Assembly (NCBI RefSeq): GCF_001708445.1
Contig: NZ_CP015637.1
Coordinates: 2,109,001 to 2,173,000 of the forward strand
Source: Pseudomonas fluorescens
GTDB taxonomy: Bacteria > Pseudomonadota > Gammaproteobacteria > Pseudomonadales > Pseudomonadaceae
DNA length: 64,000 bases
Direction of reading: 5' to 3'
The notes under the pieces are model-generated. The model had not been told where the DNA came from and made no database searches. It saw only the letters and a program-made list of their open reading frames with translations. Position 1 is the first letter of the stretch, and the number at the start of each line of letters is the position of its first letter. The translations under genes were made by a program, and so were the position numbers. Positions 1 to 64,000 of the stretch are shown in pieces.

Positions 1-388
1 CCAACGACTCGCGCATGCGATGCAGGACAGACAGGGTTTGCTGAGACTCGGTTTTAGGCGTAACGAAGCGCATGGACGGACGGGAAGCCGCCTCGCAAAT
101 GGCCTCTGCGTCGATAAAGTCATTTTTGTTGCCCTTGACGAAAGGGCGGACAAACTGCGGTGAAATCAACTTGGTCGTATGCCCCATCGCCGCAAGCTGA
201 CGGGCGATGAAGTGAGAGCCGGCACAGGCTTCCGTTACCACGACGCAGCTCGGCAAGTTGCCGAAGAACCGCATCATCTGCGCTCGCGAGAGCTTTTTGC
301 GAAACACCTCGCGGCCCGATTTGTCTTGGCCCAGAAGGTGGAAATTATGTTTGCCGAGATCGATCCCGATCAGCGCTGACTCGCTCAT
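1..388 (-). CDS. IS110-family transposase, N-terminal part (runs off left edge)
   Basis: The minus-strand frame opens at an ATG at 388, preceded by GGAGG with good spacing, and stays open to the window edge (129 residues seen). It begins MSESALIGIDLGKHNFHLLG, the RuvC-like DEDD start of IS110-type transposases; the first catalytic Asp is in IGIDLGKH. FVKGNKNDFIDAEAICEA, with the family NDxxDAxAI motif, follows at about residues 88-105. The serine-containing C-terminal domain lies outside the window. IS110 elements move as circles and, in characterised members, use a bridge RNA encoded in a non-coding end. Only the transposase identity is certain; subgroup and element end are not resolved. Confidence 0.88.
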   Translation of the reverse strand, partial: MSESALIGIDLGKHNFHLLGQDKSGREVFRKKLSRAQMMRFFGNLPSCVVVTEACAGSHFIARQLAAMGHTTKLISPQFVRPFVKGNKNDFIDAEAICEAASRPSMRFVTPKTESQQTLSVLHRMRESL

Positions 389-461
389 GATGATGGCCTC
401 CAAAAACAAAACACCTTGCGAAAGCGTAGCCCTCGCAGGGTGTGGGGGTGACCATCTCATT

Positions 462-502
462 AGCCCGGGGGCGTTCTTCAATGAACGGCCCCGGGCTTTT
501 TT
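462..502 (+). terminator. Strong hairpin with T-run between IS110 and sstT
   Basis: AGCCCGGGG and CCCCGGGCT form a GC-rich stem extended by GCGTTC/GAACGG pairs, followed by six T on the plus strand. As a Rho-independent terminator it points rightwards. It follows sstT on the minus strand with only an A-tract on that side, so for sstT it would at best be a symmetrical barrier. No plus-strand gene is visible to its left, so it may have belonged to a gene displaced by the IS110 element. Confidence 0.6.
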
Positions 503-513
503 ACGCCTGGAGT

Positions 514-1734
514 TCAAGCAGGCAGTTCTTCCTTGCCCAGGCACGCGGCCGCGGTAAACAACACATCCGTGGACGAGTTAAGTGCAGTCTCCGCCGAATC
601 CTGCAACACACCGATGATGAAACCGACCGCCACCACCTGCATGGCAATTTCGCTGGGAATGCCGAACAGGCTGCACGCCAGGGGAATCAGCAGCAGTGAA
701 CCACCGGCCACCCCCGAGGCTCCGCAGGCACAGACTGCCGCGACGACGCTGAGCAGTACGGCGGTGGGCAGGTCGACGGCAATCCCGAGGGTGTGCACGG
801 CAGCCAGGGTCAATACGGTGATGGTGATCGCGGCGCCGGCCATATTGATGGTGGCGCCCAGGGGGATCGACACCGAGTAGGTGTCCTCATGCAGGCCCAG
901 GCGTTTGCTCAACGCCAGGTTTACCGGAATATTCGCCGCCGAGCTGCGGGTGAAGAAGGCGGTGATGCCACTTTCGCGCAGGCACATCAGCACCAGTGGG
1001 TACGGGTTGCGGCGCAGCTTCCAGAACACGATGGCCGGGTTGATCACCAAGGCCACGAACAGCATGCAGCCGATCAACACCACCAACAGGTGCGCATAGC
1101 CGAGCAGGGCGCTGAAACCGGAAGTGGCCAGGGTCGAGGCCACCAGGCCGAAGATACCCAGCGGCGCAAAGCGGATCACCACGCGCACAATCAAGGTGAC
1201 GCCGTTGGACAGGTCGTCGAGTACGGTGCGGGTGGTTTCGTCGGCATGGCGAATCGCGATCCCCATGCCGATGGCCCAGGCCAGGATGCCGATGAAGTTG
1301 GCATTCATCAGGGCACTGATCGGGTTATCCACCACGCTGAGCAGCAGGCTTTGCAGCACCTCGCCGATGCCGCCGGGGGCGCTCACCGTGGCGTCATGGG
1401 TGGCCAGTACGAGGAACGAGGGAAACAGGGTGCTGGCGATCACCGCAACGACTGCCGCGGCAAAGGTGCCCAGCAGGTACAGGAACAGGATCGGCTTGAT
1501 ATGGGTTTCCTGGCCGTGTTTATGGTTGGCGATCGACGCCATGACCAGCACAAACACCAGGATCGGCGCGACGGCCTTGAGCGCAGTGACAAACACTTTG
1601 CCGATAAACCCGGTGGCCTTGGCGGCGTCGGGCAACAACAGGGCCAGCAGGATACCGGCGATCAAGCCGATGACGATTTGCGTGACCAGGCTGACACGCG
1701 CAAGTCGTTGAAAGAGGGAAGGGGCAGCAGTCAT
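514..1734 (-). CDS. sstT: Serine/threonine:sodium symporter SstT
   Basis: The 406-residue protein belongs to the dicarboxylate/amino acid:cation symporter (DAACS) family and matches SstT, which imports L-serine and L-threonine with Na+. It has about eight hydrophobic segments starting near residue 15. The family re-entrant loops are present: a serine-rich stretch [19 protein letters not shown] around residues 262-280, and [13 protein letters not shown] near 293-305. The length is normal for SstT (about 400-415). The start is the only ATG before the membrane segments, and the gene is monocistronic. The upstream gap to the next plus-strand gene is divergent and can hold both promoters. Confidence 0.93.
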
Positions 1735-1973
1735 AAAGTTGTCTCTGTTTTTTTAATGGGTGCAGCAGGGCGGGCGGAAAGGGCTGTAGGAAACAGGTCG
1801 CGAAGTCTAGCATGCTGCACGAACTGTCCCGGCCAATGCGGCAATGCGTCACCGGCCGGGCGCCGGTCTTAGCCAAGTCCGGACATGTTCTGTTAAGATT
1901 CTTGCCTCTCATCTTTCCTCTCCGTCAGCGAGCCCCCAGGGCAGTCGTTGATGTCGTCGTTTCTGGAGTTTTC

Positions 1974-3131
1974 ATGCTGTTTCCGATCCTGCTGCTGTCG
2001 GCCGCCGGCTTTACCGTGCTGACCACGGAATTCATCATCGTCGGCCTGCTGCCGTCGATTGCCCGCGACCTGAATGTCAGCGTGTCCCAGGCTGGGTTGC
2101 TGGTGACCCTGTTCGCGTTCACCGTGGCGGCGTTCGGCCCGTTTCTCACGGCCTACTTCGCCCGATTCCAGCGCAAACGCCTGTTCATCACGATCCTGGT
2201 CATGTTCGCCGTGGCCAATAGCGTGGCCGCGCTGGCGCCGAATATCTGGGTCATGTCCCTGGCCCGCTTGATCCCGGCCTTGGGGTTGCCGGTGTTCTGG
2301 GCCCTGGCCAGTGAAACCGCGGTGGATATCGTCGGCCCCGAATTCGCCGGGCGCGCCATTGAGAAGATCGGCTTCGGGATTGTCTGCGCCACGGTGTTTG
2401 GCATCCCGGTCGGCACGCTGATTTCCGATATGTTCGGCTGGCGTACGGCGTTTGCCCTGCTAGCGGCCATTGCGCTGGCCAAGGCCTTGCTGCTGTACAT
2501 CTACCTGCCCGTCACGAAAGCCAAGAACGAGCAGGTCACCTTGCGCTCACAGTTCAAGATCCTGCGCAGCCCGCTGATGCAGGGGCATATCCTGCTGTCG
2601 ATCCTGGTGTTCAGCGGCATGTTCACCGCCTACACCTACCTGGCGGACATCCTCGAGCGCCTGGCCGGGTTCGACGGTACGCTGGTGGGCTGGTGCCTGA
2701 TGGGGTTCGGCGCGGTCGGCCTGATCGGCAACTCCCTCGGCGGGCGCGCGGTGGATCGTCACCCGTTGATCGCCTCCATGGTGTTTTGCGGGTTTATGAT
2801 CGCTGGCATGGTGGCCGTGGTGCCTGCCATTCATTCGACAATCGGGCTGGCGGCGGCGATGGCGGTGTGGGGCGTGACCCAGGCGGCGATGTTCCTGGTC
2901 AGCCATGTCCGCCTGATGAAGGCCGCGCCCCATGCGCCGGCGTTTGCCGCGTCGCTGAATATCGCCGGGGCCAACCTGGGTATCGGCCTGGGGGCCATGG
3001 TCGGTGGGCATGTCATCGACACCTTGGGCCTGGGCAGCCTGGGCTTTGCCGCCTCCGGGTTTATCCTGGTGTCGATCCTGCTGGCGCTGTGGCTGATGAC
3101 GGCCAAGCAGCCCGCTGCCTCCAACGCCTGA
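1974..3131 (+). CDS. MFS exporter, DHA1 (AraJ/YdhP-like) family
   Basis: The product is 385 residues with about 12 predicted membrane spans. Early TTEFIIVGLLPSIARDL is typical of DHA1 sugar/drug-efflux relatives (AraJ, YdhP, NepI), and FARFQRKRLF gives the loop 2-3 signature region. The frame is open back to 1812, but the ATG at 1974 is preferred. It has TGGAG just upstream, and translation from it begins directly with the first hydrophobic span as in the family. The substrate cannot be deduced. It converges with the NhaR-like regulator gene, leaving only 4 bp between the stops. Confidence 0.85.
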   Translation: MLFPILLLSAAGFTVLTTEFIIVGLLPSIARDLNVSVSQAGLLVTLFAFTVAAFGPFLTAYFARFQRKRLFITILVMFAVANSVAALAPNIWVMSLARLIPALGLPVFWALASETAVDIVGPEFAGRAIEKIGFGIVCATVFGIPVGTLISDMFGWRTAFALLAAIALAKALLLYIYLPVTKAKNEQVTLRSQFKILRSPLMQGHILLSILVFSGMFTAYTYLADILERLAGFDGTLVGWCLMGFGAVGLIGNSLGGRAVDRHPLIASMVFCGFMIAGMVAVVPAIHSTIGLAAAMAVWGVTQAAMFLVSHVRLMKAAPHAPAFAASLNIAGANLGIGLGAMVGGHVIDTLGLGSLGFAASGFILVSILLALWLMTAKQPAASNA

Positions 3132-3135
3132 GCTG

Positions 3136-4038
3136 TCAGGGCAGGGCGGTGAACAATTCTCGCCGCGCACCCTCGGTAATCGCCACGATGCCGGGGTGCT
3201 TGACCTTGCGCTCCACCGAGATCGCGTAGAACGACTCGCTCACCGCATCAGTCTGGCCGATCAGCGCCACGCCGTACTGGCGCACGACCTCATCGGCGAT
3301 CACGCTGGGGGCGATAAAGATGCCGCTGCCGGATTGGCCGAATGCCTGCATCAACGCGCTGTCGTCGAACTCGCCGATGATCTTTGGCTGGATCTTCTGC
3401 TCGGCAAACCAGCGCTGCAAGCGGCTGCGCACCACCGTCTCCGCCCCCGGAATCAAGAGCGGCGCGCCATGCAAGCATTGTGGGAAATCGCCGCCATGCC
3501 GGTCAGCCAGTGCCTGGGTGGCGAAGAAACTGATGCCACATTCCCCCAGTTTCTGGCTGTAACCCTTGATGTCCAAGTGCGTTGGCATAGGGCTATCGGA
3601 AATGACCAGGTCCAGGCGCTGGATCGCCAGGTCGGCCAATAAACGTTCGAGTTTGTCTTCACGGCAGGTGATGCGGATCGGTTCGCTTAGCTCCATGGTC
3701 GGTGCGATCAGCCGGTAGACGATGGACTTGGGCACCACATCCGCTACCCCGACCCGGAACACAATCTGCTGTTCATTGGGTTGCGCGCGCAGCATCGCTT
3801 CCAGTTCATTGCCCGTCTGGAACATCTGCTCGGCATAGGGCAGGGCCTGGCGACCCGCTTCGGTCAGCTCCAACTGGCGGCCTACCCGTTGAAACAATGC
3901 GACACCAAAGGTTTGTTCCAGCAGGCTGATCTGCCCGCTGATGGTCTGCGGCGTGAGGTTCAGTTGCTCGCAGGCGCGCACGATGCTGCCGGTCTTGGCT
4001 ACCACCCAAAAGTAATGCAGTTGTCGGTAATTGAGCAT
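3136..4038 (-). CDS. nhaR: LysR-family regulator, NhaR-like
   Basis: This is a 300-residue LysR-type regulator with an N-terminal winged HTH (MLNYRQLHYFWVVAKTGSI, then LTPQTISGQISLLEQ as the recognition region) and a periplasmic-binding-like effector domain. Its length and the opening LNYxxLHYFWxVAKxGSI match NhaR, the Na+-responsive activator of nhaA in enterobacteria. No antiporter gene is adjacent here, so the target is unknown. The nearest divergent gene is the small lipoprotein at 4173, with 134 bp between the starts. The NhaR assignment rests on sequence resemblance only. Confidence 0.82.
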   Translation of the reverse strand: MLNYRQLHYFWVVAKTGSIVRACEQLNLTPQTISGQISLLEQTFGVALFQRVGRQLELTEAGRQALPYAEQMFQTGNELEAMLRAQPNEQQIVFRVGVADVVPKSIVYRLIAPTMELSEPIRITCREDKLERLLADLAIQRLDLVISDSPMPTHLDIKGYSQKLGECGISFFATQALADRHGGDFPQCLHGAPLLIPGAETVVRSRLQRWFAEQKIQPKIIGEFDDSALMQAFGQSGSGIFIAPSVIADEVVRQYGVALIGQTDAVSESFYAISVERKVKHPGIVAITEGARRELFTALP

Positions 4039-4172
4039 GGCACCCTACACTTCGTAAAAATCGAAGTATACGCGAGAAAAATACGAATTTTCCTGAACTG
4101 TTCGCCTGCATAGAATGCCTCGCTATCGCGGGGCCACTATTTGGACCCAATGGTTCTAACGAGGAAGACATC

Positions 4173-4424
4173 ATGAAACTCAACTCCCTGGGCGCTGCAT
4201 CGCTGCTTGCGCTTTCATTGGTGGTGGTCAGCGGTTGTGATCAAGTCGAAAAAAGCGCACAGCAAGTGATGGGCAAGGCCACCGAGCAGGCCAAACAAGT
4301 CATCGATGAAACCCACAAGGCCGCCGAACAGGCCTTGAGCGAAGCGACCCAGGGTCTGATCAGCCCGGAAAAAAAGGATGACCAGCCAGAAAACGCGCCG
4401 CAATCGGACAGTAAAGAAGCTTAA
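4173..4424 (+). CDS. Small lipoprotein, helical and charged
   Basis: This 83-residue precursor carries a lipoprotein signal. A short basic start is followed by a hydrophobic core and the lipobox VSGC, with Cys22 as the lipidation site. Asp follows the Cys, a residue that in enterobacteria favours inner-membrane retention. The mature part (about 62 residues) is Ala/Gln/Lys/Glu-rich with heptad-like spacing, predicted helical, ending in a hydrophilic tail. The start is supported by GAGGAAG upstream. It is 29 bp from the TerC-family gene and may be cotranscribed. No function is recognised. Confidence 0.75.
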   Translation: MKLNSLGAASLLALSLVVVSGCDQVEKSAQQVMGKATEQAKQVIDETHKAAEQALSEATQGLISPEKKDDQPENAPQSDSKEA

Positions 4425-4453
4425 CTCCCCCCGAACAACGTCAGGACTGACCT

Positions 4454-5203
4454 ATGGATTACCTTTTACAACTGGCCGCCAGCCCCACCGCCTGGGTCGC
4501 CCTGGCCACCTTGATCGTCATGGAAATCGTGCTGGGCATCGATAACCTGATCTTTATCTCGATCCTCACCAACAAATTGCCGGAGAAGCACCGGGCCAAG
4601 GCTCGTCGCATCGGCATCAGCATGGCGCTGGTGCTGCGCCTGGGCCTGCTGAGTACCATCGCGTTCATCGTGCAGTTGACCGCCCCGGTGTTCGAGATAT
4701 TCGGCCAGGCGTTTTCGTGGAAAGACATGATCCTGATCGCCGGCGGCCTGTTCCTGGTATGGAAGGCAACGACCGAAATCCATCACAGCATGGACCCGGA
4801 GCCGGAAGAGAAGGCCAGCACCAGCAATGTCGTGGCCATCGGTTTTGCCGCCGCCATCGGGCAGATCCTGTTGCTTGACCTGGTATTTTCCATCGACAGC
4901 ATCATCACTGCCGTAGGCATGACCGAGCACTTGCCGATCATGATCATTGCCGTGGTGACATCGGTCATCGTGATGCTGGTGGCGGCTGAACCGCTGGCCA
5001 AGTTCATCAACGACAACCCGACTGTGGTGATGCTGGCCCTGGGCTTCCTGATCATGATCGGCATGACGCTGATCGCCGAAGGTTTCGGTGCCCATGTGCC
5101 AAAAGGCTATGTATATGCGGCGATGGCGTTCTCGGCGGCAATCGAATGCTTGAACATCGCGCGGCGTAACCGGCACAAGCGTTTGCTCGCTGCCCGTCAG
5201 TAA
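4454..5203 (+). CDS. TerC-family integral membrane protein (YgdQ-like)
   Basis: The 249-residue polytopic protein has about seven spans. The TerC hallmarks are present: the acidic-residue motif [15 protein letters not shown] in the first span (residues 22-36) and its repeat [16 protein letters not shown] around 140-155. These membrane-embedded Asp/Asn/Glu residues are conserved in TerC proteins, several of which act in metal (Mn2+) export or metalation of secreted proteins. The YgdQ subgroup is short and lacks CBS/CorC domains, as here. The specific substrate is not shown by the sequence. A Rho-independent terminator follows directly. Confidence 0.88.
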
Positions 5204-5218
5204 CGGCTGGAACAAACA

Positions 5219-5254
5219 GGCCGGCTGCGCTCATCCGAGCCCAGCCGGCCTTTT
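5219..5254 (+). terminator. Rho-independent terminator after the TerC-family gene
   Basis: GGCCGGCTG (5219-5227) pairs perfectly with CAGCCGGCC (5242-5250), and TTTT follows. It lies 15 bp after the TerC-family stop and 44 bp before the selD start, so it separates the two units. Confidence 0.8.
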
Positions 5255-5297
5255 GCTGTCTGCTAGAATCGGCCCACTTGATAGCTTGAGGTCCACC

Positions 5298-6332
5298 ATG
5301 AACGAGCCGATTCGACTTACCCAGTACAGCCACGGTGCGGGTTGCGGCTGCAAGATTTCCCCCCAGGTGCTGGAAGTGATCCTGGCCGGCAGCGGAGCAC
5401 AGAACCTTGACCCCAAGCTGTGGGTGGGCAACGCCTCGCGCGATGATGCGGCGGTGTATGCCATCGATGATGAGCGTGGAGTCGTCTCCACCACGGATTT
5501 TTTCATGCCGATTGTCGATGATCCCTTCGATTTCGGTCGCATTGCCGCCACGAATGCCATCAGCGATATCTACGCCATGGGCGGCGACCCGCTGATGGCC
5601 ATCGCCATTCTCGGCTGGCCGGTCAACGTGCTGGCCCCGGAGATCGCCCGCGAAGTCATCCGAGGCGGGCGCTCGGTGTGTGACGAAGCCGGCATTCCGT
5701 TGGCGGGTGGGCACTCCATCGATGCGCCGGAGCCGATCTTCGGCCTGGCCGTGACCGGCATCGTGCAAAAGCGCCATATGAAGCGCAACGACACGGCCAC
5801 CGCCGGGTGCCAGCTGTACCTGACCAAGCCTCTGGGCATCGGTATCCTCACCACTGCCGAAAAGAAGGGCAAATTGCGTGAGGCGGATATCGGCCTGGCC
5901 CGTGACTGGATGTGCACCCTCAACAAGCCTGGCAGTCGCTTCGGCAAGTTGGCCGGCGTGACCGCGATGACCGATGTCACCGGTTTCGGCCTGCTGGGGC
6001 ATCTGGTGGAAATGGCTGACGGCAGTGGCCTGACTGCGCGCATCGAGTACGAAAAGGTCCCACGCCTGCCTGGCGTGGAGTACTACCTTGACCAAGGCTG
6101 CGTCCCTGGCGGCACCTTGCGCAACTTCGACAGCTACGCCAGCAAGCTCGGGCGCCTGCAGGAACTGCACAAGCGCGTGCTGTGCGACCCCCAAACCAGC
6201 GGTGGCCTGCTGATCGCTGTCAGCCCCGACGGTGATGCCGAGTTTCACGCGGTCGCGGCTGAACTGGGCCTGGCTCTTGAGCCGATTGGCCAGTTGGTGG
6301 AGCGACAGACCAACGCGGTAGAGGTGTCTTGA
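5298..6332 (+). CDS. selD: Selenophosphate synthetase SelD
   Basis: SelD (344 residues) makes selenophosphate from selenide and ATP, the Se donor for selenocysteine and for 2-selenouridine in tRNA. The catalytic loop [11 protein letters not shown] carries Cys16 and Lys19, equivalent to the E. coli Cys17/Lys20 pair. A Gly-rich ATP-binding lid and AIR-synthase-like domains follow ([33 protein letters not shown]). The ATG at 5298 has GAGG upstream and gives the family length. The stop overlaps the mnmH start (TGATG), so the two are translationally coupled. Confidence 0.96.
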
Positions 6333-7435
6333 TGGCCACTGACATCACCGATTACCGCGATATCTTCCTCAACGACCGACCCATGATGGATACCCGCGCG
6401 CCGATCGAATTCAGCAAAGGCGCGTTTCCCGGGGTGATCAACCTGCCGTTGATGACCGACGACGAGCGCCAGCGCGTCGGCACCTGCTACAAGCAACAGG
6501 GCCAGCAGGCGGCAATCGTGCTGGGCCATGAACTGGTGTCGGGGGCGATCAAGGCCGAACGCATCGAACAGTGGGCACGATTTGCCCAGGCCCATCCCGA
6601 CGGTTACCTGTACTGCTTTCGTGGCGGGCTGCGCTCGCAGATTGTGCAGCAATGGTTGAAAACCGAGGCCGGTATTGAGTACCCCCGTGTCGGCGGCGGC
6701 TACAAAGCGATGCGCTCCTTTCTGCTCGACACCGTCGAGCGCGCCACCGCCGAGTGTGATTTCGTGCTGCTGGGGGGCATGACCGGCGCGGGCAAAACCG
6801 AGGTCCTGGGCCAGTTGCGCAATGCCTTGGACCTGGAAGGCCACGCCAACCACCGGGGTTCCAGTTTCGGCAAGCGGGCCACGGCGCAGCCGTCCAATAT
6901 CGACTTTGAAAACCGTCTGGCGGTAGACCTGCTGAAAAAGCGCACGGCGGGCATCGAGCAGTTCGTCGTCGAGGATGAAAGCCGCATGATCGGCAGTTGC
7001 GCACTGCCGTTGCCCTTGCACAAAGGCATGCAGTCCTTTCCGATGGTGTGGTTGGAGGACAGTATCGAAGGGCGCGTCGAGCGAATCCTCAACGATTACG
7101 TCGTCGATCTGAGCGCGGAATTTATCGCGGTGTTTGGCGAGCAGGGCCAGGCGCTGTTTGCCGAGCGCTTGACCCAGGGCCTGGCCAATATCTACAAGCG
7201 CCTGGGGGGCGAGCGCTTCCAGCGATTACAGGTGATTCTGCAGGAGGCCCTGGCGGAACAGGCACGCACCGGCGTCGTGGATTTGCATCGGCTGTGGATC
7301 GAAGGTTTGCTGTGCGAGTACTACGATCCGATGTACGCCTTCCAGCGTGAAAAGAAAGGCGCACGGATCGAGTTCTCCGGCGAGCAGGGCGCGGTGCTGG
7401 CGTACTTGCGCGAGCGTAGCGCCCGGCGCGGTTGA
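6332..7435 (+). CDS. mnmH: tRNA 2-selenouridine synthase MnmH (SelU)
   Basis: The 367-residue enzyme replaces S by Se (via geranylation) at the wobble 2-thiouridine of some tRNAs, using selenophosphate from SelD. It has an N-terminal rhodanese domain with the catalytic Cys95 in [13 protein letters not shown]-loop ATPase part follows with Walker [10 protein letters not shown] (residues 149-157). The ATG at 6332 shares one base with the selD stop; a TTG one codon earlier is a less likely start. selD and mnmH form a two-gene operon. Confidence 0.95.
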
Positions 7436-7456
7436 CAGGTGGGTTTCAGGTGCCTC

Positions 7457-7476
7457 ATCGCGGGCTTGCTCGCGAT
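7457..7476. repeat. REP-like palindrome after mnmH
   Basis: ATCGCGGGCTTGCTCGCGAT is an imperfect palindrome of the common Pseudomonas REP type. It lies between the convergent mnmH and permease genes, where it may limit read-through. Confidence 0.6.
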
Positions 7477-7500
7477 AGGGCCGTCAGCCTCAACGAAGCG

Positions 7501-8556
7501 TTAGAGGATCACCGCACCGATCAATCCGCACACCACGCCCACCAGCATGGTCAAGCCGGCCACCGTCACCAGCACCCGCGCATCGAAATCCTTGCGCAGC
7601 ATCAACAGCGACGGCAGGCTCACGCTCGGCAAGGTCATCAGCAAGGCCACGGCGGGGCCGGTGCCCATGCCCAGGGTCATCATGGTTTGTACGATGGGGA
7701 TCTCTGCCGCTGTAGGAATCACAAACAGCGTGCCGACAATCGCCAGCGGTACCAGCCACACCAGGCTGTTGGTCATGGCGCCGTCCACATGGGGAAACAG
7801 CCAGACCCGCGCTGCACCGAGCACCAGCACCGCCAGGATATAGATCGGTATCGTGCTCCAGAAGAGCTGCCACAGGGTACGCAGCCAGCGGCTCAGGAAC
7901 GGTTGCGACTCCGTGCTGCTGGCTTCGGCTACAGCCTCCAATGCCGCTTCCGGCACCTGTTCCGGCCGGGCGATGCGCTGTGCCACCATCGACACCCCCA
8001 CCACCAGCACAATCCCCGCCACCAGCCGCAACGCCGTAAACCCCCAGCCCAGCACAAACCCCATGAACACCAGCGTGGCCGGGTTCAGCACCGGGTTGGC
8101 GATCCAGAACGCCAGCGCGGCGCCCACCGACAACCGCTGGCGGCGCATGCCTGCCGCGACCGGTGCCGCGCAGCAACTGCACATCATCCCCGGCAAGGCG
8201 AACAGCCCGCCGCGCAAGGTCGAACCCAGCCCGGCGCGGCCGAACAGGCGCAACAGCCAATCGCGAGGGATCAGGACTTGCAGCAAGGAACCAAGGATCA
8301 CCGCCAACACAGCGGCTTTCCAGATCGCCAGGAAATACACCTGGGCATAGGCCAGCGCCGCGGCCAGCGGCGAGCTTTGCTGGTCATTGAGAATCGAGGC
8401 GCCGATGCTGTGGTTATCGGCGGCCACAAATGCCTTGAGGTAATAAGGCGACCACTTCACGTAGTAGAGGCCCACGCAGGCCACCAGCAGGAATAACGTT
8501 GGTTTCCACCAGAATGACCAGCCTCGGTTGGGCTGGGTGGAGGTGAGGTTGGGCAT
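7501..8556 (-). CDS. UPF0718/YraQ-type permease
   Basis: The 351-residue membrane protein has about eight to ten spans. The cysteine-rich stretch PGMMCSCCAAPVAAGMRR lies in the first half of the protein, in the region where this permease family (UPF0718/DUF318; relatives include ArsP and SO_0444-type exporters) carries conserved metal- or metalloid-facing residues. A second half-repeat carries VIPTAAEIPIVQTMM. I prefer the ATG at 8556; a TTG at 8580 would add eight residues without a clear ribosome-binding site. The substrate is not known. Metal(loid) export is an inference from the Cys motif and family. Confidence 0.75.
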   Translation of the reverse strand: MPNLTSTQPNRGWSFWWKPTLFLLVACVGLYYVKWSPYYLKAFVAADNHSIGASILNDQQSSPLAAALAYAQVYFLAIWKAAVLAVILGSLLQVLIPRDWLLRLFGRAGLGSTLRGGLFALPGMMCSCCAAPVAAGMRRQRLSVGAALAFWIANPVLNPATLVFMGFVLGWGFTALRLVAGIVLVVGVSMVAQRIARPEQVPEAALEAVAEASSTESQPFLSRWLRTLWQLFWSTIPIYILAVLVLGAARVWLFPHVDGAMTNSLVWLVPLAIVGTLFVIPTAAEIPIVQTMMTLGMGTGPAVALLMTLPSVSLPSLLMLRKDFDARVLVTVAGLTMLVGVVCGLIGAVIL

Positions 8557-8659
8557 GGAGAGGTTCCGCAGGCGAGTCAAGAACGCAGCATCATACGCCC
8601 TTGCCTTCGATCATACCCACGCTCCTGCGTGAGCAAAGCTCAAGCCGAAACGCTGCGTT

Positions 8660-9361
8660 TCAGAGATCGGCGCTGGCCTGGGTCGCCTGCGGGCAAGTTT
8701 CGTCGCCGTTATTCAGCCCTTGCTTGTAGTTACGGCTCAGCAACGAGGCCTTGCCGTTGTGCCAGGTCAGCGTCAGCACATACAGCGTGTCGTAGTCGCT
8801 GCCGGACCAGTCATTGGTGATGGTGTGCTTTTCGCCCACCGCTTCACTGGCCACCTTGTTGATCAACTCCGGCAGGTAACCGTGGGACCAGGCGGTGTAG
8901 ATGATGGCGTTGTGGTACTTGTCTTCCACCAGTTCGTCGGCGAGGGCGCTGGTGTCATTGGCCGAAAACTTGATGTTCACCGGCAGGCCGAGCTTGATCG
9001 CGCTGGGGCTGATGGTCATCAGGGGGCGAATGTAGCTGTACGAGTTATCTTTCTCGCCTTCTTCGATATTGCGCGTGGGGTTGGCGGCAAACACGAAGTT
9101 GGCCTTGCCGAATTTTTCCGGCAATACGGTGGCCAGGTTCATCGCACGGTTCAGGCCCTGGCAATTGAGCTGGCCCAGGCCGCCGGCGGGTTTTTCGCCG
9201 TGGCGCAGGAAAACCAGGGTTTGCACGCCATCCACCGGTTGGGCGCGGCTTTCGCGAGCGTCGAGGGCGGCGACCATGGCGGCGCTGACCAGCAGCAGCG
9301 GCAGCGTAATGTAGGAATAGCGTTTCAGTCGTTGTACATGGCGCAGAGGCTTGATCTTCAT
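8660..9361 (-). CDS. Histidine phosphatase-family protein, membrane-anchored or secreted
   Basis: The 233-residue protein opens with a basic segment and one hydrophobic stretch (about residues 15-33) that may be a signal peptide or anchor. The domain then starts with LVFLRHGEKP, the RHG catalytic motif containing the phospho-accepting His. A later SHGYLPEL segment (SH plus surrounding residues) could supply the second catalytic His. The domain is short for the family and the substrate is unknown. It is divergent from the GST gene with about 250 bp between, in which I see no other gene. Confidence 0.7.
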   Translation of the reverse strand: MKIKPLRHVQRLKRYSYITLPLLLVSAAMVAALDARESRAQPVDGVQTLVFLRHGEKPAGGLGQLNCQGLNRAMNLATVLPEKFGKANFVFAANPTRNIEEGEKDNSYSYIRPLMTISPSAIKLGLPVNIKFSANDTSALADELVEDKYHNAIIYTAWSHGYLPELINKVASEAVGEKHTITNDWSGSDYDTLYVLTLTWHNGKASLLSRNYKQGLNNGDETCPQATQASADL

Positions 9362-9615
9362 TGTAGGTTCGAGTCTTCATGCGTCAGGTTAAGGCGGACA
9401 AGCCTGGCCCCAGTCACGCCGATAGCGTCCTGCGGTGTGTTCCCTGTCGATACAGCGAGGTGCCTCCATTTACCGTTCGGGCGCATGTAAGAGTGCGCTT
9501 GGGCACTTTGGTTCGCCCGTGCGGGACATTAGCCCGCCAATGTTGCGCAATGATGACTTATGCACGACGGGAGGCGGGTGGCTATCATGGTGACTTTCTG
9601 CCTTGGGGTTTCCCG

Positions 9616-10314
9616 ATGAATTCGCTCGCTGCCTTCCCGATCAACAGCAAATGGCCCGCCCAGCACCCTGAGCGCCTGCAGCTGTACTCGCTGCCCACGC
9701 CTAACGGAGTCAAGGTCTCGATCATGCTCGAAGAGCTGGGCCTGCCCTATGAAGCGCACAAGGTCAGTTTCGACACCCAGGACCAGCTGTCGCCCGAGTT
9801 CATGTCCCTGAACCCCAACAACAAGATTCCCGCGATCATCGACCCCAATGGCCCCAGCGGCCAGCCGTTGGCGCTGTTCGAGTCCGGCGCGATCTTGATT
9901 TACCTGGCGGAAAAGACCAGCCAACTGCTCTCGGAAGACCCGGCCACCCGCTACGAAACCCTTCAGTGGCTGATGTTTCAGATGGCCGGCATCGGTCCGA
10001 TGTTCGGCCAGGTGGGGTTCTTCAACAAATTCGCCGGTAAGGCCTACGAAGACAAACGCCCGCGCGACCGCTACGTCGCCGAATCCCGACGCTTGTTGGC
10101 GGTGCTGGAGAAACGCTTGCTGGGGCGTACCTGGATCATGGGCGACGACTACAGCATCGCCGACATCGCCACTTTCCCGTGGATTCGCAACCTGATCGGC
10201 TTCTACGAAGCGGGCGATCTGGTCGGCATTGCCGACTTCCCCAATGTACTGCGCGCACTGGACGGTTTTGTTGCCCGGCCAGCCGTGATCCGTGGCTTGA
10301 ACATTCCGAGCTGA
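9616..10314 (+). CDS. Glutathione S-transferase, Nu-class (YfcG/YghU-like)
   Basis: The 232-residue protein has an N-terminal thioredoxin-like domain (LYSLPTPNGVKVSIMLEELG, residues 22-41). The conserved Thr-Pro-Asn at the active site is characteristic of Nu-class enzymes, which act as disulfide-bond oxidoreductases with glutathione. An ESGAILIYLAEK glutathione-binding motif and an all-helical C-terminal domain (SIADIATFPWI) follow. The frame is open further upstream, but the ATG at 9616 gives the family start. PhzF-like protein is encoded 2 bp downstream, suggesting cotranscription. Confidence 0.88.
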   Translation: MNSLAAFPINSKWPAQHPERLQLYSLPTPNGVKVSIMLEELGLPYEAHKVSFDTQDQLSPEFMSLNPNNKIPAIIDPNGPSGQPLALFESGAILIYLAEKTSQLLSEDPATRYETLQWLMFQMAGIGPMFGQVGFFNKFAGKAYEDKRPRDRYVAESRRLLAVLEKRLLGRTWIMGDDYSIADIATFPWIRNLIGFYEAGDLVGIADFPNVLRALDGFVARPAVIRGLNIPS

Positions 10315-10316
10315 GC

Positions 10317-11159
10317 ATGCCGACTTTCGATTTCAAACAACTGGATGTATTTAGCCGCGAGTCGCTCAAAGGTAATCCGCTGGCCGTGGTGCTGGGCGCC
10401 GATAGCCTCAGCGACCAGCAAATGGCCGACTTTGCCCGGTGGACCAATCTCAGTGAGACCACGTTTTTGCTGACACCCCGTGATCCACGGGCCGACTACC
10501 GCGTACGAATTTTCACTACCTTGAAGGAGCTGCCATTCGCCGGGCACCCCACATTGGGCAGTTGCCATGCGTGGCTCCAAGCCGGAGGTATCCCCAAGGG
10601 CGAGGAGATCATCCAGGAATGTGAAATCGGCCTGGTGCGTGTCCGCCGTCAAGGGGATGAACTGGCGTTTATTGCGCCGCCGTTATTGCGCGACGGCCCG
10701 GTGGAAGCGCCATTGGTCGAGCGCGTGCGCCTGGCCTTGGGCCTGGAGCCGCAAGCGATTGTGCGCAGCCAATGGGTTGATAACGGGGCCGATTGGCTGG
10801 CGATAATGTTGGCCGATCGCAATCAAGTCCTAGGCTTGCAGCCAGACTATTCGCAACTGCTCGGTTTGGCCGTGGGTGTCATCGCCCCTTGCAACCCAGC
10901 CCACGATGACGTGGAGGCGCACTTTGAAGTGCGTGCCTTTGTCGCAGGCGATGGCGCCCAGGAAGATCCGGCCACCGGCAGCTTGAATGCCGGCATTGCG
11001 CAATGGCTACTGAGCGAGAGGCTGGCGCCGGAGCGTTATGTGGTCAGCCAGGGCACGGCCATAGGGCGTGCGGGGCGCATTCACATCGAGCGCCAGGGCG
11101 ATGAAATCTGGGTCGGTGGGGCAGTGGCGGTATGCATCGAAGGGCGTCTACAGCTCTAG
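10317..11159 (+). CDS. PhzF-family isomerase/epimerase-like protein
   Basis: The 280-residue protein has the two-domain diaminopimelate-epimerase fold of the PhzF family. The conserved catalytic Glu is in NLSETTFLL, and FAGHPTLGSCHAW and EDPATGSLNAGIAQWL carry the family Gly/Thr/Ser loops of the two halves. True PhzF acts in phenazine synthesis, but no phenazine genes are near, so this is one of the many PhzF-like proteins of unknown substrate. The ATG at 10317 begins just after the GST stop. Confidence 0.85.
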   Translation: MPTFDFKQLDVFSRESLKGNPLAVVLGADSLSDQQMADFARWTNLSETTFLLTPRDPRADYRVRIFTTLKELPFAGHPTLGSCHAWLQAGGIPKGEEIIQECEIGLVRVRRQGDELAFIAPPLLRDGPVEAPLVERVRLALGLEPQAIVRSQWVDNGADWLAIMLADRNQVLGLQPDYSQLLGLAVGVIAPCNPAHDDVEAHFEVRAFVAGDGAQEDPATGSLNAGIAQWLLSERLAPERYVVSQGTAIGRAGRIHIERQGDEIWVGGAVAVCIEGRLQL

Positions 11160-11193
11160 ATCAATGAATTATTACGAGCCTGGCAATACACTG

Positions 11194-11226
11194 TTGGCCC
11201 CTGGGCATTTGTGCTGCCGGGGCCAA
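11194..11226 (+). terminator. Hairpin between the PhzF-like gene and hemB
   Basis: TTGGCCCC pairs with GGGGCCAA around a 17-base loop. There is no adequate T-run after it, so it may be a weak terminator or a leader structure of hemB. Confidence 0.35.
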
Positions 11227-11275
11227 GGGGCATAAGCTTTCGCCCCAAAGTTTTCAGTCTTCAGTCAGGAAAGCC

Positions 11276-12250
11276 ATGACCAGCCAGTTCCCTCAAGCCC
11301 GCCCACGTCGCCTGCGCCGCTCCCCGGAGCTGCGCAGCTTGTTCCAGGAAACCGAGTTCACCCTCAACGATCTGGTATTGCCGATTTTCGTCGAAGAAGA
11401 AATCGACGACTTCGTGCCGATCACCAGCATGCCGGGGGTGTTGCGTATTCCCGAGAAGAAGCTGGCCCATGAGGTCGAGCGCTATGCCCGTGCGGGGATC
11501 AAGTCGGTGATGACCTTTGGCGTGTCCCACCACCTGGACGCCAGTGGCAGTGACACCTGGAAGGAACGCGGGCTGGTCTCGCGCATGTCCTCGATCATCA
11601 AGGACGCTGTGCCGGAAATGATCGTGATGTCCGACACCTGCTTCTGTGAATACACCGACCACGGCCACTGCGGCGTAATGCACGGTGCCCACGTCGACAA
11701 CGACGCGACCCTGGTCAACCTGGGCAAGCAAGCCGTTGCCGCCGCCCGCGCCGGAGCCGATGTGATTGCACCGTCGGCGGCGATGGACGGCCAGGTCCAG
11801 GCGATTCGCCGCGCCCTGGATGACGCCGGGTTCACCCATATCCCGATCATGGCCTACTCCACCAAATTCGCCTCGGCCCTCTACGGCCCGTTCCGCGAAG
11901 CCGGTGGCAGCGCGCTCAAGGGCGACCGCAAGAGCTACCAGATGAACCCGATGAACCGCCGCGAAGCCGTGCGCGAATCGCTGCTCGACGAACAGGAAGG
12001 CGCGGACGCGCTGATGGTCAAACCGGCCGGTGCCTACCTCGACATCATCCGCGACATCCGCGAAGCCTCGCGCCTGCCGGTGGCGGCGTATCAGGTCAGC
12101 GGCGAATACGCGATGATCAAGTTCGGTGCCCAGGCGGGGGCGATTGATGAGGATCGGGTGGTGCGTGAAACCCTCGGCTCGATCAAACGCGCGGGTGCGG
12201 ATTTGATCTTCACCTACTTCGCGATGGACTTGGCGTTGGCCGGTATCTGA
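11276..12250 (+). CDS. hemB: Porphobilinogen synthase HemB, zinc-dependent type
   Basis: HemB (324 residues) condenses two 5-aminolevulinate molecules to porphobilinogen in haem synthesis. The Schiff-base lysines are Lys197 (YSTKFAS) and Lys249 (LMVKPAG). The catalytic-zinc ligands are present as Cys122, Cys124 and Cys132 in [14 protein letters not shown], the E. coli-like zinc-site pattern. The well-known P. aeruginosa HemB lacks this Cys triad and is Mg2+-dependent, so this looks like the zinc-type form, possibly a paralogue of another hemB elsewhere in the genome. The start follows GTCAGGAAAGCC. Confidence 0.94.
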
Positions 12251-12266
12251 GAACAGTGCAAACCCT

Positions 12267-12396
12267 GTGGCGAGCGAGCTTGCTCGCGTTGGGCTGCGTA
12301 GCAGCCCTAAAACCGACACCGCTGAACTGCCTGAAACACCGCATCGCCCTGACTGGGGCCGCTTCGCGGCCCAACGCGAGCAAGCTCGCTCGCCAC
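12267..12396. repeat. REPIN (inverted REP pair), family A
   Basis: GTGGCGAGCGAGCTTGCTCG at the left end reappears inverted at the right end (ending CGAGCAAGCTCGCTCGCCAC). Inner GGGCTGCGTAGCAGCCC and GGGGCCGCTTCGCGGCCC-type hairpins lie between. The whole 130 bp can fold on itself. A close relative lies at 17428-17560. It sits directly after hemB. Confidence 0.8.
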
Positions 12397-12428
12397 AGCG
12401 TTTTGGGCTGTCAGGGAAAGTGGTGGTG

Positions 12429-12827
12429 TTACCATGTTGACTGGTCTTCGAGGCTGGCTTTTTGCAGGTCGTCTTTCCATACCTCATTGGCTAGCCGGTA
12501 GATATCGGCGAAGAAGCCTCTAGGGTCGGCGATTTCCGTTTCGTCCCAAGCCATAGTTATGTGTTCGTCGTAATCACTTTCGAATTCTTTTGAAAATTCA
12601 AAGTCAGGTTTGTCTAGGGCATCCTTGAGTGTAGACATCAATGCGAAGCGATGTCTGTATGACAGATACATAAGGTTCTTCAAAACAAAAGAAATTATAA
12701 TTGTCTCTCTGTCTTTTTCATTGTTGGGGTTGTACTTCCATAGTTATTTGCCAGCTGTCTCCTCAAGGTCGTATATCAATAAAGTTCCCAATATATGAGA
12801 GATATCAGGAGTGTAAGGAGTATTCAT
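12429..12827 (-). pseudogene. Immunity-like gene interrupted by an in-frame TAA
   Basis: Reading minus from ATG 12827, a 132-residue frame is broken only by TAA at 12744-12746 (codon 28). The residues on both sides flow naturally: ...YDLEETAGK, stop, LWKYNPNNEKDRE..., ending EDQSTW. Low GC, an acidic composition (DEHITMAWDETE, FFADIYRLANEVW) and the position downstream of an rhs toxin tip fit a polymorphic-toxin immunity protein. Restart at a TTG (12683) or at ATG 12669 could give an 80-84-residue remnant. A sequencing error is the alternative. No family is recognised. Confidence 0.6.
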
Positions 12828-12866
12828 GAATGGACACTTCAGCATTGTCTGCTCACTTGAGACCGG

Positions 12867-12998
12867 CTAATGGGTGTCCCCTTTCTGAGTCCTTTCTGGC
12901 AGTCCTATTTGTTCCCATAAGTAAAATATATCCGGTGGTTGGCGTGTTTTGTACACGTAATGAGCGGCTATAGGGTAGGCGATTTTATGCTCAGGCAT
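12867..12998 (-). CDS. Possible 43-residue ORF overlapping the immunity gene stop
   Basis: An ATG at 12998 overlaps the stop of the 127-residue gene (ATGCCTGA) and opens a 43-residue frame ending ...TQKGDTH. The coupling geometry is suggestive and the composition (YVYKTRQPPDIFYLWEQ) is protein-like. The piece is short, of low GC and unknown. It could be a fragment of an older immunity gene. Confidence 0.3.
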   Translation of the reverse strand: MPEHKIAYPIAAHYVYKTRQPPDIFYLWEQIGLPERTQKGDTH

Positions 12999-13374
12999 TT
13001 GTTGGGTGGAGAAGAATGTTAGTTGCTATAACTTCAACAAATCTGGACTTTTGGGTGATTGGTTTGTCAAGTTCAATCAGCGTTATTGATTCGCCGATTT
13101 TTAGTATTGCGCAACTTTGGTCTGCATCTTGGATAAGCTCGCCGATAATTTTATGAGCCCCGTTTACAGATGTGATCTCTGGTGTTGTGCCGGATGAGGA
13201 CATAATGTTTTGTCCCCATGAAAATATTTCATCCAGTTCTAATTCTACATCCAGAGTTTCACCAATTTTTAACGTGATTCCGCCCCATAAAGCCGTGGCA
13301 TTTCCAAAGGGTGAGTTGAATTTTACTCTCAAAGTGCCTTTTTCAGAAAAAACATCAGTTACTTTTATCTTCAT
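12991..13374 (-). CDS. Putative immunity protein next to rhs toxin tip
   Basis: The 127-residue protein is soluble, with no signal or membrane segment, and is predicted mostly beta-stranded. It begins MKIKVTDVFSEKGTLRVKFN, with an acidic middle section. It starts 1 bp after the stop of the rhs tip, the usual place for the cognate immunity gene of an Rhs/polymorphic toxin. Its GC is lower than in flanking core genes, consistent with exchange. No Pfam immunity family is recognised by eye; the role is inferred from position only. Confidence 0.55.
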   Translation of the reverse strand: MKIKVTDVFSEKGTLRVKFNSPFGNATALWGGITLKIGETLDVELELDEIFSWGQNIMSSSGTTPEITSVNGAHKIIGELIQDADQSCAILKIGESITLIELDKPITQKSRFVEVIATNILLHPTNA

Positions 13375-13375
13375 T

Positions 13376-14419
13376 TCACTTCTTCTTCAGGGGAACGCGT
13401 ACAACAGTATTGTCGACGTTCATGGTGTTGGTTTTCATCTCGAACGTCCATGTCTCCTCATGGTAGTGATGCTTGCTTGGCTTGCTGTTCATTTCATGAG
13501 CCCCGTAACGAATACTCCTTTTTGCGTCGCTGGAAACAATTCTGTCGCGGTCGGGCTTCCCAGTTCGTGGGTTGGTGTTTGTGTGAGGGCCAGGTCCCAG
13601 AAATTCATCCCATTTCTGAATGGTTTCTTCCGGCTTTACAGGTTTATTGGCAAAGGTTTCATTATGGTAGCCCAGTGTAGGTGGAGAGTTTGAACTTGTG
13701 GGGCTGAGTGGACTGCCTTCATTAACGTGTGTTTTTGCTGTTGGATCTTCAACACTGGTGCTCGGCTTGCATTTATCTCCGTCTGGACAAGTACTCAAAC
13801 CTAGCGGATCCACCCACCCCGTAGGATTGGGCACATACTGGTACCCATTGATCCCACCCGCCAACTTCACCGGATCAGGCGTCAGATAACGACCAACATC
13901 CGGATTGTAGTAGCGATGGCGGTTGTAGTGCAGCCCGCTTTCCTGATCGAAGTACTGACCCTGAAAACGCAGTGGGTTGTCGACTGTTCCGATGTCGAGC
14001 CGGGTGATTTCGCCGTAGGCGCGGTAGTGGGCGGACCAGACGATTTCACCGTCGGGGGCGGTGAGCTCCTGCGGTGTGCCGAGGTGGTCGAGTTGGTAAT
14101 GGTAGGGCGTTGTGTCTTTTGGGCCGAAGCCTTCCAGTAGCGCCAGTGGGCGAAAGCTGTCCGGTTCGTAGAGGTAGCTGCGATGCTTTTCGGCGTGGTG
14201 TTCGGCAATCAGTTTGTCGCCTTGCCAGAAAAACTCCGTGGTTATGCGATCCGCGGTCTTGCTGATGCGCCGCCCAAACGGGTCATAGCGATAGCTCGCG
14301 GTTTGGCCGTCGGGTTGGGTAATGCCGATCAGCCGATGCTGGCAGTCGTAGCGGTATTCGGTGACGAGTTGGTGACCCTTGCCGTTCCGTTCGTTATCGT
14401 TGACGTTTTTCGCGAGCAA
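13376..14419 (-). pseudogene. 5'-truncated rhs: core end plus C-terminal toxin domain
   Basis: The frame carries the end of an Rhs core: YD-repeat pieces (YRYDCQHRLIGITQPDGQ, YRYDPFGRRISK), GLHYNRHRYYNPDVGRYLTP, and the junction motif PTGWVDPLGLS where core gives way to tip. About 135 variable residues follow, with a basic/His-rich end (RSIRYGAHEMNSK, KHHYHEETW). This resembles nuclease tips of polymorphic toxins, perhaps the type-47 family, but I am not sure. A complete Rhs protein would have over 1000 more residues upstream. Here the first codons come from a MITE half (14392-14468), so this is a remnant unless expressed from a TTG at 14419. Confidence 0.8.
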
Positions 14420-14468
14420 GCTCGCTCCTACAGAAGGCGATGTACGCTTAACTGAACGGCATTAGGGC
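14392..14468 (-). repeat. Half copy of the MITE/REPIN element, fused to rhs
   Basis: On the minus strand this is the left half of the element present whole at 39270-39430. It runs from GCCCTAATGCC through TTCAGTTAAG and the REP arm to AACGATAACG. The right half is missing and rhs sequence begins at that point. Confidence 0.8.
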
Positions 14469-14553
14469 ACGCCCTGCGCGCAAGATTATTTAAACCTTCT
14501 CACTGAGCGACAGGTCGATAGCTGGAGATACTTCGCCAGGTGAGGGAACGTCA

Positions 14554-15252
14554 ATGATAGGGGTTGTGATACCTGCCCATAACGAAGAACGGCATATCAG
14601 CGAGTGCCTTGCTTCTGTGCGACTTGCCAGTGAGCATCCGGCGTTGCAGGGCCAGCGGGTTGAGATACTGGTGGTGCTGGACGCCTGCTCGGACGGTACG
14701 GTCGAGCAGGTGGCGGCGCGCGGGGCGAGCATGCTCGAGGTGTGCTTTCAGAACGTCGGCAAGGCCAGGGCCGTGGGCGCTGAGCACTTGCTGGAGGCGG
14801 GTGTGCAATGGCTTGCCTTCACGGATGCGGACACACGGGTGCCCTGTGATTGGCTGGTGCGCCAGATCGAATGTGGCGCTGACGCGGTGTGTGGCACCGT
14901 CGAAGTGGACAGTTGGAGCGAGCATGATGAAAGCGTGCGCTCGCGCTACCTGGAGCTGTACCAATTCATCGAAAACCATCGCCACATCCACGGTGCAAAC
15001 CTGGGCCTGAGTGCCGATGCCTACCGCAACGCCGGTGGCTTTCAACACCTGGTCACTCATGAAGACGTGCGGCTTGTGGCCGACCTTGAGCGGACCGGCG
15101 CGCGAATCGCCTGGACCGCCACCAACCCGGTGATCACCAGCGCGCGCCGCGACTACAAGTGCCGTGGCGGCTTTGGCGAATACCTGATGTCCATGCTTGC
15201 GCCCCACGGCCCGGAGTTGCCTGCCGGCGGCCCGCCGCTGGTTACTCTTTGA
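14554..15252 (+). CDS. Glycosyltransferase family 2
   Basis: The 232-residue protein is a GT-A fold enzyme. It has an N-terminal [19 protein letters not shown] nucleotide-sugar binding start, LDACSDGT, and the metal-binding TDADTR motif near residue 92. GAN and HEDV motifs follow at about residues 147-170 (acceptor side). There is no membrane segment, so it is probably soluble or peripheral. Donor and acceptor are unknown and no polysaccharide cluster is adjacent. Its 3' end overlaps the convergent oxaloacetate decarboxylase-like gene by 11 bp. Confidence 0.82.
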
Positions 15253-16111
15253 CGTCCATGAATTCCTTGGCCCATGCCACATAGCTTTCCGGCAGGGTGT
15301 AGGTATGCGTCAGCTCCGTGGCGCTCAGGTTCGAGGTGCTGTGGGTCAGCTGACGCTGGGCCCGCAGGCTGTCGTAGGTCGCCTTGATCGACGCAAAGTA
15401 GGCGCCATGGCCGGCCACGATCACGCGCACACCCAAGCGGGCCAGGCGCTCGGCATCATTGAGCTTGGGGTTGCCATAGGTCACCAGCATCAACGGTACC
15501 GTGAGGTTTTCCGCGATTTTCTCCAGGTGCTCGAAGTCGCTGATACCCACCATGCAGATGCCGTCGGCACCGGCTTTTTCGTAGGCCTTGGTACGTTCAA
15601 TCACGGCTTCGGTGGGTAGCACGCCGGCGTTGGTTCGCGCGATGATCGACAGCTCGGGGTCGACCCGGGCTTCGAGGGCGGCCTTGACCTTGCCGATACC
15701 TTCCTCGACGGAAATCAGGTCGGTCGATTTGCGCCCGAATTGCGCCGGCAGCAGGGTGTCTTCAATGGTCAACGCCGCGACGCCGGCACGTTCCAATTCT
15801 TCGACGGTGCGCATCACGTTCAAGGCGTTGCCGTAGCCGTGGTCGGCGTCTGCGATGAACGGTAACTGGGCGACACGGCCGATGCGGGTGGCCTGTTCGA
15901 CGAATTCGCTCAGGGTGATCAACGCAAAGTCGGGCGCTGCGAGTACCTGCAACGAGGCGACGGAGCCGCCGAGGATACCGACTTCGAAACCCAGGTCCGC
16001 CGCGATTCGCGCGGACATCGGATCGAAAACAGATGCTGTCTCCACGCATTTTTGTGCGCCAAGCAGTTCACGGAAATTACGACGAAGAGCGGAGTGGGAC
16101 ATTTTTGGCAT
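15242..16111 (-). CDS. Oxaloacetate decarboxylase of the PEP mutase/isocitrate lyase superfamily
   Basis: The 289-residue protein closely resembles P. aeruginosa PA4872, shown to decarboxylate oxaloacetate. It is a TIM barrel with [17 protein letters not shown], the Mg2+-binding DADHGYGN (about residues 88-95) and TIEDTLLP. It keeps HGYG where the C-C lyases have a catalytic Cys in KKCGH, which is why the family decarboxylates rather than cleaves isocitrate. AGGA upstream supports ATG 16111. It is monocistronic and divergent from the amino-acid binding protein gene. Confidence 0.88.
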
Positions 16112-16543
16112 GATCTATCCTGGTGCTGGTCATCGTCGAAGTACGATCAATGCCTATTCATAAACCAGCGAGACTACCACGCGCCAAAATACAGAGTCAT
16201 GACGTTTGAGAATAGGGTATGCGCCACGCACATACTGATGCACCGTTATAAAGCACGCCTGTTTTCCTGATGCCTGTCAGGCCCCTGCACTGCGCCCCGA
16301 AAGAGCGCACCGCGCTTTTTTCACTGATGATTTTTTGCCTGCCCCTGCGATGCTTCGCGACCTTGTCATGGGCGCGAGGGCGGTCGTGTGATGCCTGGAA
16401 ATGGATGGCGATGAAGTGTTCGCGTGTGGATTGACGCGAAATACACAAAAGTCCATTATGGAATTATAAGTACAAAAAATGCTCGCCGGCGTCACCTTTT
16501 CTTCACTCTTGCCAAACCAACAACAACTTGCGAGAACACGATC
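16112..16543. other. Divergent intergenic region with promoters
   Basis: This 432-bp gap between divergent starts is AT-richer near 16430-16490 and contains the GTCCATTATGGA element. A GC stem around GCGC with TTTTTT at 16315-16321 could be a weak terminator. No gene is supported here. Confidence 0.5.
16451..16463. promoter_or_regulatory. Candidate DauR operator upstream of the binding-protein gene
   Basis: AAAA-GTCCATTATGGA lies 81 bp before the binding-protein start. The same element, as a perfect palindrome, is upstream of dauB at 20377-20389. Sharing between two units of the same locus points to the local regulator DauR. Confidence 0.6.
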
Positions 16544-17320
16544 ATGAAGAAGCGCTCCCTTATCACCGCCCTGGCCCTGAGCCTGCTCGCTTCCAGCCAT
16601 GTGCTGGGCGCCGAGAAAACCCTGCGCATTGGCATCGAGGCGGCTTACCCGCCGTTTGCCTCGAAGACCGAGGACGGCAAGATCGTCGGGTTCGACTACG
16701 ACATCGGCAATGCGCTGTGCGCGCAGATGAAAGCCAAGTGCGTGTGGGTTGAAGGCGAGTTCGACGGGCTGATTCCGTCGCTGAAAGTGAAGAAGATCGA
16801 CATGGCCTTGTCGTCCATGACCATCAACGAGGACCGTAAGAAGTCGGTGGATTTCAGCCACAAGTATTACTTCACCTCATCGCGCCTGGTGATGAAGCAG
16901 GGCGCGGTGGTGGATGACCAGTACGCCAGCCTCAAGGGCAAGACGGTCGGCGTGCAACGCGCCACCACCACCGATCGTTATGCCACCGAGGTGTTTGAAC
17001 CGCAGGGCATCAACGTCAAGCGCTACGGCAATAATGAAGAAATCTACATGGACCTGGCGGCAGGGCGCCTGGACGCGATCTTTGCCGACACCATCCCCCT
17101 GAGCGACTTTCTGTCCATGCCGCGCGGCCAGGGCTACGCCTTTGTCGGCCCGGAGCTCAAGGACCCGAAATACGTGGGCGAGGGTGCCGGGATCGCAGTG
17201 CGCAAGGGCAATACTGCGTTGGTCAGCGAGTTGAATGCGGCCATCGATGGCATTCGTGCCAGTGGCGAGTACCAGAAGATTTCCCAGCACTATTTCAAGT
17301 CGGATATCTACGGCGATTGA
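16544..17320 (+). CDS. Periplasmic basic-amino-acid binding protein (PA3865-like)
   Basis: The 258-residue precursor has a clear signal peptide ([18 protein letters not shown]...GA, cleavage near residue 22). It belongs to the HisJ/ArgT/lysine-arginine-ornithine binding family: [47 protein letters not shown] and later [13 protein letters not shown]. In P. aeruginosa a similar gene (PA3865) lies next to dauBAR. The shared upstream motif supports a role in arginine uptake linked to D-arginine use. No permease or ATPase genes are adjacent. The ATG at 16544 is chosen because it gives the signal peptide. Confidence 0.85.
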
Positions 17321-17342
17321 GCGTCATAGGCGGGTAAAATGC

Positions 17343-17360
17343 GGGAGCAAGCTTGCTCCC
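17343..17360. repeat. REP-like perfect palindrome
   Basis: GGGAGCAAGCTTGCTCCC is an 18-bp perfect palindrome 22 bp after the binding-protein stop, of REP type and possibly acting in mRNA 3'-end protection. Confidence 0.55.
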
Positions 17361-17427
17361 GATAACCATAGGCATCTACACAACTTCTCAGCCCCTGACC
17401 AATCTCCCTGTGGCCAGCGAGCTTACT

Positions 17428-17560
17428 GTGGCGAGCGGGCTTGTCCCGCGTTGGGCTGCGAAGCAGCCCCAGACAAGAAAAACGCGGTATATCAGACACC
17501 CTGTAGAGGCTGATTTTAGGGCTGCTACGCAGCCCAACGCGGGACAAGCCCGCTCGCCAC
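17428..17560. repeat. REPIN, family A (second copy)
   Basis: GTGGCGAGCGGGCTTG at the left pairs with CAAGCCCGCTCGCCAC at the right, and the inner arms GGGCTGCGAAGCAGCCC and GGGCTGCTACGCAGCCC fold on themselves. It is the same architecture as 12267-12396. It lies between the convergent binding-protein and dauR genes. Confidence 0.8.
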
Positions 17561-17620
17561 AGTAAGCCCGCTCCACAGCAAGCCAGCCCGATCACCACAC
17601 CAGCGCTATTTTCCGGGCGT

Positions 17621-18246
17621 TCAGCCCTTGAGTTCCTTCAAGTGCTTGTAGACCGTCGCCCGCCCCATCCCCAATACATTGGCCACATAGTTCGAGGCGC
17701 TCTTGCCCTTGAAGGCGCCTTCGGCATGCAGCGCCAGTACCAGCTCGCGCTTATGATCTCGGGTCAGCAGGTTCAGGCTCAATTGGCGTTCGCGCATCCA
17801 CGCATGCAGGAAGGTGTTGATGCGTTCCTGCCAGTCATCGCGAAACAGCGAATCCGGTTGCGGGATCAGCTTGCTCGGTGACAGGAACAGGTCGAGCGCG
17901 GCCTTGGCATTTTCAAACAGCGAGATATTCAGGTTGATGCACAGCACCGCCAGCGGGCGACCTTTGTGGTCGTGCAGCACGGTGCTCAGGCTGCGAATTT
18001 TCTGGCCGTCCCAGTTGAGCTTTTCGTAGGGACCGATATTCACTTCGCGCACATCGTCGGACAGCATGTCTTCCAGCGCCGAGTCGTCGCCAATGGCGCG
18101 TTTCGACAGGTTGTTGGCGATGTAGTCGACCTTTTGCGTGCGCAAGTCGTGCAGCACGGCCTCGGCATGGGGAAAGAACAGCGTGGCGATCGCATCGGCG
18201 ATCGCACGGAAGTTCTGCAGGACCTTGTCTTGTTCAGCGGTGTTCA

Positions 18247-18247
<1 letters not shown>
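17621..18247 (-). CDS. dauR: DauR-like regulator (YheO PAS domain plus HTH)
   Basis: The 208-residue protein has an N-terminal YheO-type PAS-like domain (VLHDLRTQKVDYIANNLSKR; LSTVLHDHKGRPLAVLCINLN). The C-terminal HTH has the order ASNYVANVLGMGRATVYKHL. In P. aeruginosa DauR represses dauBAR and D-arginine relieves it. The ATG at 18247 overlaps the dauA stop by one base (TGATG) and has GGAG upstream; the TTG one codon earlier is not needed. It is the last gene of dauB-dauA-dauR, so it should be autoregulated with the operon. Confidence 0.88.
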
Positions 18248-20350
<2,103 letters not shown>

Positions 20351-20376
20351 GGGTTTGCTCCGCATTAAACTATTTT

Positions 20377-20389
20377 GTCCATTATGGAC
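20377..20389. promoter_or_regulatory. Candidate DauR operator upstream of dauB
   Basis: GTCCAT-T-ATGGAC is a perfect odd palindrome 27 bp before the dauB start, flanked by A/T tracts. The same half-sites occur at 16451-16463. Confidence 0.65.
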
Positions 20390-20429
20390 TTTTAGTTATG
20401 CGGAGCAATATCCCGGTGAAAAAAAGCTG

Positions 20430-21482
20430 TCAGGCCAGTTGCACTCGCCGCAGCCGGCCGCTCAGTGCCACTACGCTGTTATCCGGCGCCGGTATCGGCC
20501 GCCCCGTCAGCCCCATGCCTTCACTGATCACCACCGCATCCTGGACCCGGCACAGGTTGGACGGCGTATCCAGCCCGCGTGCCAGTACGGCGACTTGCCC
20601 GGTGTCCAGGTTGCAGCTCAACAGCCGCCCGCTGAAGCGGGTAAAGCCGCCGTGCAGGACGGCACCGTTCCAGTCCGGCGGCAAGGGTTGTTGCAGGTGG
20701 CTGCACAATTCCAGCACCAGCAGGTTGCCGTCCGGGCACCACGCCAACCCGGTGGGCAGTTGCAGCCCGTCAATCAGCACCTCGATCCGACCGCTGGCCG
20801 GGTGTACCCGAATCACCTGGCCGGCCTTGTCGGCAAAGTCGATGCCCTGGCGCGCCGGGTCGCCCCGCAATTCACCGGAGAACAGGCTGATCAGCACCGC
20901 GTCGGTCTGCGGTTCGTAGACCAGGGTCACCGGTACGGCCTCCTGGCCTTGTTCCAGTTCGGGCAGTTGCACCCGCACCTGCTCGTCCTGGCCGTCGCTG
21001 AACTCCACCAGTTGGTTGGTATCGGGCTTGACCGCCAGCCAACTGCGTCGGGTTGGGTGCCAGCACAGCGCATTCAGGTTGCCACGGCTGTGGAACACCG
21101 GTTCGGGCGGGCTGTATTGCAGGTCCAGCAACTTGGAGCCACTGACATAGTCGGTCTGGCTGACCATGCAGTGCCCGTCACCGCAGGCGATGTCTGACAG
21201 GCCCATGATTTCATCGCGCAGCATGCGTGCCTGCATGTTCATCGCGCGAAACCCTTGGGCAAGGCATTCACCGGGCAGGTAGGCGCCGGGTCGTTGCGGG
21301 TCCGGTTGCAGCAGGCTGATACGCCCGCTGAAGGGTTGGTCCGCCAGGCCCGAACCGGCCTCGGCCAGTAACAGGCTGCCATCGGCCCGCAGGCAGACGC
21401 CGCGCGGGTTGAGCAGCCCCTCGGCGATCAGTGTGCTGGGGCGCAGGGTTTCGTCGGGGTGGGCGGGGATATGCCAGGTCAT
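20430..21482 (-). CDS. Beta-propeller (SMP-30/NHL-like) protein ending the ebo operon
   Basis: The 350-residue protein has repeated blade-like strands: GVCLRADGSLLLAEAGSG (residues 29-46), LAWCPDGNLLVLELCSH (about 249-265) and VVISEGMGL near the end. This is the pattern of NHL/SMP-30-type six-bladed propellers. There is no signal peptide, so it is cytosolic as read from ATG 21482. It follows the 602-residue protein by 12 bp and looks like the last gene of the 12-gene unit. Substrate is unknown. NHL-type proteins (ScyD/ScyE) also occur in cyanobacterial scytonemin clusters, but that link is only an analogy. Confidence 0.65.
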   Translation of the reverse strand: MTWHIPAHPDETLRPSTLIAEGLLNPRGVCLRADGSLLLAEAGSGLADQPFSGRISLLQPDPQRPGAYLPGECLAQGFRAMNMQARMLRDEIMGLSDIACGDGHCMVSQTDYVSGSKLLDLQYSPPEPVFHSRGNLNALCWHPTRRSWLAVKPDTNQLVEFSDGQDEQVRVQLPELEQGQEAVPVTLVYEPQTDAVLISLFSGELRGDPARQGIDFADKAGQVIRVHPASGRIEVLIDGLQLPTGLAWCPDGNLLVLELCSHLQQPLPPDWNGAVLHGGFTRFSGRLLSCNLDTGQVAVLARGLDTPSNLCRVQDAVVISEGMGLTGRPIPAPDNSVVALSGRLRRVQLA

Positions 21483-21494
21483 GGGATCGCTCTC

Positions 21495-23303
21495 CTATTG
21501 GGGTGGCTGCCACGGTTCGCCGGTGAGATAGGCGCGCAACAGGGCGCGTTGGCAGGGCGACATCGAGCGCACCACCGGCATGAACAACGTGGTGCCTTTG
21601 TAGGTGTCGGCGGTGCGGGCGAGGATCGCGTTCTTGGCGCCCATCACCGCATCCGGTTGGTTCAATGCCACATAGCGCGACATGGCCGGGAAGGCCAGGT
21701 AGTGAAAGCGCAGGACATTTGGGTACATGAGTTCCCAGGTAATGGTTGTGCCCTCGGGAATGCCGAAGTCGGTCTGGGCGTACTTGCGGAAATTGGTGAA
21801 GTAGCCGCTGCTGTCAAGGCCATTGGCGGTGCAGGTCAAGGCGGCGAAACCCGCCTGGGCCGCGGTGCCGGGCTTGACGCTGACCGGTACGCTGACAGCC
21901 AGTTGCCCGGCCTTCACCGTCAGCGTGGTGGGGACATCGAGGAAGTCGTAGTTTTGCGGGTCGGTGTAGAGCGCCGGAGGCGTGACCGTCAGGCCGATAT
22001 CGGTGGTGTCGGGCACCGGGCCGCCCAGATAGCGGACCTGCAAGGTGATCGACAGGCCATCGGGGTAGTCCTCCAGGTAGACATTGCGCTGATCACCGTA
22101 CACCCGGTAGGTCGATTCGATCGCGTTCAGCGTGGTCCCGGCCACCGTGCCCGGTGCGGTGATGGACAAGGGCGAGACCTGGGTCGCCTGTTGTTGGCTG
22201 GGGCTCAGGGGCACGTCGACGATACCGCCATACACGTAGTAGTCGACCAACGGGCTGCTGGTGGGGTCAAGGGTGGTCAGCAGGGTGGTGCCGGCGCTGA
22301 TACTGACGGTGCCGTAATTGGCGTTCGGCCCGATCGCGCTGGTGATGTCGTCCCTGACCGCCCGGAAGGTTTCCTTGGGGATGACGTTCACCATGTCCAG
22401 GCTCAGCAGGCCATTGCTGGCCAACTCGGCATAGGCTGCATTGGACGTGCACTGGTTGACCAACTGCCGCCCCGGCTGGCAGGTCAGCGGCTCGTCGGCG
22501 AATGCCGGGGCCAGGGTGCCGATGACCCGGCCAATACTGGGGTTGGGCGTGTATTGGCCCAAGGCGTAATCGGCGTTCAGTTGTTCGGTGGTCATCAAGG
22601 GGCACATCTCGAACATCACGAAACGCAGCACGATGCCCGTCGCGCCCGGTGCCTGGATGATCGATTGCAGGCCAGGGCTGCTGGTGTTCCAGCTGACGAT
22701 ACTGCTCAGCGGGAAGGTCAGCTGGAACGTGCCACTGGCGTGGAACGAGCCCGGTGCGTCCATGGTGCCCGGCAGCAGCACGCGGCCCTGCACGTCGAAA
22801 CTGCTGCACACGGTATCGCAGTGGATCAGCAATTGGACGTTGTCGCTGGCGCCGATCTGCAGGCCACCGACGAAGATCTGGGTGGTGGTGGACGCCGTCG
22901 GGTCCAGGTCCACCATCATCGGCCCGGAGTGGGGACCCTGGCCGGTCACCGGGTCTACCGAACCGAGCAGGTAGACCGCCTGGCCCACCAGGTCGCCGGT
23001 GGTGCTGATGCTGCCCGGGCTGCCTTGGGAACTGATCAAGGCGTCCTGGGTTTCCACCAGGTGCTGCCCGTAGTGGTTCCAGCCGCCGAGGGTGTAGCGT
23101 GTTCCGCCGGGGGTATTGAGCATGTCGTTCAACTGGTCGTCGCTGAAAGCCTCGGCTTGCGGCGCCAGGGTCGAGGTGGCCAGGTCAAACACCGGCCAGC
23201 TGTGTTCCGTGCCTTGGGGCAGGCATGGGGTGTTGTTCGACACGCTGACATCCGTGCTGATGCCGCCCCAGAAATTCAGGCGAGGTCCATTCAGAATACT
23301 CAT
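21495..23303 (-). CDS. Large protein of unknown function, module member B1
   Basis: This 602-residue protein opens MSILNGPRLNFWGG with no signal peptide. It is Thr/Ser/Pro-rich and looks beta-rich, with short runs such as TLTVKAGQLAVSVPVSVKPG that resemble immunoglobulin-like strands. The C-terminal 70 residues (FPAMSRYVALNQ, TTLFMPVVRSMSP, RALLRAYL) align with those of the 785-residue protein at 25565-27922, and both start MS(I/V)LN.PR. They are therefore homologues. Each follows a cytochrome-like gene. I recognise no named family. It starts 3 bp after the upstream cytochrome-like gene. Confidence 0.7.
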   Translation of the reverse strand: MSILNGPRLNFWGGISTDVSVSNNTPCLPQGTEHSWPVFDLATSTLAPQAEAFSDDQLNDMLNTPGGTRYTLGGWNHYGQHLVETQDALISSQGSPGSISTTGDLVGQAVYLLGSVDPVTGQGPHSGPMMVDLDPTASTTTQIFVGGLQIGASDNVQLLIHCDTVCSSFDVQGRVLLPGTMDAPGSFHASGTFQLTFPLSSIVSWNTSSPGLQSIIQAPGATGIVLRFVMFEMCPLMTTEQLNADYALGQYTPNPSIGRVIGTLAPAFADEPLTCQPGRQLVNQCTSNAAYAELASNGLLSLDMVNVIPKETFRAVRDDITSAIGPNANYGTVSISAGTTLLTTLDPTSSPLVDYYVYGGIVDVPLSPSQQQATQVSPLSITAPGTVAGTTLNAIESTYRVYGDQRNVYLEDYPDGLSITLQVRYLGGPVPDTTDIGLTVTPPALYTDPQNYDFLDVPTTLTVKAGQLAVSVPVSVKPGTAAQAGFAALTCTANGLDSSGYFTNFRKYAQTDFGIPEGTTITWELMYPNVLRFHYLAFPAMSRYVALNQPDAVMGAKNAILARTADTYKGTTLFMPVVRSMSPCQRALLRAYLTGEPWQPPQ

Positions 23304-23306
23304 GGT

Positions 23307-24563
23307 CTATTCCTTTTCCTTGGACGGGCGGGTACCCGGGGCATTGGCGAATTTGAACAGGTAGGAGAAATCGGACGTGAACAGGCTCTTGGCCGGTGTG
23401 GCCATGGAGTGGCACGTCATGCAACTGCTGTTGGGCTGGATGTAGCTTTCCATGGTCACGTTGGCCGACAGCGCGGGCGTTGGCGTGCCCAAGGGGTTGC
23501 TCGGGTCGTTCGGCCGCAGCGGGCGCTGGGTGGTGATCAGTTGGTAGTACTTGAGCACGCTGTTTTGCAGGCCCGGCTCGGCGCGGTAGCGTTTGTTGAC
23601 GTCGTCGGTCAGCGCGGCAATCGGGGTGAACCGGCTCAGCGGGTCGGGCGTCTGGAACGTGGTGCCCGGCAGCGGTACGCAGACCAGTTGGGCGCCCTGG
23701 GGCTGCCAGGTGCAGGGCGACTGGTTGACGTGGGCGGCGCTGGGGTTGAAGTAGCTGTAGGGCGGGCTGGTGGTCGCATTGGACGGCACGTTGTCGATCT
23801 GCTCGAAGGTCGACCAGACCCACTGCGGGTAGCCGGCCGGCTTGGTGATGATGTGCAGGCCCACCAGCCCCAGGTACGCCTGCTGGGTACCGATGCGCTG
23901 GCCCTGCTCGTTGAACGTGGCAACCTGCGCCAGTTGGGTCAGGTAGCGGCTGGCATTGTCATTGGGCGTCAGGATGCGCCAGCTGGATTTGATCTCGATG
24001 ACCCCGTTGGGGAACTGGATGTTGTTGGCCTTGGACACCACATCGGCGTTGTAGAAGCGGTTGGCGACGATGTAGTTGTAGGAGGTCTCGTTGGCCGCGA
24101 TGTCGTAGTAGGTCGGGTTGCCGGCCTGGTCGATCAGCCAGCCGCCGACGGCCTGGTCAATGAAGGTCTCCTGTCGCGTGTTTTTCAACGCAGCAATGTT
24201 GATGATGCCCAGGGTTCTGGCCGCCAGCGGGGTGTTCCATGGGCCAGGGTCGGCCGCATTCGGCAAGAAAATTTCCTCGACGGTCTTGTAGGTCTGCCAC
24301 ACGGTATAGCCCGCATCGCCGGGCTGTTGACTGCAATTGGGCGTGCCGCGTTGGCCGTCCTGGGCCGGCCAGTTCAACGCGATGAACATCTGCCAGCTGT
24401 ATTGATCGAACTGGTCCTGGCTGGCGGTGGCGACCGGTGCACTGCTGGGCGGCTGGCAGTTGAGTGGGGTGGCCAGCGCCGACGCCGCAGGCGTTTCCCT
24501 GGCCAGCGCCGGCGGGCTGGCCAGGCCGATGACTATCACGGCACAACAAACGAGGCTTTTCAT
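23307..24563 (-). CDS. Secreted single-haem c-type cytochrome-like protein, module member A1
   Basis: The 418-residue precursor has a signal peptide (MKSLVCCAVIVIGLASPPALA, cleavage after about residue 21), placing it in the periplasm. Only one haem c attachment site is visible, SSCMTCHSMA with CMTCH at residues 381-385, near the C-terminus. The first 370 residues are not a known cytochrome domain (QYSWQMFIALNWPAQDG; GLVGLHIITK; WVWSTFEQIDNVPS). The 379-residue protein at 27933-29072 is clearly related. It lies between the Cys-rich secreted protein and the 602-residue protein, all on one strand. An electron-transfer or redox-enzyme role is inferred. Confidence 0.75.
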   Translation of the reverse strand: MKSLVCCAVIVIGLASPPALARETPAASALATPLNCQPPSSAPVATASQDQFDQYSWQMFIALNWPAQDGQRGTPNCSQQPGDAGYTVWQTYKTVEEIFLPNAADPGPWNTPLAARTLGIINIAALKNTRQETFIDQAVGGWLIDQAGNPTYYDIAANETSYNYIVANRFYNADVVSKANNIQFPNGVIEIKSSWRILTPNDNASRYLTQLAQVATFNEQGQRIGTQQAYLGLVGLHIITKPAGYPQWVWSTFEQIDNVPSNATTSPPYSYFNPSAAHVNQSPCTWQPQGAQLVCVPLPGTTFQTPDPLSRFTPIAALTDDVNKRYRAEPGLQNSVLKYYQLITTQRPLRPNDPSNPLGTPTPALSANVTMESYIQPNSSCMTCHSMATPAKSLFTSDFSYLFKFANAPGTRPSKEKE

Positions 24564-24582
24564 GGCGATCCTTCCTTGGGGG

Positions 24583-25506
24583 TCAGGGTTTGCGCTGCAT
24601 CAGCTGGTTCCACTGCGCCTTATGCCCGTTACTCTGCGTCGCCGGCGGCTCGAACAGTTGGCAAGGCGGCGGGTTCGACGGGCACATGGCGGCCACTTGT
24701 GCCCAGGTCTGGGCCGGGTCGGGGCGGGCGATGCGAAAGTTCGTGTAGTTCTGGCTCACGATGGGCGCATTGGCCACGGTGGTGTCCCCCGAAAAGAAGA
24801 ACGACTGCGGCGAGCGGTAGGGCGGTTGTCCCGTCGACACTTTGTTGAAGGCATAGCCGAACAGGATCGGCCCGGCAGGTGAGTCGAGATCCAGCGCATA
24901 GGCCTGCACACGGCCGCCCAGGTTTTTGCTGCGCTCGGCGCTGTAGGGCAGGTGCTCGATAAAATCCTGGCGCGGCGGATGATTCAGCGGCGAAAACATG
25001 CAGCAGGCCGGCATGTCTTTGGGGCGGTCCTGCGGGTAGGTGAGGAAGTACGCCTTGTTGCCCAGGGACACGAAGGTGCAGGTGTAGTGGTTGTCCTTGA
25101 TCGGGAAGATCGGCAGGCAGTACTGCTCGTAGTGCTCCATCATCGCGCCAAAGCCGTCGCCATCCGGCGGGATGTAGGTGGTGTCGTAGTAGCTGGTGCC
25201 CCTGGACACGGTGTAGTCCGCCGGGGTCAGGGTCGAGGGCGGGTTGCTGTAGGGCGGCGGGTTTTTCTCGTAGTTGTGCATCACCCGGTACATCGTCCAG
25301 TCGCTGATCCAGTACGCCGGGAAAAACGGGTCGGTAGGGTCGCTCGGGGCTCGTTTGGCGATGCAATTACCATTCTGCGCGTTGCACCCTGCGTTGTTGT
25401 GTACCCCATTGGTGAAGTACACGGCGCCGCTGTCTTGCCCGCCAAACGCCGCGGGGCTGAGCAGCAGCAGGAGCAGAAACAGTCGACTCAAGAGGCTGGT
25501 GTTCAT
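24583..25506 (-). CDS. Secreted Cys-rich protein of unknown function
   Basis: The 307-residue precursor has a leucine-rich signal peptide (RLFLLLLLLSPAAFG). The mature part carries about nine cysteines (GCNAQNGNC, YCLPIF, YTCTF, ACCMF, MCPSNPPPCQLF), suggesting disulfides, and no CxxCH. It is rich in Tyr and Pro with loop-like segments. It is placed between the two cytochrome/large-protein pairs of the operon, 20 bp before the cytochrome-like gene. No family is recognised. A periplasmic partner of the cytochrome-like proteins is a reasonable guess. Confidence 0.65.
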   Translation of the reverse strand: MNTSLLSRLFLLLLLLSPAAFGGQDSGAVYFTNGVHNNAGCNAQNGNCIAKRAPSDPTDPFFPAYWISDWTMYRVMHNYEKNPPPYSNPPSTLTPADYTVSRGTSYYDTTYIPPDGDGFGAMMEHYEQYCLPIFPIKDNHYTCTFVSLGNKAYFLTYPQDRPKDMPACCMFSPLNHPPRQDFIEHLPYSAERSKNLGGRVQAYALDLDSPAGPILFGYAFNKVSTGQPPYRSPQSFFFSGDTTVANAPIVSQNYTNFRIARPDPAQTWAQVAAMCPSNPPPCQLFEPPATQSNGHKAQWNQLMQRKP

Positions 25507-25564
25507 ATGACACTCCTTTGAAGTCCGGGTGACAGGTGCGTCACCCGGTGGTCCTGTCCGAGGC

Positions 25565-27922
25565 TTACGAGTAGTCGCTCATACTGAGCGGGACGGGTGG
25601 GTAATTGCGCTTCACCAGGGCCTGCGCCCACAGCTCCAGCACGGCGCGCCGGCTTTGCGGCATGTCGCGGGTGATGGGCATCGCCAGGGTGCTTTCCTCC
25701 TGGTACTCCTTGCTGATCAACACAATCAGCTGGTCGACGGCACCTTCGATGCGCGTCAGGGAATTGAGCGGCATGTACTTGCTCATGATCGGGTACAGGT
25801 AATAGAACGGTTGCAGGATGAAGGGGTAGATAAAGCTCTCCCAGATCAGTTGGCCGGCGTCTTCACGCTGGTAGACCTGGTTCCATGCGTCGACAAAGTC
25901 CTGCTGCATCTGCGGCTCCAGCGGCAACACGCGCAGTGGCGCGAGGAAGTCGGTGAAGGCCTGGTTGAGCGGGAAACTGAACGGGATCACCGGCGCCTGC
26001 TGGCCTTCCTGCACAAAGAAACGCAGGGTCGGAAAGCCAGGGGCCTGGGCGGTGACCGTCAGGTTGGCAATGCCGTTGGCGTCGGTCTGGATCTGGGTCA
26101 CGCTGTACTGCACTGTGTTGCTGAGCGGGTCTTGCAACGTGCCTTGCCGGGGGATCGGGTTGGCGAACGACAGGCACGGGCTGAGGGCGACCGAGGCGGG
26201 TGTCGGCAGGAATTGCTGGTAGGTCACCGGCACCGTTTGATCGTCTGATTCGACGATCCGCGTGGCCATGAGCTGGCGACCGGTGCCCTCGGTGACTTCG
26301 GCGAGCAGTGTCGACGTGCCGTTGAATTGCGGGAGGTTGGCGCTGTTCTTGATCGGGTTTTGCGGGTCGTTGTTGAACAGCGTGAAGTCGGCCGCGTTGC
26401 TGAACGCCAGGTAGTAATCGGTGGTGCACAGCATGTAGGCATTGCTGTACTCCGCCACCCACAACACGGTCCCGGCCGGCGCTGGCAGGCCATCGTATTG
26501 CACCATGATCTGCAATGTCTTGGTGTCGCCCACGTCGATGAAGCTGGCGCTCTGCACCACTTCGGCTGTCCACATTTGCTGGGTGGCGGCGGGGGGCGTG
26601 GTGGCGCCTTGCAGTTGCAGTTCCAGCGTGCCGGTTTGCAGCTGCGCCTGGGCCTGGGCGGTGAGGGGCAGGTCGAGGATACCCGCACGTTGGTCGAACG
26701 CCGCCTGCTGGTAATCGTCATAGCCGAAGCTGGCCAACGGGCTGAATTGCTCGCCCTGCCGGATACCGATCTGGTAGTTGCCGGCCTGGAACTTGGCCGC
26801 CACCGGGATGGGCGCGGTCTTGTCGACCGGGTAGAACGGAAAGGCGTTGCCCAGGTCCAGCGACAACGTATCGCCATGGGCCTGCGCCGAGATCACGCCG
26901 AGTTTGGCCGAGGTGGTTTGCGTGGGCGAGGTGATCGGCACCGGGTTGGCCGGGATCAGGCGCCGACCGGCCGGGGCGGTGGGGAATTCACCGTCCAGCC
27001 ACAGGCCCAGGGTGCCGACCGTGCGGCTGTAGGCCGGGTTGAAGAAAATATCGCCGACGTTATCCAGCCCTTGTTGATACATCGCCGTCACCTTGGCCAG
27101 GGCTTCGGGGCTGGAGGAGTGGGTGTCGATGGGCGGGTAGTTATTGAAAATACCGTTCCTGTCGTAGCACGTCAGGTAGGTGGAAAAGCGAAACATCAGC
27201 CCCTTGGCTTTTTGTTGTTCCATCTGCGCCTGCAGGTTTTGCAGCAAGGCCGAGTTGCCGATGACCCAGGCCAGGTTCTCTTTCGGGAAACAGGTCTGCC
27301 AGGTGGTGGTGACGTAGCTCAGCCCGCCAAGGTTGGCCCAGTTGAAGTTCAGGAAGCGGTCGAGCATGCGGTGCTCGCGCTTGAGCGTCAGGCCACATTG
27401 GTCGGTGCCCAGCACCAGTTTGTCGAAGTACAGCGCAGTGAAGGTGTTCTGCCAGGGGCTCACGTCGACAAAGCGCGCCGGTGTGGGCGCGTTGCTGCCA
27501 AACGGGTTGCCGAGCAATTGGAAGCTCTGGTTGATCAGCGGGTCCTGGCTCACATACCCCCCGGTGGGCAACTCGCCGCCGGTGACCACGGACTGGATCT
27601 GGTTGTAGCTCACGGTGCCGCAGGCATTGTCCCCGAACAGGTTCCATTCGCCGGGGATCATCGGCGTGGTCAACTGCGAGGCGTTGCCCGGTACTTGCAG
27701 GACATAACCGGGGATCTGGCTGTGTGGCAGTGGCGCGATCGTCCACGGCAGCAAGGTGCTGGCGGCGTTCTGCGGGGTGACGTTGAAGCTGTCCAGGAAC
27801 CGCCAGTTCATCTGCATCTTCACCGCATCGTAGAGCGGGTACATGTCGTTGTTGTTAGCGGTCGGCGGGTTCCAGAACAGATGGCCGCCCAGGTAGATAC
27901 GCGGGAAATTCAATACGCTCAT
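25565..27922 (-). CDS. Large protein of unknown function, module member B2
   Basis: The product has 785 residues from ATG 27922, which has AGGAG 6 bases upstream; the open frame extends further but inside the preceding gene. It begins MSVLNFPRIYLGGHLFWN, without a signal peptide. Middle regions look beta-rich (TLQIMVQYDGLPAPAGTVLW). The end (YPIMSKYMPLN, STLAMPITRDMP, RRAVLELWAQ) matches the end of the 602-residue protein. Like that protein it follows a cytochrome-like gene, by 10 bp. No named family is recognised. Lack of a signal on both large proteins contrasts with the secreted neighbours. Confidence 0.72.
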   Translation of the reverse strand: MSVLNFPRIYLGGHLFWNPPTANNNDMYPLYDAVKMQMNWRFLDSFNVTPQNAASTLLPWTIAPLPHSQIPGYVLQVPGNASQLTTPMIPGEWNLFGDNACGTVSYNQIQSVVTGGELPTGGYVSQDPLINQSFQLLGNPFGSNAPTPARFVDVSPWQNTFTALYFDKLVLGTDQCGLTLKREHRMLDRFLNFNWANLGGLSYVTTTWQTCFPKENLAWVIGNSALLQNLQAQMEQQKAKGLMFRFSTYLTCYDRNGIFNNYPPIDTHSSSPEALAKVTAMYQQGLDNVGDIFFNPAYSRTVGTLGLWLDGEFPTAPAGRRLIPANPVPITSPTQTTSAKLGVISAQAHGDTLSLDLGNAFPFYPVDKTAPIPVAAKFQAGNYQIGIRQGEQFSPLASFGYDDYQQAAFDQRAGILDLPLTAQAQAQLQTGTLELQLQGATTPPAATQQMWTAEVVQSASFIDVGDTKTLQIMVQYDGLPAPAGTVLWVAEYSNAYMLCTTDYYLAFSNAADFTLFNNDPQNPIKNSANLPQFNGTSTLLAEVTEGTGRQLMATRIVESDDQTVPVTYQQFLPTPASVALSPCLSFANPIPRQGTLQDPLSNTVQYSVTQIQTDANGIANLTVTAQAPGFPTLRFFVQEGQQAPVIPFSFPLNQAFTDFLAPLRVLPLEPQMQQDFVDAWNQVYQREDAGQLIWESFIYPFILQPFYYLYPIMSKYMPLNSLTRIEGAVDQLIVLISKEYQEESTLAMPITRDMPQSRRAVLELWAQALVKRNYPPVPLSMSDYS

Positions 27923-27932
27923 GTCAGGCTCC

Positions 27933-29072
27933 TTAGCGTTGCCACTGGGCGCGTTTGAGCGACCAGACAAAGTCCAGTTTGTGGTAACCGACAAAGTCGG
28001 TGGCCGGCAGTAGGGCGGTGGGGTACACGATGCCGCCCTGTTCCTTGAGGGCGAAATTGAAGTAGCCCTGTTTCGCCGAGTACGCGGCTGTAGCGTGGCA
28101 GGCGAAACACGACGATTGGCTCTGGAAGGCCGACTCCAGCTGGGAATTGGCGAGCAGGGTGGGCGTGGTGTTGGACTGCACGCCAATCAACTCGTACTGC
28201 GCCAGTTCGGCGTACTGGGCCTGGAAGAGCGTGTTGACCGGCTGTGCCGCCGGTGTCGGCCCGGTGCTGTTGGTCATCGGCGTGGGCGGCACCGCATTGG
28301 TCACGGTGTACTGGCTGTTGTGGCGGTTTTCGAAGGTGGTCCAGACCCAGTCGGGGTTCAGCTTGTTGATCACATGCAAGCCGCTCAAGGCGGCATAGCC
28401 CACCTGGTACTGTTCACCTTGCTGGTAGTAGGCCTGGGCGATGTAGTAGCCATCGTTGGCCAGTTGCTGCTGGTAGCTGGGGTCGTTGCCGATCCACAGC
28501 CACGCGGCTTTCAGTTCCCAGGCGGTGGCGGGGAAGTTGAGATCGCTGGTCAAGGCGGCCTGGCCGTTCACGTTGTAGACCTTCTGCTGCACGATGTAGT
28601 CGAACGTGTCCGCGCCCATCAACAACTGGAAGCGCACCGCCTGGCCTTGCTGGTCCTTGGGGACCTGGCCGCCCATTTCCAGGATCAGCCCGTCCACCTG
28701 CTGCGTGGCATTGAGGTTGTGAAAGGTGCGACTGAGGTTCATGCCCAGCGCCTTGGCCTGTTGCAGCACGGCGTCTGGCGGCGGCGTATTTTGGTTGTAC
28801 GGCTGGGGCGGGGCGCCGTTGGCCAGGTACACCTGGTCCGAGGGTTTCAGGGTTTCCCAGACCCGGTCGGGGCTCTGCGCGCTGGCGGGCTGGTTCAGGC
28901 AGGCAAACCAGTTCCAGGCCAGGGTGTCCGGGCTTTGCACAAAGGCCGCCCGGGTCTTGTCGAGGTTGCCTCCAAATTGCAGGAAGTTGCTGCAATCGAA
29001 GGGGTTGGTGTCCTGTGCCTGGGCCAACCCGGCCAATGCACTGAGGACCGTTATAGAGAAGGCTCGCCGCAT
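27933..29072 (-). CDS. Secreted single-haem c-type cytochrome-like protein, module member A2
   Basis: The 379-residue precursor has a signal peptide (MRRAFSITVLSALAGLAQA, cleavage near residue 19). A single haem c site SSCFACHATA lies with CFACH at residues 322-326. It is homologous to the 418-residue protein: both share GLH(V/I)I(N/T)K, WVW(T/S)TFE and the C-terminal haem site. The start overlaps the eboF 3' end by 22 bp, so it is embedded in the ebo operon rather than merely adjacent. The non-haem region is a family unknown to me. Confidence 0.75.
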   Translation of the reverse strand: MRRAFSITVLSALAGLAQAQDTNPFDCSNFLQFGGNLDKTRAAFVQSPDTLAWNWFACLNQPASAQSPDRVWETLKPSDQVYLANGAPPQPYNQNTPPPDAVLQQAKALGMNLSRTFHNLNATQQVDGLILEMGGQVPKDQQGQAVRFQLLMGADTFDYIVQQKVYNVNGQAALTSDLNFPATAWELKAAWLWIGNDPSYQQQLANDGYYIAQAYYQQGEQYQVGYAALSGLHVINKLNPDWVWTTFENRHNSQYTVTNAVPPTPMTNSTGPTPAAQPVNTLFQAQYAELAQYELIGVQSNTTPTLLANSQLESAFQSQSSCFACHATAAYSAKQGYFNFALKEQGGIVYPTALLPATDFVGYHKLDFVWSLKRAQWQR

Positions 29073-30487
29073 GAAAGCTCCTTGGCAATGGCCAGTTCGG
29101 TGTGTGGGCGCCCCAGGAAGTGTTCCAGGAGCAGTTGCTTCACTGCCGTCGCCGCAAGCTGCTGCGGTATCGGCAGATCACAATTGGTGATCAGCAGGGG
29201 GCCGGTCTGCACGCTGGTCGGCAGGCGCCCGTGGCTGCCGCGGACCAGGGAGGTGTCCAGCGGGATCAGGTCCATGTAGTAGCGAAATCCGAGCTTTTTT
29301 TGCAGCAGGCGGCGCGCCACTTTCAGCATGGGGAACCGAATCGCCGGGTCGATAAACAGCTCGACCGGGTCGTAGCCAGGCTTGCGATGGATGTCCACGG
29401 TGCGGGCAAAGTCGGGGGCCTTGCGGTCGTCGAACCAGTAGTAGTAATCAAACCAGCTGCCGGCGGCGGCCACGGCCACCAGCTCGCCGCTGCGCGGGTG
29501 ATCCAGTTGCCAGGCGCGTTGCTCGGCTTTGTCCAGCACCTGCTCGATGCCGGGCTGGCGCTGCAACAGGGCTTTGACCCGAGGGATGTCCTGTGCCTGC
29601 TTGACGTAGACATGCGCAACCTGATGATCAGCCACCGCGAAGGCCGCGCTGGCGCCGGGGTCGAGCAGCTCCCAGCTCAGGGATTGGCGCACCTGCAACC
29701 AGCCTTCGGTGCGCAATACACGGTTGATCGACACCGATTGCTCGACGGCCTCGATGCCATATTCCGACAGCAGCATCACCGCGGCGCCCTGCACCTTGGC
29801 GAAGGCCAGCAGCCGGCCGACTTCACGGTCGATGGCCCGCACTTCGTCGACGATCGACGGGTGATCCGGGCCCAGGCGCTGCAAGCTGTAGTCGAGATGG
29901 GGCAGGTAGACCAATTGCAGGTGGGGACGGTTGATCTGGAACTCGGCAATGGCGCAATCGACGATCCAGCGGCTCGACGCGATGCCGGCCGCCGGGCCCC
30001 AGAACCCGGGAAACGGGAACTCGCCAATCTGCTGTTCGATCTGTTCATGCAGCCCGGGCGGTGACGAGTACAGGCCGAACTGTTTACGCCCGTCCGCCGG
30101 GTAATGCGGGCGCGGGGTGATGGCGGCGTCCACGTCGGCGTACATGTTGTACCACCAGAACAATTGGCTGCAGCGAAAAGCCGGGAACTCGCGCTTGAGC
30201 GTGTGCCAGACCTTTTCACCCTGGACCAGCGCATTGGGTTGCAGCCAGAAGCGTACTTCGGCCTGGTCGCGAAAGTACCAGCCATTGCCGACGATACCGT
30301 GTTGCGACGGCGGTGCCCCGGTCAGGATCGACGCCTGTACCGTCGACGTCACCGCCGGGAACACCGGTTGCAGGTGGGCCAGCTTGGCGGTCTTGAGCAG
30401 GGCATTGATCTGCGGCGTGGCTTCGCCCAACAACGAGGGCGTCAAGCCCACCACATTGATCAACAGCAGCGGTTGCTCAGAGGGCAT
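29051..30487 (-). CDS. eboF: EboF: alkaline phosphatase-superfamily hydrolase
   Basis: The 478-residue protein is of the type I phosphodiesterase/nucleotide pyrophosphatase branch. The N-terminal LLINVVGLTPSLL stands where the metal-binding Asp of the superfamily usually lies, and FPAVTSTVQASILTG carries the nucleophile Thr. LVYLPHLDYSLQRLGPDHP (about residues 200-218) and VADHQVAHVYV supply further metal ligands. The ATG at 30487 overlaps eboE by 11 bp. EboF is one of six conserved ebo products; in P. fluorescens NZI7 this cluster (edb) is linked to repelling nematodes. The substrate is unknown. Confidence 0.82.
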   Translation of the reverse strand: MPSEQPLLLINVVGLTPSLLGEATPQINALLKTAKLAHLQPVFPAVTSTVQASILTGAPPSQHGIVGNGWYFRDQAEVRFWLQPNALVQGEKVWHTLKREFPAFRCSQLFWWYNMYADVDAAITPRPHYPADGRKQFGLYSSPPGLHEQIEQQIGEFPFPGFWGPAAGIASSRWIVDCAIAEFQINRPHLQLVYLPHLDYSLQRLGPDHPSIVDEVRAIDREVGRLLAFAKVQGAAVMLLSEYGIEAVEQSVSINRVLRTEGWLQVRQSLSWELLDPGASAAFAVADHQVAHVYVKQAQDIPRVKALLQRQPGIEQVLDKAEQRAWQLDHPRSGELVAVAAAGSWFDYYYWFDDRKAPDFARTVDIHRKPGYDPVELFIDPAIRFPMLKVARRLLQKKLGFRYYMDLIPLDTSLVRGSHGRLPTSVQTGPLLITNCDLPIPQQLAATAVKQLLLEHFLGRPHTELAIAKELSCGEPSL

Positions 30488-31697
30488 GGGCGTAGGCCTC
30501 CTGGACCGCAGCGTGCAACAGGTTGCGCTGGCGCAGTTGGTCTTCGACCCAGCGCAGTTCAGCGGCGATGCCCTCCAGTTGCGCCGGCTCGGTGGCCGGG
30601 CGCAGTTGGGCGGGCAACACGCCCCAGCTGTAGGTCTCGACTTCCAGCACCGGCCGACAGTCCACATGGCCCGCCAGGTAGTCGAAGGTCTGCGCCAGGG
30701 CGACCTGGCTGCCCGTCAGCTCCGGCAACAGCAGGTGTTCACTGAACAGCGGGATGTGGAAATGAATGCGCAGCTCCGTGAACTGCGCGCAGTCACTGAG
30801 GGCCGCGGGCAAGTCGGCCCAGGCAACCAGGCGACCTTGCGCATCGAGTGCCTTGACCTGATGCAGGTAGGTCGCCTCGGCAAAATGCCCCAGGGTCTTG
30901 AGCACGTGGTCGCGGCGCTGATCGCCTTGAGGCGGCAAGCGGCAAATCATTGCGTTGGACAGCTGGATCTTGCCCACCGGCACTTGCGCCTGGTGCAGCC
31001 GCGTCAACGACTCATAACAGTCTTCGAACATCACGGCCTGGTGGCACACATCAAAACACAGCGCCAGGTACTCATGGTGTGGGTCGAAGGTTTGCCGTTG
31101 CTGGAAGAAGGCGATGGCCTGCGCGGTGTTTTCCAGCACGCAGTCCGGTTCCATTTCCAGGCAGAACAGGATTTTCTTGCCGGTTTGCCGATGCAGCGCG
31201 GCGAGTGCGCGGGTGAGTTGGCTGAGGTGCGCATCGGCGCGTGCCTGCCGTGCTGGGGTCCAAGTGGCGGCGTAGCCCAGGGGCACCGTGGAAATCACCC
31301 CCTGCGCGCAATCGGCTGGCAAGGCCTGGGCGAGGATTCGCGCCAGGTCCAGGCTGTACGCCAGGCGTTGTGGGTCGGCCCAGTCGGGCAGGTACACCTC
31401 GGCTTTCACCGCGCCCTGATGGAATTCGCCATAGGGGAAGCCGTTCAGCGAGGTCAGGCGCAGGCCGCTGTGTTGCAGCAATTGCAGGAACGACTCACGC
31501 GCCGACGCCTGTTGCAGTTCGGCCGCCGCGCGCGCGCAAATCCACAAGCCGCTGTCCTGTTCGTCGAGCCCGCGCAAGCGCCGCACGCCCTGGAAGTGCC
31601 GCGCGATCGAGGCCTGCAGCCCGGCGAGGTCACGGGTGGGGTGGACGTTGCTGCAGTAGCCGACCTGGGGGGCTGTCCAGCCGCTGACGGCGTTCAT
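30477..31697 (-). CDS. eboE: EboE: sugar phosphate isomerase/epimerase-like TIM barrel
   Basis: The 406-residue protein starts at ATG 31697, which overlaps the eboB stop (ATGA). It opens with VGYCSNVHPTRDLAGL and has TIM-barrel metal-site segments: ILFCLEMEPDCVLEN (Glu), LALCFDVCHQAVMFED (Asp/His) and LRIHFHIPLFSEH (His). These are the positions of AP-endonuclease-2/xylose-isomerase-like enzymes, and metabolite TIM barrel proteins named EboE fit. Reaction is unknown. It lies inside the ebo operon with overlapping neighbours on both sides. Confidence 0.82.
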   Translation of the reverse strand: MNAVSGWTAPQVGYCSNVHPTRDLAGLQASIARHFQGVRRLRGLDEQDSGLWICARAAAELQQASARESFLQLLQHSGLRLTSLNGFPYGEFHQGAVKAEVYLPDWADPQRLAYSLDLARILAQALPADCAQGVISTVPLGYAATWTPARQARADAHLSQLTRALAALHRQTGKKILFCLEMEPDCVLENTAQAIAFFQQRQTFDPHHEYLALCFDVCHQAVMFEDCYESLTRLHQAQVPVGKIQLSNAMICRLPPQGDQRRDHVLKTLGHFAEATYLHQVKALDAQGRLVAWADLPAALSDCAQFTELRIHFHIPLFSEHLLLPELTGSQVALAQTFDYLAGHVDCRPVLEVETYSWGVLPAQLRPATEPAQLEGIAAELRWVEDQLRQRNLLHAAVQEAYAHAL

Positions 31698-32578
31698 TTG
31701 ATCACCGGGTCCTGGCCGCGCAGGGCCGAGTTTTCCTGCCATTGCTTGCGCTGGTCGATGGGCAGCGGGGTGCTGACGAGGGCCTTGTCCAGTTGCCCGC
31801 TTTGGGCAAAGAAGTCCACCGGGTTATGGAACAGCACCTGTTCGACCTGGGCCTGGGTGAACCCGGCCGCCAGCATCGCTTCGCCGGTCTTGGGCACTTT
31901 CAGCGGGTCGCTGATGCCCCAGTCGGCAGCGCTGTTGACCACCATTTTTTCGGTGCCGTATTCCTGGAGCAGGGCGACCATGCGCTGCTCGGACATCTTG
32001 GTGTTGGGGTAGATGGAGTGCCCGCGCCAACAGTCGCTGTCCAGTACCAGCGGCAAGGTCAGCTCGTTGAGGTGGTCAATGATGACCAGGTGCTCGGCAA
32101 TCCCCACCTCACGGATCACCGCCAGGGTGCGTTTAGTGCCGCCGATCTTGTCGCGGTGCGGCGTATGCACCAGTACCGGCAGGTTGAATTGCTTGGCCAG
32201 CTCCAGCTGGGCGGCGAGAAAGCGATCCTCTTCGGGGGTGATGTCGTCATAGCCGATTTCGCCGACGGCCACTACGCCGTCCTTGACCAGGTAGCGCGGT
32301 AAAATCCCCAGCACTTCATTGGCGATCGACAGGTCATTGGCCTCCTTGGGGTTCAGGCCGATGGTGCAGAAATGGTGGATGCCGAACATGCTGGCGCGAA
32401 AGCGCTCCCAGCCCAGCAAGGTGTCGAAGTAGTCGACGAAACTGCCGACACTGGTGCGCGCCTGGCCCTGCCAGAAGGCCGGCTCGATCACCCCGGTGAT
32501 CCCGGCGGCGGCCATGTTCTGGTAGTCGTCGGTGGTGCGGCTGACCATATGAATGTGCGGGTCGAAATACTTGAGCAT
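31694..32578 (-). CDS. eboB: EboB: TatD-like metal-dependent hydrolase
   Basis: The 294-residue amidohydrolase-superfamily protein has the metal-site DPHIHM at residues 6-11, then VAVGEIGYDD (Glu), PVLVHTPHRDK (His), VIIDHLNE (His) and NSAADWG (Asp). This is the TatD-type order. GAGGA seven bases upstream supports ATG 32578. It ends with a 4-bp overlap with eboE, implying translational coupling. In ebo clusters the TatD-like member is named EboB; the substrate is not known. Confidence 0.85.
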   Translation of the reverse strand: MLKYFDPHIHMVSRTTDDYQNMAAAGITGVIEPAFWQGQARTSVGSFVDYFDTLLGWERFRASMFGIHHFCTIGLNPKEANDLSIANEVLGILPRYLVKDGVVAVGEIGYDDITPEEDRFLAAQLELAKQFNLPVLVHTPHRDKIGGTKRTLAVIREVGIAEHLVIIDHLNELTLPLVLDSDCWRGHSIYPNTKMSEQRMVALLQEYGTEKMVVNSAADWGISDPLKVPKTGEAMLAAGFTQAQVEQVLFHNPVDFFAQSGQLDKALVSTPLPIDQRKQWQENSALRGQDPVIK

Positions 32579-32617
32579 GGTGGATCCTCGTCAAGGGAAA
32601 AGGGGCGGCACTGGGCG

Positions 32618-33301
32618 TCAATTCAGGTACGTGTGCCATTCCGGCGGCAGGCACAGGCCGCGCAGGCGTTGCAGTTGTGCCGGGCTGAGCAGGTTGAAGG
32701 CGATCACCCGGGGCAGGCCGGGGGACACGCTGCGCCCGGCGGCGAGCTGTTCGTCCAACAGGTCGAGGGCCAGCTGGTTGAGGCTGACGCTGTGGCGCTG
32801 CGCCAGGCCGACCAGGCGCGTGATGTCCAGGCCCATGCCGAGGGCTTTGAGCACCAGTTGGTGAAAGGCGTGCTCCGGGTAGTGACGCGACGGGTAGGCG
32901 GAGTCGAGGGCGAGGGCGGCAAACACCTGGGGGTTGCTGGTGCGCCCGGCCTGCAGCGCCAGCGCCAGGCACTGCCCGTCGCTGTCGAGCCAGTCGAGAG
33001 CGTTGAGCAAGGCGATTTTTTCCAGGTCGTCGCCCCACAGGAACAGCTGGCGCAGCAGTGCCAATCGCTCGGCAGCGGCGCAGGTCTCCAGCACCTGGGC
33101 CAACAGCAAGGCCCGCGCCAGCGCGACCACGGGCGCTTTCAACTGGCGCTTGCACTGGCCGCTCAACAGTGCGGCCGTGTCGGCGTCCGGCTGTTGCACA
33201 AGCCGTTGCTGCGCCTGCTGCCACCACTGTTGCTCGGTGTTATCCAGCTGCTGGCTCAAGTTTTGGCGATGTTCGGTGAGGCAATCCTGGCGCATGTTCA
33301 T
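32618..33301 (-). CDS. eboA: EboA-like protein
   Basis: The 227-residue protein is entirely helical by composition (LLAQVLETCAAAERLALLRQLFLWGDD; ALNALDWLDSDGQCLALALQAGR), resembling a repeat-helical scaffold. ATG 33301 overlaps the eboC stop (ATGA). It has no catalytic motif or signal peptide. The EboA assignment rests on size, helical character and position between eboC and eboB, which is the standard gene neighbourhood, more than on a motif. Confidence 0.72.
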   Translation of the reverse strand: MNMRQDCLTEHRQNLSQQLDNTEQQWWQQAQQRLVQQPDADTAALLSGQCKRQLKAPVVALARALLLAQVLETCAAAERLALLRQLFLWGDDLEKIALLNALDWLDSDGQCLALALQAGRTSNPQVFAALALDSAYPSRHYPEHAFHQLVLKALGMGLDITRLVGLAQRHSVSLNQLALDLLDEQLAAGRSVSPGLPRVIAFNLLSPAQLQRLRGLCLPPEWHTYLN

Positions 33302-34176
33302 GTCGGCTTGATCCAGCGTTGAAAGTGGGGCAGCAGGAAAAACACCAGTACACATAACAGGCTGCCAACCGGCTGGTCGGCCACGGCCAGTACCAGTGCA
33401 TCGAACAACGGCAGGGCGGCCAGGCCGGCACCGATAAACGCGCGAACCTGGCGCTGTTGCGGGTTGGCCAGGTGTTGGTGGTAGTGCCAGCCCAACCAAC
33501 CGAGCCACAACAGCAGCACCGGCCAGAACCACAGGTTGTTGGAGTAGATCGCCAGGGCCAGCGGGCTGAGCATCAGCAGCAACGGCAGGCGGCTGATCAG
33601 CTGGTTGCGGTGTTCCTGGCGTGCCAGGTAGGTGAGGCCGCTGATGTACACGCCGAGCAGGATCGCGCAGAGCCAGATCGGTTCCGGTGGCACCGCCAGG
33701 CTGGCGGCGGCGGTGAGGTACAGCGCCGAGCGACAGGCTCCCATCAGCCATACGCTGTGGGCGTACTTCTTGTGCAGCAGGTTGTAGCCGAAGATGCAGC
33801 CCACCAGCAGCAGTACGCCGCCGAGCAACCAATGCGGCTCATCGATCAAGCGGCTCAGGCCCAGCACCGCGGCAGCGGCCAGGCTCAGCAACAGCGCGGT
33901 CGCCACGCCGACTTGCTGGCGGCTGGCCAGGCCCAGGGTGATCGGGCGCGGGTTGTGGTGTTGCCGGTCCCAGTCGGCATCGAGCAGGTCATTGAGCAGC
34001 ATGCCCGCCAGGTACAGCAGCGACAGGGTGATCAACAGCAACCCCCACACCAGCCATGACGGCGGCGCCAGGGCGCCGGCACTGCTGGCGAGCAGGGCGG
34101 CGGCCAGGGTGTTGGTCCACACCGTGGGCAGGTTGGAGACGCGGCCAAGGGTCATCCAGGTTTTCATCGGGCTCAT
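33298..34176 (-). CDS. eboC: EboC: UbiA-type prenyltransferase
   Basis: The 292-residue integral membrane protein has about eight to nine spans. The first prenyl-diphosphate/Mg2+ motif is present as NDLLDADWDRQHHNPRPI (about residues 62-79, the NDxxD pattern). The second loop region near YLARQEHR is more degenerate. UbiA enzymes attach isoprenoid chains to aromatic or sugar acceptors in the membrane, so the ebo pathway may involve a lipid-linked step. ATG 34176 overlaps the eboD stop (ATGA). Confidence 0.85.
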   Translation of the reverse strand: MSPMKTWMTLGRVSNLPTVWTNTLAAALLASSAGALAPPSWLVWGLLLITLSLLYLAGMLLNDLLDADWDRQHHNPRPITLGLASRQQVGVATALLLSLAAAAVLGLSRLIDEPHWLLGGVLLLVGCIFGYNLLHKKYAHSVWLMGACRSALYLTAAASLAVPPEPIWLCAILLGVYISGLTYLARQEHRNQLISRLPLLLMLSPLALAIYSNNLWFWPVLLLWLGWLGWHYHQHLANPQQRQVRAFIGAGLAALPLFDALVLAVADQPVGSLLCVLVFFLLPHFQRWIKPT

Positions 34177-36044
34177 TGTGCGTAGCCCTCACCCAGCGGC
34201 AGCGCGGCATCGCTGCGACTCAGCAGGCGTTGCAGGGCAGCTTCCATCTTCGCGTTGTCGATTTCGTGCAGGTCCACCGACTCACCGATGCGGCAGAGCA
34301 TCGGGATCGACAGTTGCCCGCCCAGGTGCTGACGGAATTCCTCCAGCCCGAGCAATACCGGCGAGCGACCTTGCGCGTCCCGCAAGGCCAGCTCCGGTGG
34401 GCACAGGTTGAAACCGAGCGTGAGCAACAACTGCATGATCCGTTCGATGTCGGCATCGCCCAGCAGCCCCAGGGCATTGGCGTACACCCCATCCAGGGCC
34501 ATGCCCACCGCCACCGCCTCGCCATGGCGCAGGCGGTGATGGCTGAGGTTTTCCAGTTTGTGCGCGGCCCAGTGCCCGTAATCCAGGGGCCGGCCGTTAC
34601 CGCGTTCGAAGGGGTCGCCGGCCCCGGTGATGTGGTGCAGGTGCAGTTCGGCGCAGCGGCGAATGGCGTAGCGGCTGGCAGCGTGATCGAAATGGGCGAG
34701 GGCGTCGGCGTGCTGTTCCATCCATTCGAAAAAAGCCCGGTCCTTGATCAAGGCCACCTTCACCGCCTCGGCCAGCCCGGCGATCTGGTCGAGGCGGGTG
34801 AGGCTGGTCAGCAGTTGAAAGTCATTGAGCACCGCCGTGGCGGGGTAGAAGGCGCCCAACAGGTTCTTCTGGCCGAAGGCATTGATGCCGTTCTTCACGC
34901 CGATACCGGCATCGTTCTGCGCCAGCACGGTGCTCGGGATACGGATCAGGCGAATGCCACGATGGAAGGTGGCGCAGGCGTAGCCCACTGCATCCAGCAC
35001 CGCACCGCCGCCCAGGGCCAGCACGTAGCAATGCCGGTCCAGGCCGTGTTGCAGCATGTCGCTGTACAGCCGTTCCAGTACCTGCGCGTGCTTGCTCAGT
35101 TCACCGGCCGGCAGCGCAATCGGTGCCGCCTGCAGATGCAAGTCGGGATGCGCGGCAAAGTAGCTGTCGATCTCTTCCAGCAGGTGCGGTGTGCTGAGCA
35201 ACAGTTGTTCATCGGCGAACACCAGTACCGTCACCGGGCCGCTGTGCTGGGCGGTGAGTTGGCGATGCAGACAAGGGTTGAGCGGGGCGAACAGGTGGTC
35301 GGTGAACACCACCGGGTAGTCATAACGGACTTCGAAGCGCCCGTGCAGCGCTTGCTCGGCGTGCGGCTTGCGCGCGGCCTTGAACAGGCTGTAGCCCGCC
35401 ACAAACACCACCGGCAACACCATGCTGGCGAGGATCGTCACCAGCAGCGCGTTTTGCTCGATCAGGAATGTACCGATAGCCGTGTAGGCCAGGGCCAGGC
35501 CCGCGTTGGCCAGGGTGGTGATGACTGTAAATGCCCGCAGCGGATAGCGCTGCATGCCGGCGGCCACCACCGAGGTTTCCGCCAGTACCGGTACGCCACG
35601 CAGGCAAATCAGCGAGAGTGTGCCCAAGCGATACGCCAACTGCCCCGGTTGGCGCTGATGCAGGCCCAGGCGGCCTGACAGCAGGCGAAAATACCCGGCC
35701 CCCAGGGCGTACCCCAACCCGGCACCGAGGCACAGGCCAATGAAAATCACCAGGTAACCGCCCAGGCTGCCCAGCATCGCCACCGCCAGCAGCGCCACCA
35801 GGCTCGACGGCACGGGCAGCACCACGTCCAGCGCGAGCAGGGCAATCAGCAGCAGCGCCAGGTTGAATGTTTGCGTGGGGGTCGTCGGCTGATAGAGGTT
35901 GAGGTGTATCAGGACGTCTTGGATCTGTTGTTCGAACAACAGGAAGCTGGCGATGACCAGCCCCGAAAAGCACAGCAATGACAGCCAGAAATGTTCAACT
36001 GGCCCCTTTTTCGAGAACGCACGATACCACCGGCTGCGCTTCAT
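34173..36044 (-). CDS. eboD: EboD: DedA/VTT-like membrane domain fused to a 3-dehydroquinate synthase-like domain
   Basis: The 623-residue protein has two parts. Residues about 1-220 are membrane segments of the DedA/SNARE-associated (VTT) type (LDVVLPVPSSLVALLAVAML, LRGVPVLAETSVVAAGM). Residues about 240-610 are a sugar-cyclase fold: GGGAVLDAVGYACATFHRG, STVLAQNDAGIGVKNGIN, Glu in GLAEAVKVALI, and His in DYGHWAAHKLEN and LRHGEAVAVG. These correspond to the DHQS metal ligands and lysines. ATG 36044 has AAGGGA upstream. It is the first gene of the operon. Typical EboD proteins are the cyclase alone, so the fusion is notable. Confidence 0.85.
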   Translation of the reverse strand: MKRSRWYRAFSKKGPVEHFWLSLLCFSGLVIASFLLFEQQIQDVLIHLNLYQPTTPTQTFNLALLLIALLALDVVLPVPSSLVALLAVAMLGSLGGYLVIFIGLCLGAGLGYALGAGYFRLLSGRLGLHQRQPGQLAYRLGTLSLICLRGVPVLAETSVVAAGMQRYPLRAFTVITTLANAGLALAYTAIGTFLIEQNALLVTILASMVLPVVFVAGYSLFKAARKPHAEQALHGRFEVRYDYPVVFTDHLFAPLNPCLHRQLTAQHSGPVTVLVFADEQLLLSTPHLLEEIDSYFAAHPDLHLQAAPIALPAGELSKHAQVLERLYSDMLQHGLDRHCYVLALGGGAVLDAVGYACATFHRGIRLIRIPSTVLAQNDAGIGVKNGINAFGQKNLLGAFYPATAVLNDFQLLTSLTRLDQIAGLAEAVKVALIKDRAFFEWMEQHADALAHFDHAASRYAIRRCAELHLHHITGAGDPFERGNGRPLDYGHWAAHKLENLSHHRLRHGEAVAVGMALDGVYANALGLLGDADIERIMQLLLTLGFNLCPPELALRDAQGRSPVLLGLEEFRQHLGGQLSIPMLCRIGESVDLHEIDNAKMEAALQRLLSRSDAALPLGEGYAQ

Positions 36045-36619
36045 CAAAGCATCCCTTTTGAGTGTTAAGACTTAAATTCCGTGTCTTGTGTTAACGCTGC
36101 GTCTGGTCGGTTTTCAGAGCAATAAAATTCCTCGCCTGGATGGCTGTTTATACGGGCAATGGCTGATTGCCTTCATGGTATGGATGAACTTAGTCGGTTG
36201 TGGTTTTTTTGCAAGTTTGTCGGGCGACAGCGTTTTAAAACGCGACTGAAAGCAGGTCGAGACGGGTTTTGTGTGATGGGATTTATTGATTTATTACAAC
36301 GAGTTGCATGGTATTTTGAATGACGCCAATAACCCGTCAAACGTGTTTGTCTTGAATGAGTCATTGATGTTCAAGTGCGCGAAGCGTGTTGTTTTCGGGG
36401 ATGAATTATTGCCGTTCGCTATATAGCGTTGTTCCACGTTGTATTTGTCGAGAATGATTCCGTTTAATGCGGGCATGCTCGAACCGTGGAGTTGTTTCGG
36501 GAGCGTCCTGCAACTAAAGGGACCTGCGTTATTGGCCTTTAAACCCGTTGTGCGCGCGTTGCCCGCAATGCTGCGGGGTGCGCACGGATGCGCTCAAGAG
36601 GCCACTGAGCCGGCGTGCG
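36045..36619. other. AT-rich intergenic region upstream of the ebo operon
   Basis: This 575-bp stretch separates the LysR gene from eboD on the same strand and must hold the ebo promoter. It is visibly AT-richer than its surroundings. TTAAG-A-CTTAA at 36067-36077 is a short palindrome just upstream of the ebo ribosome-binding site. A 60-residue minus-strand frame (36294-36476) has ordinary composition but no ribosome-binding site. No gene is supported. Confidence 0.45.
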
Positions 36620-37558
36620 CTAACCGAGGAAACGAAAGCCGCTAGAGAGTTTTTCCTTGAGGTAACCCACCAGCGCACTCACCGACTTGGGTACATGGGG
36701 CGAGTAGGGCCGAATCAGGTAGATCTCATCGGCAAACGCGCCCTTGAGCGTCCAGTCCTTGAGCACCTGCACCAGTTTGCCGCCGGCCAGGGCGGCGTGG
36801 GCGCTGAAGTCCGGGAGCAGGGCGATGCCCAGGTGGTTGAGCGCCGCGTCGCGCAGGGCTTCGCTGTTGTTGGTGGAGAAGCTGCCGGCGATGGGCACGG
36901 TGACCCGTTCGACTTTCCTGCTGCCGCGCTCGAAGGTCCAGGCCGGTTGGTCGGTGCCGCGCGGGTAATAGAGGCAGTTGTGTGCGCTGAGGTCGGCGGG
37001 CGCGCGCGGTTCACCGTGGCGTTGCAGGTAGTCACGGCTGGCAACCAGCACTGAGGTGGTGTCGCACAGCTTCCAGGCCACATGGGTTTCCGGTACCTGG
37101 AAACCGTGGCGCACCGCCAGGTCGTAGCCTTCGGCGGCCAGCGAGCTCAAGGCGTCCGACACGTCCAGCTGGATACGCACCTGCGGGTAGTGCTGGAGGA
37201 ACTCCGACAGGTGCGGCACCAACTGTTGCCGGGCGAATGCCACCGGGGCGGTCAAGCGCACCAGGCCACGAATCTCGCCGGCGGAATCGCGTACGGACGA
37301 GAAGCTGCGGGCGATTTGCTCATAGGCACCGCGCACTTCACGGGTCAACGACAACCCGGCATCGGTCAACCGCACGCTGCGCGTGGTGCGCGTCACCAGG
37401 CGTGTGCCGGTGGCTTTCTCCAGGTCGGAAATACGCTGGCTGACCGCGGATTTACTCACCCCCAGGCGCGCGGCCGCAGCGGTGTAGGTGCCGTGTTCCT
37501 CCAGCACTGAGAGCCAGTGAATGTGGGTCCACAGCCCTTCGATCTCGGATTTTTCCAT
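36620..37558 (-). CDS. LysR-family transcriptional regulator
   Basis: The 312-residue protein has an N-terminal HTH ([36 protein letters not shown]) and a C-terminal effector-binding domain, typical of the CrgA/PA-type subgroup. It is divergent from mmsA, with 109 bp between the starts, which is the classic arrangement for a LysR regulator and its target. It is also upstream of, and codirectional with, the ebo operon, but 575 bp separate them. Regulation of mmsA is therefore the better guess. Confidence 0.87.
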
Positions 37559-37667
37559 GGGGTTATTGTTCGCTTATGAGGACAAGCAGTTCTGGATTCT
37601 GCTCTGGTTTGGAACAAACCGAAAGCCTATCGTGTGTCCCAACGCAACCCACCTGGGATCTACTGCC

Positions 37668-39167
37668 ATGACTACAACAATCGAGCACTACATCAACGAC
37701 CAGCGCGTCAGCCGCGATGATCGCTATCAGGACGTCTACAACCCGGCCACCGGCGAAGTGACCGGCCGCGTCGCCCTGGCCAGCCGGCAGACGGTCGATG
37801 AGGCCGTCGCCGCCGCGCAAGCCGCGTTCACCCGTTGGGCTGACACCCCACCAATCCGCCGCGCCCGCGTATTGTTCGAATACCTGCACCTGCTGCGTGA
37901 GCGCAAGGACGACCTGGCGCGCATCATCGTTGCTGAACACGGCAAGGTCTTCACCGATGCCCAGGGCGAAGTCGACCGTGGTATCGACATCCTCGAATTC
38001 GCCTGTGGCATTCCCAACCTGCTCAAGGGCGAACACTCCGACCAGGTTTCCCGTGGCATGGACAATTGGACGATGCGCCAGCCCCTGGGCGTGGTCGCCG
38101 GCGTCACACCGTTCAACTTCCCGGTGATGGTGCCGATGTGGATGTACCCGATCGCCATCGCGGCGGGCAACACCTTCATCCTCAAGCCAAGCCCGACCGA
38201 CCCGAGCGCCTCGCTGTTCATGGCCGAGCTGCTGCATGAAGCCGGCCTGCCCAAAGGTGTATTCAACGTGGTGCAGGGCGACAAGGAAGCGGTGGACGCG
38301 TTGATCGCACACCCGGACGTCAAGGCCGTGAGCTTTGTCGGCTCCACGCCGATCGCCCAATACATCTACGAAACCGGCGCGCGCAACGGCAAGCGCGTCC
38401 AGGGCCTGGGCGGCGCGAAGAACCACATGGTGGTAATGCCCGACGCGGATATCGAGAAAACCGTCGACGCGCTGATGGGCGCCGCCTACGGCAGTGCCGG
38501 CGAACGCTGCATGGCCATCTCCGTCGCGGTGCTGGTGGGCGATGTGGGCGACAAAGTCATCGCCGCCCTGACCGAACGAGCCAAGCAACTGCGCATCACC
38601 GACGGCCGCGACCTCAAGGCCGAAATGGGCCCGATCGTCTCGCGCGCCGCCCTGGAGCGCATCAGCGGCTACATCGAACAAGGCGTGCAGGCCGGCGCGC
38701 AACTGCTGCTCGACGGGCGTGACTATGTGCCTACCGAAGCGGGCCTGGAAAACGGCTTCTGGCTCGGCGCGACCTTGTTCGACCACGTGACCAAAGAGAT
38801 GAGCATCTACCGCGAAGAAATCTTCGGCCCGGTGCTGGCCTGTGTGCGCGTGAATGACTTTGCCGAGGCGGTGAAGCTGGTCAACGACCACGAGTTCGGC
38901 AACGGCGTCAGCTGCTTTACCCGCGACGGCAACATTGCCCGCGAGTTTGCGCGGCGTATCGAAGTGGGCATGGTCGGCATCAACGTACCGATCCCGGTGC
39001 CGATGGCCTGGCACGGGTTTGGTGGCTGGAAGAAGAGCCTGTTTGGCGACATGCATGCCTACGGCACCGAAGGCGTGCGCTTCTACACCAAGCAGAAGTC
39101 GATCATGCAGCGCTGGTCGGAAAGCATCGAGCAGGGTGCGGAGTTTGCGATGCCTGTGTCCAAATAA
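37668..39167 (+). CDS. mmsA: CoA-acylating methylmalonate-semialdehyde dehydrogenase
   Basis: The 500-residue aldehyde dehydrogenase matches MmsA/IolA, which converts (methyl)malonate semialdehyde to propionyl- or acetyl-CoA in valine and inositol catabolism. The nucleophile is Cys281 in [14 protein letters not shown]. Distinctive MmsA features include [21 protein letters not shown] (Arg/His CoA-type pocket) and the C-terminal [19 protein letters not shown]. The ATG at 37668 is used because translation from further upstream adds unrelated residues. No mmsB lies downstream. The LysR gene is divergent. Confidence 0.93.
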
Positions 39168-39194
39168 CGCTTGGAAGAACACCGCAGGGCAAAT

Positions 39195-39443
39195 GTGGGA
39201 GGGGGCTTGCCCCCGATGGCGGTGGATCAGTCGTAGAGATGTCGACTGACCCACCACCCTCGGGGCCAAGCCCTAATGCCATTCAGTTAAGCGTACATCG
39301 CCTTCTGTAGGAGCGAGCTTGCTCGCGAAAAACGTCAACGATAACGCGTGTTTCCTGAACGCGGCGCCTGTAAGTTCTTCGCGAGCAAGCTCGCTCCTAC
39401 AAAAAAGCCTTAACTGAACGGCATTAGGGCTTGCCCCCTCCCA
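39195..39443. repeat. Outer REPIN split by an inner element
   Basis: GTGGGAGGGGGCTTGCCCCC (39195 on) is matched by an inverted partner GGGCTTGCCCCCTCCCA ending at 39443 and followed by seven T. The inner MITE/REPIN (39270-39430) lies between. The final arm plus T-run could terminate mmsA transcription. Confidence 0.65.
39270..39430. repeat. MITE-like REPIN element, complete single copy
   Basis: This 161-bp element has near-perfect 22-bp terminal inverted repeats, starting GCCCTAATGCCATTCAGTTA on the left and ending in the complement on the right (one mismatch). Inside are two inverted REP arms (TGTAGGAGCGAGCTTGCTCG and CGAGCAAGCTCGCTCCTACA). The same unit makes up the array at 44622-45356, and half of it is fused to rhs at 14392-14468. 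Confidence 0.8.
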
Positions 39444-39488
39444 TTTTTTTGACTGCGCAAGGGTTGACGATTCAGTGATTCAAGAATA

Positions 39489-39504
39489 CTGTACATAAAC
39501 ACAG
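39489..39504. promoter_or_regulatory. Candidate LexA (SOS) box
   Basis: CTGT-ACATAAAC-ACAG fits the gamma-proteobacterial LexA consensus CTGT-N8-ACAG and lies 126 bp before the small gene at 39631. An overlapping palindrome AAACAC-A-GTGTTT (39497-39509) is an alternative operator reading. Confidence 0.5.
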
Positions 39505-39561
39505 TGTTTAAGCGCTGATCGACCAACACTCGGCAACTTCAGCCATGCCAAACACTGTGTG

Positions 39562-39581
39562 CAAGTTAACGGATTAACTTG
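39562..39581. promoter_or_regulatory. Perfect inverted repeat, operator candidate
   Basis: CAAGTTAA-CGGA-TTAACTTG has perfect 8-bp arms around 4 bp, centred about 60 bp before the start of the small gene at 39631, a typical position for a dimeric repressor or activator site. Confidence 0.6.
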
Positions 39582-39630
39582 ATGCACAGGCTCGTTATAC
39601 CGAGCCGTTTTATATCGAGAGAGGGAACTC

Positions 39631-39936
39631 ATGTCCTATCCAGAACGCAAACTCATCGGCTTGACCGGTTTCACCCTGGCGCAGAATGCCAATATCCTTT
39701 CTGAACGTAATTGTTTTGGCGAGCGCAGCCAAAACAAAGGCATGTTGGGTGACAAGGTCACCGGGATGTTCACTGATACAAACAGTGTGCCGCCGATCAC
39801 CCATCAGAAGTCGCCTAAAACACAATGGACGGCAACTTCCAACGACGCCCAAACCTTGAAGACGGCGGCGCAAGCCAAAGGCTTTACCCAGAAGAACGCC
39901 GGGGCCAAGGCCGCGGCGCGGGTGTTCGGTAATTGA
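39631..39936 (+). CDS. Small protein of unknown function behind LexA-like box
   Basis: This 101-residue protein has GAGAGGGAACTC before its ATG, and good codon use. It is hydrophilic, Thr/Gln/Lys/Ala-rich (SPKTQWTATSNDAQTLKTAAQAKGF), with no signal peptide or membrane span, and ends GAKAAARVFGN. A secreted, structural or DNA-associated role cannot be read from the sequence. It lies between the MITE-bearing region and the levansucrase gene, 251 bp upstream of the latter. The upstream palindromes suggest tight regulation, possibly by damage response. Confidence 0.65.
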   Translation: MSYPERKLIGLTGFTLAQNANILSERNCFGERSQNKGMLGDKVTGMFTDTNSVPPITHQKSPKTQWTATSNDAQTLKTAAQAKGFTQKNAGAKAAARVFGN

Positions 39937-39976
39937 TTGGCTCGCTTTCTACTGAGCTGTCATTTATTGCAAGTGC

Positions 39977-40009
39977 CACTGTATTTATATCAAGGATATA
40001 AACACAGTG
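39977..40009. promoter_or_regulatory. Long inverted repeat upstream of levansucrase gene
   Basis: CACTGTATTTATATC and GATATAAACACAGTG form 15-bp arms with one mismatch around AAG. There is no T-run, so an operator or mRNA structure is as likely as a terminator for the small gene before it. The half-site ATAAACACAGTG also occurs in the LexA-like box at 39489-39509. Confidence 0.6.
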
Positions 40010-40187
40010 ATGGCCTTTGTAATCTAAATAATCCCTCATGTTGTGATATTCAGGCTTCCATGTTAAACCTGTTTTCGCACTTGCAGATGCAACTATCATA
40101 TGCTCTTTCAGTCGCCATTAAGTTGCGGGCTGTCAGGTGCTATTTAATCTTCGCTTGTCACTTAAGCGTCAGCAAAAGGACATCATC

Positions 40188-41438
40188 ATGAAACATGCGA
40201 ATCACACACCCACTCGCTGGACACGGGCCGATGCGCTGAAAGTTAATGAAAATGACCCGACGACGACACAGCCGTTAGTGAGTCCTGACTTTCCTGTCAT
40301 GAGTGACACGGTCTTTATCTGGGACACCATGCCATTGCGTGAACTCGATGGCACGGTGGTATCGGTGGATGGCTGGTCAGTGATCTTCACCCTGACCGCC
40401 GACCGTCGCCCCCATGATCCACAATTCATCAACGCCGATGGCCGCTACGACATCAAGCGCGATTGGGAGGACCGCCATGGTCATGCGCGTATCTGCTACT
40501 GGTATTCGCGTACCGGCAAGGACTGGATCTTCGGCGGCCGTGTCATGGCCGAAGGGGTTTCGCCGACCACCCGTGAATGGGCAGGCACGCCGATCCTGTT
40601 GAATAACAACGGTGATATCGACCTGTACTACACCTGCGTCACGCCGGGTGCCACGATTGCCAAAGTCAGGGGCCAGGTTGTCACCTCGGACACCGGTGTC
40701 ACCCTCCAGGGCTTTGATCAGGTCAAGTCGTTGTTCGAGGCCGATGGCACCTACTACCAAACCGAAGCACAGAACGCGACCTGGAACTTTCGCGATCCCA
40801 GCCCCTTTATCGACCCCGTCGATGGCAAGTTGTACATGGTGTTCGAAGGCAATGTGGCCGGCGAGCGCGGGACTCACGAAGTGGGCCCGAACGAGCTGGG
40901 ACTGGTGCCACCGGGGCATGAGGACGTGGGCGGCGCCCGCTACCAGGTGGGTTGCATCGGCATCGCCGTGGCCAAGGACCTCAACGGTGACGAGTGGGAA
41001 ATCCTGCCGCCGCTGGTGACTGCCGTCGGGGTGAATGACCAGACCGAGCGGCCGCACTATGTGTTCCAGGACAACAAGTACTACCTGTTCACCATCAGCC
41101 ACAAGTTCACCTACGCGGATGGCGTGACGGGTCCGGATGGCGTCTATGGCTTTGTCAGCGATCATCTGTTCGGCCCCTATGCACCGATGAATGCGTCGGG
41201 GCTGGTACTCGGCAACCCGCCTTCGCAGCCGTTCCAGACGTACTCTCACTGCGTGATGCCCAACGGCCTGGTGACGTCGTTCATCGACAGCGTACCCACC
41301 ACCGGCGATGACTACCGCATCGGCGGGACCGAAGCGCCGACGGTCAGGATCGTGTTGAAGGGCGCTCGCTCGTTTGTGCAGGAGTCTTATGACTACGGCT
41401 ACATTCCGGCGATGCGGGATGTGGTGTTGAGCCAGTAA
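40188..41438 (+). CDS. lsc: Levansucrase (GH68)
   Basis: The 416-residue enzyme makes levan from sucrose by transfructosylation. GH68 catalytic residues are all present at the positions known from Erwinia-type enzymes. Asp46 (IWDTMPL) is the nucleophile, Asp203 (FRDPSPF) stabilises the transition state and Glu287 (DQTERPH) is the acid/base. There is no N-terminal signal peptide, as usual for Pseudomonas/Erwinia levansucrases that are exported without one. The ATG at 40188 has AAAAGGA upstream. Pseudomonas lsc genes often have a phage-like upstream promoter segment; the AT-rich 250 bp before this one would fit but is unproven. Confidence 0.95.
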
Positions 41439-41474
41439 CCCCAGTGCAAAAGCCAGCCTGATTTCATCAGGTAG

Positions 41475-41508
41475 GTGGGAGGGGGCAAGCCCCCTCCCAC
41501 ATTTTTTT
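41475..41508 (+). terminator. Rho-independent terminator after lsc (REP-like)
   Basis: GTGGGAGGGGG and CCCCCTCCCAC pair perfectly around CAAG, then A and seven T. It is 37 bp after the lsc stop. The stem also matches the local REP type. Confidence 0.85.
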
Positions 41509-41650
41509 GAGCGCGTTACAGCCTGTCTTCACCGCTCAAGTCCCAGCCCACCCGGCCGATACAGGCACTAGCACCACGAGTGATCCCGAACTCGTAGGGG
41601 CACGCCTGGTCGTCGCTCAGGTCAACGAATAAAAATCAAAAGGGGTGGCC

Positions 41651-43636
41651 ATGACCATATTGCAGCGTGTGATCGGCGGGTTTGCGGTGTTGGTGCTGTT
41701 ACTGCTGATCATGGCGGGGATCAGCTATCAGAACACGCAGTCCATCAGCAGTCGCTTGACCATTATTACCGGCCAGTCGGCGCCCTTGAGCCGGGCCGCC
41801 AGTGAGCTGTATGTGCATATCCTACGCGCCAACCAGGCATTGCTGGCCATTCAGATCAGCACCGACCCCAAGCAGATCGAGGACGGCAAGCGACCGTTTA
41901 CCGAGAGCATCGCTCAGTTCAATCAGTTACTCGACAGCACCGTTGCCTACACAGGCGAGCATGAAGCGCTGCGGGCGAACCTGGCGCAGCAGCGCCAAGA
42001 GGTAGCGGCCTACGCCGAACAGGCGCAGGCGTTGATGACGTCCCACTTGCAACATGTGCAGCAGTTGGCGCTGACGCGCAAATTGCAAGGCTACAGCAGC
42101 GCGCAGGCCATGCAGTTGACCAGCTATTTGCGTGATTACATCGCGCATGCGCGCAGTGTCGGCGAGCCGCAACAGGTTGCCGCAGCGGAAAAGCTGCTGC
42201 TGGAAGTCAACAAATCCTACGATGGCTTCGCGGCCCATGCTGTCACGCCCGCCATTGATAAATTACAGCGTGTGCTCAATCTGCAAGACGAAGTGATCAG
42301 CACCCGGGCCCAGGCCCTGACGGCGATTGACCCGCGGGTCGGGCGGATTGCCGGGGTCATGGTCAACCGTCTGCTGACGGATCTGACCGCCCCTGACGGC
42401 TTGCTCCAGGCTTATCAGGTGGAGGCGAAACTGGCCGCGCAGGTGCAGCAGCAACGCAATGCGGTGGAGGCGGCGCTGAAAGCCACCCTGGACAGGATTG
42501 GCGAGTTCGGCAGCCAGTCCCTGGAGGTGGCCAACCAGGCCAGTCAGTCTGCCAATGCCACCATCGGCACCAGCCGCAGCTTGCTGTTGATCGCGTGTGT
42601 GCTTGCGGTGCTGGCGGCGGTGTTGATTGGCACCTGGGTCGCCTTCAGCTTGCGGCGTCCGCTGGCGGCGTTTCGCGAAGTCCTCAAGACGCTCACTGCG
42701 GGCGACATGCGGGTCAGTTTCGATGTCAGCCGTAAAGATGAGTTCGGTGAGTTGGGGGGTTACCTGAACGAACTGACCAAGGCCCTGCAGAAAACCTTCC
42801 GTGAATTGATCAGCTCTGCCGATGCGCTGGCCGTGACCGCCGGCAGCAACGCCTTGAACAGCGAACAGACCACCCGTGTGGTGGATGAGCAGAAGGACCG
42901 GTTGCAATCGGCAGCCTCGGCCATGACGCAGATGGAAAGCACGGTCGAAGAGGTGGCCCGGCGTGCGCAGGACACCCGCCAGGCCGTGGACGACACGAGT
43001 GAGCTCACCCACAAGGTGCAGGCGCGCGTGGCCGAGACCATCGTCAATATCCGCCAGCAGGCTGACCAGGTGAACAAAGCCACGCAGGTGACCGATGAGT
43101 TGCAGAAGTACGGGCAGAACATCGAGGGCATTGTGGTCGCCATTCGCACCATTGCCGAACAGACCAACCTGCTTGCCCTGAATGCGGCGATCGAAGCGGC
43201 CCGTGCCGGCGAGCAGGGACGTGGTTTTGCGGTAGTGGCCGATGAAGTGCGTTCCCTGGCCAGCCGTACCCAGACCTCGACCAGCGAAATCCAGGACATG
43301 ATCGGGCTCATGCAGGAAAAAATTCACTCGGTGGTGCACGTGATGAACGAAAGCCAGGCGCAGTCCAGCCAGTGCGTGTCCCTGGCCTCGGGTGCCGGTG
43401 ACTTGCTGCTGTCGATGAGCGATTCGGTCGACAGTATCCGCGACATGAATATTCAGATTGCCGCCGCCACCGAGCAGCAGAGCGCCACGGTGCAGGAAAC
43501 CAGTCGGATGGTCATCCAGATCAACGATTCGGCCCAGCAGACGGCAGACGGTGCCGAGCAGTCCGCCATCAGCAGCCACGAGCTGTCGGACATGGCCAAG
43601 GTGCAGCGCGAGCTGCTCCATCATTTCAGCGTTTGA
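41651..43636 (+). CDS. Methyl-accepting chemotaxis protein
   Basis: The 661-residue chemoreceptor has a first membrane span at residues 8-25 and a periplasmic helical sensor of about 270 residues. A second span ([20 protein letters not shown], near 312-331) is followed by HAMP and the signalling domain with [21 protein letters not shown] at the hairpin tip. The ATG at 41651 follows AAGGGG; a GTG at 41645 adds two residues. No C-terminal CheR-docking pentapeptide is seen. A periplasmic binding-protein gene follows 17 bp downstream, so ligand sensing may be indirect through that protein. Confidence 0.9.
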
Positions 43637-43653
43637 GCCGCGGGAGTCAGAAC

Positions 43654-44574
43654 ATGAAAGCATGGTTAATGCTCGCCTTGGGGGCGACGCTGTTCATTCC
43701 GGGCCCAACCCAGGCCGCCACGCCCTTGCTGGGTGTGGGCATGGCAAAATACGACGACAACTTCCAGACCCTGCTGCGCAATGGGGTGCAGCAACAGGCC
43801 AGCGTCATGAACGCCGACATCTTTATGGAGAACGGGCAGGACAGCATCGATTTGCAGATGCGCCAATTCCGCAACCTGGTCAACGCCAAGGTGGACGCGA
43901 TTATCGTCGCGATGGTTGACGGCAAAAGTGCGGCGCAAATGATGCAGTTGGCCACGGACGCAAAGATCCCGCTGGTATTCGTCAACCGCAATCCGAACCC
44001 GGAAAAATGGCCGGCGCAGACTGCGTTTGTCGGCTCCAACGAGTTGGAGTCAGGGACGTTGCAGATGGAAGAGCTGGCGCGCCGCGCCGGTTACAAGGGC
44101 AATGTGGTGATTCTGGTGGGCGACCCGGCCAACGCATCCTCCTTGATGCGCACCGAAGACGTGGAAAAAGTCGTCGCCAAATACCCGGATATGAAAGTCG
44201 TCCAGAAAAAAGTCGGTAACTGGGAGCGTAGCCAGGCTGCCACGATTGTCATTGACTGGATCAAGCAGGGTGTCGATTTTTCGATCATCGCGGCCAATAA
44301 CGATGAAATGGCGATCGGCGCGATCATGGGATTGGAAAAGGCCGGCAAGCAGGCCAAGGACTACTGGGTCGGCGGCATCGACGGCACCCCGGACGGTTTG
44401 AAATTGATGGCTGAGGGCAAGATGGCGGTCAGCGTATTTCAGGACGCCGCAGGCCAGGCCGGCGGCGCAGTGGACACCGCACTGCGCCTGGTACGCGGTG
44501 AGGTGCTGGAGTCGACGGTGGTCTGGGTGCCGTTCAAGTTGATCACACCGGAGAATCGCCAGGCGTTTGAATAG
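43654..44574 (+). CDS. Sugar-type periplasmic binding protein (RbsB-like), partner of adjacent MCP
   Basis: The 306-residue precursor has a signal peptide (MKAWLMLALGATLFIPGPTQA). It is a cluster-B PBP1-type sugar/autoinducer binding protein: NLVNAKVDAIIVAMVDG, IPLVFVNRNPNP, GNVVILVGDPANASS and IIAANNDEMAIGAIMGL. No ABC permease or ATPase gene lies nearby. It is in an apparent two-gene operon with the MCP, so it may serve chemotaxis rather than transport. The ligand is unknown; the DNA after it is the MITE array. Confidence 0.85.
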   Translation: MKAWLMLALGATLFIPGPTQAATPLLGVGMAKYDDNFQTLLRNGVQQQASVMNADIFMENGQDSIDLQMRQFRNLVNAKVDAIIVAMVDGKSAAQMMQLATDAKIPLVFVNRNPNPEKWPAQTAFVGSNELESGTLQMEELARRAGYKGNVVILVGDPANASSLMRTEDVEKVVAKYPDMKVVQKKVGNWERSQAATIVIDWIKQGVDFSIIAANNDEMAIGAIMGLEKAGKQAKDYWVGGIDGTPDGLKLMAEGKMAVSVFQDAAGQAGGAVDTALRLVRGEVLESTVVWVPFKLITPENRQAFE

Positions 44575-44621
44575 GGGCTCGGACTGAGCACCTCGATCCA
44601 GCCTTGGAACGCGGTCAAATG

Positions 44622-45356
44622 CATCGCCTTCTGTAGGAGCGAGCTTGCTCGCGAAAAACGTCAACGATAACGCGTGCTTCCTGAATGAACGCGGTGCCTG
44701 TGAGTTCTTCGCGAGCAAGCTCGCTCCTACAAAAAAGCCTTAACTGAACGGCATGCGGGCTTGCCCTAATGCCGTTTCAGTTAAGCGTACATCGCCTTCT
44801 GTAGGAGCGAGCTTGCTCGCGAAAAACCTCAACGATAACGCGTGTTTCCTGAATCAACGCGGCGCCTGTGAGTTCTTCGCGAGCAAGCTCGCTCCTACAA
44901 AAAAGCCTTAGCTGAACGGCATGCGGGCTTGCCCTAATGCCGTTTCAGTTAAGCGTACATCGCCTTCTGTAGGAGCAAGCTTGCTCGCGAAAAACCTCAA
45001 CGATAACGCGTGTGTCCTGAATGAACGCGGTGCCTGTGAGTTCTTCGCGAGCAAGCTCGCTCCTACAAAAAAGCCTTAGCTGAACGGCATGCGGGCTTGC
45101 CCTAATGCCGTTTCAGTTAAGCGTACATCGCCTTCTGTAGGAGCAAGCTTGCTCGCGAAAAACCTCAACGATAACGCGTGTGTCCTGAATGAACGCGGTG
45201 CCTGTGAGTTCTTCGCGAGCAAGCTCGCTCCTACAAAAAAGCCTTAGCTGAACGGCATGCGGGCTTGCCCTAATGCCGTTTCAGTTAAGCGTACATCGCC
45301 TTCTGTAGGAGCGAGCTTGCTCGCGAAAAACGTCAACGATAACGCGTGTTTCCTGA
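44622..45356. repeat. Tandem array of MITE/REPIN units, 168-bp period
   Basis: The phrase CCCTAATGCCGTTTCAGTTA recurs at about 44766, 44934, 45102 and 45270, exactly 168 bp apart. The first unit starts truncated at 44622 and the last ends inside its middle at 45356. Each unit carries the two inverted REP arms also seen at 39270-39430. Units differ at only a few positions (GAATGAACGCGG/GAATCAACGCGG; GAGCGAGC/GAGCAAGC). The array has about 4.4 units. Confidence 0.9.
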
Positions 45357-45788
45357 TTTCCGGCGAAATTGGCTCGCCGAAAAGTGTCCACCATGTCCCC
45401 GCACACCCGTCAACCATGTGTCCGGTCCATACAGCGCTCTTCCAAAAGTGACCCGCTGTAAGAGCGGAACCCTAAGTAGCCGTTACCGCAGCAACGGATA
45501 TGTACTCATTCCACTCCAACATCCTGGTCGGCCCCGAGGCCGCCATCGGGGGCAAGTCGAATCGTCGCACCGCCCCTCCCACATATAAGCCGCGGAGCAT
45601 CAGTTAGATAGTCATAGGCTCCCAAGCCACCACAGGTTCAGGGCCACACCAAAGCCCTGTAGATCCCCACCCCTGGCAACCCCCCCCACTATCCATTTTC
45701 GGCACAAATGCGCAAACCCCCCACAGGGCGGAATGGAACTTGCGTAATAACCGACCCGTAAGCCTTGCAACTGAAAAAGGTTGGGTCA
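45357..45788. other. Non-coding region after the array, with possible IS remnant
   Basis: After the array ends, the sequence contains repeated short blocks GTGTCCACCATGTCC and AACCATGTGTCCGG. These resemble the multiple-repeat end of an IS21-type element, but no transposase frame is present. A half REP (45560-45590) and a C-run follow, then the promoter zone of the AraC-family gene. No gene is supported. Confidence 0.35.
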
Positions 45789-46781
45789 ATGAACAACAAC
45801 AATATGCTGGTGCCCACCGCCTCTGCGCTGGTTCGATCGACATTACCCTTCCAGCGTTGGCAGACGAACGACATCGATGAGCACGCTCGTAATATGGACG
45901 GTTGGCACGTTCGCTATGACCAACTATCACCGGGCCCCTTTACAGGGGAGCTGATCGAATTCCGCTCGGGCTGGATGCAACTGGCACGCGACCGCTCTAA
46001 TCAGGCCATGATCAAAAGGGGAACGGCCTGGAAAGGCGCGATCACGTTCAGCTTGCCCCTGAGTGCCAGCGGCGCGCTGTATTGTTCGGGGCATCCGATC
46101 CATGAGCCTAGCCTGCTGGTCGCCCATGGCGAAAATCTTCCCGAACTGCTCACGCCACAACACTTGGATTTGCTCAGTGTGGCGATTGAAGAACAGGCGT
46201 TGGAGCATGTCCTGGAGCGTCAGGGCAGCCAGTTTCGAATTACCGATCTTCCCAAGTGTTACCGCCTGGGCAACTCATCGGTGCAACGTGAACTCATGGC
46301 GCTATTCGATGAACTGGCGGGCTGCGATCAGGGGCGTGATGCGGTGCTGGGGCATGACTCTATCCGTCGCGGCATACGCGATGCGGTGATGCTGCACTTG
46401 TTGGAATTGGTGGCGCCGGATCAAGCGCCGCCGCTCAATCCCACGGCTCGCAAAAGGATGGTCGACCGCGCCCGCGAATACGCGTTGAGTCACCTCGACG
46501 AGCCGCTGTCGATCCTCGACCTGTGCAATCACATCGGCGCCAGCCGACGCAAGCTCCAGTACTGTTTTCAGGAAACCCTGGGGATCAATCCGGTGGCTTA
46601 TCTGCGTGCGCTGCGCCTCAATGCGGTGCGACGTGAACTGCGAATGAGCACCCAAGCCCATGGCGTACAGGAAGTGGCGGCGCGCTGGGGGTTCTGGCAC
46701 CTGAGCCGGTTCTCCAGCGATTACCGCACGATGTTCGGCGAAAGCCCTTCACAGACCCTGCGTCGCACTCAACTCTGCTGA
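45789..46781 (+). CDS. AraC-family transcriptional regulator
   Basis: The 330-residue protein has an N-terminal sensing region (DGWHVRYDQLSPGPFTGELI) and a C-terminal AraC DNA-binding domain. Its two HTHs contain LSILDLCNHIGASRRKLQYCF and VQEVAARWGFWHLSRFSSDY, with the family YRTMFGESPS close. The general layout resembles EutR-type regulators of small-compound catabolism. AAAAAGG upstream supports ATG 45789. It precedes, on the same strand, a barrel protein, an MFS transporter and an amidase, the likely regulated genes. Confidence 0.87.
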   Translation: MNNNNMLVPTASALVRSTLPFQRWQTNDIDEHARNMDGWHVRYDQLSPGPFTGELIEFRSGWMQLARDRSNQAMIKRGTAWKGAITFSLPLSASGALYCSGHPIHEPSLLVAHGENLPELLTPQHLDLLSVAIEEQALEHVLERQGSQFRITDLPKCYRLGNSSVQRELMALFDELAGCDQGRDAVLGHDSIRRGIRDAVMLHLLELVAPDQAPPLNPTARKRMVDRAREYALSHLDEPLSILDLCNHIGASRRKLQYCFQETLGINPVAYLRALRLNAVRRELRMSTQAHGVQEVAARWGFWHLSRFSSDYRTMFGESPSQTLRRTQLC

Positions 46782-46849
46782 AAACGGATAACCGGCTCAC
46801 GTCACGCGTTACTAGGATGGCCCACACCACTTGATGGGAGGGGCATTCG

Positions 46850-47782
46850 ATGATTAACAAGAATAATGCAAGCACCGTGCGTGTGACGCTGTTTACGCTG
46901 GGACTGGTCGGTTGCTGCGCCAGTGTGCACGGCACCGAGAATGGTTCGCCGACCACGGCCGTTGGTGTCTACGATTTCGGCGCGGGGATGATGCCGCCCG
47001 CCACGCCTTTTGGGACAGTGGGGGTGCGAACAGCGTTTTACTCGACCAATGTGCAGAAAGATCGCCACGGACGTTCAGTTGACAACCATCTTTCTCTGGA
47101 TGTCTTGTCCATCGCGGCCGCGTATATGCGCATGACGGATCACACCGTGCTGGGCGCTAACTATGGGTTCGGCATGGTGGTGCCATTTTTCAAGATGGAC
47201 GCTTCCCTCCAGGTACCGACACCGGCCGGCCCGCTGAACCTGGAAGCCGATCCGTTTCGATTGGCCGACGTGCAATTTCTACCGGTGATCCTGCAATGGA
47301 ATCTATCGCCGAATCTGTTTATCAACACCCAGTTGCAGATCCAGACGCCCACCGGTGACTACGACAAGAATCGTCTGGTCTCCCCAGGGCTCAATCACTG
47401 GACGTTCTCGCCGATCGTCAACGCTACTTACATCACCGACAGTGGCTTTGAGGTTTCTTCCAGCTTTGAAGTCGACGTCAACACCCGTAACCCTGCCACC
47501 GATTACAAAAGCGGTGTGGAGTATCGGCACGAGTTTGCCGTCGGTCAGCATGTGGGGCCGTGGATCCTGGGCCTGGGGGGGTACTACTACCGCCAGTTCA
47601 CCGACGACGATGCGCCCGGGCTGCAATCGGGCAACCGCGCGCGGGTGCTGGCCGTCGGCCCGGCAGTGAGCTACTTCAAGCCCGGCCTGCCGGCTGTGTG
47701 GCTGCATGCCTACAAGGAAACCGACGCCGTCAACCGTGCCCAGGGTTACACCGTGGCGCTGCGTATTTCTCAAAGCTTCTAA
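46850..47782 (+). CDS. Outer-membrane phenol-degradation (MetA)-type barrel protein
   Basis: The 310-residue precursor has a signal-like N-terminus (VTLFTLGLVGCCASVHG) and alternating beta strands ending in QSF, the aromatic C-terminus of outer-membrane barrels. The segments GANYGFGMVVPFFKMDASL, SPNLFINTQLQIQTPTGDYD and YKSGVEYRHEF resemble the Phenol_MetA_deg family (uptake of aromatic or hydrophobic compounds). It is in an operon-like row with MFS and amidase genes. The ligand is unknown. Confidence 0.75.
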   Translation: MINKNNASTVRVTLFTLGLVGCCASVHGTENGSPTTAVGVYDFGAGMMPPATPFGTVGVRTAFYSTNVQKDRHGRSVDNHLSLDVLSIAAAYMRMTDHTVLGANYGFGMVVPFFKMDASLQVPTPAGPLNLEADPFRLADVQFLPVILQWNLSPNLFINTQLQIQTPTGDYDKNRLVSPGLNHWTFSPIVNATYITDSGFEVSSSFEVDVNTRNPATDYKSGVEYRHEFAVGQHVGPWILGLGGYYYRQFTDDDAPGLQSGNRARVLAVGPAVSYFKPGLPAVWLHAYKETDAVNRAQGYTVALRISQSF

Positions 47783-47792
47783 GGGGCTGGCC

Positions 47793-49025
47793 ATGAACTC
47801 ATCACATTCCGATTTCCCCGCACCACGGCAAGCCACCGGGCGCCGTGAAGGGCTGGTGCTGATGCTGGGCAGCAGCCTGACCATCATGGGCGCGGCCATG
47901 GTGGCGCCGATCCTGCCCAAGCTCGGTGCCGAGTTCGGCCCGCTGGAACCGCGTGCCGACTTGTTGGTGCCGTTGGCGGTCACCGGGCCGGCACTGGCGA
48001 TTGTGCTGTGCGCGCCCCTGGCCGGCTGGTTGGCCGACCGGGTCGGGCGCAAGGCGTTGCTGGTGATCGCCACCCTGTTATATGCCGTGCTCGGAGCCAT
48101 CCCGGCCCTGCTGGATAACTTGCCCTCCATCGTCGGTGTACGCCTGCTGTTCGGCGCGGCGGAGGCGGTGGTGATGACCTGTTGCGCCACGCTGATTGCC
48201 GACTATTGGCACGGCGAGGAGCGGCTGCGCTACATCAATCGGCAAGTGGTCACCATCGGTCTGGTCGGCTCGCTGTTCTATGTGGTGGGCGGCGCATTGG
48301 GCGAACACTCCTGGCGCCTGCCATTCCTGTTGTACCTGCTGCCACTGTTGTTGGTGCCGATGATGATCAAGGTGCTGTGGGAACCCGCGGTCGCCCGCCG
48401 ACCCGTCGAGGTGGCTGAACAGGGCAGGGTGGCCGTGCTGCCCCTGGTGCTCGGTTATCTGCTGATCCTCAGCGGGATGGTCCTGAGCTTTATCGTGCCG
48501 ATCCAGGCGCCGGTTTTACTCGTCAGCCTCGGCGTTACCTCAAGCACGATGATCGGGCTGTCGGCGGGGGGCAGCCTGCTGGCGACCCTGGGCGGTTCGT
48601 TAGCCTGGCCGCTGCTGCGTCGGTGCATCGGTATCCCCGGCTGCAATGCGCTGTTGCTGAGCCTGTTGGGCTTGGGGTTGTGGCTGCTGGTGCGAGCGCC
48701 GAGCTACACCATGGTGTTGCTGGCAGTGCTGATCCACGGCCTGGGCGCCGGGCTCCTGGTGCCTAACGCGATGGCGCCGGTGATGAATGCCCTGAGTGCG
48801 AAAACCCGCGGGCGCGGTTTGGGCGGGTTCACGGCTTTTCTGTATTTCGGTCAATTTGTCAGCCCGCTGGTGGTGGCCTTGCTCAGCGTTTACTCGGGTG
48901 ACGTACGTCGTTCAATCCTGTGGCTGGCCTGCGCCAGCTTCGCCTCGGCCCTGGCATGGGCCCTGGCAGGCCTGCAAGCGCGGCGCAAAGCGCTCACCCA
49001 GGCATTCAGATCAAGTCATTCATAA
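47793..49025 (+). CDS. MFS transporter
   Basis: The 410-residue protein has about 12 spans. Loop 2-3 carries GWLADRVGRKALLVIA, the MFS signature, and the N-terminus before span 1 is short (MNSSHSDFPAPRQATGRREG). AAGGGGC precedes ATG 47793; the frame is open upstream into the barrel gene but that part is not used. It lies 10 bp after the barrel protein gene and 16 bp before the amidase, supporting uptake of an amide-type substrate. The substrate is not known. Confidence 0.85.
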   Translation: MNSSHSDFPAPRQATGRREGLVLMLGSSLTIMGAAMVAPILPKLGAEFGPLEPRADLLVPLAVTGPALAIVLCAPLAGWLADRVGRKALLVIATLLYAVLGAIPALLDNLPSIVGVRLLFGAAEAVVMTCCATLIADYWHGEERLRYINRQVVTIGLVGSLFYVVGGALGEHSWRLPFLLYLLPLLLVPMMIKVLWEPAVARRPVEVAEQGRVAVLPLVLGYLLILSGMVLSFIVPIQAPVLLVSLGVTSSTMIGLSAGGSLLATLGGSLAWPLLRRCIGIPGCNALLLSLLGLGLWLLVRAPSYTMVLLAVLIHGLGAGLLVPNAMAPVMNALSAKTRGRGLGGFTAFLYFGQFVSPLVVALLSVYSGDVRRSILWLACASFASALAWALAGLQARRKALTQAFRSSHS

Positions 49026-49041
49026 TCAATAGGAGATGAAC

Positions 49042-50505
49042 ATGGACATCCACAACCTGCTGGACAGCGAGGACGCCACCGGTTTGGCCGAGTGGGTCAG
49101 GCGTGGTGAGGTGCAGCCCGGCGAGCTGCTGGAAGCGGTGATTGAGCGTATCGAACGGATCGAACCGCAGCTGAATGCGGTGGCCGAGCGGCTCTACGAT
49201 TCGGCGCGGCAGGCGGCACGCGCGTCGCGACCCGCTCACGGTGTGTTTGCCGGGGTGCCGACCCTGGTCAAGGACCTGTTTTCGCCGGTCAAGGGGGCCG
49301 CGATGACCAATGGCTCACTGGCGTTGGGAGGCGCGCGCGCAGACGTTGAAGCCGAAATAGTCACCCGTTTGCGCGGCACCGGTTGTTTGATTCTCGGCAC
49401 CAGCACCTCTCCGGAATTCGGCACGTCCTACTCCACCGAGTCCACTCGCTTTGGCGCGACGCGCAACCCCTGGAACCTCGAGCATAGCGCGGGCGGTTCC
49501 AGCGGCGGCGCGGCGGCCCTGGTTGCTGCCCGTGTCGTCCCCTTTGCCCATGGCAACGATGGTGGCGGCTCCTTGCGCGTCCCTGCGTCATGTTGCGGTG
49601 TCTTTGGTTTTAAGCCGAGCCGTGGCCTGCTGCCGTCGGGGCCGATGATTGGCGAGGGCTGGGCCGGCATGGGCACCCCCCATGGGATTACCCTGTCGGT
49701 CCGTGACAGCGCCGCGTTGCTGGATGCCACGGCCGGGATCGACCTGGGCGCCCCTTACGCGGCCCCCCTGTCGGCACAGCCCTATGTCTGCGCAGTGCAA
49801 CGTGACCCTCGACCGCTGCGGATTGCGTTGGTCGAGCAACTGGGACCCTGGCCGACCTCCGATGAGTCTGTGGACGCCGTGCGCCAGGCTGCCAGTGTGT
49901 GCCAAGCCTTGGGCCATCGTGTTGAGCCGGCCACGTTGCCGGTGGTGCTGCCGGAGTTTCTCGATAAGGTCTTCACCATCATTGGTGCAGGTACCCGGCA
50001 TTACGTCGAGGTGTTGGGCCAGATGCGCGGATGTGCGGTACGGCCTGAGGAACTGGAGGCGCGCACCCGGATCATTCTGCGCACCAAGGGCGACGTCAGC
50101 GGCGCGCAGTACGCCGGGGCGGTGGAGTGGATACATGCCTTGGGCCGCCAATTGGCGATGTTCATGCAGGACTACGACGTGATACTCACGCCAACGTTAG
50201 CGCGTGAACCGGTACGGATAGGTGAGCTGGACCTGCAAGACGATCGCTTGAGCCTGGAGGCGTTGGTTGAGCGTTTCCACAGTTATTCGCCGTTCACGGC
50301 GGTGTTCAACGCCAGCGGGCAACCGGCGATGTCGGTGCCGCTGTACTGGAGCGCTGCGGGCTTGCCGATGGGCGCGCACTTCGCCGGTCGTTTTGGCGAG
50401 GAAAGTACCCTGTTCGCACTCGCCGCGCAGTTGGAGCGCGCCCAACCCTGGCGCGGGCGAATCCCGCCGTTCAATGCCTGCCGGCGGCCCGCTTCAGCGC
50501 TGTAA
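49042..50505 (+). CDS. Amidase signature-family hydrolase
   Basis: The 487-residue enzyme has the full Ser-cisSer-Lys triad: Lys77 (PTLVKDLF), Ser153 in AGGSSGGAAALVAA and nucleophile Ser177 in NDGGGSLRVPAS. The family C-terminal region (FNASGQPAMSVPL) is intact. It resembles amidases such as 6-aminohexanoate-dimer hydrolase and aryl acylamidases; substrate is not set by sequence. The ATG at 49042 is chosen over 49036 because AGGAG at 49031-49035 leaves a workable gap only for the former. It is the last gene of the AraC-linked row. Confidence 0.9.
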   Translation: MDIHNLLDSEDATGLAEWVRRGEVQPGELLEAVIERIERIEPQLNAVAERLYDSARQAARASRPAHGVFAGVPTLVKDLFSPVKGAAMTNGSLALGGARADVEAEIVTRLRGTGCLILGTSTSPEFGTSYSTESTRFGATRNPWNLEHSAGGSSGGAAALVAARVVPFAHGNDGGGSLRVPASCCGVFGFKPSRGLLPSGPMIGEGWAGMGTPHGITLSVRDSAALLDATAGIDLGAPYAAPLSAQPYVCAVQRDPRPLRIALVEQLGPWPTSDESVDAVRQAASVCQALGHRVEPATLPVVLPEFLDKVFTIIGAGTRHYVEVLGQMRGCAVRPEELEARTRIILRTKGDVSGAQYAGAVEWIHALGRQLAMFMQDYDVILTPTLAREPVRIGELDLQDDRLSLEALVERFHSYSPFTAVFNASGQPAMSVPLYWSAAGLPMGAHFAGRFGEESTLFALAAQLERAQPWRGRIPPFNACRRPASAL

Positions 50506-50786
50506 TCAGGGGCGAAACAGGGTGGCTGCCAATGGTTATCAACGCGTACCACGGGTAGCCCCCTGTCGTTATTTTTGATCTTGAGCTACCCTTCAGATAA
50601 GGATTACAAATTATTTCGGAAAAGCTCCAGGCGTCACCACACAAATGCTCCAGCCTGCGGTAGGCCGACTGGTCGGCGTAGGCCAGGCAAGTCGGTGGCG
50701 CGATAGTCCATCCAGTCATTGCTGAGTGTTTTACCGCAGGAAGCACAGGGAAGAATCATTCGCGAAGGACAGGCAAAGGAGCTGTA

Positions 50787-53684
50787 GTGGCTGACGATGA
50801 AATGCTGCAAACCCTCGAGAGCGTGCTCGCCTGCCTGTCAGGTGCTGTGGTCGCGCTGGATCGAGCTGCTCGGGTGGTCGCAGGCAATCCCGCGTTCTCA
50901 CATCTGCAAATCCAAAACGGCGTTCGCCCCGCCACGGGCTGCGAATTTATCTCCCTCCTGCGGTCCGAAGACCATGGGTTGTTTTACGCTGCCCTGGAAA
51001 AGGCGGCGGGGAAAACGCGCGCTGTTTTCGCGGCGTTGAGCCGGGTGTCGTGCGGGTTGGACATCTCGCTCACGGTATGGCGCGACGATTATTTTATTGT
51101 CGAGGTCATTGCCCGCCAGGCGCCATCGCCCCCGCAATCGAATACCGAAAGTTTCTCGGACATTCCGCTCAGGTCCATTTTCGATTCCTCGGGTACCGGC
51201 CTGGCGCTGGTGGCGCTGGACGGTCGTTGGCTACGGGCCAATGGCGTCATCTGCACGCTGCTGGGCTATAGCGAGGCGCAACTGCAAGCCACCACGTTCA
51301 TGGCGCTGACCCACCCCGAGGACCGCGAGGTCGGCAAGCAGTTGATCGACGAACTCAAGCGCGGTGCAAGGCCAGGCGCTACGTTGCATAAACGCTATAT
51401 CCATCGCGACGGGCGCGTGGTGTGGGTCAGGTTGACCGTGGGCCTGGTACGGGATGATCAAGGCCAGCCGGTCTGCTTCGTGTCCCAACTGGAGGACATC
51501 ACCGAGAATTGGCAGCTTCGCGAAACCTTGATGGGCAGCGAACTCAAATTTCTCACCCTCGCGGAAAACTCACCCAACATCATTGTTCGCTACGACCGCA
51601 ATCTGTTACGCACTTACGTCAACCCGACCTTTCTGCTCTTGACTGGCCGGTCTTATGACGAGTCGATAGGCGTCAGCCCTGGCGAGGGCGCAGGTCACTA
51701 TCTCAACCAGCTGCGTCATGTGGTTGCGACGGGGGAAACGGCGCAATTCCTCGACAGCTGGACCTTCGAGGGCAGTACCGAGTATGTCAGTTGTGCGGTC
51801 AGCCTGATGGCCGAGCGCAGTCATAGCGGTGAGGTGATCGGCGTGCTGGCGCTGGCCCACGACATTACCGAGCTGCGCAAGCAACAGGTCCTGGAAGACG
51901 CGCGCCTGGGGATTTTCGAAAAAATGGCGACCGGCGGGGCTCTGGAGGAGACGCTGGCGTTGCTGGTGGGCTATTTGCAAATGGCCTTGCCCCATCGGTC
52001 CTGCGGGGTACGGCTGGCAGAGCCGCTCGGCATCGGACTGGCGACGTACAAGGCCCCTGCTGGACTGGCGGCATCCAGTCCCGCTGCTGGCTGGTGCGAA
52101 CCGATCGTCGACAAACAAGGGCGCGTCCTGGGCATTTTCGAGTTGTCCCTGTCTCCCGGCGACGAGCCGGATGAGAGCGATATCCTGCGCGTACGCCAGA
52201 CGTGTCACATCGCGGCGATCGCCATCGAACGCTGGCAGTCGGAGTCGTTACTCCGGGAGCGCGAGCGTCGTTACCGGGACATTTTCGACCACACCCTGGA
52301 CATGCTGTGCCTGCTGGAAATGACCTCGGTCGGTGACCTGCGTTGCGTCGAGGTCAACCCTGCGTTGTTGCGCGCGCTGGGCAAAGCGCATGGCGAGGTG
52401 ATCGATGAGAGCCTGGCGTCGATCTTTGGTCGGTTGAGCGCGCAAAAAATCCAGGCGCTTTGTGAGCAATGCACGGTGGTCGGACGCGTGATCGAGTCGG
52501 ATGAGGGCATGGTGCTGCGTGACGAAGTTCGTCAACTGCACTTGACCCTGGTGCCGGTAGCGGACTCGGCCCGGGTGGCTCCGCGGATCCTGGTGATCAG
52601 TCGCGACATTACCCTGTTGGCCAGGGCTCGGCAGAAAGAACTCGAACGCCAGCACGACATCAACGCCCTGGTTGAAAACAGCCCGGACGCTATCGTGCGC
52701 GTGAGTGCGCATGGCCAAGTGCTGTACGTCAATGCGCAGCTGAAAAAATGGGTGGGCGGGGCGTGGCCGGAACTGATCGGAATGCCCATGGATGCGGTGG
52801 CCCCCCTGAACAACCAGGCTCAGCTGTTTCGCGAATTGGTGGCTCAGGTGATCCAGCAGAATAAAGCGACGGAGCAGGAGTTTCTCCTCTCGGGGTTGAA
52901 GGCCGCGCCCAAAGTCGTGCTGATCCACTTTGTGCCGGAGGTCGACGGCCAGCGGGTAGTCAGCGTGCTGGCGGTGGGGCGCGACATTTCCAAGCTGCGT
53001 GCTGCCGAGCGGCGCCTGGCCAATTCGAATGCACAGTTGCGTGATCTGTCGACCCGCCGCGAAACGGCGCGCGAAGAGGAGCGCAAACTGATCGCCAGGG
53101 AAATCCATGACGAACTGGGCCAGCACCTGACCGCACTGCGCATGGGCATATCGCTGTTGAGGTTTCAGTTCGGTGCCAGCACGCCCGAACTTACCCCGCA
53201 GGTCGAACGGCTGATGGTACTGACCGATAAGACCATCCAGGTCGTACGGGATGTCTCCACCAGCCTGCGACCGTCTGCGCTGAACCTGGGGCTGGTCTCC
53301 GGCCTGGAATGGCTGACAACCGAGTTTGTCACCCTGACCCGGGTTCCTTGCACGTTGCACCTGCCTTCGATTCCCCTGACGCTCCCCGATACCCACATCA
53401 CCGCAGCGTTTCGCATCGTGCAGGAATCGTTGACCAATATCGCTCGCTACGCCGAAGCGACACAGGTCAGCGTCACCCTGAGCCCGCAGGAAACCCACTG
53501 GCTGCTGGAGGTCCAGGATAACGGCAAGGGGTTTGACCCGGATGCCGTTGGCCGCAAGACCTTAGGGTTGGCCGGGATGCGCGAGCGTGGCCTGATGCTG
53601 GGCGGCAAAGTGATTATTTTCAGCCATCCCGGACACGGCACTACGGTGCAAGCGTTCATTCCGATGCACAAGGATACGTACTGA
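50787..53684 (+). CDS. Cytosolic multi-PAS sensor histidine kinase (NarX/UhpB-type HisKA_3)
   Basis: The 965-residue kinase starts at GTG 50787 (AAGGAG upstream). No membrane span is evident. It has several PAS domains in order (about residues 120-245, 255-370, 490-610 and 625-745) with a GAF-like region near 375-480. A HisKA_3 dimerisation domain follows with the phospho-accepting His774 in AREIHDELGQHLTALRMG. The ATPase domain has QESLTNIARYAEATQV, DNGKGFDPDA and GLAGMRERGLMLGGK. It overlaps the response-regulator start (TGATG), so the two form one pair. Confidence 0.9.
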   Translation: MADDEMLQTLESVLACLSGAVVALDRAARVVAGNPAFSHLQIQNGVRPATGCEFISLLRSEDHGLFYAALEKAAGKTRAVFAALSRVSCGLDISLTVWRDDYFIVEVIARQAPSPPQSNTESFSDIPLRSIFDSSGTGLALVALDGRWLRANGVICTLLGYSEAQLQATTFMALTHPEDREVGKQLIDELKRGARPGATLHKRYIHRDGRVVWVRLTVGLVRDDQGQPVCFVSQLEDITENWQLRETLMGSELKFLTLAENSPNIIVRYDRNLLRTYVNPTFLLLTGRSYDESIGVSPGEGAGHYLNQLRHVVATGETAQFLDSWTFEGSTEYVSCAVSLMAERSHSGEVIGVLALAHDITELRKQQVLEDARLGIFEKMATGGALEETLALLVGYLQMALPHRSCGVRLAEPLGIGLATYKAPAGLAASSPAAGWCEPIVDKQGRVLGIFELSLSPGDEPDESDILRVRQTCHIAAIAIERWQSESLLRERERRYRDIFDHTLDMLCLLEMTSVGDLRCVEVNPALLRALGKAHGEVIDESLASIFGRLSAQKIQALCEQCTVVGRVIESDEGMVLRDEVRQLHLTLVPVADSARVAPRILVISRDITLLARARQKELERQHDINALVENSPDAIVRVSAHGQVLYVNAQLKKWVGGAWPELIGMPMDAVAPLNNQAQLFRELVAQVIQQNKATEQEFLLSGLKAAPKVVLIHFVPEVDGQRVVSVLAVGRDISKLRAAERRLANSNAQLRDLSTRRETAREEERKLIAREIHDELGQHLTALRMGISLLRFQFGASTPELTPQVERLMVLTDKTIQVVRDVSTSLRPSALNLGLVSGLEWLTTEFVTLTRVPCTLHLPSIPLTLPDTHITAAFRIVQESLTNIARYAEATQVSVTLSPQETHWLLEVQDNGKGFDPDAVGRKTLGLAGMRERGLMLGGKVIIFSHPGHGTTVQAFIPMHKDTY

Positions 53685-54313
53685 TGATTCGCATGCTGAT
53701 TGCCGATGACCACACCATCATGCGCGAAGGGCTCAAGCAGTTGTTCATGCTGGTCGCCGACGTCCAGGTGGTGGCCGAAGCCGAGAGTGGTACCCAAGTG
53801 ATCGAGCTGTTGCGCCAGGTCGAGATCGACCTGCTGCTGCTCGACATGAACATGCCGGGTATCAGTGGCGAGATCCTGATTGCCCGGCTGCATACCCAGT
53901 ACCCGGATCTGCCGATCCTGGTGTTGAGCATGCATAACGAGATTCACATCGCGCAACGCGCACTGCGCGCCGGTGCGCTCGGCTACCTCACCAAGGACCG
54001 CGACCCCGAGACGCTGTTGGCTGCCATGCGTCGCGTGGCCAGTGGTCAACGCTATCTGGACCCCAACCTGGCCGAGCAGATTGCCCTGCAGAGCAGTGGC
54101 TTGAAGCAACACACCTACGTGGAAAGCCTGTCCGATCGCGAGTTCCAGATCCTGCGCTTGCTGGCGCATGGCATGAGCGTCAACCAGATTGCCGAGCAGT
54201 TGGTCATCAGCAACAAGACCGTCAGCACCCACAAGACGCGGCTCATGGAAAAGATGGGTTTCAGCTCCACCGCAGACATTGTGCGCTTCGCCATGACCTT
54301 GGGTATTTCGTGA
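53684..54313 (+). CDS. NarL/FixJ-type response regulator
   Basis: The 209-residue protein has a receiver domain with acidic pocket Asp8/Asp9, phospho-acceptor Asp54 in LLLDMNMPG and Lys in YLTKDR. A LuxR-type HTH follows ([38 protein letters not shown]). It is translationally coupled to the preceding multi-PAS kinase. The intergenic region after it contains several TAGGGA/TCCCTA elements in inverted pairs, which could be its binding sites controlling the MCP-cheY-cheA genes beyond. Confidence 0.92.
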
Positions 54314-54324
54314 TCAACCCCCGC

Positions 54325-54377
54325 GGGTAGGGATTTTCCTACCCGGACTCCCGGTATCCCTACCCCAGAATAGGGAT
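54325..54377. promoter_or_regulatory. Cluster of TAGGGA inverted repeats upstream of the che-like operon
   Basis: GGGTAGG-GATTTT-CCTACCC (54325-54344) and ATCCCTA...TAGGGAT (54356-54377) give at least four TAGGGA-type half-sites. They lie 100-152 bp before the GTG at 54477. Confidence 0.55.
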
Positions 54378-54476
54378 GGTCCGATGGCAGCAGTGCCATT
54401 ATTGGGCCAGCATCTGTCTCAGGCAATCGAACAGCCGATCAACCGGCGACGAGATGCTTTGAATGGGAGACAGACC

Positions 54477-55661
54477 GTGAGCGAACAGACCACCCCGCCT
54501 TCGACCGCTTTGACGCTGTTTCCCGTGGCTTTGGCCGGTCTGCTCGGTGGCCTGGCAGTTGCCTACAGCAATGGCTTCAGTGCGTGGTCAGTGGGCGTGG
54601 CGAGTCTGTTGTTGGCGCTGTGCATCGGCCTGGGCTTTTGGGCGAACCGGGGCTACCAGGTCCAGTGGGCCCGCCTGCGCCAGCAGCTCGATCAGCCGGC
54701 AGTGGCCTCGGCGGCGTTGGCCGTCGATAACGGCCTGGCAGACGTGTGCCTGAGCGTGCTTCCGATCTGGTCGCGGCAGATAGAAGCGGCTCGAGCCATC
54801 AGCGAAACCTCCATCCTCAAGCTCAGCGAACGTTTCGGCACGCTGTCCTCGAACATCAGCCACAGCGTGGCCAGCAATGGCGGGCAAGACGCCTCCCAAC
54901 AATTGGTCGACTTGCTGGAAGTCGGCCAGCAGGACCTCAACTCCATCGTGGTGGCCCTGCGCACCGCGCTGTCGAATAAAGAGAGCGAACTCAAGGAAGT
55001 CATGCAGCTCTCGGGTTTCACCGAGCAACTTCAGCAGATGGCCAAGTTCGTCGGTGACATCGCCAGTCAAACCAACCTGCTGGCCCTCAATGCGGCCATC
55101 GAAGCGGCGCGAGCCGGTGAGGCCGGGCGAGGTTTTGCGGTAGTCGCCGATGAGGTGCGCAAGTTGTCGAGCATGTCCGGCGAAACCGGGCGCAAGATCA
55201 GTGAAACCGTGATCACCGTCAACGCTGCTATTGCCCGTACGGTGCAGATGTCCCGCCACCACGCCGAGCAAGACACCGTGACCCTCGCCGATTCGGAGCG
55301 CGTGGTCTCTCAGGTCATCGAACATTTTCGCGCTACCGCCCAGACCCTCGTACGCAACAGCCATGACTTGCAGCAGCAGAGTACCTGCGTCGCCGACGAG
55401 ATTGCCGAGGTGCTGGTCGCCTTGCAGTTCCAGGATCGCGTCAGCCAGATGTTGACCCTGATTACCGGCGACCTGGGCAAGCTGCAGCAGCAACTGGACG
55501 AGCGCCAAGCGTCGAGCCTGAGTGGGCATGCGCTCCCTCCGATGCGCAGTGACCGTTGGCTGCAAGAGCTTTCAACGGCTTACACGATGCCGGAGCAGCA
55601 CGCCATTCATGACGGTCAGCCGCACGCCAAGGCCGAGGCCAACGAAATCACCTTTTTCTAG
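54477..55661 (+). CDS. MCP-like membrane protein with CheZ-like C-terminal motif
   Basis: The 394-residue protein starts at GTG 54477 with GGGAGA upstream. Two short membrane spans (residues 11-30 and 38-55) leave almost no periplasmic part. A cytosolic helical domain contains the MCP tip sequence [20 protein letters not shown]. Near residues 316-326, [11 protein letters not shown] places Asp320 and Gln324 four apart, as the catalytic Asp143/Gln147 in FQDLTGQ of E. coli CheZ. A 60-residue flexible linker and a terminal EITFF peptide follow, also CheZ-like. It precedes cheY by 13 bp. A CheY-P phosphatase or receptor function is inferred. Confidence 0.75.
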
Positions 55662-55674
55662 AGGAGTTTTTCCG

Positions 55675-56043
55675 ATGAGCAAAACCATTCTGATCGTCGA
55701 CGACTCGGCCTCCATCCGGCAGGTGGTGAGCATCACGCTCAAAGGCGCCGGTTATGACGTCATCGAAGGCTGTGATGGCAAAGACGCACTGAGCAAGCTG
55801 GACGGCCGCAAAATCCACCTGATTGTCAGTGATGTGAACATGCCCAACATGGACGGCTTGAGTTTCGTCAAGGCCGCCAAGCTGCTGCCGGCCTACAAGT
55901 TCACGCCGGTCATCATGCTGACCACCGAGGCCGGTGATGCGATGAAGCAGCAAGGCCAGGCTTCCGGTGCCAAGGCGTGGATGGTCAAGCCCTTTCAGCC
56001 CGCACAAATGCTTACCGCCGTCTCCAAGTTGATCCTGCCATAG
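55675..56043 (+). CDS. cheY: CheY-like response regulator
   Basis: The 122-residue single receiver domain has the acidic pair Asp9/Asp10, phospho-acceptor Asp53 in IVSDVNMPN, Thr in MLTTEAG and the conserved Lys in WMVKPF. No output domain is present. GAGGAG before ATG 55675 supports this start over the longer open frame. It is placed between the MCP/CheZ-like gene and the STAS gene, in an operon with cheA, so it is the probable output or sink regulator of this system. Confidence 0.92.
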   Translation: MSKTILIVDDSASIRQVVSITLKGAGYDVIEGCDGKDALSKLDGRKIHLIVSDVNMPNMDGLSFVKAAKLLPAYKFTPVIMLTTEAGDAMKQQGQASGAKAWMVKPFQPAQMLTAVSKLILP

Positions 56044-56076
56044 CGATGACCAGCGACTGCTGGCCAGGAGGTCTCC

Positions 56077-56394
56077 ATGAAAAGCCCCACCCCGATGCTC
56101 CGTCGTATCCAGGTCATGGAAGGCCCCCTGACGATCTACACGGCGACTGAACAAAAAGACGTGTTGTTGTCGTTGTTTCCCCTGGCCCATGAGGTCGAGT
56201 TGGACTTGTCCAATGTCGACGAACTGGACAGCGCCGGCTTGCAACTGTTGATCCTCATCAAGCGCGAGTCGCTCAAAGAGGGCACGCAGTTGTTGCTGAG
56301 CAACCCCAGCCCGACGGTGATCGAAGCGATACGGCTCAGCGGCCTTGACGACTACTTCACCAATGCCTCTTTCCCCCTGTCGGTCGGAGCATGA
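56077..56394 (+). CDS. STAS-domain protein
   Basis: The 105-residue protein is a lone STAS domain. VELDLSNVDELDSAGLQLLI has Ser52 at the position of the phosphorylatable Ser of SpoIIAA-type anti-anti-sigma factors, but the N-terminal part is short. In other chemotaxis-like operons a STAS protein can be a partner in output signalling. It lies 33 bp after cheY and 4 bp before the cheA start. Whether it is phosphorylated is not known. Confidence 0.8.
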   Translation: MKSPTPMLRRIQVMEGPLTIYTATEQKDVLLSLFPLAHEVELDLSNVDELDSAGLQLLILIKRESLKEGTQLLLSNPSPTVIEAIRLSGLDDYFTNASFPLSVGA

Positions 56395-56398
56395 TCGT

Positions 56399-58549
56399 AT
56401 GGCCCAGCCCATGAACATGGATGACGTGCTGCAGACTTTCATTGCCGAGAGTCGCGAACTGCTGTTGCAGATGGAAGATGCGCTGCTACAGATCGAGAAG
56501 TCGCCGCAGGACCTGGACACCATCAACGGCCTGTTCCGCGTCGCCCACACCATCAAAGGCTCGGCCGGCTTGTTTGGCTTGATGCCCATCGTTGAGTTCA
56601 CCCATGTCGCCGAAAGCGTCCTGGATCGGGTACGCAGCCTGGAAGTGCGGGTCGACGAGGCGTTGAGTGCGTTGTTCCTCGACGCCCGTGACCATATCGG
56701 CCAATTGATCGACCTGCTGGCCGAGGATGGCAACCTCGATCGATTGGACGAACCGTTGCAGGTCCAGGGCCAACGCCTGGGTGAGCGGCTTGCCCTGTAC
56801 CTGGACGGCTCGGTCGCGACCGCTTCGCCCACCCCTAAAGGGGAGCCGTCGTCGACGGATGAGCAAGGGGCAAGTCCTGGCCACTGGCATTTGTCCCTGC
56901 GCTTTGGCCCGGATGTCCTGCGCAATGGCATGGACCCCTTGGCGTTCCTGCGCTACCTGAGCACGTTGGGGCGCTTGCTGCATACCGTCAGCCTGTTCGA
57001 CGCGTTGCCGCCCCTGGCGTCCATGGACCCGGAAACCAACTACCTGGGGTTTGAACTCGCGCTGGCCAGCGACGCTTCCCGTGAGGTCATCGACGGCGCC
57101 TTTGATTTTGTGCGCGACGACGCGATCGTGCAGATCCTCGCACCCCACGCCACTGTCCAAGTCTGCCGCGCGCACATCGATGCATTGCCGGAAGACAAGG
57201 CTGCGTTGCTCGAGCTGCTGGTGCGTTGCGGCACATTGACTGAGCCCCAGGCCGTACTCGTCGCTCAGGAGGGCGAGCACGCAGCGGCCGAGACGCGCGA
57301 CGAGCCTGATGCAACACAGGACTCGAACACGCCGGTGATCAAGGCCGGCAAGAGTGCAGCGAGTCATGAAAGCAACCTGATTCGGGTCGATGCCGGCAAG
57401 CTGGATCAACTGATCAACCTGGTCGGCGAGCTGATCATCGCCGGCGCCGGAGCCAACCTGGTGGCGGTGCGTAGCGGGATTGGCGAGATGATCGAGGCCA
57501 CCAGCCTGTTGTCGCGATTGGTGGAGGAGGTCCGTGACTCGGCATTGACATTACGCATGGTGCAGATCGGCGCGACGTTCACGCGTTTCCAGCGTGTGGT
57601 GCGGGACGTATCCAAAGAGCTGGGCAAGGACATCGTGCTGCACATCGGCGGTGGCGAGACCGAGCTGGACAAGACGGTTGTCGAGCGTATCGGCGACCCG
57701 CTGACGCACCTGGTGCGCAATGCCATGGACCATGGCATCGAACCCGCGTCCACGCGCCTGCAACGTGGCAAGCCGGCCCAGGGCACGGTGCGCCTGAACG
57801 CCTATCACGAATCCGGCAGCATCGTGATCGAGGTGTCGGACGACGGCGGTGGCCTGGCCAAGGACAAAATCCTCGCCAAGGCCCGCGAGCGTGGCCTGGT
57901 GGGCGAAGGCCAGCAACCCGCGGACAAAGACATTCTGAATCTGATTTTCGAGCCGGGTTTTTCCACCGCCGACCAGGTCAGCAACCTGTCGGGGCGCGGC
58001 GTGGGCATGGACGTGGTGAAGCGCAATATCACGGCTTTGCGCGGCAGCGTGAGCCTCGAGAGCGAAGAGGGGCAGGGCACCACGGTGCGCATTCGCCTGC
58101 CGCTGACGCTGGCAATCATCGACGGTTTCCTGATCGGGGTGGGCAAGGCGTCCTATGTCATCCCGCTGAACATGGTCGAGGAGTGCATCGAGCTGGCGCC
58201 GGAGCAATCGGCAGGCACCGGCTACCTGGACCTCAGGGGCGATGTGCTGCCGATCTTGCGCCTGCGGGACATGTTTGATGTGCAAGAACCTGGAGGTAAC
58301 CGAGAAAACGTGGTCGTCGTGCAATACGCAGGCCTGCGTGCCGGCCTGGTGGTCGATCGCTTGCAGGGGGAGTTTCAGACCGTGATCAAACCATTGGGCA
58401 AAGTGTTTGGTGAGGCCCATGGACTGGGCGGGTTCACGATCCTTGGCAGTGGAGCCGTCGCCCTGATTCTGGATATACCCAATCTGTTAGGACTCGTTGC
58501 CAAGGACGCCACCTACCGTTCGATCCCAAGTCCTTTATCGACTCAATGA
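56399..58549 (+). CDS. cheA: CheA histidine kinase
   Basis: The 716-residue kinase has an N-terminal Hpt domain with His50 in [14 protein letters not shown]. An intermediate region follows, then dimerisation ([20 protein letters not shown]), an ATPase domain with N box [12 protein letters not shown] and [12 protein letters not shown] (G1), and a C-terminal CheW-like domain. ATG 56399 lies 4 bp after the STAS stop. No receiver domain is fused. It should phosphorylate the CheY just upstream and the CheB downstream. Its 3' end touches the following MCP gene (an in-frame ATG overlaps the TGA). Confidence 0.94.
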
Positions 58550-58572
58550 AGCGTCACCAGGAGTTCCTCGCC

Positions 58573-60990
58573 ATGACCGTTATCAGAAACATCATGTTGT
58601 TGGTTTTCACGGCCGTACTGGGTGTTGTCGTGTTGGGCGGCACCAGCTTTTACCTGACCGATAAAATCAATACGAGCGCCAGTTATGCCAATGCCAACAC
58701 GGTCCCCAGCTTGCTGGACATCGACCGTGCCGCCGCGGCCTTCACCGACCTTCATGCCTTGCAATGGCAGCATTTGAACGATCCCGAGAAAAATGTCGTG
58801 CCGAGTTACGCCGAGAGCGTGGCCCAGCGTTTCAGTGTCATTGCCAAAGCCCTGGATCACTATCAGGCCGAGTTGATCTCCGACGACCATGACACCGCAC
58901 TGTTGAAGCAACTGCGTGGTCGCCTGGAGGAGTTCGCCAGCTTGCAGGCGCGTTTCGACACGTTCGTCGCCAGCGGCGATCAAGCCTCGGCCCGTGCCTT
59001 GATCGAGGCGAGCCAGCCCTTGCAAAACGCGGCGCTGACGGCGATCAGTGATCTGCGCGAATACAACCTGGAACTGGGGCGCAAGGGCCAACTGCTCGCG
59101 ACCGCCACCGAGAAGAATGCACGCTACATCATCCTGTTGGTGAGTGGCCTGACGCTGTTGGCAACCCTGCTGATCGGTGGGTTGCTGGGGCGTAGCCTGA
59201 TGCGCCAGCTCGGTGCCGAGCCGTCGGTGGTTCGAGCCTTCGCTGCACGTTTGTCCGCCGGCGAGCTGACGGCAAAGGCAACGCTGCGCCAGGGTGACAC
59301 CACCAGCCTGATGGCGAGCATGCAGCAGTTGGGCGCGAGCCTGCATGAATTGATCGAGCAGATGGACCGTATGTCCAGTGAGCACGACAAGGGTGACATT
59401 GACGTGCAGATCGATGCTGGCCGCTTTCATGGCAGTTATCGCTCCATGGCCCAGGGCATCAACGATATGGTCAACGGCCACATCGCGGTCAAGAAAAAAG
59501 CCATGGCCTGTATCCGTTCGTTCGGCGAAGGCGATCTGTCGGCACCCCTCGAGCGCTTCCCAGGCAAAAAAGCCTTTATCAACGAAAACATCGAGCTGTT
59601 GCGCACCACTATCCTGGCGCTGATCAATGAAATGCAACACATGTCCAGCGAGCACGAAAAAGGTGACATCGACGTCATGATCGATGTGGATCGCTTCTCG
59701 GGTTCGTACCGTGATATCGGCCAGGGTATCAATGACATGGTCAGCGGCCATATCAGCGTGAAGAAAAAGGCCATGGCCTGTATCCGTTCGTTCGGCGAAG
59801 GCGATCTGTCGGCGCCGCTTGAGCGGTTCCCAGGCAAAAAAGCCTTTATCAACGAGAACATCGAGCAACTGCGGGCTAACGTCCAGGCACTGATCGAAGA
59901 CACCCGCCAGATCAGTGACAGCGCGCTGATCGGCAAGCTGGACACCCGCCCTGACGTGACACGGCATCAGGGTGACTTCCGCCGCATCATCCTCGGCATC
60001 AATGGTTCGCTGGATGCGATCATCGTGCCGATTACCGAAGCCATGGAGGTGTTGTCGGCGATTTCCGGCGGCGACCTGACCCGTAGCATCAACGGCGACT
60101 ATCAAGGCAAGTTCCTGGAGCTCAAGCACTCCGTCAACGGCACCGTGGAAAAACTCTCGGAAATCATCGCCGAAGTGCGCGGCTCGGCGGACTCGCTGTC
60201 CAGTGCCTCGGAAGAGATCTCCGCGACGGCCCAGAGCATGGCTCAATCGGCGTCCGAACAGGCCGCATCGGTGGAACAGACCTCGGCATCGATGGAGCAA
60301 ATGTCGGCGTCCATTGCCCAGAACACCGAGAATGCCAAGGTGACCGATGGCATGGCGGGCAAAGCCAACAAGGAAGCGTCCGAAGGCGGTCGAGCCGTCA
60401 AGGATACCGTGGCAGCGATGAAGACCATCGCCGAGAAAATCGGCATCGTCGATTCCATTGCCTACCAGACCAATCTGTTGGCGCTCAACGCCGCCATCGA
60501 AGCCGCGCGTGCTGGGGAGCATGGCAAGGGGTTCGCAGTGGTGGCGGCAGAAGTGCGCAAACTGGCCGAGCGCAGCCAGATTGCCGCGCAGGAAATCGGT
60601 GAAGTGGCCAAGAACAGCGTGGCCTTGGCTGAACGCGCGGGCAACCTGCTGGACGAGATCGTGCCGTCGATCGCCAAGACGTCGGACCTGGTGCAGGAAA
60701 TTGCAGCCGCCTCCGAAGAGCAATCCATCGGCTCCGAGCAAATCAACAGCGCGATGTCGCAGATGAGCCAACTGACCCAGCAAAACGCGTCGGCTTCCGA
60801 GGAACTGGCTGCGACGGCCGAGGAGATGAGCGGCCAGGCCGAGCAGTTGCAGGAACTGATGGGCTTTTTCACCGTACAGACCAAGCGCGCCGGGCGGACG
60901 GTCTCGATGCCCGCCACCAGCCGTGCGACGTTCACCCATGATCAGGACAGCCATTCAGAGAGCGGTGGTTTCGTCCGCTTCGGGAGTTGA
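58573..60990 (+). CDS. MCP with tandem poly-HAMP-like units
   Basis: The product is 805 residues from ATG 58573, which has AGGAG nine bases upstream; an ATG at 58546 overlapping the cheA stop would add nine residues. It has a first span near the start, a short periplasmic helical sensor and a second span (about residues 186-206). Three tandem HAMP-like units follow; the first two (59356-59625, 59626-59895) are 90 residues each and nearly identical ([30 protein letters not shown]). The signalling domain has [21 protein letters not shown]. It is likely the receptor for this Che system. Confidence 0.9.
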
Positions 60991-60993
60991 CCC

Positions 60994-61506
60994 ATGAGTG
61001 CCTCAGCCGTTATGTCGGGCACTTTCGAGCCACCACTGCAAGTCGAGGAACCCTTGCAGTACCTGACCTTCCTGGCGGCCCAGGAGATGTATGCGGTCAA
61101 CACCCTGAGTGTTCGCGAAATCATCGAATACAACCAGGTGACCAGCGTGCCGATGATGCCGGCGTTCCTGCGCGGGGTCATTAACCTTCGCGGTTCGGTG
61201 GTGCCGGTGGTGGACCTCAAGGCCCGGTTTGGCCAGGGGACGACGGTCTTGGGCAGCCGCACGTGCATTGTCATCCTGGAGGCGGCGAAGGAGGGTGAGT
61301 CCCAGGTCCTGGGGGTGGTGGTGGACTCGGTCAGCGAAGTGATCGAGATACTCGATGCGGATATCAAGCCCGCCCCCGCCTTCGGTAATCACATTCGCAC
61401 CGACTTCATCCGGGGGATGACCAAGGTGCGAGGCGACTTTGTCACGCTGCTGCAAATTGAGCATGTTTTGTGTGTCGATGAGATGGCCGGCTTGATGAAA
61501 GTGTGA
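60994..61506 (+). CDS. cheW: CheW adaptor 1
   Basis: The 170-residue single CheW domain couples receptors to CheA. It has LTFLAAQEMYAVNTLSVREI, VTSVPMMPAFLRGVINLRGS (the receptor/CheA contact region with conserved Arg and Gly) and VVDSVSEVIEI. It starts 3 bp after the MCP stop. A second, clearly related CheW follows 55 bp downstream. The two differ at the N-terminus and in the second half, so they may serve different receptors. Confidence 0.93.
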   Translation: MSASAVMSGTFEPPLQVEEPLQYLTFLAAQEMYAVNTLSVREIIEYNQVTSVPMMPAFLRGVINLRGSVVPVVDLKARFGQGTTVLGSRTCIVILEAAKEGESQVLGVVVDSVSEVIEILDADIKPAPAFGNHIRTDFIRGMTKVRGDFVTLLQIEHVLCVDEMAGLMKV

Positions 61507-61561
61507 CGCGAACGGCCGCGCCCCCAGGCGCAGGCGGACAGTAACTGATCCGAGGTGAATC

Positions 61562-62086
61562 ATGGCGCTATCCATCGAAAATCCAGGCAATGCCACGGCC
61601 TCGAGCCCAGGCCAGTACCTCACCTTTGAGCTGGGGGAGGAGATGTTCGCCGTCGGCACGCTCAACGTACGAGAGATCATCGAGTATGGGCCGATCACCA
61701 GCGTGCCCTTGTTGCCCCCCAGCATTCGCGGGGTGATCAACCTGCGAGGCGCCGCGGTACCCATACTGGACCTGGGGGTGCGCTTTCGCGGCGAACGCAC
61801 CGTACAGACCTCAAGGACCTGCTTTGTGATCCTCGAGGTGCAGACCAATGCCGTGCGCAAGCCGGTGGGCATCATTGTGGATGCGGTCAGCGAAGTGCTC
61901 GAGATCGCCGGGCAGGACATCGAACCCTCGCTGAACTTCGGTACCGACGTCAGGGCTGATTTCCTGTTGGGCATCGGCAAGCTGGAGAGCGGTTTCGTGC
62001 TGTTGCTGGATGTCGGTCGGGTGCTGTCCCTGGAGCAGGTCGATGCACTGGCGAACCTTGAGTCTTCGCTGCCTGCGACCGTCTGA
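61562..62086 (+). CDS. cheW: CheW adaptor 2
   Basis: The 174-residue CheW homologue carries LTFELGEEMFAVGTLNVREI, ITSVPLLPPSIRGVINLRGA and VDAVSEVLEIAGQDIE. Two CheW genes in tandem within one cluster are unusual but seen in alternative chemosensory systems. AGGTGAATC precedes ATG 61562. It is followed by cheR after 21 bp. Confidence 0.93.
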   Translation: MALSIENPGNATASSPGQYLTFELGEEMFAVGTLNVREIIEYGPITSVPLLPPSIRGVINLRGAAVPILDLGVRFRGERTVQTSRTCFVILEVQTNAVRKPVGIIVDAVSEVLEIAGQDIEPSLNFGTDVRADFLLGIGKLESGFVLLLDVGRVLSLEQVDALANLESSLPATV

Positions 62087-62107
62087 TTCTTTCTTGGAAA
62101 CGTCCTT

Positions 62108-62911
62108 ATGAACGTGATTCTGTCCGACGCCGAGTTTCAGCAATTTCGCAATCTCATTCATCAGATCGCGGGCATCAGCCTGTCCGATGCGAAGAAACAG
62201 TTAGTGAGCGCTCGGCTGGCCAAGCGCCTGCAAGTGTTCAAGCTCACGAACTACGGCGCTTACTACAAGGTGCTGATGCAGGACAGTGCGGAACTGCAGG
62301 TGGCGATCGACATGCTGACCACCAACGAAACCTATTTCTTCCGCGAGCCCAAGCATTTTGATTTCCTGCGTGATGTGGCGCTGCCCGAACTGCGCGGCAG
62401 CGGGCCGTTGCGCGTATGGAGTGGCGCGTGCTCGACCGGGGAGGAGCCCTATACCCTGGCGATGGTCCTGGCGGACAACCTCGCCGGTCGGCCCTGGGAA
62501 ATTGTCGCGTCGGACATCAGCAGCCGGGTATTGGACAAGGCCCGCCTAGGGCGCTACCCCCTGGACGGGACACGCGGGATTCCCGAAGCACTGCTGCATA
62601 AATATTGCCTCAAGGGTGTCGGTACCAACCACGGGTGTTTCATGGTCGAACCGGCGCTGGCGTCGCGGATCGACTTCCAGGCGATCAATTTGAATAACCC
62701 GTTGCCGAAACTGGGGATGTTTGACGTCATCTTCCTGCGCAACGTGATGATCTATTTTGACAACGACACCAAAGTGCAGGTCGTCAAGCGGCTGGTCAGC
62801 CACCTCAAGCCGGGTGGGTATTTCATTGTCAGTCACTCGGAGAGCCTCAATGGCATCACCGATGAGCTGCGGCTGGTCAAGCCTTCCATCTACCGGAGGC
62901 CACATGCCTGA
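62108..62911 (+). CDS. cheR: CheR methyltransferase
   Basis: The 267-residue SAM-dependent glutamate methyltransferase has an all-alpha N-terminal domain. Family motifs TTNETYFFREPKHFDFL and VWSGACSTGEEPYTLAMVL (SAM binding) follow, with VIFLRNVMIYFDN near the end. It lacks TPR repeats. It ends 8 bp inside the cheD start. Together with cheB it adapts the MCP at 58573. Confidence 0.94.
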   Translation: MNVILSDAEFQQFRNLIHQIAGISLSDAKKQLVSARLAKRLQVFKLTNYGAYYKVLMQDSAELQVAIDMLTTNETYFFREPKHFDFLRDVALPELRGSGPLRVWSGACSTGEEPYTLAMVLADNLAGRPWEIVASDISSRVLDKARLGRYPLDGTRGIPEALLHKYCLKGVGTNHGCFMVEPALASRIDFQAINLNNPLPKLGMFDVIFLRNVMIYFDNDTKVQVVKRLVSHLKPGGYFIVSHSESLNGITDELRLVKPSIYRRPHA

Positions 62912-63416
62912 TTCCCGCGAGGTGTTCCTGAATCCCGGCGAGTGGTTTTTCGGCGCTGGCTCGATTCGGCTACGAACCGTGCTGGGGTCGTGTGTGGCCC
63001 TGGTGTTCTGGCATCCCCGGCACTTGCTGGGCGGCATGTGCCACTACCTGCTGCCGCAGCGCGCGGTGGCCAAGCCCGGTGTGCTGGACGGGCGCTACGG
63101 CAATGAGGCACTCGAATTGTTGCTCGCACGGATACACGCGAGCAAGGTCCGGCCTGCCGAGTTCAGGATCAATGTCTACGGTGGTGGGGACATGTTTCCC
63201 GGGCTTGCGCGTGCGGATAACCACTACGTCGGGCAACGCAATGTCGAGCAAGCCAGGCGACTGCTCGACCTGCACCAGTTGCCTTGCCACAACTTCCACG
63301 TGGAAGGCGTGGGGTATCGCACCGTGGTGCTCGATCTTGCCACTGGCAACATTGAACTCAACTACCTGGCCCTGCAACGACCCCCCGGCAGACCCCATGG
63401 AGAGCGTACGACATGA
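62904..63416 (+). CDS. cheD: CheD receptor deamidase
   Basis: The 170-residue protein has the CheD triad: Cys30 (TVLGSCVAL), His47 (GGMCHYLLP) and Thr25. It deamidates receptor glutamines and, in some species, helps CheY-P removal. CGGAGG upstream supports ATG 62904. It overlaps cheR at its start and cheB at its end (ATGA). Confidence 0.92.
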
Positions 63417-64000
63417 GCCTTATCAAAGTGCTGATCATTGACGACTCCGCCGTGGTTCGCCAGGTACTGACGGCGACCCTGGGACAAGACCCCGCTATTG
63501 AAGTGATTGGCGCAGCCGCGGACCCGGTGTTCGCCATGGAAAAAATGAACAAGCAATGGCCGGATGTCATTGTGCTGGACGTCGAGATGCCACGGATGGA
63601 CGGCATTACGTTCCTCAAGAAATTGATGGCCGAACACCCCACGCCGGTGGTCATCTGCTCCACATTGACCGAGAAGGGCGCGGCCACCACCATGCAGGCA
63701 CTGGCTGCCGGCGCGGTGAGTATCGTGACCAAGCCACAACTCAATTTGCGCCAGTTTCTGACCGACAGCGCCGATGAACTGGCCGGTGCCGTCAAGGCCG
63801 CAGCCCGGGCCAACATGAAGCGGATGGTGCCGTCCGGGGAGCGGGTCCCCGTCAGGTTGAATGCCGACGCCATACTGCCTGGGAGCACTCAGGCGATGGC
63901 GCGCACCACCGAAAACATCGTTGCCATCGGAACGTCCACGGGAGGGACGCAAGCGTTGGAGCTGGTGTTGACCGCCTTGCCCAGGGTCTGCCCAGGCATT
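63413..64000 (+). CDS. cheB: CheB methylesterase (N-terminal part, runs off right edge)
   Basis: The first 196 residues are visible. The receiver domain has acidic Asp10/Asp11 and Asp56 in [11 protein letters not shown], then the linker and the start of the catalytic domain with Ser175 in [12 protein letters not shown]. CheB demethylates receptors when phosphorylated by CheA. ATG 63413 overlaps the cheD stop. The C-terminal half, with His and Asp of the triad, lies outside the window. Confidence 0.93.

Follow-up and report, generated by a model that had tools for sequence, protein, structure and literature searches.

A probable EDB-type cluster of Pseudomonas fluorescens joins ebo genes to exported haem proteins that may be relatives of cytochrome P460

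Between positions 36044 and 20430 of the window, by which we mean the whole 64,000-nt stretch of the Pseudomonas fluorescens genome analysed here, twelve consecutive genes lie on the reverse strand: eboD-C-A-B-E-F, and then six added genes (Table 1). As an earlier note on this DNA had described, the junctions are tight, neighbouring genes overlapping by at most 22 nt or being separated by at most 58 nt. For eboA, eboF and large protein 1 the start was taken directly from the window sequence. That note had named independent promoters or terminators between eboF and the gene of haem protein A as counter-evidence; a consensus scan listed no sigma-70-like promoter inside the unit on its strand, while its 18 terminator-like matches are so near the number in shuffled sequence (13.2, sd 4.1) that the terminator scan says little. 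The gene order recurs in related genomes (see below) and is thus not a matter of chance, and the twelve genes form one conserved, operon-like unit.

Table 1. Genes of the unit and the leader of its first gene, with window coordinates.
Feature	Coordinates	Strand	Description
eboD	34173..36044	-	VTT (DedA-type) membrane domain, residues 78-192, fused to 3-dehydroquinate-synthase-like cyclase
eboC	33298..34176	-	UbiA-type prenyltransferase; Pfam UbiA 1.6e-12
eboA	32618..33301	-	NCBIfam EboA domain, 141.5 bits (cut-off 50)
eboB	31694..32578	-	TatD-like hydrolase; Pfam TatD_DNase 2.8e-11
eboE	30477..31697	-	TIM-barrel protein; NCBIfam EboE, 404 bits (cut-off 250)
eboF	29051..30487	-	Type I phosphodiesterase / nucleotide pyrophosphatase; Pfam Phosphodiest 1.6e-60
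Haem protein A (core)	27933..29072	-	Exported, one C-terminal CxxCH; proposed cytochrome P460 relative
Large protein 1 (core)	25565..27922	-	Weakly VioB-like, without export signal
Cys-rich exported protein (optional module)	24583..25506	-	Hydrophobic N-terminus in relatives
Haem protein B (optional module)	23307..24563	-	Paralogue of haem protein A
Large protein 2 (optional module)	21495..23303	-	Paralogue of large protein 1
Propeller	20430..21482	-	Resembles ScyD/ScyE, without export signal
eboD leader	36042..36092	-	Two possible GGA-in-loop hairpins, the second covering the ribosome-binding site

EboE and the EboA domain score above their curated NCBIfam cut-offs; two further models match below theirs, that for the EboC equivalog with 78 bits (5.8e-22) against 250 and that for the EboA family with 72 bits against 320, and the remaining ebo genes were assigned by Pfam family. 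In EboD, a VTT domain (Pfam VTT_dom, 1.5e-9, 38.8 bits; cut-off 33.9) accompanies the DHQ_synthase match (1.5e-34), and the NCBIfam UptA model matches at 5.3e-4, far under its cut-off. The VTT domain may serve to flip a prenylated carrier. It is missing from eboD in three genomes with nine-gene versions of the unit (L058 = L140, L059 = L146, L143) and in Telmatospirillum.

The first two added genes, encoding haem protein A and large protein 1, come after eboF in all 37 other ebo-positive Pseudomonas loci, bearing out the linkage that the earlier note had proposed to look for in other genomes. Large protein 1 was found in 55 named loci, each with at least one ebo gene on the same stretch (on one short contig only eboF is visible), and in Telmatospirillum (L147) the same two genes lie beside ebo genes whose order is changed. 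The genes for the Cys-rich protein, haem protein B and large protein 2 are jointly absent from scattered lineages, which leaves nine genes; a nine-gene core is separable from a three-gene optional module.

What is this unit? Most likely it is an EDB-type cluster, of the kind known for repelling grazing worms. According to the passage on EDB in Klicki (2018; PMC6282210), the EDB ('edible') cluster that P. fluorescens NZI7 carries includes a complete ebo cluster alongside other genes, of which some encode signal peptides. The window unit answers to this, with a complete ebo set and additional genes that in part have signal peptides; the likeness is to that published description of EDB rather than to its gene list. 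Expressed in E. coli, EDB yields indole-3-aldehyde and an indolyl-oxoacetamide from tryptophan, moderately repellent to Caenorhabditis elegans, as the relevant part of a review reports (PMC9655573). The earlier note knew edb but treated the six-gene extension as new. Its claim that the combined unit was undescribed does not hold, as the content fits what this part of Klicki (2018) says of EDB. The scytonemin ebo clusters of cyanobacteria, as outlined there, also have a ScyE-family propeller, an indole product and a late periplasmic step (PMC6282210). Unlike them, the window unit has a propeller without export signal, adds haem and VioB-like proteins, and lacks scyA-C among its twelve genes. 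What is added here beyond the known EDB is a set of clues to the functions of its uncharacterised proteins; the VioB, ScyE and P460 resemblances, the EboD VTT domain and the optional nature of three added genes went unmentioned in the earlier note. Our literature search, which included the text of PMC5133447 and PMC6282210, found no link of VioB, P460 or VTT to ebo or EDB, the primary EDB papers, which may make some, lying outside it; nor did it find literature joining VioB, RebD, heme and dimerization.

Haem proteins A and B are homologous (hhalign 99.7%, 7.6e-27), and both were correctly anticipated to be exported proteins with a single CxxCH. Among named relatives, all 55 of the A type and 39 of the 40 of the B type have exactly one such motif, near the C-terminus, and a hydrophobic N-terminal stretch, judged here and for the other families by a crude hydrophobicity scale rather than a signal-peptide program, is found in 51/55 and 38/40. 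Lys188, His233, Glu248 and the CxxCH are invariant in an alignment of 16 diverse rows. This alignment predates a 25-row one, for which a motif filter that itself demands the histidine and glutamate admitted nine and excluded six of 15 further haem-family loci. For the P460 comparison 29 sequences were extracted, L172, L173 and L180 being excluded and L174 yielding none; the tree was made without L118 and L136.

Several comparisons hint that the haem proteins could be atypical relatives of cytochrome P460, the match being weak but above every shuffle. In hhalign against P460 they score 38.8, where the best of 200 column shuffles with CxxCH kept in place reaches 35.1; once the haem part is removed the score is 27.8, and the best of 200 shuffles 19.2. 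The corresponding probability is 54%, falling to 2% in global mode, to 11% after removal of the haem part and to 17% for the B-type proteins alone. A profile of the 16 haem proteins aligns their lysine motif and CxxCH with those of the solved P460 9hrk, although 9hrk and 6hiu are, in that order, the last two of its six matches (E 2 and 2.7), after a hydroxylamine oxidoreductase and some unrelated proteins; an EDB-only profile has OmcS as its sole match (0.13). The Pfam P460 model is listed for two of the 16 members, with a best E of 0.052 and below the curated score.

Judged by its offset to 6hiu and the Gly-Lys spacing, the invariant lysine may correspond to Lys78, the cross-linking residue of M. 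capsulatus P460; this placement at the cross-link position comes from weak profile matches. EDB haem proteins share with cytochromes P460/c'-beta the C-terminal CxxCH, an aromatic strand preceding the haem motif and, by the weak profile alignment, the lysine motif. They differ in length, with about 380–420 residues and large insertions against about 140–160 in solved chains, in their invariant His233 and Glu248, and, for haem protein A of the window, in a threonine where P460s conserve a glycine, five residues before the lysine. The P460/c'-beta fold has a five-stranded antiparallel sheet. In the AF2 model of haem protein A (pLDDT 83.7) nine strands precede the CxxCH helix, and the model thus does not settle the fold.

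The two large proteins, also recognized as homologues in the earlier note, are indeed related (hhalign 99%, 3.2e-18), and show a weak, ordered resemblance to the N-terminal half of VioB, the tryptophan-dimer enzyme of violacein synthesis. Large protein 1 matches the VioB model TIGR04492 at 2.4e-9 (35.6 bits), far under the cut-off of 1250. The match recurs in all 18 large protein 1 members and in 14 of 16 large protein 2 members; it is absent from large protein 2 of the window and of L118. The best stretches, from different proteins, cover VioB 1-160, 262-389 and 505-573 in protein order; the likeness is thus piecewise over VioB 1-573, with no counterpart of the C-terminal half. Large protein 1 found no PDB match either as a single sequence or as a profile, and nothing in 398 genomes scored above the VioB family cut-off. 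The substrate of VioB is an imine supplied by another enzyme.

The propeller resembles ScyE (NCBIfam ScyE_fam, 4.7e-16), and all three propellers scanned score below the cut-off of 80 (59 bits in the window, 56 and 69 elsewhere); it had no PDB match, and none was found in the Telmatospirillum locus. ScyE is an exported protein, whereas none of 51 propellers has a hydrophobic N-terminus. The same is true of the large proteins (0/53 for large protein 1, 0/40 for large protein 2), so the cytoplasm is the probable site of action of the large proteins and the propeller, three of the six added genes. The Cys-rich protein, predicted earlier to be secreted, has such an N-terminus in 40 of 41 relatives, with a median of eight cysteines; it has no match in Pfam or NCBIfam.

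In the mechanism that we propose, a tryptophan-derived indole would be the cytoplasmic substrate of large protein 1 (with large protein 2 where present) and the propeller. The product would cross the inner membrane by way of the Ebo proteins, the EboD VTT domain being a possible prenylated-carrier flippase, and in the periplasm haem protein A (with B where present) would oxidize this product. The haem proteins would be enlarged P460/c'-beta relatives with a lysine positioned to cross-link haem, and the end product a cell-associated indole deterring grazing nematodes. For an EDB-type cluster working by this full mechanism we put the probability at about 0.45. The earlier note had the added haem proteins oxidizing the ebo product in the periplasm; this is a reasonable inference, since a conserved unit joins ebo genes to exported haem proteins. 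It counts against the mechanism that none of the unit's genes is plainly a tryptophan-using enzyme. We consider it clearly unlikely that EDB embodies a new branch of enlarged, lysine-haem cross-linked P460s oxidizing a tryptophan-derived metabolite in the periplasm with VioB-type proteins, together with a VTT domain of EboD that carries out the flippase step in export by ebo; if true, P460 chemistry would reach from hydroxylamine to natural-product biosynthesis. The resemblances name testable chemistry for the added EDB proteins and a candidate flippase, and bear on the means by which ebo genes take an indole through the membrane, as well as on the roles of the other EDB proteins.

A somewhat unlikely alternative is that the haem proteins are plain electron carriers from an oxidase partner, the chemistry taking place elsewhere. 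Haem relatives outside EDB do adjoin oxidases: a GMC oxidoreductase lies by L081 (assigned by Pfam) and by L080, L082 and L083 (by eye), and a tyrosinase-like protein two genes from the relative in L085. In EDB, however, the large proteins lack an export signal that the haem proteins have, which would put the obvious partners on opposite sides of the membrane, and the conservation of lysine, histidine and glutamate throughout the 16-row alignment suggests a role beyond that of a carrier.

It is very unlikely that the ebo genes are tied to the added genes by just a promoter, each set serving a product unrelated to the other's. Another Pseudomonadales genome (G500) has ebo without the added genes, and the haem protein family, found in 12 of 249 genomes of which two are EDB carriers, is wider than EDB; against this stand the linkage in all 37 Pseudomonas loci and Telmatospirillum and the restriction of the large proteins to two of those 249 genomes, both EDB carriers. 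That the unit takes in the OCD-family and FAD oxidoreductase genes downstream of it (20350-18247), as the source of an imine, is hardly credible: they share its strand across a 79-nt gap, and their families include amino-acid oxidase and imine reductase types, but they lie downstream in none of the 37 other loci (one ends before that point) and were rejected as members, as was a YheO-like gene.

EDB is reportedly regulated by GacS, and the hairpins of the eboD leader are unproven as Rsm sites. We aligned 41 of 64 collected leaders (L118, L119, L120, L133 and L141, which look different, are among those outside the alignment) and folded five. The fold energies fall within those of shuffled sequence, and RNAalifold returns three other pairs at -0.01 kcal/mol. 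In four of the five folded leaders GGA lies in both hairpin loops; L062 folds otherwise.

The twelve co-directional genes that run from eboD to the propeller gene overlap by at most 22 nt or are separated by gaps of at most 58 nt, and the earlier note's description of this unit holds in its coordinates, strand, gene order and tight junctions. By published description, rather than gene by gene, the unit is most likely of the type of EDB, the worm-repellence cluster of P. fluorescens NZI7, in that both comprise the full ebo set and further genes, of which some encode signal peptides (Klicki 2018, PMC6282210). In the same account, insertions in eboA, eboD or eboE rendered NZI7 edible to C. elegans. 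As reviewed, EDB expressed in E. coli yields indole-3-aldehyde and an indolyl-oxoacetamide, both moderately repellent, and two more compounds whose repellence was not tested there; the review concludes that external tryptophan is turned into repellent indoles via EDB (PMC9655573).

Features and their positions
Feature	Sequence	Position	Strand
Twelve-gene unit	window	36044-20430	minus
Genes 1-6, in order: eboD, eboC, eboA, eboB, eboE, eboF	window		minus
Genes 7-12, in order: haem protein A, large protein 1, Cys-rich protein, haem protein B, large protein 2, propeller	window		minus
eboD leader	window	36042-36104	minus
LysR regulator upstream of eboD	window	36620-37558	minus
RHS core fragment, followed directly by 127-aa ORF	window	12991-14419	minus
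Separate P460 family gene, above Pfam cut-off	G000:C1 (the window's genome)	2940175-2940546	
Telmatospirillum siberiense locus	L147	8750-18628	

EboE is encoded in 38 of the 298 Pseudomonas genomes, the window's own included, and in each of the 37 other loci eboF is followed by haem protein A and large protein 1. All twelve genes are present in 27 of the 37, and nine (without the Cys-rich protein, haem protein B and large protein 2) in eight; in one locus a Cys-rich gene could not be detected, and another is truncated downstream of large protein 1. Large protein 1 as query against named genomes gave 55 loci, the same species often being repeated: 40 twelve-gene, 11 nine-gene (one of which, L115, retains a scrap of large protein 2), three cut, and that of the alphaproteobacterium T. 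siberiense, where haem protein A and large protein 1 adjoin ebo genes in another order and neither the propeller nor the three optional genes were found. In a phylogeny built from 54 rows of large protein 1, those with nine genes fall, as drawn, inside the twelve-gene rows, and the nine-gene label changes five times (four counting well supported branches only). We read this as repeated loss of the three optional genes together. Outside EDB, one genome (G500) carries ebo but lacks the added genes. Among 249 genomes, 12 encode a haem-family member, EDB being present in two of these; large proteins are encoded in two of the 249, each of which carries EDB.

The model for VioB, a violacein-pathway enzyme, matches large protein 1 in 18/18 members and large protein 2 in 14/16, with scores far under the cut-off; it has no match in the window's own large protein 2 or in L118, one of six large proteins in an eight-protein scan. 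Collected across different proteins, the strongest-matching stretches fall at VioB 1-160, 262-389 and 505-573, with order preserved. All three scanned propellers match the scytonemin-cluster propellers ScyD/ScyE, under cut-off. VioB is part of a tryptophan-derived dimer pathway. So is ScyE (PMC6282210), and both resemblances agree with the indole products of EDB. From the gene content, linkage and sequence relations shown here, we infer that the likeliest scheme is a cytoplasmic step by the VioB-like proteins and propeller, ebo-dependent export, and then periplasmic oxidation by the P460-like haem proteins.

The link of the haem proteins to cytochrome P460 is a lead. Positions invariant in 16/16 diverse family members include Phe56, Lys188, Trp191, His233, Glu248, Tyr293 and the CxxCH. 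Searched against the PDB, the 16-member profile gave six matches at E 10 or better. Cytochromes P460 account for two of these (E 2 and 2.7), which rank below a hydroxylamine oxidoreductase (0.3) and unrelated proteins. In the printed alignment with one weak P460 match (9hrk), lysine motif and CxxCH stand opposite their counterparts. P460 of M. capsulatus carries a lysine-haem cross-link (PMC6427953), and the offset and Gly73/Lys78 spacing suggest that the family's lysine corresponds to it. Compared by hhalign with 26 aligned P460-family sequences, the haem family reached a probability of 54% (2% in global mode), and separate alignments gave 69% for A, 17% for B, 47% for A plus B and 81% for the C-terminal part; the large proteins, as controls, gave 0.2% each. 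The haem-family score exceeded 200/200 column shuffles keeping CxxCH and 100/100 not keeping it; with the haem part removed it again exceeded 200/200, at a probability of only 11%. The predicted model of haem protein A (mean pLDDT 83.7, pTM 0.85) places Lys188 on strand 185-195, His233 on 221-236 and Glu248 on 243-249, with nine strands ahead of the CxxCH helix; the published description of M. capsulatus P460, in contrast, is of a five-stranded sheet (PMC6427953). The neighbourhoods of relatives of the EDB haem proteins contain a GMC oxidoreductase (L081), a family 31 glycosidase (L084) and a tyrosinase-like protein (L085).

EboD in the window contains a VTT domain (residues 78-192), VTT being the DedA transporter family. 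Judged by length and coverage, the fused EboD region is present in 33 of the 37 Pseudomonas loci, lacking in two, cut in one and broken in one. VTT, DedA and SNARE are not named in the main text of two ebo papers (PMC5133447, PMC6282210), the second of which proposes a lipid carrier that a capsule ABC permease would move. A related EboC-type enzyme of marine bacteria is described as farnesylating quinoline acids (PMC9235831). The eboD leader resembles those in many Pseudomonas loci. It can fold into two possible hairpins, each displaying GGA in its loop and one of them covering the ribosome-binding site, with fold energies no better than shuffles; this would be the pattern expected of Rsm control. 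A LysR regulator was likewise seen upstream of eboD in five fetched loci (L074, L075, L076, L097 and L103), L076 and L097 being apparently one species. Elsewhere in the window, a low-GC patch holds the RHS core fragment (347 aa, TTG start), which has a variable C-terminal tip; the ORF after it could encode its immunity partner.
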